From positions 1-47,902 of the forward strand of contig JAPLFL010000017.1 in the NCBI GenBank assembly GCA_026390695.1: a stretch of 47,902 nt of DNA, in the 5' to 3' direction. The position numbers and the translations under genes were made by a program. Within the stretch, counting starts at the first letter, position 1; each line of letters starts with the position of its first letter. Under the pieces are notes generated by a model. That model did no database searches. It saw only the letters and a program-made list of their open reading frames with translations, and was not told the DNA's origin. Source of the stretch: Candidatus Kapaibacterium sp. (GTDB lineage Bacteria > Bacteroidota > Ignavibacteria > Kapaibacteriales > UBA2268). Of this stretch, positions 1 to 47,902 are shown piece after piece.

Positions 1-68
1 AAATTTGTAATTTCAAAATGATCAAGCATCCCGTTTGGAAGCATATATTTTATTATTTCTTTACTCAT
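1..68 (-). CDS. Partial transposase N-terminus, ISAon1-like
   Basis: Reading leftward from ATG at 68 gives 22 residues (starting MSKEIIKYMLPNGMLDHFEI) that run off the window edge. A short start followed by a 'LPxGLLDxFEI' segment is what I know from the N-terminal region protein of ISAon1-family transposases in Bacteroidota. The gene points away from the nuclease fragment at 135-551. That fits one end of an insertion sequence lying in about 69-134. I could not find a terminal inverted repeat because the other end is outside the window. The family call rests on only 22 residues. Confidence 0.5.
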   Translation of the reverse strand, partial: MSKEIIKYMLPNGMLDHFEITN

Positions 69-134
69 CTGTTCCCTTATTTGTTAATTTATACTTTACA
101 AAAATAACTCTTAATCCCCAAAAATTTGACATGA

Positions 135-551
135 CCCAAAAGAATCAGAATTATTGGATACGAAATTCCATTAGGTCAAAAGAGTAAAAGAATTGATTTA
201 ATTGGGTATGATACAGAATTCAATATCTGGATAATTGAACTTAAATATACTGATTCAAAAGAAAAAATCGATGCTATTGTTAAACAAATTGATAATTATG
301 AAATTCTATTTCAAGCTATAATGGGTGATGTTGAAAAAGAAGTTCAAGACAAATATTTTTTGCCAAATTTTAATTTTTCAGGCAAAGTAAAAAAGCTAAT
401 ACTTGCACCAAGAGCTTATTATGATCATAACCCAGTACCTAAAAAATCAGATATTTTCTTTTGTTCATTTTCAAGAATTAGGAATCATGAAGACTTTTTA
501 GGAAAGTTGTCGAAATTTGAAGTGTGTAAATTTAGGCTCTATAATAAATGA
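135..551 (+). pseudogene. 5'-truncated PD-(D/E)XK nuclease-like gene
   Basis: An open frame with no start codon begins directly after an in-frame TGA at 132-134. It runs through RIDLIGYD (about 179-202) and IWIIELKY (about 227-250) to a stop at 549-551. The spaced D...ELK pattern is the catalytic signature of PD-(D/E)XK nucleases such as DUF91/NucS-like proteins. The first usable ATG (321) would discard the whole motif, so this is probably a remnant whose 5' end was removed by the insertion sequence to its left. It overlaps the next gene by ATGA (548-551), so the two were once translationally coupled. The family assignment is moderate; the truncation is clear from the frame. Confidence 0.55.
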
Positions 552-1840
552 ACCTCACCATCCATCGTGGCTCTAATGAAATTGGAGGCTCTTGTGTTGA
601 ACTGAGAACTGATTCAACACGAATTCTGATTGATTTTGGACAACCAATAGTAAATAGCTCTGGCGCACAATTTGATAATTCAGTGATGAAGAAAAAAAGC
701 ATTGAAGAATTAATTAAACTTGCTGTTTTACCTGATATTGAAGGTTTATATTCCGACAATTCCAAAATAAACGGCATTTTACTATCTCATTCTCATATCG
801 ACCATTACGGGCTGCTCAATTTTGCACACAAGGATATTCCGGTTTATTTGGGTGAAGCAACCGGAGATATTATCGAAATTAATAATATCTTTCAAAGGCA
901 GACGATCAAATTCAATCATCCTGTTTATTTTCAAAGGAATGTAAAATTTGAAATCGGTGATATTTCGATTACTGCATTTAGTGCTGACCATTCTGCGTTT
1001 GATTCTTATTCATTTTTAATTGAGTCAGGTGATAAACGAATTTTTTATAGTGGTGATTTCAGATCGCATGGCAGAAAAGAAAAAGTTTACCGATATTTTC
1101 TTCACAACACACCAAAAAATATTGATTATTTAATTCTTGAAGGCACATCTATCAGCAAACAGAAATCAATATCTGAGCTACAACTTGAAGTGCAATTAAC
1201 ACGAATTTTTAAAAGCTCTACAAATGGTTGCTATGTTTGGGCTTCAGCTCAAAATATTGACCGTATGGTCTCAATTTTTAAGGCATGTTTATCTTCAAAG
1301 AAGACGCTAATTGTTGATTTATATAGTGTAAATGTATTAAATATTCTTTCAAAATATGGAAGTTTTCCAACTCCATTAAAGGGATATTCAAATATGAAAG
1401 TTCTTTTTATTCCGTATTTATTGAACAAACTCATCAGAAATAATAGAATGGATTTGGTTGAACCTTTTGAAAAATATGAAATTCAAACAAATCAAATTAG
1501 CAATGCACCTGAAAAGTATATCATGCTCTTTCGACCGTCAATGAAAACTGAAATCAATGAAATTGCTTGGTCAGGTGGACAACTTGTTTACTCAATGTGG
1601 GAAGGATATAAGCAAAAGCAGGATTCAATGGAGTTTCTGAATTACTTTACTTCTCAAAATTTTGAAATCATTGATTTACATTCGAGTGGACATGCAGACG
1701 AAGCAACCTTGGTCGAATTTGTGAATGCTATAAATCCGAAATACATTATTCCTATACATACTTTTCATAAGAATCAGTATCCGTCTGTGTTTTCACAGGA
1801 AGTTAAAATTTTGAATGATAATGAATTATTAGAGATATAA
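548..1840 (+). CDS. MBL-fold, beta-CASP-like ribonuclease/hydrolase
   Basis: 430 residues. The N-terminal half is a metallo-beta-lactamase fold: an early GG segment (EIGGSCVEL), the metal-binding HSHIDH motif at residues 81-86, and FYSGDF in the middle. The C-terminal SSGHAD and IPIHTFH segments match the RNA-specificity (RMMBL) end of beta-CASP proteins. By family it would be a zinc-dependent RNA or DNA phosphoesterase related to RNase J, but at 430 residues it lacks a full RNase J C-terminal extension. Its ATG overlaps the stop of the nuclease fragment, and the TPR-like gene follows 9 bp later, so the three form a unit. The substrate is unknown; because of its nuclease neighbour a nucleic-acid role is likely but inferred. 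Confidence 0.75.
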   Translation: MNLTIHRGSNEIGGSCVELRTDSTRILIDFGQPIVNSSGAQFDNSVMKKKSIEELIKLAVLPDIEGLYSDNSKINGILLSHSHIDHYGLLNFAHKDIPVYLGEATGDIIEINNIFQRQTIKFNHPVYFQRNVKFEIGDISITAFSADHSAFDSYSFLIESGDKRIFYSGDFRSHGRKEKVYRYFLHNTPKNIDYLILEGTSISKQKSISELQLEVQLTRIFKSSTNGCYVWASAQNIDRMVSIFKACLSSKKTLIVDLYSVNVLNILSKYGSFPTPLKGYSNMKVLFIPYLLNKLIRNNRMDLVEPFEKYEIQTNQISNAPEKYIMLFRPSMKTEINEIAWSGGQLVYSMWEGYKQKQDSMEFLNYFTSQNFEIIDLHSSGHADEATLVEFVNAINPKYIIPIHTFHKNQYPSVFSQEVKILNDNELLEI

Positions 1841-1849
1841 GGATTAAAT

Positions 1850-2482
1850 ATGAGTTTTAGAATGATAGGTAAATATTTGCAAGATGGTTCCTTAGTGCAT
1901 AAAGTGAATCATCGTAAACAAACGCCAGAGGACAACCTTGACGATATTTGTTCAGGATTCTTCAACTCGGTTGGGCTGTCTAAAGCAGAACTAATGAGTA
2001 TTTTTAACGATTGTGTAAAAATTGCTGATCAGTCTTATGAATTAGCTTTTATTGCAGAGCTGATAATAACTGAAGTTTCAGAGGAATCAGCCGCCATAGC
2101 AGTTTATCATAAGGCAGAAGAAATTTCTGAGACAGCTTGTGATTATTATGTTTTAGCTGGTTCAATCCTTGAATACCTCCAAGATTTGAGTTGGGGTTTA
2201 GAATTGTATGAAAAGGCAATTGTTATAGTTGAAGATGACCCCGATTTATTTGATTGTATATTTTTAGCAGAAGTATATTGCAAGAATATTCCAGATTATA
2301 TCAGGTCAAGGAAACTTTATGAACTTGCGGAACAATGCGCAATTACAATGAAGGATTTCAAATATTTAGCAGATTCAATACTGAAAAATTTGAATGACGA
2401 ACAATGGTATTTGCAACTGATTGAAAAAGCACATTCATTTAATATATTCCCGATAATGATGGATGATATTTGTATGAATTAA
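1850..2482 (+). CDS. TPR-like helical repeat protein
   Basis: 210 residues, acidic, with repeating helix pairs such as WGLELYEKAIVI and RSRKLYELAEQC that have the A/L/Y spacing of tetratricopeptide-like repeats. It has no catalytic motif and no signal peptide, so it is probably a cytoplasmic scaffold. It is clearly paralogous to the minus-strand gene at 45961-46557: both have a 'QTPxDNL..(D/S)xFNS(V/T)GL' start and then matching repeats. It follows the beta-CASP gene by 9 bp and probably shares its transcript. I do not recognise a specific family beyond TPR-like. Confidence 0.65.
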   Translation: MSFRMIGKYLQDGSLVHKVNHRKQTPEDNLDDICSGFFNSVGLSKAELMSIFNDCVKIADQSYELAFIAELIITEVSEESAAIAVYHKAEEISETACDYYVLAGSILEYLQDLSWGLELYEKAIVIVEDDPDLFDCIFLAEVYCKNIPDYIRSRKLYELAEQCAITMKDFKYLADSILKNLNDEQWYLQLIEKAHSFNIFPIMMDDICMN

Positions 2483-2511
2483 AAGAATTAAGTAAATTGG
2501 AGATTAATTTT

Positions 2512-2742
2512 ATGAATAACCAAGAAAAACCATCACAACAAACCAAAGATGAATGGCATAATAATCCTTCAAATTGGAAATTAGGAATTTTTTATTACAA
2601 TAAATCAGACCCAAGGCTATTTCCACCCAAAAGAATCTGGTGGACTGGCTGGACAGTAAATTTTGCAAATCCATTTTCAATTTTGGCGCTGATTGGATTA
2701 ATACTTGCAATTTTTGTTCTAATGTATTTTTTCAAAAAGTAA
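2512..2742 (+). CDS. Small membrane protein, DUF5808-like
   Basis: 76 residues from ATG 2512, chosen because GGAGA at 2499-2503 sits at proper spacing; an upstream in-frame ATG (2470) lies inside the previous gene and has no such site. The soluble part has DEWHNNPSNWKLGIFYYNKS, then a P-K-R-I-W-W-T-G-W-T-V-N-F-A-N-P stretch, the pattern of DUF5808 domains in bacterial membrane proteins. It ends in a single hydrophobic helix (about residues 52-72) and KK. Function unknown. It is the last gene of the rightward group that begins with the nuclease remnant. Confidence 0.65.
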   Translation: MNNQEKPSQQTKDEWHNNPSNWKLGIFYYNKSDPRLFPPKRIWWTGWTVNFANPFSILALIGLILAIFVLMYFFKK

Positions 2743-3016
2743 ATTATCATAGCTTAGGAATAGTCGCTTTTATAGTCGGCTAAAGAAATTAGAGCATGAT
2801 ATATAAAGTTAAAGAGAGCACATCTTCTTAGATTATATTATAATTGTTATTTTAGAATTCATTAGATGAGAAAAATTATTTCCATTGTTGATAACTTTTT
2901 CTTGCATTATTCATAAATTCATTATTTTATTTTCCGAATTTTCCTTAATTTTGTATTTTAAGAAATGGTTCATTATTTCAAGAATTAATGGATATGAAAT
3001 ACGAAAAAATCATGCT
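2743..3016. other. Gene-free stretch before the repeat array
   Basis: About 270 AT-rich bases with no convincing coding frame, terminator or RNA fold seen. It leads into the 21-bp repeat array. Confidence 0.4.
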
Positions 3017-3226
3017 TTGGAAAACAGAGAGATTGCCTTGGAAAACACTGAGTTTGCCTCAGAAAGAGGTGAGTTTGAGCTGGAAAGATGAGCGGATGAC
3101 CTGGAAAAGACTGAGTTTAATCTGGAAAGAATTGAGAACGCTCTGGAAAGATAAGCAGATGTTCTGGAAAGAATTGAGTTTGATTTGGAAAACTAAGAGA
3201 TTGGGCTGGAAAACATGTTTTCTATA
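3017..3226. repeat. Tandem array of ten 21-bp units (type A)
   Basis: Ten consecutive 21-bp units start at 3017, 3038, 3059 and so on to 3206. Most begin CTGGAAA or TTGGAAA and several continue with a GAGTTTG-like segment. Because 21 is divisible by 3, the array is open in two frames and gives seven-residue peptide repeats (WKxxxxx or LENxExA), but neither frame has a ribosome site or a plausible protein end, so I treat it as noncoding. It sits just upstream of the 3311 gene. Arrays with the same 21-bp period but other sequences occur at 10769, 12002, 13217 and 22669. Confidence 0.8.
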
Positions 3227-3310
3227 ATAAAATTAGGTATTTCTAATGTAAATTGTACTTTTTCTATAATAAATTTACATATTTCTAAACTAAATTAGGA
3301 GTTTTTTAGA

Positions 3311-4105
3311 ATGGCAACTGCAAATAATCCAAGAAATTACAATCTTTCTGATTCGGAACTTTGTATGTTTACCTCAAATTTATGTGATACCATGACGCGC
3401 GACCTGTCCGATTTAGCAGCTTTTGGTATTACTGCCTTGGCTGTTACCAATTTGAACACATTGGGAGATGCTTTTGAAGTGTTCCCGCCTGATGATTCTT
3501 TAATCGGTGATGTTATGATTGCTACCCAGACCAAAGCTGCGAAACTCGAAGCAATTAAAGAGCTTATCCGTAGTATGGCTTTGCGTGTCGCGATGAAATG
3601 GGGAGAGAATTCTGGTCAATATCGCAAGCTCGGTATTACCGGAATGAATAATTTTTCTGAAGATAAGCTGCTTGTCACGGCCCGAAGCGTTCATACTATT
3701 ATGACTGGCTTCCTGTCGGACTTAGCTTCAACCGGATTGACTACCGGGCTACTCACTGCCTTTGCTACTGCCAACGATGATTACGAAGCTGCACGGAATG
3801 CGCAAAATACGGCAATCAATGAGCGCGATAATAAGACCGAAGAACGTATTGCGGCGGGGAATGCGCTTTATGCCAAGGTGTCCAACTATTGTGATGTCGG
3901 CAAACGGGTTTTTGCCAGCACGAATCAGGCTAAATATAATGATTACGTGATTTACGGCGCTGGCGGAACGGGTGGCGCACTCACTCCTCCGGCTAATTTT
4001 GCATATAATTTTTCGACAAATGTCTTTTCGTGGGATGTTGTTACCAATGCCACGAGTTATCAGATTGAAGCAAGTGATAACGGAACGGATTGCAACGGAA
4101 TCTGA
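3311..4105 (+). CDS. Hypothetical protein with partial fibronectin-like C-terminus
   Basis: 264 residues, noticeably more GC-rich than its neighbours, which suggests recent arrival. The first ~200 residues are helical and contain two related segments, 'MTRDLSDLAAFGITALAV' and 'MTGFLSDLASTGLTTGLLTA', implying an internal duplication. The tail (about 225-264, PANFAYNFSTNVFSWDVVTN) begins a fibronectin type III-like strand pattern but stops early at 4105, so the domain looks cut short. There is no signal peptide. The start is supported by TTAGGAG at 3296-3302. Function unknown; the gene may be a 3'-truncated member of a longer family. Confidence 0.55.
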   Translation: MATANNPRNYNLSDSELCMFTSNLCDTMTRDLSDLAAFGITALAVTNLNTLGDAFEVFPPDDSLIGDVMIATQTKAAKLEAIKELIRSMALRVAMKWGENSGQYRKLGITGMNNFSEDKLLVTARSVHTIMTGFLSDLASTGLTTGLLTAFATANDDYEAARNAQNTAINERDNKTEERIAAGNALYAKVSNYCDVGKRVFASTNQAKYNDYVIYGAGGTGGALTPPANFAYNFSTNVFSWDVVTNATSYQIEASDNGTDCNGI

Positions 4106-4130
4106 TTCAACTAAATATAAAGGAGAAATA

Positions 4131-4637
4131 TTGAATTCGATTGAAATTAATAAAATTCAGTTTAAAGTTATTAATATTTTATCTCAAAAATATTATAACT
4201 ATCCCAAAGAAGATATTCGAGATATAGTCCAGCACTATGTGATTGAAAAGGTATTACCATTATTTAATGACAAATCCAAATCAATAGAGGATTTGACAAG
4301 GATTCTGTTTTACCATTCAAGGATGAGAATACTTAAAGAAATCAAATCAAACGAAAAGTTTATCAACATTGATGGTGAGAATTCCGAAGATTTGACTGCT
4401 ATGGCTGTATTCCCGCTTGATTGGTATAGCTTTCCTGAACAGGGTATAGAAAATGCTCATGCATTTGAAACAATTAATGAACTTTTGAATGATTCCGAAA
4501 GAGAAATTTTTGATTTATATAGAACAGGACACAGTTTTAGGGAAATTGCTGAAATCACTGGGCATAATATTGATAAAATTACAAAAAGATTTTATAGACG
4601 AGTTGAGTGGCTGAAGAAAAAAATAAAAGGGAAATAG
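4131..4637 (+). CDS. Sigma-70 region 4-like DNA-binding protein
   Basis: 168 residues from TTG 4131, chosen because AGGAG at 4121-4125 precedes it at normal spacing and the open frame further upstream overlaps the 3311 gene. The C-terminus, LLNDSEREIFDLYRTGHSFREIAEITGHNIDKITKRFYR, split here only by family boundaries, is a sigma-70 region 4 helix-turn-helix (S-E-R-E-I-F ... S-F-R-E-I-A). The N-terminal half (KYYNYPKEDIRDIVQHYV) is like a divergent region 2. By analogy it would direct RNA polymerase to special promoters. It lies 114 bp upstream of four consecutive lipoprotein genes, which are possible targets; that link is inference. Confidence 0.6.
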   Translation: MNSIEINKIQFKVINILSQKYYNYPKEDIRDIVQHYVIEKVLPLFNDKSKSIEDLTRILFYHSRMRILKEIKSNEKFINIDGENSEDLTAMAVFPLDWYSFPEQGIENAHAFETINELLNDSEREIFDLYRTGHSFREIAEITGHNIDKITKRFYRRVEWLKKKIKGK

Positions 4638-4751
4638 ATGAATTTATTATTTGGTTTGGATAAATTTATTAATCTAAAAATATATTGTCCAAAAACGCTC
4701 CCAAAAAGTCTTTTATATATAGAGGCGAATTTCAATTAATTTTGTAGAGAT

Positions 4752-5354
4752 ATGTTGAATTTGAAAAATAGAAATAGAGAGTTAAATTTGATTTTTTACG
4801 TTTTTATTATTGTTTTAATTTTATCATTAGCAAATGGTTGTAAGGACCCAGCACCTAATTGCAATTCATTTTGTAAATTTAAAATCAATATAACTCAAGG
4901 AAATTTATGGTGGGTTAATAACGGATGGGGGCCATTTACAACTAATGGTGGTAGAATTTGTTCTTCAATTGGCGGTTTTTGGCCAACTTTTGATTTATCT
5001 TGTACATATAACAATCAAACGAGTAAAATTTTTTCTAATAATGGCAATCAATTGAATTCGAGTGGAACAACTGACTGGATAAATGGAAACTGCATTTCTA
5101 AGGCAGATGCTGCAAAATATGCAAGTTCAGGAGTACTATTTCAAATAACTAAGAATACAAATTTGTTTTTTTTAGTTAAAGACGGTATGTTATGCTCAGA
5201 GCCATTATGTGCATTATATAGAATCAGCCTTGATGAAAAAGATATAAGATATACAATTGATAATTCCAATTGTGGGATTAATTTCTATATAAAAGCAAGG
5301 CCAAATAATTATATGGGCCAAGGATATTGTAAACCATGTTCATGTGTTAATTAG
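4752..5354 (+). CDS. Cys-rich lipoprotein, unknown function
   Basis: 200 residues. The N-terminus has a charged start, a hydrophobic helix (FYVFIIVLILSLA) and a lipobox, LANGC, so it should be cleaved by signal peptidase II and anchored by the lipidated Cys. The mature part is rich in Cys and Trp/Gly with strand-like character (CNSFCKFKINITQGNLWWV) and ends YCKPCSCVN. No enzymatic motif is visible. It is the first of four adjacent lipoprotein genes spaced 9-14 bp apart, so they are probably co-transcribed. Likely periplasmic or outer-membrane bound. Confidence 0.65.
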   Translation: MLNLKNRNRELNLIFYVFIIVLILSLANGCKDPAPNCNSFCKFKINITQGNLWWVNNGWGPFTTNGGRICSSIGGFWPTFDLSCTYNNQTSKIFSNNGNQLNSSGTTDWINGNCISKADAAKYASSGVLFQITKNTNLFFLVKDGMLCSEPLCALYRISLDEKDIRYTIDNSNCGINFYIKARPNNYMGQGYCKPCSCVN

Positions 5355-5363
5355 AGGTAAAAT

Positions 5364-6128
5364 ATGTTTAAAAGAATTATGTTCATTCCTTTATTTGTAA
5401 TTTTTTCTTTAATATCCTGTAAAGAAGATAGTATTTCTACAAAAAAAATTGCAAATTTATTACAAAATTTGGGGATTGGTGATAGTGCTGTGAGTGCAGT
5501 ATTATATATAACTGGTGGTAAAACATGTAATCCATATTTTCCTGATCCCGATTCTAATAGTTTAAATGTATTTGCCTATATTACTGATGATTATCAATTT
5601 GTTAATCCAACAAATATTTCAGCAGATGGAATTCCTTTAACAAATATGGATAACTTTGTAGGTCAATTGGGTGGGCGATTAAATTATTATCCTGTATATC
5701 CAAACAATCATATAACATGGAATATTAATGGATGGGGCGGACAAAACTATACGGGAAATCAGGAAATACCTGTTAAAATGAGTTTTATAAATATTAATCC
5801 ATTAGATACAATAAATACTAATACCAATAATATTATTCAATATTCAGGTAATGAAAATAACGATTCAATATATATACACATCTTCCCTTCACCAGATAAT
5901 AGAATCATTTTGAATATAGATTCTATTCCGGGTAATAATGATATTTATTTATTAGTACCAGATAATGGTCAAGTAATTATAAATTCAAGTCTTTTCTCAA
6001 ACCATCCAAAGAATATTTATTATGACTTTAATTTAGTTAAGACCAAGACTCAAATAGAAGCATTTAATGGTTTTAGAATTTGCAAAAAAAGTCTTTGTTC
6101 GCTTTGCAGTATTTTTTTTATTAAATAA
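5364..6128 (+). CDS. Lipoprotein, unknown function
   Basis: 254 residues with signal sequence MFKRIMFIPLFVIFSLISC ending in the lipobox LISC, followed by KED. The mature part is Asn/Ile/Tyr-rich and likely beta-sandwich (NPTNISADGIPLTNMDNF, YPNNHITWNINGWGGQN). It begins 9 bp after the preceding lipoprotein with GAGGT upstream. It resembles the next gene in design: a short helical start after the Cys, a central beta region with ITWNI/HIWEV-type segments, and a short C-terminus. They may be distant paralogues. No known domain recognised. Confidence 0.65.
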   Translation: MFKRIMFIPLFVIFSLISCKEDSISTKKIANLLQNLGIGDSAVSAVLYITGGKTCNPYFPDPDSNSLNVFAYITDDYQFVNPTNISADGIPLTNMDNFVGQLGGRLNYYPVYPNNHITWNINGWGGQNYTGNQEIPVKMSFININPLDTINTNTNNIIQYSGNENNDSIYIHIFPSPDNRIILNIDSIPGNNDIYLLVPDNGQVIINSSLFSNHPKNIYYDFNLVKTKTQIEAFNGFRICKKSLCSLCSIFFIK

Positions 6129-6142
6129 TTGAGGTATAAACC

Positions 6143-6898
6143 ATGTTAATGAAATCTTATTTCTTTGGTATAATTATTATTACATTTTCTTTAAGTTCTT
6201 GTAAAGATTATAATCCTTTAATGCCCAAAGAAAACATAAAGAACTTAATTTCAAATTTATATAGTCCTGATAAGTCAAAACAGGGTTATTTATACAGTTC
6301 TAAAAATGTCTATGTTTATAAACAGTCATATTATCAAGATACATATTATCACGCATCATTCTTCTATGATAGTTCAATGACTTATTACCCTGCAAATGAG
6401 GTTAAATTAAATGGGAACATAGAAGCTCAAAAGTATGATTACAATATAGTTACTTTTGATGGAACGACAAACCATATTTGGGAAGTTACTGGAAATTCAG
6501 TGGTACCAACATACTCTGATACGATTCTTTCACTCAATTCTTTCAAAATCGTCTCTCCTTTGCCTATGATTGATTCAATTAATAAAAATGTTGGTATCAA
6601 TTTGTCATACACTTCTATCAATAATACAGATACTATTTATATATTAGCTAATTTAAATAAAGGAAGAAGCCTTATCTTAGATTCCACATATAGAAATTAC
6701 CAATCAATTTATAATGCAAGTTCAAAAATAAATAATGGTACAATAAATTTACCATCATCATTTTTCTCTTGTTTTCCATCGAATTCGTTCATAACAATCC
6801 AGATAGTAGCTTTCAGATATAAATTAAAATATATTAATAATAAACAATATATGACAACATGTATTGTTTCAAGTACGGGAGATTATTTAGTTAAATAA
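6143..6898 (+). CDS. Lipoprotein, unknown function
   Basis: 251 residues. Signal MLMKSYFFGIIIITFSLSSC has the lipobox LSSC; the start is preceded by GAGGT at 6131-6135. The mature protein is polar and strand-rich with many Tyr, Ser and Asn. The central HIWEVTGNSVVPTYSDTI segment lies at a position equivalent to HITWNINGWGG in the upstream gene, which suggests common descent. It is the third of four lipoproteins in one run. Location in the outer membrane or periplasm is inferred from the lipobox. Confidence 0.65.
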   Translation: MLMKSYFFGIIIITFSLSSCKDYNPLMPKENIKNLISNLYSPDKSKQGYLYSSKNVYVYKQSYYQDTYYHASFFYDSSMTYYPANEVKLNGNIEAQKYDYNIVTFDGTTNHIWEVTGNSVVPTYSDTILSLNSFKIVSPLPMIDSINKNVGINLSYTSINNTDTIYILANLNKGRSLILDSTYRNYQSIYNASSKINNGTINLPSSFFSCFPSNSFITIQIVAFRYKLKYINNKQYMTTCIVSSTGDYLVK

Positions 6899-6909
6899 TA
6901 GGGGCAAAT

Positions 6910-7335
6910 ATGAAAAAAACATTTATTTCATTACTTTTTGTAATTCTTTTTCTTTCTTTATTTTATAATTGCAGTGATCAGGATCCATGGAAAGATAAAC
7001 CACCAGCAAATAATTGTAATTGTGATGGAGCGTGTTCTATTACGATTAAAAAAATCACATGTATTCCACCTGGAAGTTATATAAAATCAGATATTGTAAT
7101 TGATGATGAACTTGGAAATAATATCGCTAATGATAATAATTCACCACTTATTGATGATGTTACAATTTCAATTCCTTGCTGCAAAAGATTTAAAATTACT
7201 GTAACCTGGTTTGAATTTTGCCCTGCAAGTTTAGGAAACAAAATGTGGTCTGGAACAAAATATATAGTACCAACAAGTTGTAGTGAATCTACAACATTTG
7301 TCGAAGGCGAGTTTTCAACGGATCCTTGCATGTAA
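6910..7335 (+). CDS. Small Cys-rich lipoprotein
   Basis: 141 residues. The signal helix FISLLFVILFLSLFYNC gives a lipobox-like FYNC. The mature part contains NCNCDGACSITIKKITC, then CCKRF, CPAS, and a C-terminal DPCM; the even distribution of Cys suggests disulfides after export. It is the last gene of the lipoprotein run and ends 16 bp before the hairpin-repeat cluster. It shares the CxC cluster near the lipobox with the first gene of the run (4752). Function unknown. Confidence 0.6.
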   Translation: MKKTFISLLFVILFLSLFYNCSDQDPWKDKPPANNCNCDGACSITIKKITCIPPGSYIKSDIVIDDELGNNIANDNNSPLIDDVTISIPCCKRFKITVTWFEFCPASLGNKMWSGTKYIVPTSCSESTTFVEGEFSTDPCM

Positions 7336-7350
7336 TCCATCACAATAGAT

Positions 7351-7700
7351 ATTTCCCCTTCCCGCTTCTGCATATTCCAGCATAAAGCAGCGCCGCTTTG
7401 CCAATAAAGACATCCAATGTTTTGAAAACATTGGATGTCTAAATTTCCTTCCTACGGGATTTTTTATCCGGCGGAAATCCTCTTCGCAGGGCTTTTTTAT
7501 TTCCCCTGTTTCCCGCTTGTGCAAATTCAAGCATATAGCAGCGCCGCCTTGCCATAGCCATGTTTGTCTCATCTCCAAATCATTTTTCATTTTTCATTTT
7601 ACATTGATAAAATGCCCTTCCCTCTTCTGCAAATTCCAGCATAAAGCAGCGCCGCTTTGCCATAGCCATGTTTGCATAATCTCAAAATCAGATTACCTGG
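7351..7700. repeat. Left cluster of the ~150-bp hairpin repeat
   Basis: One nearly complete unit and two partial units. The complete unit holds, in order, a CGCTTCTGCA(A/T)ATTCCAGC segment, CAGCGCCGCTTTGCC, the palindrome at 7408-7440 (AGACATCCAATGTTTT arms around one G), a CTACGGG/TTTATCCGGCGG segment, and CGCAGGGCTTTTTTATTTCC. The two partial units (from about 7510 and 7620) keep only the first half and end in GCCATAGCCATGTTTG. Open frames across it are repeat translations without ribosome sites, so I do not call genes. The cluster ends ~145 bp before the antitoxin gene. Confidence 0.8.
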
Positions 7701-7843
7701 CTCTGGGTGCAGTAGTAAAACACTTTTGAACTTCTTTAAAGTTTCTTCTTGACTGACTGTCATTGATTTGTTATAATATACAATAAAAATAAAAACAACA
7801 CGTCTTAACTATGAATTTTTTAAAATTTTATTTATGGGGTAAT

Positions 7844-8047
7844 ATGCTAACTTTAACCGAAATTAAACCTGACTTTGTCTATAGAAATGACAAAGTAGTT
7901 GCTGCAATAATTGATATTGACATTTTTAATGAACTTATTGAAAAATTTGAAGATGAAGAAGATATTGCATATTTAAAAGAAGCTCGAAATAAAACTATGG
8001 ATTATAGAAAATTCGGTGAATATCTCACGGAGCGTGAGAATGTATGA
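7844..8047 (+). CDS. Antitoxin of a RelBE-type pair
   Basis: 67 residues from ATG 7844, chosen because GGGG at 7836-7839 precedes it; an ATG at 7811 is also open. The sequence (LTEIKPDFVYRNDKVVAAII, then FNELIEKFEDEEDIAYLKEA) has the Phd/RelB-like layout: a short strand and helix for DNA binding, then an acidic helix that would wrap the toxin. Its last codons overlap the toxin start by 8 bp (8040-8047), a usual arrangement for translational coupling. It should neutralise the toxin and repress the shared promoter. The pair is enclosed by hairpin-repeat clusters. Confidence 0.75.
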   Translation: MLTLTEIKPDFVYRNDKVVAAIIDIDIFNELIEKFEDEEDIAYLKEARNKTMDYRKFGEYLTERENV

Positions 8048-8294
8048 AATTTACATTGAACGAAATGCTGAAAAAGAATTAAACGCCTTGAATTCTCCGA
8101 TTTTTGATAGAATTAGAGATGCAATTTTAGATTTAGCAAACAATCCAAGACCTTTTGGATATAGGAAATTGAAGGGATTAGAAAGATATTTGAGAATCAA
8201 GGTAGGTGATTATAGAATTATTTATGAAATTAATGACAAATCCTCCGAAGTTAAAATTGAAAAAGTCAGGCATAGAAAAAATGTGTATAGATAG
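8040..8294 (+). CDS. RelE/ParE-family toxin (mRNA interferase)
   Basis: 84 residues from ATG 8040 (MYEIYIERNAEKELN); an earlier ATG at 8016 lies inside the antitoxin. It is the standard RelE length with the standard landmarks: AEKELNALN helix, FDRIRDAILDLANNPRP, GYRKLKG, YLRIKVGDYRIIYEI and the basic end KVRHRKNVY. By family it cleaves mRNA at the ribosome when not bound by the antitoxin; the R in GDYRIIY and the terminal RHRxxVY are typical active residues. It looks intact. It could stabilise this repeat-rich region. Confidence 0.85.
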   Translation: MYEIYIERNAEKELNALNSPIFDRIRDAILDLANNPRPFGYRKLKGLERYLRIKVGDYRIIYEINDKSSEVKIEKVRHRKNVYR

Positions 8295-8317
8295 AATATA
8301 TAATTTAATATTCCCTA

Positions 8318-8930
8318 CCGCCCTGGATGTTTTATCCGGCGGGAATCCCCTCCGCAGGGCTTTCTTATTCCCCCCTGCTCCTCTTCTGCAAATTCCAGCA
8401 TAAAGCATCGCCGCTTTGCCAATAAAGACATCCAATGTTTTGAAAACATTGGATGTCTAAATTTCCTTCCTACGGGCTGTTTTATCCGGCGGGCTTCCCC
8501 TCCGCAGGGCTTTTTTATTTCCCCACCTTCCCGCTTCTGCATATTCCAGCATAAAGCAGCGCCGCTTTGCCAATAAAGACATCCAATGTTATGAAAACAT
8601 TGGATGTCTAAATTTCCTTCCTACGGGCTGTTTTATCCGGCGGGCTTCCCCTCCGCAGGGCTTTTTTATTTCCACATTTCCGCTTCTGCAAATTCCAGCA
8701 TAAAGCATCGCCGCTTTGCCAATAAAGACATCCAATGTTATGAAAACATTGGATGTCTAAATTTCCCCTCCCGTCGGATGTTTTATCCGGCGGGAATCCC
8801 CTTCCACAGGGCTTTTTTATTTCCCCCCTTCCCGCTTCTGCAAATTCCAGCATAAAGCAGCGCCGCTTTGCCAAAGCAATGTTTGTCTCATCTCAAAATC
8901 ATTTTGCATTTTTCATTCTGTTTCACAATT
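8318..8930. repeat. Right cluster of the ~150-bp hairpin repeat
   Basis: At least three full units plus a partial one at each end. The palindrome AGACATCC...GGATGTCT starts at 8426, 8577 and 8726, giving spacings of 151 and 149 bp. Unit order is the same as in the left cluster. The last unit ends GCCAAAGCAATGTTTGTCTCATCTCAAAATCA, and the corresponding TGTTTGTCTCATCTC appears in the left cluster near 7560. Units differ by scattered substitutions, including the hairpin tip (TTTTG versus TTATG). The overlapping minus-strand gene at 8913 starts outside and only its last codons touch the repeat. Confidence 0.85.
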
Positions 8931-9461
8931 TTCATCAAGTTCTGCTTGTGGTGATGCTCCAATACTGACTTTATTAATTCGTTCGGCAATAGCTTTGGTA
9001 AAACACTGAATATTTGGGTTCAATGGTTTATTGATTGAGAAATATTCAAAGTTATCATGTTCATCTAATTTGTACTCGGAGTAGTAAGCAGTATTCTCAT
9101 CAATATATTCCAAGAGCATGTAATACGGAATTATCGTTGAATAAACATTGGGCGGATAAGCAAAGCCTAAACCTATAAAATGAGCTTCACCTTTTTGAGT
9201 TGGCTTTGGCAGCTCGATGATAAGGATTTCTGTACCTTTGAAAAATTCTACTCCATCATTTTCATCAAAAATATAAGAACTAATGCTCCAGTTGGGTTTG
9301 TTGCAAGTGGAGTAAGAGTTGGTGGGCATGATATTTTTGTCCCAAAGTGCATTCAGAATAGCAATTCTCTCTTCGTTGACTGCATTGAAGAATACATCGA
9401 AATTCTCAAAGAAATAATTTCTGAAATGGCTGTGGGTGAAGGTTAGCTGTGAAGAATTCAT
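8913..9461 (-). CDS. Hypothetical protein
   Basis: 182 residues, mixed composition, no signal peptide, no membrane segment, no motif I recognise. Segments such as GTEILIIELPKPTQKGEAHF and FAYPPNVYSTIIPYYMLLEY suggest an alpha/beta fold. Its last ~18 nucleotides run into the end of the hairpin-repeat cluster, so the repeat may have replaced the original 3' end. It stands alone: a gene-free gap and a palindrome lie upstream. Confidence 0.5.
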   Translation of the reverse strand: MNSSQLTFTHSHFRNYFFENFDVFFNAVNEERIAILNALWDKNIMPTNSYSTCNKPNWSISSYIFDENDGVEFFKGTEILIIELPKPTQKGEAHFIGLGFAYPPNVYSTIIPYYMLLEYIDENTAYYSEYKLDEHDNFEYFSINKPLNPNIQCFTKAIAERINKVSIGASPQAELDENCETE

Positions 9462-9583
9462 TTACTATTTACTCATTCATTCAAAACACAAAATTACAAA
9501 AATTATTTCACTCCCCTAACAAAAGAAATAAATATTTTTTGTTTCATAGCATCTAATGCTGAATTTGGAGGACTCATTTGATA

Positions 9584-9605
9584 TTTTCGCCAAAAGTGGC
9601 GAAAA
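9584..9605. promoter_or_regulatory. Palindrome TTCGCCA-N4-TGGCGAA, copy 1
   Basis: A 9-nt perfect inverted repeat (TTTTCGCCA / TGGCGAAAA) around AAAG, in the gap between the 8913 and RhuM-remnant genes. The same core is at 32177-32194 and 35292-35313, both in gaps ahead of element genes. Shape and position suit a binding site for a dimeric protein; as RNA it would also be a short hairpin. Confidence 0.5.
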
Positions 9606-9684
9606 ACAATCAAAAGGAATTTGAACTTTAAAGAAATCCTGAATAGTTTAGGCATCTTTATTCCTTGAAACTCAAAATAGGTAA

Positions 9685-10726
9685 CTAATCAGTTTTATTC
9701 TTACTTATTTTTTTGGTTTTCTTCGGTTCAATTTGCTTCACAGCTTTATCAAAATCACTTTCAAGTTTATCATTTTCCTCTACTCTCTTAATATGGAATT
9801 TTTCATATTCGTTGTGTGAATGCTCAATTGCCAGTTGGTGAGAAATCTTACCGGAATGAGTTAAAATATCTCGGTCATTGAGATTCAAAAAACCGTCCAA
9901 TTTACTAATCCAATCCTGCATATTCATTGGTATTCTTCTCATTGCCTGTCCTTCGGCAAATACAAGATATTGTTCAGTTAAATTATTCGTGCCGATAGTT
10001 CATCTTCCGACAAATAATTTTTAGCAATTTCTACATCTTGCTTCCTCACTTTTGTCCCACGCTAAGTTGTTAACCCCATATTGTTTTTTTTACTGTCCGC
10101 TCTTTCAAAGATAATTTCAGCAGCAGTTTTGCCTGTAATTGCCCAGTGCATTTTATTTTGAACTGTTTTGAAGAAGTTAATGCTTATTTCTAATGTTGGG
10201 TCATAATCAACACTGGTAGCGTATATGTCGGTAATCTTTTGATAAAAACGCCGTTCAGAGGTTCGTATATCCTGAATACGTCTTAGCAGTTCTTCAAAAT
10301 AATCATAGGGCTGGTCAGGGTTTTTGAGCCTTTCGTCATCAAGAACAAACCCTTTTATGATATACTCTTTTAATCTTTGAGTAGCCCATTGCCGGAACTT
10401 TGTGGCAACATGGCTCTTAATACGATAGCCAACTGAAATAAATGCATCAAGGTTGTAGAATTTCTGCTTTCGTTCAACATTTCTATCACCCTCAAGTTGA
10501 ACTATTAAGAAATCCTTAATAGTTGGCTCTGATTCTAACTCCCCATCTTCAAATATACTATTTAAGTGCATATTGATATTTGGCACTGTCGTTTGAAACA
10601 ACTCTGCCATCATTTTCTGAGTTAGCCAAACTGTCTCATTTTCAAGACGGACTTCAAGATTGTTTTGCCGTCTTCGGTTTGATAGATTATTATTTGTCTT
10701 GCTTGTTTTTCAGTTTCTTTTTTCAT
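9685..10726 (-). pseudogene. Broken RhuM-family gene
   Basis: Homologous along its length to the intact RhuM gene next to it (10964-11971) but with three lesions. Reading leftward from ATG 10726: a frameshift after the start QIIIYQTEDGKT (near 10660-10670); then a good frame to NNMGLTT, where the expected Trp is TAG (10062-10064); then a second frameshift inside ...NYLSEDELS (near 9998-10005) before EQYLVFAEGQAMRRIPMNMQ. The C-terminal part survives to 9685. The protein would be a DNA-binding RhuM/Rha-like factor. It is the outermost of the genes added downstream of the methylase. Confidence 0.85.
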
Positions 10727-10768
10727 TTATACCTCATATCAAAAATCATTAAAGACATTTCCAAACCC

Positions 10769-10894
10769 TTGGAGAAGGTTTCCACGACGTTGGAAGACAA
10801 TTCCACGCCCTTGGAAAAGGTTTCCACGATGTTGGAAGAGGTTTCCACGGTGTTGGAAGACATTTCAACGACGTTGGAAAAGGTTTTGTTAATC
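10769..10894. repeat. Six 21-bp units (type B) upstream of broken RhuM
   Basis: Units begin TTGGAGA/TTGGAAG/TTGGAAA at 10769, 10790, 10811, 10832, 10853 and 10874; most continue ...TTTCCACG. TTGGAA and TTCCA are inverted copies, so each junction TTCCACGACGTTGGAA is a near palindrome. The array sits 43 bp before the ATG of the broken RhuM gene on the minus strand. The open frame across it (LEKVSTT-type heptads) has no ribosome site. Same units recur at 12002 and 13217. Confidence 0.85.
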
Positions 10895-10899
10895 ATTTT

Positions 10900-10956
10900 T
10901 TACTCTTTTTCAATAATTTTTATCTATTCATAGGTCAAATGAAAGGTTTATAAGCC
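10900..10956 (-). pseudogene. Decayed copy of the Eco57I-gene 3' end
   Basis: 57 bp that align base for base with the copy at 12061-12117, ending ATTATTGAAAAAGAGTAA, but with substitutions that introduce stops (TGA, TAA) in the middle. It lies between the stop of the intact RhuM gene and the array ahead of the broken RhuM gene. Confidence 0.65.
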
Positions 10957-10963
10957 ATGTTAT

Positions 10964-11971
10964 CTATTTCTTGCTGATTTTTTTAATTTCTTTGTCCAAA
11001 TCCGAAATATATTTTTTATCTTGTTCTATTCTAAACTGTTCAAATTCTTGATGAGCCTTCTCAACGGCATGCTCATGGCTAATATTTCCTGCATTTGGCA
11101 GTATTTCCAAACTATTACTTTCTAAAAATTTATTGGTTCTTTCTAACCAATCTTTCATATTCATTAATTGGTTTCTTCTGGCTTGGAACTCAGCCAAATC
11201 TAAGAAAGCACTTACTAACAAATTTAAATCTCCAATTTCATTCTCGGCTAAATAATTCTTTGCAATGCTCACATCACTTTTTAAAATTTTTCCATTAGGG
11301 GAGTTTTTCCAAGAAGTTAGCCCCATATAATCTTTGTTTTTATTGGCTCTGTTAAAAATATTTTCCTCTGCCGTTTTGCCTGTAATAGCAAAGTGTAATT
11401 TATTTTGTACCATTTTATAAAATAATTTGGTTTCTTCGGCATTTTTATTGTAATCAGCGCTGCATTGCTCAAAAATATCGCCTAATTTTTGATATAATCT
11501 GCGTTCGCTTGCTCGAATTTCCCGAATGCGTTCCAGTAGCTCATCAAAATAATCTTTGCCAAAAGGTTTGCCGTTTTTGAGCATTTCATCATTAAGCACA
11601 AAACCCTTTATAATAAATTCTTTCAGTGTTTGAGTAGCCCAAATCCTGAATTGCGTAGCTTGTTTTGAATTCACGCGGTAGCCAACTGCTATAATAGCAT
11701 CGAGGTTATAATAAGATGTTTTATACTTTTTACCATCACTGGCAGTTGTTTCCAAAATGGAAACAACTGAATTTTCATCCAACTCGCCCGATTCAAATAT
11801 GTTTTTCAAGTGCTTACTTATAGCTGGCACTTCTACTCCAAACAACATAGCAATTGCTTTTTGCGGCAGCCAAAAGGTTTCGTCATTGTAAACAACATTA
11901 ACAGTGACCTTACCTTCAGGTGTTTGGTAAATAATAATCTCATTCTTTTGTTTTTCAATTTCTTTTTTCAT
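10964..11971 (-). CDS. rhuM: Virulence RhuM family protein
   Basis: 335 residues, full length for the family. The N-terminal half is Rha/KilA-like and DNA binding: IIIYQTPEGKVTVNVVYND, WLPQKAIAMLFGVEVPAISK (helix-turn-helix), YYNLDAIIAVGYRVNSKQAT and FRIWATQTLKEFIIKGFVLN. The C-terminal half has the family's MGLTSWKNSP and IGDLNLLVSAFLDLAEFQAR segments. RhuM is named from a Salmonella pathogenicity island; its biochemical role is not settled, but it is frequent cargo in restriction loci. Here it follows YhcG in the same direction, separated by a methylase-tail copy and a short 21-bp array. Confidence 0.9.
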   Translation of the reverse strand: MKKEIEKQKNEIIIYQTPEGKVTVNVVYNDETFWLPQKAIAMLFGVEVPAISKHLKNIFESGELDENSVVSILETTASDGKKYKTSYYNLDAIIAVGYRVNSKQATQFRIWATQTLKEFIIKGFVLNDEMLKNGKPFGKDYFDELLERIREIRASERRLYQKLGDIFEQCSADYNKNAEETKLFYKMVQNKLHFAITGKTAEENIFNRANKNKDYMGLTSWKNSPNGKILKSDVSIAKNYLAENEIGDLNLLVSAFLDLAEFQARRNQLMNMKDWLERTNKFLESNSLEILPNAGNISHEHAVEKAHQEFEQFRIEQDKKYISDLDKEIKKISKK

Positions 11972-12001
11972 ATTTATCTCAAGTTAAAGTTTATTAAAAA
12001 C

Positions 12002-12055
12002 ATTTTCACGACGTTAGAAGACATTTCCACGACGTTGGAAGATGTTTTGTTTATC
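12002..12055. repeat. Short 21-bp array (type B) upstream of RhuM
   Basis: About two and a half units, TTAGAAGACATTTCCACGACG at 12014 (shown as one 21-bp unit by position 12014-12034) and TTGGAAGATG from 12035, preceded by CATTTTCACGACG. It is 30 bp before the RhuM start codon. Same sequence family and gene-relative position as the arrays at 10769 and 13217. Confidence 0.75.
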
Positions 12056-12060
12056 ATTTT

Positions 12061-12117
12061 TTACTCTTTTTCAATAATCTTTATCTCTTCTTCAGTCAAA
12101 TCATACAATTTATAAAC
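12061..12117 (-). pseudogene. Intact copy of the Eco57I-gene 3' end
   Basis: Translates in one frame to VYKLYDLTEEEIKIIEKE plus TAA. The real methylase at 14062-17490 ends VYKLYDLTEEEIKIVEGRK. So the last ~18 codons of that gene are duplicated here, 10 bp after the YhcG stop (12128), with no gene body attached. A decayed version is at 10900-10956 and a shortened one at 13306-13350. Confidence 0.85.
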
Positions 12118-12127
12118 CAATTAATTA

Positions 12128-13195
12128 TTATTCTTCCTTTTTAGAGGTCTCTAATAGCCATTGCCATTCTTCAGATGTCGGCAACTTCCCTTTATATTCA
12201 TCCGGCAACTGAGGGTAAAGTTGATAAGTGGCAACACCAATTGGATTAGCTTTTGACCGTAAACTAATTTCAACTTCCAATTTATCCTTTTCTGCACATA
12301 AAATAATTCCAATTGAAGGGTTGTCGTCATTAGCTTTTTCAGTATCATTTAATACTTCAAGGTAAAAATCCATTTTTCCGGCATATTCAGGTTTGAATGC
12401 TCCGGTTTTGAGTTCTATTGCAATTAATGATTTTAAAAAACGGTGATAGAATAGCAAATCTATAAAATATTCCTTTTCTCCAAGTGTAATGCGGTACTGA
12501 CTCCCGATAAAGCAAAATCCGTAACCAAGTTCTATTAGAAAATCTTTTAATTTTGAAAGCAACCTTTTTTCCAATTCAAATTCTCTAACTAATTGAGATA
12601 AACCCAGAAATTCTAAATTTATTTTGCTTTTTAGCATCTCATCTGCTTGCTCAACAAGGTGAGATGGCAATGTTTTTCCAAAATTATGATGCTTTTCGAT
12701 TTTTGAGTTATTGTAAGCGTTTGCTTTAATCTGGTTTAAGAGTACATTTCTTGTCCATCCAAAATTTTCAGTACTTTCCAAATAATATTTTCTTTCGTTA
12801 TCATCCTTTATCTTTTGCATAATCAATACGTTATGACCCCACGGTATTTCTCCAACAAGCTGTTGGAGATTTGGAAAATCACAATATTCAAGATAAAATT
12901 GGCGAGAAAGCCACAAATTTTGTGGTGAGAATCCGGTTACATACGGAAATTCTCTTTTTAAGTCCTTCGAAAGTATTTCAACAACAGAATTGCCCCAGCC
13001 AAGTTCTTGCTGTTTTTCGACAATCATTTTTCCGATAAACATATACAAGCCGACAAATGTTCGATTTACCGATTTTGAAGCTTGAACCTTACTCTCAATA
13101 ATTTGGTTCTTTATGTCATGCAAAAATACACTATATTCATGCAGGTCTGAAAAGATGGGTTCGGTTCTGCTTTTTACTATATTTTCTTTTTTCAT
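12128..13195 (-). CDS. yhcG: YhcG/DUF1016 PD-(D/E)XK nuclease (first copy)
   Basis: 355 residues, two domains typical of YhcG. Residues ~15-170 are the helical DUF1016 N-terminal domain (VGLYMFIGKMIVEKQQELGW, FSPQNLWLSRQFYLEYCDFP). The C-terminal half is a PD-(D/E)XK nuclease fold with FIDLLFYHRFLKSLIAIELK, carrying the conserved D and ExK. The protein probably binds or cleaves nucleic acid; no pathway is established. It is only distantly similar to the second YhcG at 17483-18544, so it is not a recent local duplicate. Upstream lies a 21-bp array and a shortened methylase-tail copy. Confidence 0.9.
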   Translation of the reverse strand: MKKENIVKSRTEPIFSDLHEYSVFLHDIKNQIIESKVQASKSVNRTFVGLYMFIGKMIVEKQQELGWGNSVVEILSKDLKREFPYVTGFSPQNLWLSRQFYLEYCDFPNLQQLVGEIPWGHNVLIMQKIKDDNERKYYLESTENFGWTRNVLLNQIKANAYNNSKIEKHHNFGKTLPSHLVEQADEMLKSKINLEFLGLSQLVREFELEKRLLSKLKDFLIELGYGFCFIGSQYRITLGEKEYFIDLLFYHRFLKSLIAIELKTGAFKPEYAGKMDFYLEVLNDTEKANDDNPSIGIILCAEKDKLEVEISLRSKANPIGVATYQLYPQLPDEYKGKLPTSEEWQWLLETSKKEE

Positions 13196-13216
13196 ATATA
13201 TCTCAAATTAAAGTTC

Positions 13217-13300
13217 ATTAAAGACATTTTCACGACGTTAGAAGACAATTCCACGATGTTGGAAGACAATTCCACGCCCTTGGAAAAAGTTTTGCAGAAC
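13217..13300. repeat. 21-bp array (type B) upstream of first YhcG
   Basis: Units at 13238 (TTAGAAGACAATTCCACGAT), 13259 and 13280 (TTGGAAAAAGTTTTGC), with a partial one before them. It lies ~25 bp before the YhcG start codon on the minus strand. The immediate flank, TTCATTAAAGACATTT, is also shared with the array ahead of the broken RhuM gene. Confidence 0.8.
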
Positions 13301-13305
13301 ATATT

Positions 13306-13350
13306 TTAATTCCCTTCAATAATCATTATCTTTATTTCAATTTATAAATC
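13306..13350 (-). pseudogene. Shortened copy of the Eco57I-gene 3' end
   Basis: On the minus strand, TTTATAAATTG followed by AAATAAAGATAATGATTATT and GAAGGGAATTAA. This aligns with the methylase tail but lacks ~15 internal bases. It sits between the RAYT gene and the array ahead of YhcG, at the same relative place as the two other copies. Similarity is weaker than for 12061-12117. Confidence 0.5.
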
Positions 13351-13390
13351 TAAAAACAAAAGCGTCAATTTCATTTTTCATTTCTGGGGT

Positions 13391-14062
13391 TTATGAATGA
13401 ACAGACGGGGGCGTCTGTTCTACTTTGCTATTATCCCAATAACATTTATAATTATAACCATTTTCAATTAATCCTCTTTTAACAGGATTATTCAAAATAT
13501 AGTTCATTTTTTCAAATAGTTCCTCATCATTTCTGATAATTCTATCAAAAGACTCAGCTTGAAATATATGTTTAATTGGTAGCTCAGACACCTCCGTCTG
13601 AGCATGTTTCCCCATTTGAATCAAATGTTTTAGAATTTGTTTCGCTGCATATCCTTTAATTGCTTGCATAATCTTTGATAGATTTACGTATTTATTTGTT
13701 TCAATTTCTTTAGGTTGTAGAATTATATGAACATGGTCAGGCATTATTACAAAAGAAAATAAGTCATAATCAAATTTACTGTAATGAATAATATTATCGT
13801 ATATAATTTGTTTTGAAGTACTATTGAGAATCAATTTATTATAAGTTCTGAAGGTTATAAAATATATACTTCCCGGATTCTGCCAATGAGGTAGATTTCG
13901 GCGAGTAGTAACAAATTCTCTTATTGCATTACGAGCTACCGGTAGCTCCGTATGTTCTACCGGTAGCTCGGACGCCCTCATCTGAGCATTTATCACTGTC
14001 TGAGTCGGTAATTTGTCTGAGGAATTAACAGACGGGGGCGTCTGTTCTACTACTTTGCTCAT
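13391..14062 (-). CDS. IS200-like REP-associated tyrosine transposase (RAYT)
   Basis: 223 residues from ATG 14062 (a GTG one codon earlier is also possible). The core is a Y1 HUH transposase: FITFRTYNK strand, PDHVHIIL (HxH metal site), KIMQAIKGYAAKQI with the likely nucleophilic Tyr, and FDRIIRNDEELFEKMNYILN. By family it is a single-copy domesticated IS200/IS605-like enzyme that acts on REP hairpins. Unusually, hairpins with a CAGACG...CGTCTG core lie inside the gene: at both ends (encoding EQTPPSV each time), at 13582-13603 (HAQTEVSELP) and at 13966-13987. It overlaps the methylase stop, so it was inserted right at that gene's 3' end. Confidence 0.85.
   Translation of the reverse strand: MSKVVEQTPPSVNSSDKLPTQTVINAQMRASELPVEHTELPVARNAIREFVTTRRNLPHWQNPGSIYFITFRTYNKLILNSTSKQIIYDNIIHYSKFDYDLFSFVIMPDHVHIILQPKEIETNKYVNLSKIMQAIKGYAAKQILKHLIQMGKHAQTEVSELPIKHIFQAESFDRIIRNDEELFEKMNYILNNPVKRGLIENGYNYKCYWDNSKVEQTPPSVHS
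13399..13420. repeat. REP-like hairpin at the 3' end of the RAYT gene
   Basis: GAACAGACG / CGTCTGTTC arms of 9 nt around GGGG. Identical core to the hairpin at 14027-14046 at the other end of the gene, in the same orientation. It lies within the last coding codons. Confidence 0.75.
14027..14046. repeat. REP-like hairpin at the 5' end of the RAYT gene
   Basis: AACAGACGGGGGCGTCTGTT: 8-nt arms, GGGG loop. Together with 13399-13420 it brackets the transposase gene as REP sequences bracket other RAYT genes. Confidence 0.75.
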
Positions 14063-17000
14063 CACTTCCTTCCCTCCACAATCTTTATCTCTTCTTCTGT
14101 CAGATCATAAAGCTTATAAACCATTAAATCAATTTCTTTTTCTTCCTTGCCCGAATCTTTACCTTGTTCTTTTTTATCAAGAATGATATTTACCAAATCA
14201 ATAAAAGGTTTTTGTTCTTTTTTATCAATTTTTGGGATAGGAAGATTCTCAATAAATATTTTCCTGACTTCTAATCCTTTTAAACCTAAACCGGAACATA
14301 ATTGACGAAGCATAAAATCAGTTGCTTTGGAATTTAAAAGGGCTAAAAGAAATTTAATTCCTATTTTTTCTGCTGTAAGTATAAATGATTTATCATTTGA
14401 AAAAGTTAATGTGTTAGAATAAGAAAAACATGGAGCTTGAGTCATATTTGGATAAACTATTTTTTCTTTTCCAAATTCTTCTATGTAGGCACAATTCCTA
14501 AGATTATAAGATGTATCACCTTGGTCTTCTCTATCAAATAATCCTTTTGCCTTTTTTGCATTATCACCGAATAGTCCAGCAATTCTGCTTAATTCAATAT
14601 CTTCTAAATGTTTCTTAATTACTGGGAATTTATTAATATCAATTCTTGGAATATTCTTTTCTTTTATTCCATTATGAGAATTAATCAACCACAAATCAGC
14701 AAATTCAGCTTTATATCTTTTAATATCACGACCACGGAGAATAGGTTTGATAATTTCGGCATTCTTTGGGTCGGCAGCAATAAGTTCATCTTTCTTTTTG
14801 CCGTCAATAATAAATGCTTCATTGAAACCTGTTAAAACTCCACGATAGATTTTAATATCCCAATCTTTAAGAGGAGTTCCAATTGCTTCAATTTTTTCTT
14901 TTATTCTTTGTTCAATATTGGAAGAAATAACCCAGCTATCCTTGCTATGTTTTGGCATTAATTGTTTATGCTTATCAAAGTATTCTTCGATAGACATATT
15001 TATTTTAAAATCAGTAGAAATATTACACGCATAAGTTATATTTGATTGATTTACTTGAGATGATTTTTTTACAACTATTATATTTGTATCAACAGTTGCT
15101 GATTCAAAAACTTTAAATCCCCCAAAGTCAACCAATTTCATAGGAATTGTATTGCTTGAAAGGAAATGACGAAGATTCTCACCATATCCTGCACGCATCC
15201 ACTTGTTGGAAGTAATGAAACTTAAAAAACCGGAATACTTTAGAATATCGATACCTTTTTCAATAAATAAAGAATAAATATCACCGGAACGAGTAAATGT
15301 CTGAAAATTTTGATTCTCGTATAAATCTGCTAACAATCCATAATCCTTTTGGAGTTGAATATACGGCGGATTTCCAATAACAATATCAAAACCGCCTTTA
15401 TCAAATACATCAGCAAAAAATAAATGCCATAAAAAATAGGGTCTTATTGTTGAATTTTCATACTCAATAAGTTTTTTCCTTGATTCTGTCTTTTTACTTA
15501 ATAGTAATTTACGTTTTTCAATTTCTTTGATTTCTTTACATTTTTCAAGGTAAATCTTTTTCTGATGGTCTTTTAAATTTTCTGTGTTGTTCTTTAATTT
15601 TTGGTCAAAATTAGCAATCTCAATCAATAGTTGATTTTCATAGCTTTCTAATGCTTTGTCAATATGATTCATCACAATTTTATCGATTGTTCTATGTATT
15701 ATTTCTTTTCTTGATTTTTCTTCTTCCCTAAAATAATCAACAATAAGGCTTTTAATATTTAACCTATCTTCATTAGAAAATTCATAGTTAACTTCAGGTT
15801 CATTGAAAATATTTTGCTGATAAATAGTAATATTAATTTCATCCATTATTGCTGCCTTACTCAAATCAACACCTTCAAAGCTCTCAATCAAACTATTCCC
15901 TTGCATAATTTTATAGTCAAGGTTTGGCAGGGCTTGTGGCTTTTCTTCATCAACAACTAAAGCTAACCAAAAACGAAGGCGAGCTATTTCTACAGCGCCA
16001 TTTTCAATATCAACACCATAAATATTATTCTGAATAATTTCCTTCTTAATCTCAGCAGGACTAAATGATTCAGAAGTTCTGAGATGTGGGTAAAGAAGCC
16101 GACGGCAGTCAAATATTTCTTTTAGCAATCCCATTGGAAAAGCACCTGAACCAATTGCCGGGTCGCATATTTTTACATCTTTCAGTAATTTATTTATTTG
16201 AATAGCTTTTCTTTGCTCTGTCAGTGCATCACTTACTTTATTAATTCGGACAAAATTTTCAATATCCTCTTTTTTATCATTTGGTAAGTGGGTATGCAGG
16301 TACTCAATCAGGCTCTCATGGCACATATAATGGACAATTTCTTTTGGGGTATAGAATGCGCCTTTTTCTCGGTTTTCTTCTAACAAATTCTCAAAAATAT
16401 GACCTAACATTTCCGGGTCAATTCCTACTTCACTATCATAAGGGTCGTTTTCATCAATTGTGAAATTATATCTCTCAAAGAAGTCTAATAAACCTCCGAA
16501 TAATTCTTCCGGGAAATCAATAACATTGGTATAAGAAATATCCGTATCAAACAAACCGCCGTTCAGATAAGGAATTTTAATATTTTCGCCAAGTTCAGTA
16601 GGAGCTATATCTTTTGTTCTTTTAAAATTCAAAGTTTCAAAGAATAAAGTTCTTAAAGTTTTGCTGTGAAAATGTTCTTTATCCTGAGAATTATTATAAA
16701 GAGATTGAATGAATTTTTTATCTCCATTTTTCCATTCAGCCTGTTCTACCGGAACACCCATCCAACCTTTTTTCTGCAAGAACTGAAGAAATACAAGTCT
16801 TCCGAGAAGTTTTTTAGTGTAATCTCGAATAGGTTTAGCGTTTATATCCTTCCAGCCCTTTTCAAGTTCAATATCATTGCCGAGTATAATTTTTCTGTTA
16901 TGAGCATTTTTTGCCAAATGGTAGCTAAATTTTTCAAAATACTCCTTATAAGATTTAAAAAATTCCTTGTTAAGTTTTTCAACGGAAAAAGCTTCATACA

Positions 17001-17490
17001 AATCATTTATGTATAACTTTTGACCATTAAACTTTTCAAAACGTTCAGCAGCAGTTCGGCAAGTTTCACCCTTGCCAAAAAGATATGTATATCGTTTCGG
17101 TTCAGTTTCTTTTTTCCCATCATAAGTTCTAATTTCACTTACATAACTAAACCGCCATTTTTTATCTTGAACAAAGACAATTAGCGCACCATCAACATCT
17201 TGATAAACCTGCTTTAAAAGATTTCTCAAACCAACTCTATTTTTTTCAATCCAAATACTCTGATTGACTTTAACTTCATAAACACCAATTAACCGCTCAT
17301 CAGCAGTTTCAAAATTACCCAATTCTAAGGCTGATTCAATATTTTCAGTCCATTCTTGATTGTCTTTTACAATTTGATTTGGACGGGCAAGAATATTTCT
17401 CACCCCAAATTTTTGTCTCAATACTTCAATCCATTTATCATGGCTGTATGGCTTTTCTAATATTTCAGTTTGTAAAGTTTTTCTATCCAT
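14062..17490 (-). CDS. Eco57I/type IIG-like restriction-modification enzyme
   Basis: 1142 residues. Residues ~60-80 (DERLIGVYEVKV, E72-x-K74) resemble the N-terminal nuclease site of type IIG enzymes. The methyltransferase part has motif I DPAIGSGAF (443-451), GVDIENGAV, and motif IV GNPPY (706-710), which defines an N6-adenine methylase; a ~100-residue charged, probably coiled-coil insertion (about 580-680) separates them. The C-terminal third (TSNKWMRAGYGENLR, then TaqI-like segments) is the target-recognition part. It overlaps the YhcG gene upstream by 8 bp and follows the helicase, so the three form an operon. It would methylate self DNA and cut unmodified DNA; specificity unknown. Confidence 0.9.
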   Translation of the reverse strand: MDRKTLQTEILEKPYSHDKWIEVLRQKFGVRNILARPNQIVKDNQEWTENIESALELGNFETADERLIGVYEVKVNQSIWIEKNRVGLRNLLKQVYQDVDGALIVFVQDKKWRFSYVSEIRTYDGKKETEPKRYTYLFGKGETCRTAAERFEKFNGQKLYINDLYEAFSVEKLNKEFFKSYKEYFEKFSYHLAKNAHNRKIILGNDIELEKGWKDINAKPIRDYTKKLLGRLVFLQFLQKKGWMGVPVEQAEWKNGDKKFIQSLYNNSQDKEHFHSKTLRTLFFETLNFKRTKDIAPTELGENIKIPYLNGGLFDTDISYTNVIDFPEELFGGLLDFFERYNFTIDENDPYDSEVGIDPEMLGHIFENLLEENREKGAFYTPKEIVHYMCHESLIEYLHTHLPNDKKEDIENFVRINKVSDALTEQRKAIQINKLLKDVKICDPAIGSGAFPMGLLKEIFDCRRLLYPHLRTSESFSPAEIKKEIIQNNIYGVDIENGAVEIARLRFWLALVVDEEKPQALPNLDYKIMQGNSLIESFEGVDLSKAAIMDEINITIYQQNIFNEPEVNYEFSNEDRLNIKSLIVDYFREEEKSRKEIIHRTIDKIVMNHIDKALESYENQLLIEIANFDQKLKNNTENLKDHQKKIYLEKCKEIKEIEKRKLLLSKKTESRKKLIEYENSTIRPYFLWHLFFADVFDKGGFDIVIGNPPYIQLQKDYGLLADLYENQNFQTFTRSGDIYSLFIEKGIDILKYSGFLSFITSNKWMRAGYGENLRHFLSSNTIPMKLVDFGGFKVFESATVDTNIIVVKKSSQVNQSNITYACNISTDFKINMSIEEYFDKHKQLMPKHSKDSWVISSNIEQRIKEKIEAIGTPLKDWDIKIYRGVLTGFNEAFIIDGKKKDELIAADPKNAEIIKPILRGRDIKRYKAEFADLWLINSHNGIKEKNIPRIDINKFPVIKKHLEDIELSRIAGLFGDNAKKAKGLFDREDQGDTSYNLRNCAYIEEFGKEKIVYPNMTQAPCFSYSNTLTFSNDKSFILTAEKIGIKFLLALLNSKATDFMLRQLCSGLGLKGLEVRKIFIENLPIPKIDKKEQKPFIDLVNIILDKKEQGKDSGKEEKEIDLMVYKLYDLTEEEIKIVEGRK

Positions 17491-18544
17491 TATTTTCTTC
17501 TTTTAGTGAGAGCATTTCAAATAATTGGTGGAATTTATCGGCAAGGACTTTTTTATTAATCATTTTTGTTTCATAGTCGGCTATCATAGCTGGAGAAATA
17601 TTTCTTGACATTGCATATTCAACAACTTCCGAATCTTTTCCTTTACATAGGAGAACACCAATACTTGGGTTTTCATGTGCCCTTTTAACATCTCTATCGA
17701 GTGCTTCAAGATAAAAGTTTAATTTTCCCAGAAACTCCGGTTCAAATTCGCTTATTTTCAATTCAAACAAAACCAAACATTGTAAATCTCTGTGAAAAAA
17801 GAGTAAGTCAGTATAATAATCTTTATTACCTACCTGTAATCGGTATTGATTCCCCATGTAAGTAAAACCTTTGCCAATTTCAAGAATGAATTTATGGAGA
17901 TTTTTGATTAATGCTGTTTCTAAATCATTTTCCGAAAATGGTTCTGGTAAGTCTAAGAACTCAAAGATATATGGCTCTTTGAATAAGTCCTTTGGTAATT
18001 GTGTCATCGTTGTTGACACAATTTGATTTGCAAGCATTGTTCTTTCAAAAACTGCTGTTTTGAGTTGACGCTCTACCTCCCTTACAGATAATTTTTCATT
18101 TGCTGCTTTAAGTAAATAGAAAAGTTTTTCTTCGGATGTTTTTGTTTTTGAAAGAATATGTAAATGAGCAGACCATTGAATTTGTGTCAACAGTGTTGAC
18201 ACAAATTTGACAACATTATCTTCATTGACATTCATTTGAAATTGAACAGTAGATAAAAAGGTAGGTTCAGAGTATGTTTCAAAGAATTGTTTCATCCGGT
18301 AGAGACCCCTACGATTGAATCCAGAAATACTTGGGAATCTATTTTGAATAAATTCAGCCAATAAGCCAACAGTTTTATCACCCCAAGAACCAGCAGAAAC
18401 TCTATCTGAAACTATTTTGCCAACATTAAAATGGAGCATTATCATTTCAACATTGACTTTACTGTAAGCTCTTGAGCGAGCTGCTTCTATCAATTTTACG
18501 ATATGTTCAAAATCAACTAAGAATGGTTCGATATAATTATTCAT
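17483..18544 (-). CDS. yhcG: YhcG/DUF1016 PD-(D/E)XK nuclease (second copy)
   Basis: 353 residues with the same two-part design as the first copy: helical DUF1016 N-terminus (FNVGKIVSDRVSAGSWGDKT, FNRRGLYRMKQFFETY) and a C-terminal nuclease fold with YYTDLLFFHRDLQCLVLFEL followed by K, giving the D...ExK pattern. It has an extra segment around residues 95-125 (FQMNVNEDNVVKFVSTLLTQ). It starts 12 bp after the helicase stop and overlaps the methylase start by 8 bp, so it is an integral part of this operon rather than appended cargo. A role in DNA targeting or cleavage is inferred. Confidence 0.9.
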   Translation of the reverse strand: MNNYIEPFLVDFEHIVKLIEAARSRAYSKVNVEMIMLHFNVGKIVSDRVSAGSWGDKTVGLLAEFIQNRFPSISGFNRRGLYRMKQFFETYSEPTFLSTVQFQMNVNEDNVVKFVSTLLTQIQWSAHLHILSKTKTSEEKLFYLLKAANEKLSVREVERQLKTAVFERTMLANQIVSTTMTQLPKDLFKEPYIFEFLDLPEPFSENDLETALIKNLHKFILEIGKGFTYMGNQYRLQVGNKDYYTDLLFFHRDLQCLVLFELKISEFEPEFLGKLNFYLEALDRDVKRAHENPSIGVLLCKGKDSEVVEYAMSRNISPAMIADYETKMINKKVLADKFHQLFEMLSLKEENNG

Positions 18545-18556
18545 ACGAAATATTGA

Positions 18557-21500
18557 TTATTGAATAAATGTTTCGGTTAAAACAATGTCCGGTGAAATAT
18601 TAAAGTCTATTTCTGTTTGTTGTTCAGGAGTTTCAATCTCGTTGTCGGAAATTGCATCATACTTCTTGGCAATCATCAGAAGTAAATTATCAAGTTGAGC
18701 ATAAGTAATTTTCTTCTTATCAAATTGTAATTTGAATTTTTTAATTTCATTAGGAAGAGGCGTAAATGTGCCTTTATCAATTAAATCAATCATTTTTGAA
18801 CAAGCTGTTTTGACATCTTGATTTTTAGTTAGTGCTCTAATATCTCGTAAAAATTTTCTTGCTTGAGTAGAAATTGCATCAGCTTTATCTGTTGGAGCAA
18901 TTATTTCAGTTGAAGCACCGAAAAAGTCCTTTTCGAATAAATCTAATGCCGATTCAACATGGCTATAATGGTGTTCAGGAATATCAAACCCCGGTTCGCT
19001 CGAATTTGCTTCAAAATATTGAGCCGCTTCCAAAAAAGTTAAGTAATTAACTGTTTTATTACTATCAACTAAATAAAATTCCATTTTATAAGGTGATTTC
19101 AAGAAAACAACTGTACTTTCAGTAATATCTTGTTTTATTACATTCTTAATATTTCTGGCAGTACGTGCTTTCATAGGAAATTGTTTTATCCTTTTGAACT
19201 CCTTCGGGTGATTATCTTTGAACTCTCTGATAAATCGTAAAAATTGTAATCTTTTATCTTCATCATCTTTCATTCCTTCTTTAAACAATTCAAATTGCTC
19301 AACCATTTCTTCATGTGTATAAATTTTTGCATCTTCACCAAAAGCAGAATGGAAGCCTTGAAGTTTAACTAAAGCGTTGCTATACAATTTTATTTCTTCG
19401 TCGCCTTCATCAGACGGATAAAAATTGTAATTATAAATTACACCAGCTACACTGCCAATTCGATTAACTCTACCAATACGCTGCATAAGTCTGGTAGCAT
19501 TCCAAGGAGTATCATAGTTTACAATAACGTTGGCTCGATGCAGATTGACACCTTCAGAAAGAACATCGGTTGTGATGAGTATTTTATAATCATCTTTTTT
19601 ATTACCAGTAAAATTAGCATCAAAGTTCTCCTGTATCGTCTCAAATTTCTTTTTCCTATTTTTTGATGAAATATTTAAAACTTTGGTATTAAGATGTGAT
19701 TCAATTTTGTTTTCTAAATAATCAGCAGTATCGGTACTCTCCGTAAAAATTACAAGTAAGCCTGTTGGATTCTTTGTTTCATCAAGTAGTTCTTCATCTA
19801 ATGCTTTAAAAAAGGCTTCTAATTTGGGGTCTTCTTCAATTTTAGACCATTTAATTATAAGTTTTTCGAGTAAATCACTGTCTTTTTTAAGCCCGTCAAT
19901 AAACCCAGATTCAAAATCATCAGGTGTAAAAATATTATTTCTGGGTTTTTCAATACTTAGGTCTAAAATCAATTTCTCAATTCTTTCAATTGAAAACCCT
20001 TTTTCCATTAAGTCATTTATTCGTAAATCAGGAGCTATAAGGACTCTGCCTTTGTTAAACATTTCAATCATTCTATCCGTTGCATTTTTGAAGTTTTGCA
20101 AAGATATTTTAAAGGCTGTAAAACTACTCTCTAAGCGCTTTATCATCATTGTTTTCATTATTCCTGCCAGAGATTCAGAAACTAAAACTGCTTGCTCATA
20201 ATAATTTTCTCGGAGTTCAGTTTTTAAAAATCTTATTGCTTGATAACGATAATAACATATCCTATTTTCTTCAGTTAATGTAGCCACCGTATTGAAAAAA
20301 AGTTTGCTAAGTTTCACACTTAGTTTATAAATTTTAGGCAGTGGTGGCGCAATTTCAGGGAATATTATACCTTGAGCTTTTAAATCTTCGAGATATTTCG
20401 GATAATTAGATAAATCTTTACGTGTTCTTCTAACGGTAATATTTGAAATAACCTTTTCTCTGATAGAGCTATACATTTCTTTAATACGTGAAATATCAGG
20501 GGCATCGCTTTTCATTATTTCACGATATTCCCTGATTTTAGCTCCAAAAAAACTTTGAAGGTTGGTTGTAGGCAAAGTGCTTCTTCTGGCATCTTGAAAA
20601 AGTAATAATTGATAATACAAATCTTGAGGTCTATTATTCAAAGGAGTTGCAGAAATTAATATGACTTTCTTTTTAGTTCCTGAGATTAATCCATCCCCAT
20701 TTCTTGGAGCTTTACAAATTCTTTGCAGGAAACCAAAAGCATCCGCAGTATGACTCCTATATCTATGAGCTTCGTCAACAAGAATTAAATCATAGTCTTC
20801 TTTAGCCCAGTAATTTAAGTCTTCACCTTTAACTATTTTTTCTAATCTTCCATTTGAAATAAATTTTGTATGCCTGTCAATACCAAATTGGCGAAATGTT
20901 GTTTTCCAGTTCTTTTCAATTGCAGGAGGATAAACAACCAGAATTTTTGTATTTAGTGAACCATTAGCAATAAGAAATCTTTTGGCTATCATGGCGGCTA
21001 CAACTGTTTTACCTAAACCAACAACATCAGCCAAAAAGAAGCCATTATGTTCAAGCAACATCTGAAAACCTTGATTTACAGCGTCTATCTGGTAGCTTAA
21101 CTTTTTATAAGTTTTAGGTAAGTCGCCAACGGTATCAGGGTCATAATCAATATTCTTCCCAAAATATTCAATTAAAAACTTAATATAAATCTCATAAGGA
21201 GTAAATTTCTGACCAATGTGTGTCTTCTTTTTAAATTCTTCAATATCATGTGGAAGTATAGAAGTTGATTCTTCCCAGAGTGTTTGAAATTCTTTTATTG
21301 TAAAATCAACATCATCATAGTCTTTAAGTTCAACATTCAACTCATAATTTGGAGATTTTTTAATACCTAAACCAGCTTCAGTCAGGTTAGAAGAACCCAT
21401 AATAACTCTGCCATCACTGTGTTCGCTATGATTTTCTGGAAGGAATAAGTAAAACTTAGCATGTATTGTTTTTGAGTTATGTGCCCGAACTTCAATTCTA

Positions 21501-21859
21501 CCGGATATTAAGTCATCAATAAATTGTAGAATTCCTTTTTCAACTTCACTTGAATATTTTGCTTCTTTTATATCTTGGACAAACCACTTGAGAAATTCTT
21601 CCTTTGTTTTATCTTCATCACCAAAATATAAAAGCCCTTTTCTCTGTGCTTCAGCAAACATTTGGTCAACATTTATTCCAACCAATATCTTAATACTTTT
21701 TACATTTGCTAAATAACTTTGTAATTTAAAATAACCTGATGAACGGAAATAGCCTACGACAGCATGAAAAGCATACAAATCTTTCATGTTTTCAACTATG
21801 CCTATGAACTTATCGAATAAGTTCCTTTCATTACTATTCGTGAAAAATTTTGAGGGCAT
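18557..21859 (-). CDS. PLD-SNF2 helicase of a defence operon
   Basis: 1100 residues. The N-terminus is a phospholipase D-like nuclease domain: IHAKFYLF with HxK at 133-135 and GSSNLTEAG at 155-163. Then a SNF2-type superfamily 2 helicase: Walker A VVGLGKT (about 279-285), DEAHRYR, SATPLNNRPQDLYYQL, and C-terminal DVLSEGVNL and QRIGRVNRIG. One PLD motif is visible, so it may act as a dimer. The order helicase, YhcG, Eco57I-type enzyme, with 12-bp gap and 8-bp overlap, marks a restriction-like defence operon. It has a DISARM-like flavour (helicase plus adenine methylase plus PLD) but DrmA and DrmB are absent. It is the first gene; its promoter must lie right of 21860. Confidence 0.9.
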   Translation of the reverse strand: MPSKFFTNSNERNLFDKFIGIVENMKDLYAFHAVVGYFRSSGYFKLQSYLANVKSIKILVGINVDQMFAEAQRKGLLYFGDEDKTKEEFLKWFVQDIKEAKYSSEVEKGILQFIDDLISGRIEVRAHNSKTIHAKFYLFLPENHSEHSDGRVIMGSSNLTEAGLGIKKSPNYELNVELKDYDDVDFTIKEFQTLWEESTSILPHDIEEFKKKTHIGQKFTPYEIYIKFLIEYFGKNIDYDPDTVGDLPKTYKKLSYQIDAVNQGFQMLLEHNGFFLADVVGLGKTVVAAMIAKRFLIANGSLNTKILVVYPPAIEKNWKTTFRQFGIDRHTKFISNGRLEKIVKGEDLNYWAKEDYDLILVDEAHRYRSHTADAFGFLQRICKAPRNGDGLISGTKKKVILISATPLNNRPQDLYYQLLLFQDARRSTLPTTNLQSFFGAKIREYREIMKSDAPDISRIKEMYSSIREKVISNITVRRTRKDLSNYPKYLEDLKAQGIIFPEIAPPLPKIYKLSVKLSKLFFNTVATLTEENRICYYRYQAIRFLKTELRENYYEQAVLVSESLAGIMKTMMIKRLESSFTAFKISLQNFKNATDRMIEMFNKGRVLIAPDLRINDLMEKGFSIERIEKLILDLSIEKPRNNIFTPDDFESGFIDGLKKDSDLLEKLIIKWSKIEEDPKLEAFFKALDEELLDETKNPTGLLVIFTESTDTADYLENKIESHLNTKVLNISSKNRKKKFETIQENFDANFTGNKKDDYKILITTDVLSEGVNLHRANVIVNYDTPWNATRLMQRIGRVNRIGSVAGVIYNYNFYPSDEGDEEIKLYSNALVKLQGFHSAFGEDAKIYTHEEMVEQFELFKEGMKDDEDKRLQFLRFIREFKDNHPKEFKRIKQFPMKARTARNIKNVIKQDITESTVVFLKSPYKMEFYLVDSNKTVNYLTFLEAAQYFEANSSEPGFDIPEHHYSHVESALDLFEKDFFGASTEIIAPTDKADAISTQARKFLRDIRALTKNQDVKTACSKMIDLIDKGTFTPLPNEIKKFKLQFDKKKITYAQLDNLLLMIAKKYDAISDNEIETPEQQTEIDFNISPDIVLTETFIQ

Positions 21860-22484
21860 TGATTCTCCTAAACTTATTTCAATTCAATTTCAAATACACT
21901 ATTCCAATATACAAAATTACGGAATATATTTTACTTTATCACCACTGAAAGCCATTTTGTTGAAAAATAATTGAAAAAAAATCATAAGATAAAATATATA
22001 ACTCTCCTTTCTTTAATTCTACAATCTTTTCGACCTCTTGTATAAACAATTACTACTGTATATTCTAATTTATACATCCGCCCCGAAAAACTTTTCCTAA
22101 GATTTTGAATTAATAATGAGCCTCTATACATATAGCATCAGATAAAGTATTGATAGGTAACAGCTCTATACATATATCTCCATCATGTTTGTCGAATAAT
22201 CCTCAATTACGTCCATATCCTTCAGAGATGCCACGTCTGTATAAATGAACCTATTTCAAATTTTCATTTTTGGACGAAATTACTCAAATTATTTTTATGT
22301 TTTTGAAAATACCTTATGTTTGTTATTCGAGATTTTTCATTACTTTTAAATGCTTGTAAAATAATGTATTTAATTGTATTTTTCGCTTGTATCTTTCGGT
22401 TCTTTTTTGTAAGTTAGAAACAAGTTTTTACTACATAAAAACACACTTAATCAAATTATTTATAATCATTTAGGAGCATTTATA
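21860..22484. other. Gene-free stretch upstream of the defence operon
   Basis: About 620 AT-rich bases with no credible gene. It must hold the leftward promoter of the helicase operon and the rightward promoter of the small ORF at 22485, but I cannot assign either. A direct repeat CTCTATACATATA occurs near 22122 and 22172. Confidence 0.4.
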
Positions 22485-22658
22485 ATGAAAAATGAACCAA
22501 CAAAACCACTTCAATCCAAATTCAAAAAAGTTGAGATTGAAAAGACCGATGATGCTAATAATTCATCCGCTGGTTTTTCTAAATTTTCAGGCTTTTGCAT
22601 TAAATATATCAAAATAAACACAATTAAAGCAATCTTACACATCATAAAAGCATTCTAA
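22485..22658 (+). CDS. Possible small peptide gene (57 aa)
   Basis: ATG at 22485 is preceded by TAGGAG (22471-22476) at good spacing. The peptide MKNEPTKPLQSKFKKVEIEK continues with an acidic/polar middle (TDDANNSSAG) and a hydrophobic-basic end (IKYIKINTIKAILHIIKAF). The layout is a charged leader followed by a different core, so a peptide precursor is conceivable, but no processing or modification enzyme is nearby. It ends 11 bp before the 21-bp hairpin array that could terminate it. Codon content is plausible but the short length makes the call uncertain. Confidence 0.45.
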   Translation: MKNEPTKPLQSKFKKVEIEKTDDANNSSAGFSKFSGFCIKYIKINTIKAILHIIKAF

Positions 22659-22668
22659 TTTTTAATCA

Positions 22669-22848
22669 GAGATGTCTTTTTTCCTTCCTGAGACATCTTT
22701 TCTCTCGTCCGAGATGTCTTTTTTTCTTCCTGAGACATCTTTTTTCTCGTCTGAGATGTCTTTTCTCCAGTCTGAGGCATCTTTATTCCCATCTAAGATG
22801 TCTTACAAACAAAAAAAGACATCTTTCTTGTGAGTAAAGACGTCTTTT
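22669..22848. repeat. 21-bp array (type C) that folds into hairpins
   Basis: Six 21-bp units at 22669, 22690, 22711, 22732, 22753 and 22774 alternate between GAGATGTCTT and GAGACATCTT. GATGTC and GACATC are reverse complements, so neighbouring units pair as AGATGTCT/AGACATCT stems. The array closes with a longer stem AAGATGTCTT ... AAGACATCTT (about 22796-22825) and a short AAAGACGTCTTT. T-runs follow most stems. It lies between two convergent genes and could terminate transcription from both sides. Confidence 0.8.
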
Positions 22849-22898
22849 ATTTTGAAATTATTGTAAGAGATGGAAATATTTTTTCAATATTTTATTTT

Positions 22899-23267
22899 TT
22901 AGAAAGGAGTTATAAACCATGACATATTAGGATATGGGAAAAATGTAGTTGCAAAATCCATTACAACTAAATCATGATCATGTTCATTCCATTGGTTGTT
23001 CGTAATTCCATTAATCACAGTTATATCTTGTATAGCTCTTGAAGTTATTTTATTACTATCGCAACAAAGAGCTAATGAAAATATTCTACCGGAAAAATCT
23101 TTTTTAAAGTAGAAGCATTTTTCGCCTGTACACCCATCACCAGCAGCATTATGATTTGTCTGGCTTTGATTATCAATAGTCCAGCCACTATTTAACATGT
23201 TCATTATAGATTGAACAACTGTAATTGGATTATTTACATTAAGTTCAAAATTCTTAACTTGTCCCAT
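22899..23267 (-). CDS. Hypothetical protein
   Basis: 122 residues, start preceded by AAAGGAATAAAGA. There is no signal peptide or membrane helix. Four Cys fall in the middle (GDGCTGEKCFYFKKDFSG, LALCCDSNK) and the end is aromatic (FFPYPNMSWFITPF). Probably a compact alpha/beta protein; I do not recognise a family. It follows the large surface-protein gene on the same strand by 63 bp, but with no sign of shared function. Confidence 0.55.
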   Translation of the reverse strand: MGQVKNFELNVNNPITVVQSIMNMLNSGWTIDNQSQTNHNAAGDGCTGEKCFYFKKDFSGRIFSLALCCDSNKITSRAIQDITVINGITNNQWNEHDHDLVVMDFATTFFPYPNMSWFITPF

Positions 23268-23330
23268 TCTTTATTCCTTTTAAAATTGATAAAACCCTTA
23301 AATTATATAGTTATTCTATATTAATCCTAT

Positions 23331-25478
23331 TTATATTATTCTTTTAAAAACATACCAGCCACCAAAGCCGGCAAATAAAATAATCATTGCAATAAGTCCC
23401 CACTCCGGCAAAGTTGGAATAGTTGTAAATGCAATTTGACTACCATATCCAGTACCAGCACTGTTAGTTGCATAAGCTCGGACATGATAAACAGTGCCGG
23501 GGTTCAAACCGGATATTGTGCTTGAAAATGTACCAATTCCGCTTCCATCAGTTGTTTTACTATCTGCTATTGTTGGATTTCCCGATGTATTCCAACAAAT
23601 ACCTCTTGCGGTAACTGTTGCACTTCCATCGCTTGTTACATTTCCGCCACTGCTGGCTGTTGTATTTTGTATGTTTGTTATTGAAGTAGTATTAACTGTA
23701 GGAGCTAAAGTAGATATATGAGTAAATAAACCATAGTAACCTAATGCTGCAAATATATTCGAGCCATAATTAAATATATTTGTAACACTACTAGTATAAT
23801 CTGCATTATACATAATAATGGTCCAATTGCTTCCATTGTTCGTTGAATAATAGATTCCATTTTCCGTACCTGCATAAATATTAGAACCAGAAGCTATTAA
23901 GGATGTAACTCTTAAATCACCGAAACCAGTAATAACTTGGGTCCAATTACTTCCATTATTTGTTGAATAAAAAACTCCAGCGCCATAAGTTCCAGCATAA
24001 ATATATGAACCTGAGACCGCTAAACTTGCAACATTTAAATTAGACAGACCATTATTAACCTGTGTCCAATTGCTCCCATTATCAGAAGTATAATAAACAC
24101 CTCCGCCATTAGTACCTGCAAAAACATTGGAACCAGAAATACACAGAGCTTTGACATCAGTATTCGTTAGACCATTATTAACTTGTGTCCAATTGTTCCC
24201 ATTATCAGTTGAATAAAAAACTCCCCCTCCATTGTAGGTTCCAGCAAAAATATTTGAATTCAAATTTACTATACTTAAAACATATAAATTTGATAAACCA
24301 TTGTTTTTCTGAGACCAATTGGTTCCGTTATTAGTTGAATAATATATACCTCCACCCCAGGTTCCGGCGTATATATTTGAACCTGACAACATAAAACAAC
24401 TAACATTAGTGTTAGATAAACCATTATTAACCTGAGCCCAGTTGTTACCATTATTTGTTGAAAAAAATACTCCGCCATTTCTTGTACCAGCAAAAATATT
24501 AGTACCTGAAGCAATTCCACAATATATAATACTTGGACTAACTAATCCGTTATTCAATGTATACCAACTATTTCCATTATTTGATGAAGCAAAAAGACCA
24601 TCATCTGTTCCTACAAATATTTTAGAATTAGTAGCTCCTATTGATTTTATTATTGTATTTGATAAACCACTACTAATATGTGACCAACTTCCACCATTAT
24701 TTGACGAATAAAATACTCCGCCTCCATTTGTACCTGCAAATAAATTTGAACCTGAAATTGCTAAACTTAAAATATCTGAATTTGTTAAACCACTGCTAAT
24801 TTGAGTCCAATTACTTCCAAAGTCGGTAGAATAAAAAACTCCACTACTATAAGTTCCAACATATATATTAGTACCAAAAACCATTGAACATCGAATATTT
24901 AAATCTGTTAAACCATTATTAACTTGAGTCCAATTGCTTCCATAATTTGTTGAAAGATACATCCCGTTTCCCCAAGTACCTGCAAAAACTTTTGTACCAT
25001 TTAAAACTAAGGAAGTTACAGTCATACCTATTAAATCATTAGTAACATCTGACCAATTTGAACCATTATTAGAAGAATAGGCTACAAAATGTGCATCACC
25101 ATATGTAAAAATGTCAGTACCATTCGCAGTAATTAGAGTTGTACTCCATCCAGAGCGATTAGTAAAACTCCAGTTCAAACCATTGTCAGTGGAATAACAT
25201 AAAGCTCTACCATACGTCCCTTCATAAATATTTGAACCAGAAACAGCCAAACCCTGGATTTGAACAGAAATGGGACTATTTACATTTGTCCAATTTGTAC
25301 CATCATCTGTTGATAGAAAAACACCACCTCCCCATGAACCAATATAAATATTAGAACCAGAAACAACAATATTATTTGCTGGAAAAGCCTGATAGGTCAA
25401 ATTCCAATCCCAATAGCATTTAGCAAAATTCAAATTTACTAAAAGAAAGAAATAAATTAAATAGAACAATCTAAACAT
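23331..25478 (-). CDS. Secreted beta-propeller repeat protein with IPTL-CTERM tail
   Basis: 715 residues from ATG 25478, chosen because it follows AGAGGTTATT and opens with a signal peptide (MFRLFYLIYFFLLVNLNFAK). The body is about fourteen ~45-residue repeats of the form SGSNIFAGTNGGGVFYSTNN-G-NWTQVNNGLSN, which match BNR/Asp-box blades as in sortilin/Vps10-like propellers. After residue ~600 there is one fibronectin-like domain (GNVTSDGSATVTARGICWNT ... GTVYHVRAYATNSAGTGYGS). The end, TIPTLPEWGLIAMIILFAGF then a basic KR, is an IPTL-CTERM surface-sorting signal. It is probably exposed on the cell surface. Its leader is unusually structured (see 25497-25644). Confidence 0.85.
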   Translation of the reverse strand: MFRLFYLIYFFLLVNLNFAKCYWDWNLTYQAFPANNIVVSGSNIYIGSWGGGVFLSTDDGTNWTNVNSPISVQIQGLAVSGSNIYEGTYGRALCYSTDNGLNWSFTNRSGWSTTLITANGTDIFTYGDAHFVAYSSNNGSNWSDVTNDLIGMTVTSLVLNGTKVFAGTWGNGMYLSTNYGSNWTQVNNGLTDLNIRCSMVFGTNIYVGTYSSGVFYSTDFGSNWTQISSGLTNSDILSLAISGSNLFAGTNGGGVFYSSNNGGSWSHISSGLSNTIIKSIGATNSKIFVGTDDGLFASSNNGNSWYTLNNGLVSPSIIYCGIASGTNIFAGTRNGGVFFSTNNGNNWAQVNNGLSNTNVSCFMLSGSNIYAGTWGGGIYYSTNNGTNWSQKNNGLSNLYVLSIVNLNSNIFAGTYNGGGVFYSTDNGNNWTQVNNGLTNTDVKALCISGSNVFAGTNGGGVYYTSDNGSNWTQVNNGLSNLNVASLAVSGSYIYAGTYGAGVFYSTNNGSNWTQVITGFGDLRVTSLIASGSNIYAGTENGIYYSTNNGSNWTIIMYNADYTSSVTNIFNYGSNIFAALGYYGLFTHISTLAPTVNTTSITNIQNTTASSGGNVTSDGSATVTARGICWNTSGNPTIADSKTTDGSGIGTFSSTISGLNPGTVYHVRAYATNSAGTGYGSQIAFTTIPTLPEWGLIAMIILFAGFGGWYVFKRII

Positions 25479-25496
25479 AATAACCTCTATATATAT

Positions 25497-25644
25497 AAAA
25501 AAAGGGCATTTCCATTGAATTTTGCCCTTCGTAGAGGTATCGACCAAGAAACCCGTTATAAGATGCAAAAAGGAAACGCCCCGTGTTCGGGACGTGCCTC
25601 TATTGCCGCTCTTATAACTCCATTTGGTCGATTTTACTACGAAG
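25497..25644 (-). promoter_or_regulatory. Structured leader with intrinsic terminator (candidate attenuator)
   Basis: On the minus strand, three stem segments are nested: CTACGAAG (25637-25644) with CTTCGTAG (25527-25534), TTGGTCGAT with ATCGACCAA, and CTTATAAC with GTTATAAG, enclosing an inner CGTCCCG/CGGGGCG hairpin. It is followed at once by GGGCA ... TGCCC (25527-25504) and seven Ts (25503-25497), a proper intrinsic terminator just 19 bp before the surface-protein ATG. The outer stem and terminator share one base, so they could compete. It does not match a riboswitch class that I know. A palindromic mobile element is the alternative. Confidence 0.55.
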
Positions 25645-25800
25645 AACGATAATAAGACTAACGCCTATATATTGTTAAAATTTTTCTTATCTCAAGTCAT
25701 TTTATTTCATTTTAAAATTGCACAAAACCACAACTTGCAAATTACGGAAAAGTTTTGAAATAATTACAAGCGATATTTAAATATTCTCTCAAATTATTTT

Positions 25801-26139
25801 GAGTCCGAGCTTGAGAAGTTCTGTGGAACAGAGCAATATTATAAATACATGAATATCATGTTTACCGATGGCATAAAATACTTGGCAGACACTTGTTCCT
25901 GCTACTGGCTTATCTCTGTTGTGGCAAGCTGGCAGGCAGATAGCAGGGTTAAGCAAGAAGAATTTCAGGTCTTCAATCTCCAAGTCCATGAAGATAAAAC
26001 TGCAATTATTACCATTGAAGATGGGAATGGTTCAGTGGTTGCTGTTCAGACTTTGGATACACAGACTTTTGCCTTGATGAAATAGTCCTGTGGTATTCGG
26101 GGTGTGGACAAGATACTGTATTTACCATCCGAACATTAA
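25801..26139 (+). pseudogene. Broken DUF6876-family gene
   Basis: Translates as ESELEKFCGTEQYYKYMNIM, then FTDGIKYLADTCSCYWLISV, VASWQ, and EFQVFNLQVHEDKTAIITIE, the conserved course of DUF6876 proteins. After QTLDTQTF the frame is lost; the expected CLDEIVLWYSG continues in a second frame and GVDKILYLPSEH, the usual end, in a third, stopping at 26139. Two frameshifts therefore separate it from a working gene, and no proper start codon remains. DUF6876 genes are common on Bacteroidota mobile elements; function unknown. Confidence 0.75.
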
Positions 26140-26153
26140 CTAAAGGAACATCA

Positions 26154-26294
26154 ATGAAATGGAAGTTTATATCTCCTGAACTTGTGAATAAAGATATTTT
26201 CGGGTTCAATGATAAAGTTATTGCCTGCAAAGTTGCCAAATGGCATTGCAAGTCAGATGTCCGGTTAAGTTTTCGTTTTTCGGCTTCCTTTTAA
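26154..26294 (+). CDS. Possible small protein (46 aa)
   Basis: ATG 26154 is preceded by AAAGGAACATCA. The sequence MKWKFISPELVNKDIFGFND continues KVIACKVAKWHCKSDVRLSF. It begins 14 bp after the end of the DUF6876 remnant and might be its former partner or a fragment of a larger gene. Nothing recognisable; short length makes it uncertain. Confidence 0.25.
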   Translation: MKWKFISPELVNKDIFGFNDKVIACKVAKWHCKSDVRLSFRFSASF

Positions 26295-26746
26295 CTGCAT
26301 CACCAAAAACACATCAACAAGCGAAACCGAAGTTTTTTATGGCATTGGTATTCTGAAGTTAGACCAGTTCTAATTTTCAAGTAAAAAACTCAATGACATT
26401 TACTATGACTTAATGAATAAAAACTTAATGGTGAACGTTTGGTGAAGTTTAAAAGTAAGTTCCGAAACGAATGTAAATATCATATAGACTCAAGAACGGA
26501 CTCCCGTACTGAACCTTTTCTAAAATTAATAATACAGAAACTAAACATGATATGATGAATTATTTAACTAAACGGATAATCTAACTTTTGAAAGTTAAGT
26601 TGAAATCGAACGTATGTTTCTCAAAATTCTAATTACAAAACTGGTTGACTTATCTAATTAAAAAAGTAAGAAAAAAATACTGATTTGACGTTTCATTAAC
26701 AAAAAATAAAAACTGATTATTCACATACAATATTGAAAGTAAAAAA
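26295..26746. other. Gene-free stretch
   Basis: 450 AT-rich bases upstream of the serine recombinase. I see no coding frame, terminator or strong repeat. A recombination site for the recombinase could lie here but none is apparent. Confidence 0.35.
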
Positions 26747-27385
26747 ATGAATAAAGTTATTGGCTATAGCAGAATTTCAAGCAGCGTCCAAGATTTATCC
26801 ATACAAAAGCAGCTTCTATTGGAGTATGCACAACGAAACAGAATGATTATTGATGAATTTATAGAAAGCGAGACCTCCAGTAGGCTTTCTCCAAAAGAGC
26901 GGAAAATAGATGAGCTGTTTAGTAAATTAGATGCTGGAAGTATTCTTCTGGTTGCAGAATTGAGCCGCCTCGGTCGCAACATGATGGAGACACTTAACAT
27001 CATTAATGAGCTGACTGAAAAAGGTATAAAAATTATTTTCATCCGGCAACCGGAACTATCTACTAATTCTCCACATGGAAAGTTGCTCATGGCAATATAT
27101 AGTTACTTTGCAGAGTCGGAACGTGAATTTATTTCAATTAGAACAAAAAGTGGACTTGCTACTGCACGTGCAAAAGGTAAGTTACTTGGTCGTCCAAGAG
27201 GTACTAAAAACTCAAATGGTAGTCCATTCGATAATGTGAAACAAGAGATAAAGAAGCATCTGAAACTTGGTGTTCCGGTGAACTCAATTCTGAAAATTAT
27301 CAATAGCCAAATGGAGAAAAAGTTGAGTTACTCTGCCTTGAGGTACTATATTGAACATGATAGTGAACTCTATAATTTACAATAA
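26747..27385 (+). CDS. Serine recombinase, resolvase/invertase (Pin) type
   Basis: 212 residues. N-terminal catalytic domain: VIGYSRISS with the nucleophilic Ser at 11, then IDEFIESETSSR, LLVAELSRLGRNMMETLNII and SPHGKLLMAIYSYFAESERE, all standard for the resolvase/invertase fold. GRPRGTKN at ~150 begins the DNA-binding part, and the C-terminal ~50 residues carry a short helix-turn-helix (VPVNSILKIINSQ). It would cut and rejoin DNA at a short site for inversion or resolution. It is intact and followed by a clean terminator. Confidence 0.9.
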   Translation: MNKVIGYSRISSSVQDLSIQKQLLLEYAQRNRMIIDEFIESETSSRLSPKERKIDELFSKLDAGSILLVAELSRLGRNMMETLNIINELTEKGIKIIFIRQPELSTNSPHGKLLMAIYSYFAESEREFISIRTKSGLATARAKGKLLGRPRGTKNSNGSPFDNVKQEIKKHLKLGVPVNSILKIINSQMEKKLSYSALRYYIEHDSELYNLQ

Positions 27386-27393
27386 AACTGAAA

Positions 27394-27417
27394 GGGGCAG
27401 CTAAAGCCCCTTTTTTT
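27394..27417 (+). terminator. Intrinsic terminator of the recombinase gene
   Basis: GGGGC (27394-27398), loop AGCTAAA, GCCCC (27406-27410), then seven Ts, 9 bp after the recombinase stop. Confidence 0.85.
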
Positions 27418-27853
27418 ATACCTAAAGTACATTAAAGAGTAATAAATAGCTGCTACTCTACATTTTAAAACTTCAACAAAAAAGAACTTGAACATGATAT
27501 GCAAGTTTAGCTGCTACTGCTGCTTCAACTGAATAATTAATATTACTTAAACGAAATTCATTTCGTTAAATATTAGGTCTATTTATCTACTTATCTATGG
27601 ATGGTTCGCTTGGCGTTCGACTGGTGTTCGGAAATTAATTTCTGGTTTAAGTAAACAATTGATTACCATATAAATACATTCGCAGTTGGCGTTCGGTTTG
27701 GGTTCGAGTTGTGTTCGGAATTAAGATTGAATTTTAGGGTAAATTTACATATATCATTGCTGTGGTAGCCACTGTAGATGGGATATTATAAAGTAATTCG
27801 CAACTTTTGGCGAGAAAGGATAAAAATATTAATAAAGAAGGATGTGGGTTATG
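27418..27853. other. Gene-free stretch with GTTCG repeats
   Basis: About 435 bases, no gene. Two blocks carry clustered GTTCG words: about 27603-27640 (GGCGTTCGACTGGTGTTCGG) and about 27683-27720 (GGCGTTCGGTTTGGGTTCGA then TGTGTTCGG). Each block ends TTCGGAA(A)TTAA. They could be protein-binding sites; the serine recombinase next door is the only candidate partner. Confidence 0.4.
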
Positions 27854-29041
27854 TTAATTATCAATGTCTTCAACAATTACACGAAAAGATACAGGATTAA
27901 TGCAAAGTTCTGTTAAATCTCCTTTATGAATATAATAATTAGCTGTACAATAATTCAAATCAAATTCAAAAAGACGGTATAAATAAAATTGGTTATTGTC
28001 TTTCTGACTGCGTTCAAGTTCGTTTCTGGTTATATAAAAAGGAGCATCATAATTAACAGTAGTCGTTTTAACCTCTATGAAAATTTCATTGCCTGCTTCA
28101 TCATAGGATAAAATATCATAACCCAAGCCATCACCTTCATATTTTGATTTATGAATTGGTACTTTTGACATACCGAGAGATTTTAATTTCTCTTGTTCAT
28201 GTTGAAGAACTAAAATTTCACCAAGGTCACCAATTTTTTTATTTGCTTTTTCATTTTCTAAGTAATTTACAAATCTGCCTTTTAGGATAGCTTCATTTAT
28301 TTTTGGTTTTACAAATTTATCTTTTCTTTTTAGCCTATTTAATGCACTAACTTGTTTTACACCAGAATCAAATTTCTCAAAATGCTTTACTGTAGCATAA
28401 ATAATATCTTGTGTTAGAATGTTTAAGGAATTATCATTAAATTCAGTTTCAGTAATTCTTGTTTTATGAAGTTCTTGAAGCTTTTTGTCCAATATTATCT
28501 CCTCTTTAACTATATTGCATAATGTCAAGTATTGAAGAATATTTTCGAAATGCCCTCTAACTGGTTTATATGGATGGTCAATAAATTGGCTGAATTTTTT
28601 AAACATTTCAAATTTATAAAGATAGTACCTTTCAGGGTATCTCAAACAAAGATATACTATTATAGCTCGTATGTCTTGATAATCACTTGTATTCGGGAAA
28701 TTATTACTATTAAGCTCTTTGAATTTCTCTTGAAAAATATTAATTCTTTCATTTAAATCAACTTCTTCATCATATAATCTTATGAAAAGTTCTTTTACAA
28801 AATCAGGATTAATTTCAGTATTTTTTAGAAGCATTTTTTTGGGGAAATAATTTCCTGAATCCAGTAAATTGTACGCTTTGTTAAAAGATTTGTTGAGCAT
28901 ATCATAAAAATTATAAGCGTTAATATCCCAATTATCTTGAAAGCATTTAACAGCCTGCCATTTGTAAATTTCTTCTTTATGAATCAATTTAAAGTGTTGT
29001 TTGTATTTTTCTAATATTGCACGGACTTTTTGAATATTCAT
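27854..29041 (-). CDS. DUF3883 domain protein (probable PD-(D/E)XK nuclease)
   Basis: 395 residues. The first ~270 are helical and unrecognised. The C-terminal ~120 contain the DUF3883 signature: KIGDLGEILVLQHEQEKL, EGDGLGYDILSYDEAGNEIF, IEVKTTTVNYDAPFYITRNE, where GYDI and the E-V-K form a PD-(D/E)XK-like site. DUF3883 usually sits at the C-terminus of restriction or defence proteins. It stands alone between the recombinase and the PIN toxin, with no methylase beside it, so its self/non-self mechanism is not obvious. A stand-alone defence nuclease is plausible. Confidence 0.8.
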   Translation of the reverse strand: MNIQKVRAILEKYKQHFKLIHKEEIYKWQAVKCFQDNWDINAYNFYDMLNKSFNKAYNLLDSGNYFPKKMLLKNTEINPDFVKELFIRLYDEEVDLNERINIFQEKFKELNSNNFPNTSDYQDIRAIIVYLCLRYPERYYLYKFEMFKKFSQFIDHPYKPVRGHFENILQYLTLCNIVKEEIILDKKLQELHKTRITETEFNDNSLNILTQDIIYATVKHFEKFDSGVKQVSALNRLKRKDKFVKPKINEAILKGRFVNYLENEKANKKIGDLGEILVLQHEQEKLKSLGMSKVPIHKSKYEGDGLGYDILSYDEAGNEIFIEVKTTTVNYDAPFYITRNELERSQKDNNQFYLYRLFEFDLNYCTANYYIHKGDLTELCINPVSFRVIVEDIDN

Positions 29042-29230
29042 ATTTGTAAATCTAATGAAGATGATGATTTATCTCACAAATCTAAAATAATGTTGCTCTT
29101 CCGTATTGATTCCTTTTATTTGATTGCAATAACCATAGCAACAAAATATTCGGAATCAAGATTTGAAAAAAGGCTCTAACTTATACACTCTGTGATAGAG
29201 CATTTCTTTTTATCTAATCCTGAATGTAAC

Positions 29231-29407
29231 TCAAGCAACTTTTACATTATTCTTTTCAGTTACCACAGATTCAAAATTCACTAAATTTACCTTATGGTTT
29301 TCTTGAATTTTTAAAAGATATTCATCATACGATTCTCCTGATTTATCAAGATTCTCTTCATTTTGAATCCTGAATCTACGAATCTCATCAATAATTTCAT
29401 CTTTCAT
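29231..29407 (-). CDS. Small antitoxin partner of the PIN toxin
   Basis: 58 residues, starting one base after the toxin stop codon. MKDEIIDEIRRFRIQNEENL continues with ESYDEYLLKIQENHKVNLVN and a short tail. The start MKDxIxxEIRxxR is a pattern I know from short proteins that accompany PIN toxins in bacteria. It is mainly helical and charged. By position (downstream of the toxin, coupled) it should be the antitoxin. GGATTAAC lies before the ATG. Confidence 0.65.
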   Translation of the reverse strand: MKDEIIDEIRRFRIQNEENLDKSGESYDEYLLKIQENHKVNLVNFESVVTEKNNVKVA

Positions 29408-29408
29408 G

Positions 29409-29882
29409 TTAATCCTCCATTAATTCTTGTGGAGTGCACAAGGTTGTTAAAAATAAACCATTTATAATATTGTAATTTTCAATAATTTTTCGGACTCTGC
29501 CGCCAACAATATGAACACAGTTCCATGAAACCAAATAATCTATTGAATGAATTGTTGCAAGAGCTAAATGAGTTGCATCTGCTTTGGCTTTCTCAGGTAT
29601 TTGAAGAATTTCATAATATGTTTTTGCCAAAGATAGGACTTTAGGAGTTATTTCAAGCTCTTGTATTCCGGTAACAATTTCAATTCTTTGTTTAGAAGCA
29701 TTAGCGTCACCTTTTGAAATTTCATCGTAAACCAAAGGCGAAATATAAGCATCAAATTTAGGCAAATATTTATCCCACCATTCAACCGTTACTTGCTGAT
29801 TAGCAGCAGTAATAAGGTCTCTGCTTGGCTTTGATGCATAATAGCCGATTACACTTGTTTCAAGATATACTTTAGGTTTCAT
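29409..29882 (-). CDS. PIN-domain toxin (VapC-like)
   Basis: 157 residues. PIN landmarks: KVYLETSVIGYYAS at the start (in place of the usual MxxLDTN), VYDEISKGD, AKADATHLALATIHSIDYLV with the conserved acidic D, and WNCVHIV. The YLETSVIGYY start is typical of the subgroup with a short downstream partner. By family it is a metal-dependent RNase. It lies first in the operon, with the antitoxin directly after it. It looks complete. Confidence 0.8.
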   Translation of the reverse strand: MKPKVYLETSVIGYYASKPSRDLITAANQQVTVEWWDKYLPKFDAYISPLVYDEISKGDANASKQRIEIVTGIQELEITPKVLSLAKTYYEILQIPEKAKADATHLALATIHSIDYLVSWNCVHIVGGRVRKIIENYNIINGLFLTTLCTPQELMED

Positions 29883-30806
29883 TTATATGCTCCAGTACCG
29901 GGTCTGAAATTCATTTCTTCTATTAATCACTACTTTAAATTTAACAAATTTTTAAAATCATATCAAATACACAAATTTAAAACCTACCAGCATACAAATT
30001 ACTAAATTTATTTTGATTAATTAACAGAATTGTTAAAATTAATTTCAATCAACAAGAACTGACTACCACAGCTGCTTATAAGAGTTGTAATCCAATTAGA
30101 AGATTTTACAGATTTGAAATATTAAATTCAACCTGCAAATCCTTTTCTCCGCTGCCATACAACCTCTCAAACGAATTTGTCAAAATACTGTCAAAACTCA
30201 AAACAAGCTTTCGAATTCTGATGGGTTTCGAACCCCTGTATAATTATATAATCGGTAAATTATTGTGTAATGAAATCTGCTCCAGCTGCCATGTTCCGTT
30301 TTAACATTAGCTTTGAAAATCTCTCATTCTCCGCCACCACTCTGCTTATTTCACCGTTTTGCCAAAACTCTTCAAAAAGATATGTTTCCGCACCCACAGC
30401 CATAATCCACAATTCTTAGCATTCACAGCACATCCTTATTCTGATAGACCAGTTCTGCCATATCACAGAAAACAGCCAAAAAAAAAAGCCAACTTCTGAA
30501 AAGGCTCACCAGAAGTCAGTTTTAAAAAAGTGTCAAAACTTCTGTCAAAACCGTGTTTTCAAGAAGTGAGTTAAGTCGTTGTATATAATGGGTATTAGTC
30601 GAATTTAATGGTACACCCGTAGGGTAGTGAACTTCGTGAATTTAGACAAATCTAAATGAAACTAAATAAAATATCTCTTCTTGTTTTTCAATGACTTATA
30701 TCGTTACTTCAGGAATTGAGATTAAATTATTTTTATTTGAATTAACAATATTTTGACAAAACATTCGTCAAAACTTTTTTGTGAAATTTTTATAGAAAGT
30801 GTCTCA
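29883..30806. other. Gene-free stretch before the integrase
   Basis: About 900 bases with no credible gene. A stem ACTTCTG (30492-30498)/CAGAAGT (30510-30516) lies after an A-run and is followed by TTTT, resembling a terminator, and ACCCGTAGGGT (30614-30624) is a small hairpin. GGGTTTCGAACCC near 30226 resembles a tRNA T-arm, but no cloverleaf surrounds it. An attachment site of the element is expected around here but I cannot delimit it. Confidence 0.4.
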
Positions 30807-32075
30807 ATGCAGTGTTTCTGTATTAATTATTATCTGCAAAAAGTCTCTAAAGAAAAAGACTATTATTTCATCATGATTTCGGTCGCTTGGGATAGAAAGA
30901 GGGTTCGGACAACTCTTGGAGTCCAAATGGAGAAGCGGCTCTGGGACAGCGAAAAGCAGCGTGTAAAAAGTTCTGCGAAGAATCCGCAGAAAATTAATGC
31001 CAAATTAGACGAGCTAAGGTTCAAATTACAACAATTTTATGATGAAATTGAACCTGAAGAGAAATCTCCGAATGTCCGTAGTGTAAAAGCATTCCTTAGC
31101 GCAACACTTGAAGGTCGGGAATATAAGAGGAGAGAACCCATTATTAAACCACAGAAAACATTCATAGACTATTTTAAAGATTTCTATGAAGCAACAACTA
31201 ATGGTGAAAGATTAACTCACGAGGGCAAGCCAATGAGGGAGTCATCATTCAAGAATATAAACTCTGTAATGAACCACCTTAACAATTTCATTGAAGAAAC
31301 AGGTTATGAATTGCACTTTGACACCGTTGATGAGAAGTTCTTTGGACTCTTTAACCGATATTTAGCTGACAGAAAAATAAGGAATGCAGGACAGGCGAAC
31401 ATTATCAAGGTATTGAAGACATTTATGAGGTATTGTTTTGATAAGGGAATTCACAATAATATCAGATTCTCTACCGTTCTTAAAAAATACAAGGACGAAC
31501 CCATGAAAGTAGCTCTGAATGAAGAAGAACTTAAATCTATTGAGAACTTGGAGAATCTTACACCACGATTGAGCAAAATTCGAGATATTTTTCTGGTACA
31601 AATTTATACGGGACTTAGATTTTCTGACTTGGCTAACCTAAAGTCCTCAAACATTAATTATAAAATGTCCGAGATTCAAATTTATACAATCAAGACCGAA
31701 AAACCGATACTGATACCAATTACAAACAAATTGAGGGTGATATTTGAACGGTACGACAGTAAACTGCCGATGATTTCTGGACAGAAATATAATGATGGAA
31801 TTAAAGAAGTTTGTAAGTTAGCTGGTATTGTTGAACAAGTTCAGGTTACAAGTTATATCGGTGAAAGAAGAATTGATGTGGTTAAGCCAAAATATATGTT
31901 AATCAGCTCTCATACTGCTCGTAGGAGTTTTATTACGCTGAGCCTGAAATACGGGGTGCTTGACCAGATGATAATGCAGATTACAGGGCACTCTGACCGT
32001 GCTTCATTTAATAAGTATATCCGAATTTCTCAAAAAGAGGCTATGAATGAGGTTCGTAAGGCTTGGGAAAAGTAA
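30807..32075 (+). CDS. int: Tyrosine recombinase/integrase of the element
   Basis: 422 residues from ATG 30807 (an ATG-containing open frame extends to 30753, but the family usually starts near a strand like the YYFIMISVAWDRKRVRTTLG that follows). The N-terminus has the arm-binding and SAM-like domains of Bacteroidetes integrases (KTFIDYFKDFYEA). Catalytic residues: R271 in TGLRFSDL, H369/R372 in HTARRSF, H395 in GHSDRASF and the nucleophile Y404 in NKYIRI. All are present. It would integrate and excise the element that extends rightward. It is at the element's left edge, the usual place beside an attachment site. Confidence 0.9.
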   Translation: MQCFCINYYLQKVSKEKDYYFIMISVAWDRKRVRTTLGVQMEKRLWDSEKQRVKSSAKNPQKINAKLDELRFKLQQFYDEIEPEEKSPNVRSVKAFLSATLEGREYKRREPIIKPQKTFIDYFKDFYEATTNGERLTHEGKPMRESSFKNINSVMNHLNNFIEETGYELHFDTVDEKFFGLFNRYLADRKIRNAGQANIIKVLKTFMRYCFDKGIHNNIRFSTVLKKYKDEPMKVALNEEELKSIENLENLTPRLSKIRDIFLVQIYTGLRFSDLANLKSSNINYKMSEIQIYTIKTEKPILIPITNKLRVIFERYDSKLPMISGQKYNDGIKEVCKLAGIVEQVQVTSYIGERRIDVVKPKYMLISSHTARRSFITLSLKYGVLDQMIMQITGHSDRASFNKYIRISQKEAMNEVRKAWEK

Positions 32076-32176
32076 TTAAAAGTAGATTAATATAGATTAT
32101 TTCTCTTTAGGATAATCCGCCACTTCGTTCCAGAGCGGACTATGCTATTCTTATGCGTTTAAATATGGAATAATAT

Positions 32177-32194
32177 TTCGCCAAAAGTGGCGAA
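32177..32194. promoter_or_regulatory. Palindrome TTCGCCA-N4-TGGCGAA, copy 2
   Basis: TTCGCCAAAAGTGGCGAA, the same 18 bases as the centre of copy 1 at 9586-9603. It lies in the gap between the integrase and the 734-residue gene, 121 bp before the latter's ATG. Confidence 0.55.
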
Positions 32195-32314
32195 TTTTTA
32201 AATATATTTTAAGCAAAGGAAATGGCTTTAGATGTATAATTATCCAACATTTTCGTAATTTTGTAAGTTCATTTTGTTCAATAATTTCTTATTAAAACTT
32301 TTTACAATTTTATC

Positions 32315-34519
32315 ATGGAGAATTTCGACCAACAGATACTTGAAGCCTTATTGGAACTCTGTGTAGAGCATTTTCAACCGATATTGCAAGAACTGCTGAG
32401 TAAGGAATCTAATGAATTAGATTCCAAAGTTGTTGCACAATTTCTTCTTGACTTTTTAGAATTTTCAAATACCAGACTAATTAAGATTAATCCAGTATTA
32501 GAAGATAATTTAACGTTACTTCAGGACTTATTCATCGGAACTATTTCATCTCAACCTGAACCTAAAAATTTTAAATTTATAAGTATCTTACACGAATCAT
32601 TGACAGATGAAATACTCAGAAGGAATATTCTATACTTGAATAAAATACCTGAGAATGAAGAAGCAAAGAAATTACGAGATGAATATATTGAAACTCATCT
32701 GTTTAGAACATCATTCCAAGCACTCAATCTTCTAACTTATTCATTAATAATTAAATATAAGAACGAAGACGGAACAGTTAATGAAGAAGAATTTGTAAAA
32801 GAGTTTGTAACTTCATCAATAGCAAAACTTAAAGAGATATATTCCTTTGCAGACGAAGAGTTTATCAGAGTAGGTATTGTAAATGCAATAGTTCAATTTG
32901 AAGAACAAATATTATTAGAATTCCCATTACAAATAGCCAAGGCATTACATAAAGCATTTTGGCAGGAAATTAAGACTCCTTTTGAATTAAACTCATTTAT
33001 TTCAATTCATCGAAAACAAATAGACGGTAAATTAATTCAAAGAGAAATTTTAGAAAATATTCTTGAAGCATTCCAGAAAAGGCTATCAGGCTATTTGAAG
33101 AGTAAAAAAGGTAAAGATGAGAAGTTAATAAAAGATTTAATTTCAGCAATAGATGCAGAAGTTAGAAAGATACCTGTATTTGAATATCAAGCTAAATTTG
33201 TAATTTTCAATATCAGCCTTTCTATTATAGAACCAGTATATGAAAAGAAAAATTTAGAGGATATAAGCCAGTACCTAACAGACCTAATCGAAATAGACTT
33301 TCATGATACAATAAACAAGGTTGTGGAACTAATTGATAAATTATTTAAGAGCCGCACTGAAAACTTATTTGATGAATACAGCACTATTGATTTCGAAAAT
33401 GGATACCCGAAAATACTTGTAGATTTTATTCTTGAATTCTATGATAAGAACTTATTTCTGATTGAGTGTGATGAAGAAATTCAACAAGCAATCATCCGAA
33501 GTATTTTTAATTATTACTATTCAAAGTTTTATAAGCAGATACCCATACAAAGAAACAATCAGATAATTATTTGTGTTGCCCAATTACTCAATTGCCATGA
33601 ATCACAAATCCTACCACAGGATACAATCAATGGACTTGAAATAGCTGAATTCATTTCCTCAAAGTTAAAAAAATCAACCGAGAATATTTATCAAGAATAT
33701 TCAGTTTTAAGAAATAGGAATATGATTATTGCTTCAAGACATGACATTCATAACCTACCGGAAATAATTCACGATTTTGAAAATTTCTGGTTGAACTTCA
33801 CTGAAAATCTTTCTAATGAATCTAAAAAAATGAAAGTTGTAATCGATGAAGAACTTAACCTTTGGGGAATAGAAGGAGATATAAGAGAGTTATTTTTTAG
33901 TTACATACGTAACTCATTAAGGAATCAATTATTTGACAATGAAATATATGAGTTAATACAATTTTTTAACCAAATATTGGAAGTAGATATTATGAAATCA
34001 GAAGATATTAACTTAAAAGAGATAAAAGAAAATTTACTCTCAATCAAAGAAAAAGCTATCAAGTATGAAAACCTTGAAAAAGAACTAAAAGAATTTGGGA
34101 TTCATTTTGACAATGAAAGTGAAATGCAGAGAATTCTGAAGAATAAGCAGGATATAATAAATAAAAATTTCTTTAATGACTTCAATTTACTAAAAGCCGA
34201 TTATATCCGCTACCAGATACCATTTCTACCATTCTTATTAAAACACAGAGCCAGTGTAAGACTCAGCCCTTCGGAATATTTATTATTCTCAATAATATTG
34301 AAAGCTAATCTTAATGGGCAGTTATTTAAATGGCAACCCAAAAATCTTATAAAAGAAATTGATATATCAGAGAGAAGTGCCTTTAACCTGATTGACACAC
34401 TTGAAAAGAAGTACCAATTAGTCATTCGTATCGAAGATAATAATGAAGTAAATTATATGGTAAATGCTCCAGTAGTTTTAAATTTGGCAAAAGAGTATTA
34501 CAAGAATAAACTCCGTTAA
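32315..34519 (+). CDS. Large unknown protein with C-terminal winged-helix-like end
   Basis: 734 residues, almost entirely helical and rich in Leu, Ile, Glu and Lys. It has no catalytic motif, signal peptide or membrane segment. A charged coiled-coil-like stretch lies around 560-610 (LKEIKENLLSIKEKAIKYEN, LEKELKEFG). The last ~75 residues (LSPSEYLLFSIILKANLNGQ, KNLIKEIDISERSAFNLIDT, LEKKYQLVIRIED) look like a winged-helix: SERSAFNLIDTLEKK would be the recognition helix and the following strands the wing. It is the first gene after the integrase and has its own terminator. A regulator or replication/partition factor is possible but unproven. Confidence 0.6.
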   Translation: MENFDQQILEALLELCVEHFQPILQELLSKESNELDSKVVAQFLLDFLEFSNTRLIKINPVLEDNLTLLQDLFIGTISSQPEPKNFKFISILHESLTDEILRRNILYLNKIPENEEAKKLRDEYIETHLFRTSFQALNLLTYSLIIKYKNEDGTVNEEEFVKEFVTSSIAKLKEIYSFADEEFIRVGIVNAIVQFEEQILLEFPLQIAKALHKAFWQEIKTPFELNSFISIHRKQIDGKLIQREILENILEAFQKRLSGYLKSKKGKDEKLIKDLISAIDAEVRKIPVFEYQAKFVIFNISLSIIEPVYEKKNLEDISQYLTDLIEIDFHDTINKVVELIDKLFKSRTENLFDEYSTIDFENGYPKILVDFILEFYDKNLFLIECDEEIQQAIIRSIFNYYYSKFYKQIPIQRNNQIIICVAQLLNCHESQILPQDTINGLEIAEFISSKLKKSTENIYQEYSVLRNRNMIIASRHDIHNLPEIIHDFENFWLNFTENLSNESKKMKVVIDEELNLWGIEGDIRELFFSYIRNSLRNQLFDNEIYELIQFFNQILEVDIMKSEDINLKEIKENLLSIKEKAIKYENLEKELKEFGIHFDNESEMQRILKNKQDIINKNFFNDFNLLKADYIRYQIPFLPFLLKHRASVRLSPSEYLLFSIILKANLNGQLFKWQPKNLIKEIDISERSAFNLIDTLEKKYQLVIRIEDNNEVNYMVNAPVVLNLAKEYYKNKLR

Positions 34520-34571
34520 AAAAAATACAAACACCCAAAAAATAATAACCTGTCTCAAAACCCTCTCCAGA

Positions 34572-34598
34572 AGCTATTTTTTAAATAGCTTTTTTTTT
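34572..34598 (+). terminator. Intrinsic terminator after the 734-aa gene
   Basis: AGCTATTT (34572-34579), loop TTT, AAATAGCT (34583-34590), then eight Ts. Confidence 0.8.
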
Positions 34599-34621
34599 AT
34601 TGTACCCAACTCTAAATAAAC

Positions 34622-34848
34622 AACTGCAAAATTTGCAAAAGATAAATTTACATTGCAATATTTGCAGTTAAATTATTGGTATCAAAGAGCTTATGATTTG
34701 ACACGTTCAAAATTTATATGCAATTTTGTAATGCGTTCTTTGAGAAGATAAAAAAAAGTAAAATGAGCTTGATAGGAATTCAATATTGCATGAAATGATG
34801 GACTGCAAAATTTGCAAAAGCAAAAGTTAAATTGCAAAAATTGCAGCT
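34622..34848. repeat. Two inverted pairs of a TGCAA-rich 16-17-bp site
   Basis: Pair 1: AACTGCAAAATTTGCAA (34622-34638) against TTGCAATATTTGCAGTT (34653-34669). Pair 2: ACTGCAAAATTTGCAA (34802-34817) against TTGCAAAAATTGCAGCT (34832-34848). The pairs are 180 bp apart and have the same 14-bp spacing inside. They occupy the gap ahead of the excisionase-like gene at 34944. The arrangement suggests cooperative binding by an HTH protein, or an origin or attachment region. Confidence 0.75.
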
Positions 34849-34943
34849 AAATAATTGAAAATAATGAGCTTACATAATAATAAATCTTTTTTGCCTTCGT
34901 AATTTTGTAAAGTTGTTTGATTGAATTTAGAACTGGAGATATT

Positions 34944-35210
34944 TTGGAAAAATTAATACAGATAACAGACCAAGAAACTTTCATTTGCCAAATGAGGCAG
35001 ATGATAAGGGAAGAGCTGTATTCAATAATCAACATGAAATCACAAGCTCAGGCAGAAGATAAAATTCTTACCAGAGATGAGGTGTTGGAACTTTATCATC
35101 TCAGTCCAGTCAGTTTGTGGAAAAGAATGTGTGAAGGAAGTATCCCTCATTTCAGAATCGGAAGAAGAGTTTATTTCAAGAAAAGTGAACTCGATGCTAT
35201 TAACAATTAA
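34944..35210 (+). CDS. Excisionase/MerR-like helix-turn-helix protein
   Basis: 88 residues from TTG 34944, chosen because GGAG (34935-34938) lies just before it. The N-terminal half is a short helical region (MRQMIREELYSIINM); the C-terminal half is a winged helix-turn-helix of the excisionase family: LTRDEVLELYHLSPVSLWKR, then IPHFRIGRRVYFKKSELDAI. By family it binds DNA near attachment sites, acts as a recombination directionality factor, or regulates element genes. The paired TGCAA sites lie immediately upstream and are natural candidates for its targets (inference). Confidence 0.8.
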   Translation: MEKLIQITDQETFICQMRQMIREELYSIINMKSQAQAEDKILTRDEVLELYHLSPVSLWKRMCEGSIPHFRIGRRVYFKKSELDAINN

Positions 35211-35291
35211 TTTTCTAAAAAAATAAGGCAAATGGAAAAGTTTATAACATATTATAATAGCAATACCGGTGATTGTAGATACCGGCTGAAC

Positions 35292-35313
35292 TTTTCGCCA
35301 AATTTGGCGAAAA
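35292..35313. promoter_or_regulatory. Palindrome TTCGCCA...TGGCGAA, copy 3
   Basis: Perfect 22-bp palindrome with core TTTCGCCAAATTTGGCGAAA, between the HTH gene and the ParB-like gene. It differs from copies 1 and 2 only in the centre (AATT for AAAG). It lies ~130 bp ahead of the ParB-like start. Confidence 0.6.
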
Positions 35314-35440
35314 AACAGCTCCAAACATCAACTTCCCAGCTCTGGGAGAGTAAGTACCGGGTAACATTCCGACAAGTACAGTCCATGATTTTTATTTTAA
35401 TTTTTTTAATTCACTATTTTTTCAATATGGAGGTAATTAT

Positions 35441-36754
35441 ATGACTAACTCCTCGACACAAACTTCAGCTAATGATTTCGCCGAAGTTTTATCATTAGCA
35501 TTCCGTGGTACCGCTGGATTTGACATTGAGTCAACCATGAACAGGTTATCACAGTTTATGGACAAAAATAAATTGTCCAAAAAGCAGCTCAATACATTTG
35601 AGCAGTTTAAAAATTCTGAGATTTCTCAGGATGAGTTTCTCAAGGCCAACCAGCGCCTTATCGATTACTTGAAGAAAAACACTGATAACAACACACAGCA
35701 TGACGAAGCAAACAACAACAATTCAGAACAAGAAGAGAATTCGACACTATTATCGAAAATATTTACAAGCAACTGGAACTTTGCAACCCATAAAGCACTA
35801 AAGGACTACCCTTCTGTAAGTTCAGAAGCATACAAAGCCCTTGAGGCTGACATTCTGATGGTTGGCAAAATTCACAAGCCGATTCTTGTTTTCGGTAAGT
35901 ATATCATTGACGGTAGAGCACGAGCTGAAATTTGTAAAAAATACAAAATTCAACCTACATACCAAGAATGGTATGGAAGTGAGGAAGACTTACTTGATTA
36001 TTTGGACTCAATTCATATTCACCAGAAGGATTTGGGTAAGTCAGTCAGAGCTATTCTGGCATTTGAGAATCTTGATGATTTCAAGAAGTCTGATGAGAAT
36101 GTTGAAGGGCAGAAAAACAAGCTCAAGGGCATCAAGCCCACCAAAGGACATGACAGTTACCAGTTGGCGGCTGAATTCTATGCAACATCACGTGGTTTAA
36201 TTACTCTTGCCGGCAAGTTAGAAAAACACAAAGAGCTTTACAGAAGAGTAAGAGCCGGACAGTTCAATCTCAGTTTTGCGTTATCACTGGTCAAAGTAGC
36301 ACCAGATAATAAAGAGATATTGAACTTCATCGATACTTATAAGTTGTCCTTGGAGGCTGCAAGGAGTCTGGTCAAAATTAAAGCCGAAGACTCAGATTTA
36401 TATAATGAAATTCTTTACAAGCCAGATAAAGTTGAGGACTACATCAAGATTTTTGGCTATCGTAAGGATTACCCAGAGATTTATGATAAACTCATAGACG
36501 AAAGTATGAGTTTAGAGGATGCCAAGAAAGAGAAGCAAAAGATAATTTCTGATAAACAAGCAGCAAAAACTGCTGAAGAATCAGAAGCTACTCCTTCTGC
36601 AAAAAAAGCAGAAACAAGTTCTGTACCATTCGATATTGACGATTCTTTGAAAACAAGAATCTCTACCCTTGCACAGAAAAAAGGTAAAACTATTGCTGAG
36701 TTTCTGGAAGAACTCTTGGCAAAGGTAGAAAAACCAAGTGGAAAGGGTAAGTAA
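35441..36754 (+). CDS. ParB-like protein with C-terminal ribbon-helix-helix end
   Basis: 437 residues. The N-terminal ~110 are polar and low-complexity (NNTQHDEANNNNSEQEENST). Residues ~125-185 resemble the ParB N-terminal domain: HKPILVFGKYIIDGRARAEI, where IIDGRAR matches the ParB GxRR-like box, and then LDYLDSIHIHQKDLGKSVRA. A helix-turn-helix-like part (ATSRGLITLAGKLEKHKELY, FALSLVKVAPDN) follows. The last ~45 residues (DDSLKTRISTLAQKKGKTIA, EFLEELL) look like a ribbon-helix-helix dimer. ParB-like proteins partition DNA or act as CTP-dependent DNA clamps. GGAGG (35429-35433) precedes the ATG. Confidence 0.75.
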   Translation: MTNSSTQTSANDFAEVLSLAFRGTAGFDIESTMNRLSQFMDKNKLSKKQLNTFEQFKNSEISQDEFLKANQRLIDYLKKNTDNNTQHDEANNNNSEQEENSTLLSKIFTSNWNFATHKALKDYPSVSSEAYKALEADILMVGKIHKPILVFGKYIIDGRARAEICKKYKIQPTYQEWYGSEEDLLDYLDSIHIHQKDLGKSVRAILAFENLDDFKKSDENVEGQKNKLKGIKPTKGHDSYQLAAEFYATSRGLITLAGKLEKHKELYRRVRAGQFNLSFALSLVKVAPDNKEILNFIDTYKLSLEAARSLVKIKAEDSDLYNEILYKPDKVEDYIKIFGYRKDYPEIYDKLIDESMSLEDAKKEKQKIISDKQAAKTAEESEATPSAKKAETSSVPFDIDDSLKTRISTLAQKKGKTIAEFLEELLAKVEKPSGKGK

Positions 36755-37530
36755 TGGATTCACAATTAGTAATGCAGATAGTCAACCCGAAGTTATTCTT
36801 CGGGTTGCTAAAATTCTTCTGGAACATGGGGCTTCAGCTTGTAATGGAAATTACTGTCAATAAGAATATAGTATTCAAGGGTATTAGACAAGATATGGAT
36901 GCTATTCTTCTTGGTGAATATCCTTTTGACTCAATGTTTAAAGCTAAGAATGATATTGATTCAGAACAACCATTAATATTCTGTCCCTTACAGATTAAAA
37001 AACTCAATGAGTATCTGAAAAACTTTATTTCAGGTGTTGGTTTGGAATTAGTCTTTGAATATAGCGTTGATAACTTGAACAGATTATTCTGCTCAAAAAT
37101 GAAAATTGGGAACGAAATATTTTCAACCACAGGCGGGCAACTTATTATTCCAGCAACTCAATACAGAGAAGAATATAATGATGTTACAAGTGAAATTCTT
37201 TGTAATTCAAATAAACTACTATTCTCTTTCACACTACAACCACAAATTTTACAGAAAGTTAAAACAAATCAGGAAAATAAGCTCTCTATATTCTTGTTAA
37301 TTGTAGAAAATGGAGAATTACTCGTGTTCTCTGACAATGAGTATCAATTAATTCTGACCGAAGACTTTGTAAATCTATCTGATAAAGATGAATATATTAA
37401 AATTGACAGCAGATACCTCAGATACTTGACGTCAGATGAAGTGTATCAGGTGCAGGTTGGTACCAAATACATTCATTTCACAGCACAGTCAGATAAACAT
37501 GAAATATTCATTGCAGGAACAAGAGATTAA
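36754..37530 (+). CDS. Unknown protein, possibly sliding-clamp-like
   Basis: 258 residues; its ATG overlaps the ParB-like stop by one base, so the two are coupled. Two halves have similar strand/helix order: LQLVMEITVNKNIVFKGIRQ, FDSMFKAK and KKLNEYLKNF in the first, LLFSFTLQPQILQKVKTNQE, LSIFLLIVENGELLVFSD, YLRYLTSDEVYQVQVGTKYI in the second. Length ~250, two pseudo-repeats and acidic strands recall PCNA/gp45-type sliding clamps. This is pattern resemblance only, without a diagnostic motif; a structure prediction would decide. Confidence 0.4.
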   Translation: MDSQLVMQIVNPKLFFGLLKFFWNMGLQLVMEITVNKNIVFKGIRQDMDAILLGEYPFDSMFKAKNDIDSEQPLIFCPLQIKKLNEYLKNFISGVGLELVFEYSVDNLNRLFCSKMKIGNEIFSTTGGQLIIPATQYREEYNDVTSEILCNSNKLLFSFTLQPQILQKVKTNQENKLSIFLLIVENGELLVFSDNEYQLILTEDFVNLSDKDEYIKIDSRYLRYLTSDEVYQVQVGTKYIHFTAQSDKHEIFIAGTRD

Positions 37531-37541
37531 TTAATTCAATG

Positions 37542-37575
37542 GGGGTTTGTCTCCAATGATAAACCCCAAATTTTA
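37542..37575 (+). terminator. Terminator-like hairpin after the clamp-like gene
   Basis: GGGGTTT (37542-37548) pairs with AAACCCC (37561-37567), followed by AAATTTTAAA. The trailing T-run is weak, so it could instead be a partial attenuator before the 37596 gene. Confidence 0.45.
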
Positions 37576-37595
37576 AAATTTATTTAGGACACAAA

Positions 37596-37919
37596 ATGAA
37601 AAAGATTCAAAGATTATTCGGCGACATGAGTGATGACAGTAGTTTCAGACAACTGTACGTAAAAGAAATACTTATTCCAGCTCATTTAGATTATCAGCGG
37701 TTCAAACTCTTAGGTATGAGTGAATTTGAACTTAGAGCCTTAGCAGAACAAATCAGACTACATCTGTTAAATTTATGGGAAAAAGGGCATGGACTTTTTT
37801 CTACAAATTTATCTCAAGATGGAATATGCAGTGCAATTAAAGACCTTATCAATTATCCGGTGGAAAAGGAATTAAGGCATTTAATGGCAAAATATACCTT
37901 GACCATTCAACAAATCTGA
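37596..37919 (+). CDS. Hypothetical protein, element-specific
   Basis: 107 residues, helical, no motif recognised: MKKIQRLFGDMSDDSSFRQL, then FKLLGMSEFELRALAEQIRL, LHLLNLWEKGHGLF. It ends TGA 26 bp before the methyltransferase start. It stands among DNA-modification genes and is probably a small accessory or adaptor protein; nothing in the sequence shows what it binds. Confidence 0.5.
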   Translation: MKKIQRLFGDMSDDSSFRQLYVKEILIPAHLDYQRFKLLGMSEFELRALAEQIRLHLLNLWEKGHGLFSTNLSQDGICSAIKDLINYPVEKELRHLMAKYTLTIQQI

Positions 37920-37945
37920 ATGTTTCGAACCAGTGGTTCCCAGAG

Positions 37946-38866
37946 ATGTCGGATGTTAAGGTTAACAGTAAAAGCCTTATTGACCAGCTTCGAAACCCAG
38001 ATGTTTTTTACACAAATTTCTATGATATTATGATAAAGGACAGGCACAAACACGGTGAAAAAAGTTTGGACAGCAACTGGATTTCTGACCACTTCCTTGA
38101 TAGTTTGCGTATTGTTAGCGGCAACCAGCCTGTATTTAACTTTCCGGCAACACTCAGTAAGTTAATCTATTTGTTATATTTTACCAGAAGAAGATTAGAA
38201 GATACTTCAGAGATATACATATTTGACCCCTGTGGTGGATGGTTCGGGAGACAGACTGGTTTGATGGCTGCATTCTGTATGCCTACCTTCGAAGAAATTA
38301 AAGTGCATTACCATTGCACTGATGTAAATACAATGACAGCAGGCAGACCGGAGATGTTGCATAAGTTCTGGGACTTTTATATCAATTCCAGAATTGGTAC
38401 TGACTTTGACCTGTATAGAAGTTTTGCACCTGCTGAGAGAATTTTTGACGATAAATTCTTTCAAGACATGATTGGCAAATATGACTTTGCCTTTACAAGC
38501 CCTCCATATTTCACAAATGAAAAATACTCAGAAGATGAGAACCAGAGCTATTTGCTTTATAAAACATATCCTGAATGGAGAGATGGATTTCTCAAGGGAA
38601 TGATAAAGAATACATACGATTTACTTAAACCCGGTGCTCAGTTCTGGCTAAACATAGCAGACGTAAACACTAACAAGGGCAATCAACAATACTATCCTTT
38701 ACAAAATGACTCTGTTAGACTTGCTAAAGAATGTGGTTTTGAGCATATCGATACTTATTACATGACTCAACATCCATTCCCCGGTAATGAATCTACAAAA
38801 AACATCATTAAGATTTTGGAGAAAGAAAAAAAGTTTGAACCTATTTTCTTGTTTCAAAAGAGGTAA
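37946..38866 (+). CDS. DNA methyltransferase (SPPY class)
   Basis: 306 residues. Motif I is IFDPCGGWFGRQTG (D94), a variant of the DPFxGxG loop. Motif IV is TSPPYF (184-188), typical of N4-cytosine and some N6-adenine methylases. The end (KSTKNIIKILEKEKKFEPIF region) is the usual fold closure. No cognate nuclease is nearby. The frame upstream of the ATG (NLNVSNQWFPE) reads sensibly but has no start codon, so the N-terminus is uncertain. It is the first enzyme of the putative base-modification set. Confidence 0.8.
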   Translation: MSDVKVNSKSLIDQLRNPDVFYTNFYDIMIKDRHKHGEKSLDSNWISDHFLDSLRIVSGNQPVFNFPATLSKLIYLLYFTRRRLEDTSEIYIFDPCGGWFGRQTGLMAAFCMPTFEEIKVHYHCTDVNTMTAGRPEMLHKFWDFYINSRIGTDFDLYRSFAPAERIFDDKFFQDMIGKYDFAFTSPPYFTNEKYSEDENQSYLLYKTYPEWRDGFLKGMIKNTYDLLKPGAQFWLNIADVNTNKGNQQYYPLQNDSVRLAKECGFEHIDTYYMTQHPFPGNESTKNIIKILEKEKKFEPIFLFQKR

Positions 38867-38870
38867 TATC

Positions 38871-39683
38871 ATGAAAATCCGAGATATAAGTTTGAAATTA
38901 TTTCAGACAGATTTATTTAACGCTTCTTATTTGAGCAAAAAATATCATTTATTTGATGATAAAGTCGGATTTGAAAAAAACAGAAATTATGCTGCATTAT
39001 TTTCAGGTCAAGGTATTTTGAAATATTTACATAAATATCAGAGTCTTACAATCATTGCATTAACATTAGATGAATATGCCGAATTTAAAAAAAGTAGCAT
39101 ACCTCATCAGAAATTTAAAGAAACAAATACGATATTAGAATTCACCAAAGATTATTTTACTAATCTGACAGGTAAAACAAATAAACCTATCAGAAGCATT
39201 GTAAACAAATTCTCAAAACGATTATCTGTGAGAATGCAAACAAATCTTAATTCAGATACTGATTTTTATGAATTTATTAAAACTTGGGGAATATTGCGTA
39301 AAGAGCGGCATCATATGTTATGCACTGGGTATGATAAGAATTTCTTTGAGAAATATCTCCGTCAAAATTCAGACAATTTATTTGGATTCTATTTTTATCA
39401 TAAGGGTTCACTTATAGGCTTTTCTATAATAGAGCATGTATCGGACAATTTATTTAATCTGCTATTTCGGAAGTCAAACACAGAATTTAATGGACTGACT
39501 CAATATATTGATTATTGCTCATTCAAAAGTATTGCAGAGAAGTTCAATTCGGATATTATAGTAAACATGGGTTCGGATATGGGTGATAAGTATTTACTAT
39601 TCAACAAAACTCATTCATTTAATGTCGAAACACTTGAAATAATTACATATAAAATTAGAATAAAAAATGAGGATAAAAAATGA
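38871..39683 (+). CDS. GNAT-fold transferase-like protein
   Basis: 270 residues from ATG 38871, preceded by AGAGGTAATATC. The first ~100 residues (RNYAALFSGQGILKYLHKYQ) are unrecognised. The C-terminal ~120 look like a GNAT acyltransferase: FGFYFYHKGSLIGFSIIEHV corresponds to strand 4, followed by LFRKSNTEFNGLTQYIDYCS and SIAEKFNSDIIVNMGSDMGD. In phages and conjugative elements such transferases can add acyl or amino-acid groups to modified bases or proteins. It overlaps the next gene by ATGA (39680-39683). Confidence 0.5.
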   Translation: MKIRDISLKLFQTDLFNASYLSKKYHLFDDKVGFEKNRNYAALFSGQGILKYLHKYQSLTIIALTLDEYAEFKKSSIPHQKFKETNTILEFTKDYFTNLTGKTNKPIRSIVNKFSKRLSVRMQTNLNSDTDFYEFIKTWGILRKERHHMLCTGYDKNFFEKYLRQNSDNLFGFYFYHKGSLIGFSIIEHVSDNLFNLLFRKSNTEFNGLTQYIDYCSFKSIAEKFNSDIIVNMGSDMGDKYLLFNKTHSFNVETLEIITYKIRIKNEDKK

Positions 39684-40567
39684 AGAAAATTATCACATTA
39701 AATGAACTCACTCCGGTGGAAGAGTATAATGGTATTCTCTTCAAACGAGATGACTTATACTTACCTTTTACTGGTGAACTTGCAAATCTTGGCTGAGGTA
39801 AACTCCGCCAGATGCAAATGCTGTTAAATAGTATAAAGGCAGCTAAACCAGAAGTAAAGGGAATTATTACTTGCGGCTCTGTGCATTCACCGCAGAGTCC
39901 AATAGTTGCTAAAGTTTGTTCTGACAATCATGTCCCTTGCATTATAGGTATCGGTGGTAATATAACAAATTTAAGCAAAACAATTCAAACACACAAGTCT
40001 TTGGAAGTATCTAAAAAAGTTGGAGCAGAAATTAGAGTTGTTTCAAAATTAGGATATGATAAAACGATGATGCCTTTTGTAGAATTAATTGCAAAAGAAC
40101 TTAATTACGAAATCATAAAGTTCGGAATTAATCTGAACGAATATCCATCGGCAATTATTGATGCAATAGCAAATCAGGTACAAAATATTCCAGACCACTT
40201 AAACAATTTAATTGTTCCCTGTGGCAGCGGAATTACTTTTGCTGGTATCTTGGTTGGCATAAAAAGATTCAATAAAAAAATCGATAACATCTTTGTAATT
40301 CAAATTTCAGGCTACGACCGCACTAAATCAATTAACGAAATTCTACACAAATTCGGTATTGAGGCACGATATAAGTTCTTTATTGATTATATTTATGAGT
40401 ACACAAAAAAATGCAGGATAAGCATTGCCAGTGGTTTTGACCTCAGCGTTATTTACGAAGCGAAGGCATTTCAATATTTTACAAACAACAAAAGCATACT
40501 TGGTATCAAGGACACTGACAAATCCTTGTTCTGGGTAATTGGCAACAACAATTTTTTATATGTTTAA
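39680..40567 (+). pseudogene. PLP-dependent ACC-deaminase-like enzyme, interrupted by TGA
   Basis: Starting at ATG 39680 (overlapping the previous stop), the frame reads KRDDLYLPFTGELANLG, TGA at 39794-39796, then GKLRQMQMLL and on to 40567 without further stops. FKRDD and (G)GK-x-R form the pyridoxal-phosphate site of fold-type II enzymes (ACC deaminase/D-cysteine desulfhydrase); the Lys would bind PLP. TGA stands at the Gly two places before it, where homologues have GGK, so a GGA to TGA change is likely. A restart at 39812 would lose the Lys. ITCGSVHSPQSPIVAKVCSD and LIVPCGSGITFAGILVGIKR confirm the family. Inactive unless TGA is read through. Confidence 0.75.
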
Positions 40568-40594
40568 CTATTGTTCAATTTATTAGGAGGTCTT

Positions 40595-41707
40595 ATGAAA
40601 ACCGCAGTATTATTTTCTTTTGGTGATGAAGACAACCAGAAGTTTCACGAAACTGATAACCCGGACTTCTTGAGTAAACAGGTTATCATGTATGCAGGTA
40701 GGAAATTGTCGATTCTGAATTTTATTGAAGATAAGATTTCAGAAGTTAAGAAAAGACTTGGCAAGAACAAAATTACTGCACTTGATGGTTTTTCAGGTAC
40801 AGGTATCGTAAGCAGGCTTTTGAAGAAACATTGCAGCACATTATATTCAAATGACCTTGAATATTATTCAATGGTCATCAATCAGTGCTATCTTACAAAC
40901 AAAAGTTCGGTAAAAATATCTGAACTTCGTGAGTCAGTGGCTTTGCTAAATGAAATGAGATTACAGCCACACGAGTCCGGTTTTATTGAAGAGTTATATT
41001 CACCAAAGATAACACATCAGATAAGAGTTGGTGAGCGGGCATTCTTTACAAACGAGAATGCTAAAATTATTGACAATATCAGGCGAGATATTGATAAAGT
41101 TGCAGCACCCCAACACCATTCATTGCTTATTGCTCCTCTTCTGGCAACATTGAAAGATAAGTCCAATGTTCAGAATGTATTTCGGGCATTTTACAAGGAC
41201 ACTACTTCAAATAAAGGTCAATGGGGTGGCAACAACCCGAAAACTATTGGCAAACTGTTCCGGGATATTATTCTTGAAATACCTGTCCTGTCCGACTTTA
41301 ATTGTGAATCTGTAATTAGTTGCAGAGACACAAACAAACTTGTCCATGAATTAACGGAACTTGACTTAGCATACTTTGACCCTCCTTTTGATATTTATGC
41401 TTATGGAGAAGATTATTTCATGTATAACTTGGTTGCAAAGTATGAAAGACCTACTGAAATCACAGGTGTAGCAGGTGTTCCTATTAACTGGAACAGGTCT
41501 GCTTACAACAGCAAAACAAAAGCAGCGAGAGCTATAGCTGACCTTATGGAGAATACCAAAGCAAAATATGTGCTGTTTTCATATAGTGAAAATGGCATTC
41601 TTACAATACCAGTGCTTACTGAATTACTCAGTCAATTTGGCAAAGTTGAAGTAAGCACTTATCAGCGAACAAATTTAGAATATCTGTTTCTTATAGAAAT
41701 GATATAG
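40595..41707 (+). CDS. N6-adenine DNA methyltransferase (Dam/D12-like)
   Basis: 370 residues from ATG 40595, preceded by AGGAGG (40585-40590), the best ribosome site in the region. Motif I: DGFSGTGIVS (64-73). LYSNDLEYYSMVINQCYL is the acidic motif II region. Motif IV: FDPPF (261-265). The insertion between them is long (about 190 residues, with HHSLLIAPLLATLKDKSN), as in D12-class DNA adenine methylases. It would methylate adenine in a short site, possibly to protect the element or mark its origin. No nuclease partner is adjacent. Confidence 0.85.
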   Translation: MKTAVLFSFGDEDNQKFHETDNPDFLSKQVIMYAGRKLSILNFIEDKISEVKKRLGKNKITALDGFSGTGIVSRLLKKHCSTLYSNDLEYYSMVINQCYLTNKSSVKISELRESVALLNEMRLQPHESGFIEELYSPKITHQIRVGERAFFTNENAKIIDNIRRDIDKVAAPQHHSLLIAPLLATLKDKSNVQNVFRAFYKDTTSNKGQWGGNNPKTIGKLFRDIILEIPVLSDFNCESVISCRDTNKLVHELTELDLAYFDPPFDIYAYGEDYFMYNLVAKYERPTEITGVAGVPINWNRSAYNSKTKAARAIADLMENTKAKYVLFSYSENGILTIPVLTELLSQFGKVEVSTYQRTNLEYLFLIEMI

Positions 41708-41745
41708 TTTTTTTTACTCATTTATTTATTGGGGGCTAATAAAAA

Positions 41746-41862
41746 ATGAAGAAACTTATAAAATGGTTTGATAGTTCATAAAAGAGCTTTGAAGAATATG
41801 TGTATCATGATAAATACAAGATTTATCAAGCAAAAATATCGGCTAATAAATATTACCAGTAA
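41746..41862 (+). pseudogene. Small gene interrupted by TAA
   Basis: ATG 41746 follows GGGGG (41731-41735). The frame reads MKKLIKWFDSS, TAA at 41779-41781, then KSFEEYVYHDKYKIYQAKIS and ANKYYQ to TAA at 41862. The second half has a coding look (many E/Y/K with normal codons), so a ~38-residue protein with one nonsense change is likely. No family recognised. It sits between the adenine methylase and the acidic protein gene. Confidence 0.4.
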
Positions 41863-41929
41863 TCAGTTTATTGATAAGTAGCAAAATACCTAAAATACAA
41901 TTTAATTAATTTTTGATGGAGTATTAAGA

Positions 41930-42526
41930 ATGTCAAAAGTAAATGATTCGGCTTCTGATATTAATCAGGAAATATCACAAAAAATAGATGTCAGTTTGAA
42001 TGAAGGGGTTAATGATATGAACGATGTTTCAAATCAAAATAATCCAGATGCTTACAATGATTTCTTTCAATATATTAGCTCATTTATTTCTTCAAAATGT
42101 GAAGAAACTGATGTTAATATGGAAGATTTAGAAAATGAATCACCTATAAGTGAATGGTGGTTAGAGGATATAGAGTTCAGTAAATTTCTATTTGATTTTT
42201 TAGTTTATCCTGCTGAACAACCAATCATTTTTAGCGCTATGTCTAAACTAATGGAAGGTACTTTAGACGGTTTCGATTTATCTAAACCCATTTCTGTTTA
42301 TGTACTCAACTGCCTGAATAAAAATCTCAAAATTACGGTTAAACTTCCCTTAAAAACTTGGAAACTGGATTTTATACTTAATCAAGTTGCCCAAGCAATA
42401 TTTTTTATTGATAAGTATGGAATCAGAGATAAAGGCATGATATTTTTTAAAGGCTTAAAGTTTGATTACATTGCAGTATGTTCAAGAAATAGAATCTTTA
42501 TTACTATTGATAATGGATTAAATTAA
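41930..42526 (+). CDS. Acidic hypothetical protein
   Basis: 198 residues. The first ~55 are Asp/Asn/Ser-rich and disordered-looking (SASDINQEISQKIDVSLNEG). The rest is probably globular with Trp and Phe (SEWWLEDIEFSKFLFDFLVY, LNKNLKITVKLPLKTWKLDF, KYGIRDKGMIFFKGLKFDYI). It is strongly acidic overall, so a DNA mimic or protein-binding role is conceivable, but no motif supports a function. GGAGTATTAAG precedes the ATG. It is followed by a terminator-like hairpin. Confidence 0.5.
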   Translation: MSKVNDSASDINQEISQKIDVSLNEGVNDMNDVSNQNNPDAYNDFFQYISSFISSKCEETDVNMEDLENESPISEWWLEDIEFSKFLFDFLVYPAEQPIIFSAMSKLMEGTLDGFDLSKPISVYVLNCLNKNLKITVKLPLKTWKLDFILNQVAQAIFFIDKYGIRDKGMIFFKGLKFDYIAVCSRNRIFITIDNGLN

Positions 42527-42575
42527 TTCATAATTCAATAATGAGTCCATTTGCTTGAAATACAACATATAGGAT

Positions 42576-42610
42576 GCAAAAGTCCTTAGCAACTCTCTCA
42601 GGGCTTTTGC
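42576..42610 (+). terminator. Hairpin after the acidic protein gene
   Basis: GCAAAAGTCC (42576-42585) pairs with GGGCTTTTGC (42601-42610), 9 of 10 paired. The following bases are TTCTTC rather than a pure T-run, so termination would be modest. Confidence 0.5.
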
Positions 42611-42759
42611 TTCTTCAATAACTTAATTCCAGTCAATCCTCAACTCTTTTAATATTAGCTATTGTTTAGTACATAACAGATATAAAAGTCAGACAGGAAC
42701 GAAGATAATTAATATTGGAATTGGAAAAATTATTTTTTAACTATTTACAGGAGATTTTT

Positions 42760-43422
42760 ATGGGTTTAAACAAATCAAAGGGCAATATGTACCCATTTGT
42801 AAACAGCACCTATAACACGGTCAAGGGCTTATGTAGCCATGACTGCTCATATTGTTACATGAAACGCTGGAAGAACCAGAAAGCGGTTCGGTTCGATGAA
42901 AAAGAACTGAAAACAGATTTGGGACGTGGCAATTTCATATTCGTTGGTTCATCGAATGATTTATTTGCAGAATCCATCAATTCAGAATGGATTAGCAAGA
43001 CCTTAGAGCACTGCTCTAAATTCAATAACAAATACCTGTTTCAGTCAAAGAACCCTGAAAGAATGAAGGACTTCATTAACGAGTTCCCCGAAGATACTGT
43101 TCTTTGCACCACTATTGAAACAAACAGGTATTTCCCTAATATCATGCAAAATGCTCCTCTGCCAGAAGAAAGAGCAAAAGCAATGGCTTCGATTATAGAA
43201 TTTGAGAAACATATCACGGTTGAGCCGATATTACGATTTGACCTTGTGGAGCTGGTGGAACTAATCAGAAGTTGCTCAGTTTCTCAAGTAAATATCGGAG
43301 CTGATTCTGGTGGACATCATATGCCAGAGCCATCAAAAGAACATGTTGTTGCACTTATACAGCAGCTGGAGCAATTTACAAATGTCTATCAGAAAAAGAA
43401 TCTGAAACGGTTGTTGAAATGA
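42760..43422 (+). CDS. Radical SAM protein (DUF5131/phage Gp37-like)
   Basis: 220 residues from ATG 42760, preceded by CAGGAG (42748-42753). CSHDCSYCYMKRW carries Cys 25, 29 and 32, the CX3CX2C site for the [4Fe-4S] cluster and S-adenosylmethionine. VGSSNDLFAESINSEWISKT, YLFQSKNPERMKDFINEFPE and HITVEPILRFDLVELVELIR follow the course of short phage-type radical SAM proteins (DUF5131). After the stop TGA the same frame stays open, apart from one more TGA, to 43552 (coding-like QHQIKKFIDALNMISKQINS). The chemistry is unknown; beside methylases, a PLP enzyme and a GNAT-like protein it may act on a DNA base. Confidence 0.75.
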   Translation: MGLNKSKGNMYPFVNSTYNTVKGLCSHDCSYCYMKRWKNQKAVRFDEKELKTDLGRGNFIFVGSSNDLFAESINSEWISKTLEHCSKFNNKYLFQSKNPERMKDFINEFPEDTVLCTTIETNRYFPNIMQNAPLPEERAKAMASIIEFEKHITVEPILRFDLVELVELIRSCSVSQVNIGADSGGHHMPEPSKEHVVALIQQLEQFTNVYQKKNLKRLLK

Positions 43423-43569
43423 TATTGATTGCTTGTTATCTATGATGCAAGGTTATTAAATTTACAATCATATCAAGTAACTCAGCATCAAATTAAAAAA
43501 TTTATTGATGCTCTGAACATGATAAGTAAACAAATAAATTCTATCATAGTATAATTGATTAATAGAATA

Positions 43570-43629
43570 GTTGGACTAATTAACCAACTTAGCCGGATGG
43601 GAGGTTTTTAGCTCTTCCTCCTGTCCGGC
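43570..43629 (+). promoter_or_regulatory. Two hairpins upstream of the initiator-like gene
   Basis: GTTGG/CCAAC (43570-43574, 43583-43587) is followed by GCCGGATGGGAGG (43592-43604) against CCTCCTGTCCGGC (43617-43629), an 11-bp stem with a TG/TG internal mismatch. It is much more GC-rich than its surroundings. It may be a terminator of the radical SAM transcript (AATTTT follows) or a leader element of the 43669 gene. Confidence 0.5.
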
Positions 43630-43668
43630 GAATTTTATAAAAGAGCAAATTTAAAATAAAGAGCTAAA

Positions 43669-44847
43669 ATGAAGAAACAACCTCAAAAAACATCTGCTGA
43701 TGAGCAGGTCGAACATACTGAATACTTCACTAAATTTCTAAACAGATTCTTCCATACTCCATGGTTTGATAAACCCAATTATTTAGCTGTCTTTATGCAT
43801 CTTTTAAAGAATGTAAATTGGCATGAATCTTCTATTATTTACGACAATCGAAATTTAACAATTGGTATCGGTGAATGTGTAATCTCTCAATTGGACATTT
43901 CAAAAACTCTAAAAATTTCTATCGGTTCTGTAAACGAAATTCTTAAATATTTCGAGCGAATCGGGGAAATTCGAAAACGGAGCACGAACGCATTTACAAT
44001 TATATCAATTACTTACTTGAATGAAAAATTAAAAGTCGAAAGCGCAGTGAAAACGGAACGAAAACGGAGTGAAACATCCATAGATAATAAGATAAAAAAG
44101 CAAGAAGAGAACGAAAATTTAATTTACATTGTTGAAGAAGAAGAAATGAATTTAAGAATTAAACCAGAGTTAAATGAACTTAAAGAAGAAATATCTGTTG
44201 AAGCAGATATAGCAACAATAGGTACTAAAAGTAATGGAGCAATTCAAGTAAATAAATCTGTTGAAGTAGATATAGCAACGGAAGGAGCAAGAAGTAATGG
44301 AGCAGTTCAAGTAAATGAATCTGTTGAAGCAGATATAGCAACAATAGGTACTAAAAGTAATTGAGCAATTCAAGTAAATAAATCTGTTGAAGAAAACTTA
44401 GCTTACAAAGTTGTTGAAGCACCTAAACATGATACAGCTTCAAAACTAACTAAAGCCAAAAAAGTAATTCAAGTAAATTCAGTTGAAGAACAAGAATACA
44501 AACAAATTTTACTTAACATCTGGGCGGAAGAATATCTTGTAGCTAAAGGTTTAAAATACGTTGTTTCGCATGTTAAGGACATTGGCGGCATTTCAGAGCT
44601 TTTGCTCTTATTTAAGTCTGAACATCCAGACTTAGACTCACAGGGCATGATAGAGCATTTTAGAAATTTCTGTAAACAAGTATTTGTAATTAAAAACCAG
44701 TTTATTTATAATAATTGTAACCCAATGTTTATCAGGACTCAAATCAATACAGTTCGTTTAGAACTAAAAGGTACAAGTAAAAGAAAATCTTATTCATCTG
44801 TTGGACAAGCTCTGGCAGGTGGTGATTATAGTTTAACTTTAAAATAA
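43669..44847 (+). pseudogene. Replication-initiator-like winged-helix gene, interrupted by TGA
   Basis: 393 codons in one frame with a single TGA at 44362-44364. The N-terminal ~130 residues are a winged-helix: FHTPWFDKPNYLAVFMHLLK, IGIGECVISQLDISKTLKIS, IGSVNEILKYFERIGEIRKR, as in phage/plasmid replication proteins that work with a DnaC-like loader. A middle of three 21-residue repeats follows; TGA replaces the GGA (Gly) of the third repeat. The C-terminus (ILLNIWAEEYLVAKGLKYVV, FIRTQINTVRLELKGTSKRK) is intact to 44847. The DnaC-like gene starts 11 bp later. Either a single nonsense change or readthrough; the first 231 residues alone could keep DNA-binding activity. Confidence 0.65.
44197..44385 (+). 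repeat. Three 63-bp in-frame repeats (21 residues each)
   Basis: Units at 44197, 44260 and 44323 encode VEADIATIGTKSNGAIQVNK plus S, with few changes. Units 1 and 3 are nearly identical at DNA level, the main difference being GGA (44236-44238) versus TGA (44362-44364). A fourth divergent unit (VEENLAYKVV) may follow. Confidence 0.85.
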
Positions 44848-44858
44848 GGAATACACAA

Positions 44859-45476
44859 ATGAAACCTCAAGAAATAAAAAAAATAATGGAAGAAGTAAAT
44901 TCAGATGGACTCAGCTTAGATGAGTTACTTGTAAATATTGGCAAAAGACTTGAGCCAAAATTTGAAATTAATGCAGATAACTCAGAATATTATAATCAGT
45001 TGAAATACTACTTTACAAACGATAGTAGGTTCAATGGTGACCTAAATAAAGGGCTGCTTTTGGTTGGTAATAATGGCTCAGGTAAAACATTAGCTTTAAC
45101 TATATTTCAGATAATAACTTTAATAAAAGATAAAGGGAACTTTTTTATGATGTATGATACTGATGAAATAATCGATGAATTTACCAAATACGGACGTCCA
45201 AGTATAGAGCAATTTAACAATTACGGAGATATTGCAATTGACGAACTTGGTCAAGATTCTGGTCTTCATAATTTCTTCGGTACAAAGGAAGACCCAACAG
45301 AATTGTTACTGAGTCGGAGGTATATTGTTTTTAAGAGCAATGGATTCAAGACACACTGTATATCAAATCTTGATGCCAATGCACTTCAAGAACGATTCTC
45401 ACCTAAAATTTATGACAGAATTTGCGAAATGTTTAATTTGATGCCATTTGTTGGTAAATCATGGCGGAGGAAGTAA
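44859..45476 (+). CDS. DnaC-like AAA+ helicase loader
   Basis: 205 residues. Walker A GLLLVGNNGSGKTLAL (GNNGSGKT at ~72-79), Walker B IAIDELGQ, sensor region THCISNLDANALQERFSPKI and the arginine-containing YDRICEMFNLM, the course of DnaC/IstB-type ATPases. It has no IstB transposase partner, and it follows the initiator-like gene in the same direction by 11 bp, so a helicase loader for replication of the element is the better reading. The ~55-residue N-terminus would contact the replicative helicase, as in DnaC (family knowledge). Confidence 0.8.
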   Translation: MKPQEIKKIMEEVNSDGLSLDELLVNIGKRLEPKFEINADNSEYYNQLKYYFTNDSRFNGDLNKGLLLVGNNGSGKTLALTIFQIITLIKDKGNFFMMYDTDEIIDEFTKYGRPSIEQFNNYGDIAIDELGQDSGLHNFFGTKEDPTELLLSRRYIVFKSNGFKTHCISNLDANALQERFSPKIYDRICEMFNLMPFVGKSWRRK

Positions 45477-45545
45477 TAAGCAGAACTTCTATTGAACATT
45501 TTCTTTTTCTCTAACTCAAACAAGTAGAATGAAAGTTCAATTTAT

Positions 45546-45816
45546 TTCGTTCATAACTCAAATCCTTGAGTAGGAGCAATGTTTGTGAGTATTAATACTC
45601 AACTAATAAGAATAGTTCTTTTAAACACGTTTGGTGAGTTCCATTCTATACCAGTATGAACAATTTCACTTTCAAAAACTGAAACAAGAAGAATGAAACT
45701 GCAATATATTTCGTTCATAACTCAAATCCTTGAGTAGGAGCAATATTTGTGAGTATTAATACTCAACTGATAAGAATAGTTCTTTAAAACACATTTGGTG
45801 AGTTCTATTCTATATT
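45546..45816. repeat. Two direct copies of a ~108-bp noncoding repeat, 164-bp period
   Basis: Copies begin TTCGTTCATAACTCAAATCC at 45546 and 45710 and stay nearly identical to GGTGAGTT(C/T)(C/T)ATTCTATA. Each contains ACTCAAATCCTTGAGT, the perfect palindrome GAGTATTAATACTC, and AACTRATAAGAATAGTT. No frame is coding. It lies directly after the helicase-loader gene, so an origin, partition site or small-RNA pair is possible. The boundary on the right precedes the 45961 gene by ~145 bp in which I see nothing else. Confidence 0.8.
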
Positions 45817-45960
45817 CGCAAGTAGGTAAGAAATTGTAAATGAAGTCGGGGATTCCCCATCGAAGGAACCGATACCGATTTTTATATGTATAAAGTGGCA
45901 GCAGAGATGCAACCCATGGCAAAAATTACCGGAGCAAGATTTACACTTTTTTTAAAATCA

Positions 45961-46557
45961 TCAATTTTTAGTCAATATGTTTGGAATAACCTTACTTTTC
46001 TCTAAAAGTTCCGCAGACCAGTTTTTATCTTCCAAATACTCATCAACTCCATCTGCTATGAACTCAAAATGGCTCGGTCTGACAGCAAACGTTTCAGCAA
46101 ATTGATAATATTTTCTTGCTCGCAATTGGTCTCCAACAGTTTCTGCAAGAACGTTCCCAATTACGGTATAACCCCAAACATTGGGTTTCTGCTTGCTGAT
46201 TCTAATGCCAGTTTCGAGTAATTCCATACCCCAGCTAAAATTGAAATTGTCAGTTATTGATTGAGCCAAGTACATGTAATCACTTGGCTCGTTTAATAGT
46301 AATTCTGCTTTTTTATATGTTTCTTCGGCAAGTGAAAATTCGGATATATCAGTCAGCAGTTCGGCTATTCTCATAAAGCCATAAGGGCAATTAGCTACTT
46401 CAATGCAGTCAGTGCATATTTTGAGATTTTCTTCATTTGTAAGTCCAGTGCTATTGAAGTCTCCGAGCAGCATATCTGATAAATTGTCCCACGGAGTTTG
46501 TTGAATATGGTTTATTACTTTCAATTCTGAGTTTTCTTGATTATCTTTACTTGGCAT
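45961..46557 (-). CDS. TPR-like helical repeat protein (paralogue of 1850 gene)
   Basis: 198 residues from ATG 46557 (an upstream TTG at 46569 overlaps the previous gene). The start, INHIQQTPWDNLSDMLLGDF then NSTGL, and the repeats LAEETYKKAELLLNEPSDYM, FSWGMELLETGIRISKQKPN and RARKYYQFAETFAVRPSHFE align with VNHRKQTPEDNLDDI, LSWGLELYEKAIVI and RSRKLYELAEQCAI of the 1850 gene. A helical scaffold is likely. It overlaps no other gene but starts 5 bp after the stop of the 46562 gene, so it belongs to the leftward group beginning near 47.7 kb. Confidence 0.65.
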   Translation of the reverse strand: MPSKDNQENSELKVINHIQQTPWDNLSDMLLGDFNSTGLTNEENLKICTDCIEVANCPYGFMRIAELLTDISEFSLAEETYKKAELLLNEPSDYMYLAQSITDNFNFSWGMELLETGIRISKQKPNVWGYTVIGNVLAETVGDQLRARKYYQFAETFAVRPSHFEFIADGVDEYLEDKNWSAELLEKSKVIPNILTKN

Positions 46558-46561
46558 GATA

Positions 46562-46768
46562 CTAACCAAACTTTCTTATAAATTGAGGATGTTCAGAATA
46601 ATCTTTGTGAAAATTATTTGGATTGATTTGAACAAAAATATCTTCAGGTCTATTTTCTAACAATTCTGATGATTCATCTCTTCTAAAATTTATATGCAAA
46701 ACATAATCATTGGTTATATCATAGCCTTCATTCAGTAAGTCTAATGGCGGTTTTTGTCTAATAAACAT
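46562..46768 (-). CDS. Small hypothetical protein
   Basis: 68 residues, polar and acidic: MFIRQKPPLDLLNEGYDITN, then YVLHINFRRDESSELLENRP. The start is preceded by GGAGATAG. It is encoded between the 46777 gene and the TPR-like gene with 5-8 bp gaps, an operon. Its EGYDIT segment is repeated, in opposite orientation, in the plus-strand fragment at 47763. No family recognised. Confidence 0.5.
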   Translation of the reverse strand: MFIRQKPPLDLLNEGYDITNDYVLHINFRRDESSELLENRPEDIFVQINPNNFHKDYSEHPQFIRKFG

Positions 46769-46776
46769 ACTATCTC

Positions 46777-47379
46777 CTATGTCAGTTCCTCGGTTTCAAC
46801 AATAAATTTATCATAAACAAAAGCGAATCCACATTCAGAGTGTTTTTGCTCAATTCCGTTTTCATCAATTTGAGAGACAATATCATTTACAATTTCAATA
46901 TTTTCCATACAGTCCACAATAGTTGAAATAAAGCTGTCAGCCTTATTCTCCATTTCAATATTATATCTACATAATTTTGGATTAGTGCTATCGTAAATTC
47001 TGCAAAATGTAGCATTGTTGGAGTTTGAAGATTCGGAGATGTAAAAGTCAAGAGTAGGTAGATAAACTCCATTTTTCATAATTGTTGGTTCATCACCGAA
47101 AACAACCGCAAAATAATTCAATTTTGTTTCAAATTCAGCATTTAATGCTTCAATAAGAAGCAGGTTCATGTTGCCAAATACTTGTAAGTGTTCTTCAGAT
47201 AATTTATCATGCAAGTTTATAATTTCTGCCTTAAATTTAACTTTATTTTCAAAACTTTCGGATAATAATGCTGTAATTAGATTTTTAATTTCAGCTTTGT
47301 CCGGTAATAGTAATTCATTGAAATTGGCTTCAATAAATGTTTTAAGTATATGATAAATTATAATGTAAATTAATTTCAT
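46777..47379 (-). CDS. Hypothetical protein
   Basis: 200 residues. The N-terminus (MKLIYIIIYHILKTFIEANF) is hydrophobic but then charged, so it is probably not a classical signal peptide. The rest is mixed alpha/beta: LDFYISESSNSNNATFCRIY, ADSFISTIVDCMENIEIVND, FAFVYDKFIVETEELT. No motif recognised. It is the second gene of the leftward group 47724 to 45961. Its relation to the TPR-like protein is by position only. Confidence 0.5.
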   Translation of the reverse strand: MKLIYIIIYHILKTFIEANFNELLLPDKAEIKNLITALLSESFENKVKFKAEIINLHDKLSEEHLQVFGNMNLLLIEALNAEFETKLNYFAVVFGDEPTIMKNGVYLPTLDFYISESSNSNNATFCRIYDSTNPKLCRYNIEMENKADSFISTIVDCMENIEIVNDIVSQIDENGIEQKHSECGFAFVYDKFIVETEELT

Positions 47380-47400
47380 ATAGAAAAAATAAGTGCTTAG

Positions 47401-47724
47401 TTATTCAAATAAAGAACGAATTTCAAATCCAAGATATTCATTACCATAAACAAAATTTCCTAAATTCTCTTTGTTGGTGTTTGGATTTAAAAAATATATC
47501 AAATCAATATCGATAAATTTATTAAATGCTAATAAATATTGTTTTTCCTTTAATAAATTATTCTGTAGGTTATAATTATTTCTTTGTTTTTGGGTATTAA
47601 TAAAACCGTAAATGGGAATCCAACCTTTTAAAAATGTTTTGAAAGTATATTTATACTCTGAAGTTTTCTTTATCAAATCATTTAATTCCAAATTTACGGG
47701 TTTCCCATCTTTTAAAAAAGCCAT
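47401..47724 (-). CDS. Hypothetical protein
   Basis: 107 residues, basic and aromatic: KTSEYKYTFKTFLKGWIPIY, LLKEKQYLLAFNKFIDIDLI. A short start (MAFLKDGKPVNLELNDLIKK) suggests a complete protein. No family recognised. A same-frame open stretch continues upstream on the minus strand past a TAG, but I judge it a shadow of the plus-strand fragment at 47763. Confidence 0.45.
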   Translation of the reverse strand: MAFLKDGKPVNLELNDLIKKTSEYKYTFKTFLKGWIPIYGFINTQKQRNNYNLQNNLLKEKQYLLAFNKFIDIDLIYFLNPNTNKENLGNFVYGNEYLGFEIRSLFE

Positions 47725-47762
47725 TTTAACAATAGGATTCTCAATATCATTTATAATTAAAG

Positions 47763-47845
47763 AAGGCTATGATATAACATATTGTGTAGATAAATTGTTT
47801 GCTGAAACAAATGATGAATTTGATGTCAGCGCTAACTTTAAGTAA
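47763..47845 (+). pseudogene. Fragment related to the 46562 gene
   Basis: Plus-strand reading KEGYDITYCVDKLFAETNDE, ending ANFK and TAA. The 17 bases GAAGGCTATGATATAAC are identical to the coding strand of the 46562-46768 gene (LNEGYDIT), which lies on the opposite strand. No start codon fits. Probably the 3' remnant of an inverted relative of that gene. Confidence 0.35.
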
Positions 47846-47902
47846 TTATTTATATTTCCATTCATTGTCTTTTGTATTCTAAACCAATTCATATAGTTCT
47901 GT

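Follow-up and report, generated by a model that had tools for sequence, protein, structure and literature searches.

The locus described here raises the question of whether a run of same-strand genes for a ParB-like protein, methylases, a GNAT-like transferase, a PLP enzyme and a radical-SAM protein serves to modify DNA bases. The window analysed, meaning the whole stretch of 47,902 nucleotides of Candidatus Kapaibacterium sp. contig JAPLFL010000017.1, carries these genes in a region that looks like a putative integrative element because a tyrosine recombinase gene is present (Table 1). Our preferred reading, to which we assign a probability of roughly 60%, is that the locus represents a DNA-base hypermodification cassette on this element, with the present copy inactivated or mis-sequenced.

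Table 1. Predicted features of the putative element in and around the cassette, with supporting evidence.
Feature	Coordinates	Strand	Evidence
Tyrosine recombinase (Phage_integrase, Arm-DNA-bind_5)	30753..32075	+	Pfam E=8.9e-13
HTH_17 (excisionase-like) protein	34917..35210	+	Pfam E=4.1e-8
ParB-like protein, C-terminal ribbon-helix-helix	35441..36754	+	RHH E=0.009; occupies same place in L010, L011, L014
258-aa protein	36754..37530	+	Homologue in L010 (34% identity)
SPPY MTase N-terminal piece, out of frame with remainder	37596..37919	+	MTase profile E=8e-6
SPPY MTase catalytic part (TSPPYF)	37946..38866	+	N6_N4_Mtase PF01555 E=2.4e-8; 76% identity to L010
Tandem-GNAT (FemX/MprF-like) transferase	38871..39683	+	Model pLDDT 89.5; structural Z scores
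PALP (fold type II) PLP enzyme gene, interrupted	39680..40567	+	PF00291
In-frame TGA within PLP gene	39794..39796	+	
D12-type N6-adenine DNA methylase (DPPF)	40595..41707	+	PF02086 E=3e-17; 63% identity to L010
198-aa ORF	41930..42526	+	No Pfam or PHROG match
DUF5131 radical-SAM protein	42715..43422	+	Pfam E=8.6e-10; L010 homologue 3' of cassette
DnaD-like replication protein	43669..44364	+	PHROG 2514 E=2.5e-11

The first-pass annotation had described a one-strand gene set with tight junctions. Its enzymes are indeed all present on the plus strand, but the MTase gene is split and the PLP gene interrupted, and the close spacing holds for the MTase, GNAT, PLP and D12 genes (a 4-nt gap from MTase to GNAT, a GNAT/PLP overlap at 39680-39683, and 27 nt from the PLP end to the D12 ATG) but not for the radical-SAM gene, which is set apart from the D12 end by the 198-aa ORF. 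Upstream, the ParB-like and 258-aa genes have a single base in common (36754). The D12 ORF as listed begins at a TTG at 40571.

Searching for the same gene set elsewhere, as the first-pass annotation had suggested, revealed intact relatives of the cassette in other Ignavibacteria/Kapaibacterium MAGs, as well as MTase, PLP and GNAT partners recurring in viral contigs. The first enzyme in the relatives is an SPPY amino-MTase-type protein, and each of the five bacterial rows shows the motif. The window, L010 and L011 share the order MTase-GNAT-PLP, the L013 contig possesses an MTase followed by a GNAT-PLP-GNAT fusion, and a ParB-like gene lies upstream of the MTase in the window, L010, L011, L014 and L018. 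Judged from sequence, the gene set is more than a chance grouping, because the identical order recurs in other genomes. Across the phylum, the MTase profile matched 44 of 395 genomes at E<=0.001 and near full length in its own genome only, with the next two best matches lying upstream of terminase-looking genes (by eye) and without PLP or GNAT profile matches, while the GNAT profile matched 2 of 296 genomes, its own and one weak match. The L011 contig ends within the PLP gene. The third gene of L040 (358 aa), which resembled a GNAT by eye, found no supporting match and was not accepted as one.

Comparison with these relatives also revealed that the window copy looks inactivated or mis-sequenced, with two core enzymes, the MTase and the PLP enzyme, apparently broken as assembled. 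The two MTase pieces occupy different frames, and L010, L011 and L018 encode the protein in a single frame. The in-frame TGA of the PLP gene falls two residues ahead of the catalytic lysine. Of 77 aligned homologues, 76 have Gly at the TGA position (1 gap) and 76 keep the lysine itself (the window sequence lying outside that set). The window gene thus stops ahead of the PALP lysine that follows the GG/NGG loop and that is present in L010, L011 and L013, and L010, L011 (to the contig end), L013 and L040 carry no such stop. It is possible, but on the unlikely side, that the window copy works and that its lesions reflect recoding or errors of assembly or sequencing, a view compatible with our preferred reading and weighed apart from it. 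The draft assembly comprises 129 contigs and the MTase of L014, a related MAG contig, is likewise split at a different site, both in favour of this view; against it, two lesion types occur in one operon and a third gene, the DnaD-like one, stops at an in-frame TGA within a tandem repeat, its frame remaining open to 44847. Recoding in particular was rejected because TGA terminates the adjoining GNAT and radical-SAM genes, whose L010 counterparts end at about the same place; TGA serves as the ordinary stop in 5 of 27 window genes, including the suspect DnaD-like stop. The suggestion that the set protects the element from restriction is doubtful for the present copy because its MTase and PLP genes are interrupted.

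Evaluating viral contigs further, we found MTase-PLP, MTase-PLP-GNAT and MTase-GNAT-AspH oxygenase combinations. The MTase profile alone recovered 73 viral loci, of which, within 5 kb, 14 have a PLP gene, 9 combine GNAT-type and AspH-type genes, and 21 have any tested partner (8 of 18 clusters at 90%, 2 of 4 at 70%), several of the neighbour profiles having been built from those same loci. The viral homologues carried SPPY and never SPPC, with no such motif in fragments and in the weak match L092. The 60 viral loci recovered by the PLP profile alone fall into 12 lineages at 70%: four with an MTase (one also with GNAT), five with radical SAM (one also with ParB), one with a ParB-cluster protein only (no Pfam match in L192) and two without any of these. 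An MTase or radical-SAM gene lay within 1.5 kb in 9 of the 12 lineages, and tested neighbours were missing from 39 of the 60 loci, 33 of which make up one lineage whose PLP gene stands alone. In a second PLP family, 43 of the 50 loci flanked by 2 kb or more on each side had an MTase no further than 3 kb away, and MTase and PLP open frames abutted in 22 of 52 MTase-bearing loci (both among the best 80 of 339 loci), in a test biased by seeds drawn from MTase-linked loci and by some matches being the same contigs. Mycobacteriophage Vincenzo encodes an N6_N4-type MTase (sub-threshold Pfam) after a ParB-looking N-terminus (by eye) as gp1, overlapped by a PALP gp2. The MTase and PLP genes of L178/L179 lie 3' of clamp- and clamp-loader-cluster genes (assigned by blast cluster), and L167 carries MTase-PLP-GNAT-gp45 clamp-gp44 loader, the clamp and loader genes of L167 and L188 having been run through Pfam.

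In both the window and L010 the D12 methylase and radical-SAM genes lie 3' of the cassette; both are absent from the 2.1 kb 3' of the L013 fusion gene, and by gene neighbourhood their products are looser, non-constant members. PADLOC gave the radical-SAM protein weak matches to the candidate families PDC-M41B and PDC-M30B. D12 was set aside as a core member, having no counterpart beside L013 and a single viral relative found, L196, with no PLP gene nearby. That relative, the 52 of 73 viral MTase homologues from which partners are missing, and the closeness of the D12 protein to type II methylases (PADLOC MTase_II E=2e-85) and FokI/LlaI-type phage methylases would all suit an unlikely alternative, in which the SPPY and D12 proteins are solitary restriction-modification-type methylases beside a metabolic PLP/GNAT pair and make ordinary methylated bases only. 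Speaking against it, MTase-PLP linkage, often between abutting genes, is repeated in Vincenzo and in several viral lineages, GNAT and PLP are joined in the L013 fusion, and PADLOC matched no restriction endonuclease among seven cassette proteins (the 198-aa ORF not being among them).

The PLP enzyme offers a link to phage hypermodification. Its PALP match is below the Pfam cut-off in the window (E=2e-5 over 39812-40567) and above it in the intact L010 relative (E=6e-12), and the window-family profile matches phage ViI Vi01_182 (E=6.7e-23), which we take to be a ViI hypermodification enzyme. The model of the neighbouring 38871 product has two GNAT domains in the FemX/DUF2156 arrangement, with no Pfam match, and scores structural Z values of 19.2 against 2hqy and of 15.7 against MprF, 14.7 against Sbb17 (9wqw) and 13.9 against FemX (6snr) over 228-237 residues. 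The predicted structure is thus one that folds like these aminoacyl-tRNA-dependent transferases, which, in the solved cases, act on an antibiotic, peptidoglycan precursors or lipids rather than on DNA; an aminoacyl-tRNA donor is not separable from acetyl-CoA by fold because acetyl-CoA enzymes with a similar fold score 12-14. The window GNAT had no relative among named phages and no detectable sequence homology to the viral GNATs, and single-protein scans of viral contigs with it and with the PLP fragment returned no relatives. Matches of the GNAT profile to PDB sequences (best E=8e-4, an isoprenoid enzyme) covered a short stretch and were set aside. Another unlikely alternative, a cargo pathway acting on a small molecule, peptide or RNA/tRNA through the PLP enzyme and a tRNA-dependent aminoacyltransferase with the methylases as passengers, would draw on the substrates of those solved enzymes, on a distant PLP homologue (24% identity) in a sugar/LPS cluster with GNAT and ATP-grasp genes on two E. 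coli plasmids, on the 33-locus viral lineage in which the PLP gene stands alone and on G020, where the GNAT occurs without other cassette parts over the 20 kb examined, but DNA MTases, ParB-type and replication genes are repeatedly paired with PLP/GNAT in viral contigs.

Of the upstream proteins, neither the window ParB-like protein nor its L010 relative matched a ParB_N domain in Pfam, the ribbon-helix-helix match was E=2e-4 in the L010 counterpart, and hhalign aligned the expected region with viral ParB-type proteins weakly (E=0.029, probability 1.7%). The 36754 product, annotated as a possible sliding clamp, lacked support as such: it had no Pfam, PHROG or PDB-sequence match, its model reached a pLDDT of 37, and its profile had no significant match to viral gp45-cluster proteins.

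Phage thymidine hypermodification combines PLP, radical-SAM and acyltransferase enzymes, and yields 5-NedU in phage M6. Phage ViI DNA carries 5-NeOmdU (PMC6449724). The likeness to these systems, proposed at the outset, survives in that comparative genomics supports DNA base hypermodification and the PLP family is common to the window and Vi01, but not in the 5hmdU route, which was ruled out as far as tested: unlike ViI and M6, the ten cassette-region proteins had no Pfam match to 5hmdU kinase, aGPT-PPlase/ADDT or dUMP hydroxymethylase domains, and an MTase-fold enzyme takes first place. The CmoX/CmoY carboxymethylcytosine system likewise has an MTase-fold enzyme installing a handle for later tailoring, here a proposed role, and often ParBc proteins nearby, but its CmoX motif is SPPC (PMC12783734). 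Membership was rejected because the cassette motif is SPPY, the one CmoA match in the genome scored 31.7 bits where the cut-off is 193.3 (exceeded in 1 of 14 control genomes), and no AMP-forming ligase match was found among the ten proteins. Mu Mom is a GNAT-superfamily tailor of a base (PMC7824862), as we propose here, but the cassette GNAT is of the tandem FemX/MprF type and partnered by PLP and MTase. LilMcDreamy encodes an AspH-type protein with proteins annotated as ParB-like, Tet/JBP-like (sub-threshold) and ADDT; ParB-like and AspH-type partners are also used by MTase sets, but, to judge by family names, its handle would come from an amino acid:DNA transferase together with an oxygenase and not from an MTase. 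The N-terminal domain of L043, L052 and LilMcDreamy was called GNAT by eye, with no Pfam GNAT match. A literature search found no described MTase-PLP-GNAT DNA-modification set; one may already be described in Iyer 2013, Lee 2018 or a later paper on hypermodification.

For the hypermodification cassette we infer a mechanism acting on DNA, drawn from the intact relatives and not from the interrupted window copy. The ParB-like protein and the MTase-fold enzyme would bring the machinery to DNA, where the latter would install a first group, most likely, given its SPPY motif, on the exocyclic amine of cytosine (N4) or adenine (N6). The PLP enzyme would then make or reshape an amino-acid-like group on the modified base, and the tandem-GNAT protein would attach an acyl or aminoacyl group as a cap to the free amine, the donor possibly being aminoacyl-tRNA as in FemX/MprF. 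In phage versions an AspH-type oxygenase, a small GNAT or a radical-SAM enzyme may be added or take the place of a component, and the outcome would be element or phage DNA shielded from restriction.

More broadly, and as a doubtful extension, there may be a widespread class in which a SAM-dependent MTase-fold enzyme adds an amino-acid-bearing group to a base exocyclic amine (for example 3-amino-3-carboxypropyl from SAM, or an alanine-like group made jointly with the PLP enzyme), PLP, tRNA-dependent tandem-GNAT and AspH-type enzymes trim, extend or hydroxylate it, and the DNA comes to bear amino acids or short peptides, a class shared among T4-type phages, mycobacteriophages and integrative elements and partly wired into the replication-clamp gene cluster. 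If the hypermodification reading is right, MTase, PLP and GNAT, with optional AspH oxygenase or radical SAM, would be a maker of novel bases in bacterial elements and several kinds of phage, and two PLP families (60 and 339 viral loci) would gain a suggested function. Because the cultured phage Vincenzo (grown on M. smegmatis mc2 155) carries a seemingly minimal ParB-MTase plus PLP version, the identity of the base would be directly testable, and an integrative element would join those bacterial genomic islands whose production of modified bases is established.

The gene set is real and recurring: the first-pass annotation had described it on one strand, where it lies in the window downstream of tyrosine recombinase and HTH_17 protein genes, and a search for relatives revealed the cassette in three further genomes as well as partners of its methyltransferase (MTase) and PLP enzyme in viral contigs. 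The window is the whole of contig C22 in a genome of 4.63 Mb in 129 contigs. The same contig holds a defence island (12128-21859), two ORFs of which are presumably DUF1016-like, and a 158-nt direct duplication (90%) at 45493-45814, after a P-loop-like ORF (44859-45476).

Features of the window in and around the cassette
Feature	Position	Strand	Remark
Type IIG restriction-modification protein	14062-17490		within defence island
HKD+Snf2 helicase	18557-21859		within defence island
Tyrosine recombinase	30753-32075		upstream of cassette
HTH_17 protein			between recombinase and cassette
ParB-like protein	35441-36754	+
258-aa protein	36754-37530	+
SPPY MTase	37596-38866	+	two frames
GNAT-like protein	38871-39683	+
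PALP (PLP enzyme) gene	39680-40567	+
D12 methylase	40595-41707	+
198-aa ORF		+	between D12 methylase and DUF5131 gene
DUF5131 radical-SAM protein	42715-43422 (ORF)	+
DnaD-like replication protein	43669-44847		3' of cassette; range includes the frame beyond its TGA stop

Relatives of the window GNAT were found in four other genomes among 60 searched (5/60 counting its own), three of the four carrying the cassette, and relatives by MTase profile were MAGs named uncultured Ignavibacteria and Candidatus Kapaibacterium. Locus L010 runs ParB, 258-aa protein, MTase (424 aa), GNAT, PLP (295 aa), D12, two small ORFs and DUF5131; L011 runs ParB, MTase, GNAT and a PLP gene reaching the contig end, with the 258-aa gene absent. 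In the MAG G009, the MTase of L013 is followed by a single 844-aa GNAT-PLP-GNAT protein, and the 2.1 kb left on that contig showed neither D12 nor DUF5131. At L014 this MAG has a double GNAT as well as ParB and a split MTase, and a further contig (L018) has ParB plus MTase. At L012 (genome G020), GNAT is present and no other cassette part was found within 20 kb. The steady part is thus ParB, MTase, GNAT and PLP; the 258-aa protein, D12 and DUF5131 occur, among these loci, only in the window and L010. The strongest evidence for a joint action of PLP and GNAT comes from the fusion in L013.

As assembled, the window copy is damaged, with two core genes (MTase and PLP) broken, and intact copies of the enzymes occur among the relatives. 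The first ~90 residues of the window MTase and the remainder lie in different frames, versus a single frame in L010, L011 and L018. A split between the N-terminal and catalytic parts is seen in both the window and L014 (G009:C444), at different places, and may reflect decay, assembly error or programmed frameshifting. The window PLP gene contains an in-frame TGA (39794-39796) where 76 of 77 homologues have glycine, and the remaining one a gap, in an alignment that left out the window sequence; two residues on, 76 of the 77 have a lysine, which the window ORF, listed from 39812, lacks. The DnaD-like gene stops at an in-frame TGA inside one copy of a 63-nt tandem repeat; the remaining copies have no such stop, and beyond the TGA the frame is open to 44847. 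Because TGA terminates 5 of 27 window genes (including this suspect stop, the GNAT gene and the radical-SAM gene), it is an ordinary stop here.

The AlphaFold2 model of the window GNAT (pLDDT 89.5, from 8 sequences) matched, by VIA-align, 2hqy of unknown function (Z 19.2), MprF (15.7), the aminoacyl-tRNA-dependent peptide synthase Sbb17 (14.7) and FemX (13.9), and also the acetyl-CoA enzymes glucosamine N-acetyltransferase (13.9) and mycothiol synthase (12.2). The predicted fold is a tandem GNAT, which does not separate aminoacyl-tRNA from acetyl-CoA donors; among viral structures it most resembles that of an uncharacterised myovirus protein (TM 0.75). The PLP enzyme is a PALP, closest among solved sequences to ACC deaminase 1j0a (E=4e-4); for the MTase the closest is 2zie, a putative modification methylase (E=5e-4). 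A sliding clamp, once suggested for the 258-aa protein, found no support, with no match in a PDB-sequence search and a model pLDDT of 37.

In viral contigs, the MTase profile matched 73 loci (18 clusters at 90%, 4 at 70%), in which the PLP or another next gene frequently adjoins the MTase. Partners within 5 kb were PLP alone in 12, GNAT plus an AspH oxygenase in 7, all three in 2 and none in 52, so that 8 of 18 clusters at 90% and 2 of 4 at 70% had at least one; this count is descriptive and no test, because the profiles for the second PLP, the small GNAT and AspH derive from neighbours in these same loci, and some contigs stop near the MTase, so not all lone MTases are true absences. The AspH type belongs to PF05118 (E 7.6e-11 in L043, 1.1e-8 in L052), and the small GNAT type, checked on L022, had only sub-threshold Pfam GNAT matches (best 8e-4). 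Gene order is MTase, AspH-domain protein, PLP in L043. In L040/L034 the MTase is followed by PLP (profile E 2e-62), then by an unassigned protein, and then by one resembling spermidine synthase. The last of these (L040 5299-5937, E 1.3e-7), two genes past MTase-PLP, could supply an aminopropyl group.

With the PLP alignment as query, 60 viral loci matched (18 clusters at 90%, 12 at 70%), and within 1.5 kb, with ParB and radical SAM assigned as blast clusters, we found MTase in 6, MTase+GNAT in 1, radical SAM in 6, radical SAM+ParB in 7, ParB in 1 and none in 39. By 70% cluster these become 3, 1, 4, 1, 1 and 2, respectively; MTase or radical SAM is thus present in 9 of the 12, and one more (L192) has, near PLP, a ParB-cluster protein without Pfam hit. 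One "none" cluster holds 33 similar contigs with a solitary PLP (L134-L155, L158-L163, L171, L172, L176, L177, L187), lacking MTase, ParB and radical SAM within 1.5 kb, which disfavours a strict PLP-partner link. Pfam supported some assignments, with Radical_SAM at E 5.8e-7 and ParB_N over cut-off in one of two proteins on L165, and MTase over cut-off on L188 and under it on L167 and L180. Replication genes lie near some of these loci: L167 runs MTase-PLP-GNAT, then a gp45 clamp (E=8e-11) and gp44-type loader by Pfam; L188 has PLP-MTase upstream of a Pfam loader gene; and the MTase and PLP genes of L178 and L179 follow clamp- and clamp-loader-cluster genes (blast clusters), the genes past PLP being presumably gp62 and regA.

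A second PLP family (phrog_7093 type) matched 339 loci. Among the best 80 of these, MTase lay within 3 kb in 52, in 43 of the 50 with 2 kb on both sides, and in 15 of 19 clusters at 90%, 3 of 4 at 80% and 2 of 2 at 70%; since the seeds were MTase-linked and the hits include some of the same contigs, these counts are supporting and no independent rate. Small-GNAT and AspH profiles matched within 3 kb of PLP in none of the 80.

Among named phages, PLP relatives occurred in 276 of 50,697 records, 247 being Salmonella, Klebsiella, Escherichia or Dickeya phages. The homologue in phage ViI is Vi01_182 (profile E 6.7e-23), which we take to be the PLP enzyme of its pathway to the hypermodified thymidine 5-NeOmdU. 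According to PMC6449724, 5-NeOmdU is present in ViI DNA. Vincenzo gp1 has a ParB-looking N-terminus (by eye) ahead of an MTase of N6_N4 type that stays below the Pfam cut-off (E 3e-5), and its gene is overlapped by that of gp2, a PALP. The window MTase is weakly related to proteins of 22 named phages, with 31% identity at best; in two, DAC16 and PMS2, the neighbours, mostly annotated hypothetical, gave no PLP profile match. LilMcDreamy encodes a gp1 annotated ParB-like without Pfam hit, a Tet/JBP-like gp2 (E 0.002, sub-threshold), a gp3 that is ADDT (E 2.7e-12) though annotated hypothetical, and an AspH-type gp4 (E 1.5e-10), itself a relative of the AspH proteins from viral contigs (E 5.7e-42). 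The label "queuine tRNA-ribosyltransferase" at 855-1787 of this phage, where sub-threshold Tet_JBP is the sole Pfam hit, is likely a misannotation. A metabolic setting is seen for a distant PLP homologue in two E. coli IncR plasmids (L128, L129), where GNAT, PALP and ATP-grasp genes are consecutive within a dTDP-sugar/LPS-like cluster.

Because most of these lineages have DNA modification in common, we read the cassette as probably a module for DNA base hypermodification whose first step is taken by an MTase-fold enzyme (probability about 0.6). Of the earlier proposal of base modification akin to phage thymidine hypermodification, the gene set and probable hypermodification stand and the thymidine route is unsupported. 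Carboxy-SAM chemistry is unlikely, the MTase having SPPY instead of SPPC and CmoA having no match above cut-off in the host genome. Under the hypermodification reading, AspH, GNAT and PLP would act on amino-acid groups carried by DNA, as suggested by the LilMcDreamy AspH-type protein neighbouring ADDT, which, going by its family name, would supply a DNA-linked amino acid. Sets that carry an MTase would need this enzyme and/or the PLP enzyme to create that group, a chemistry that would be novel.
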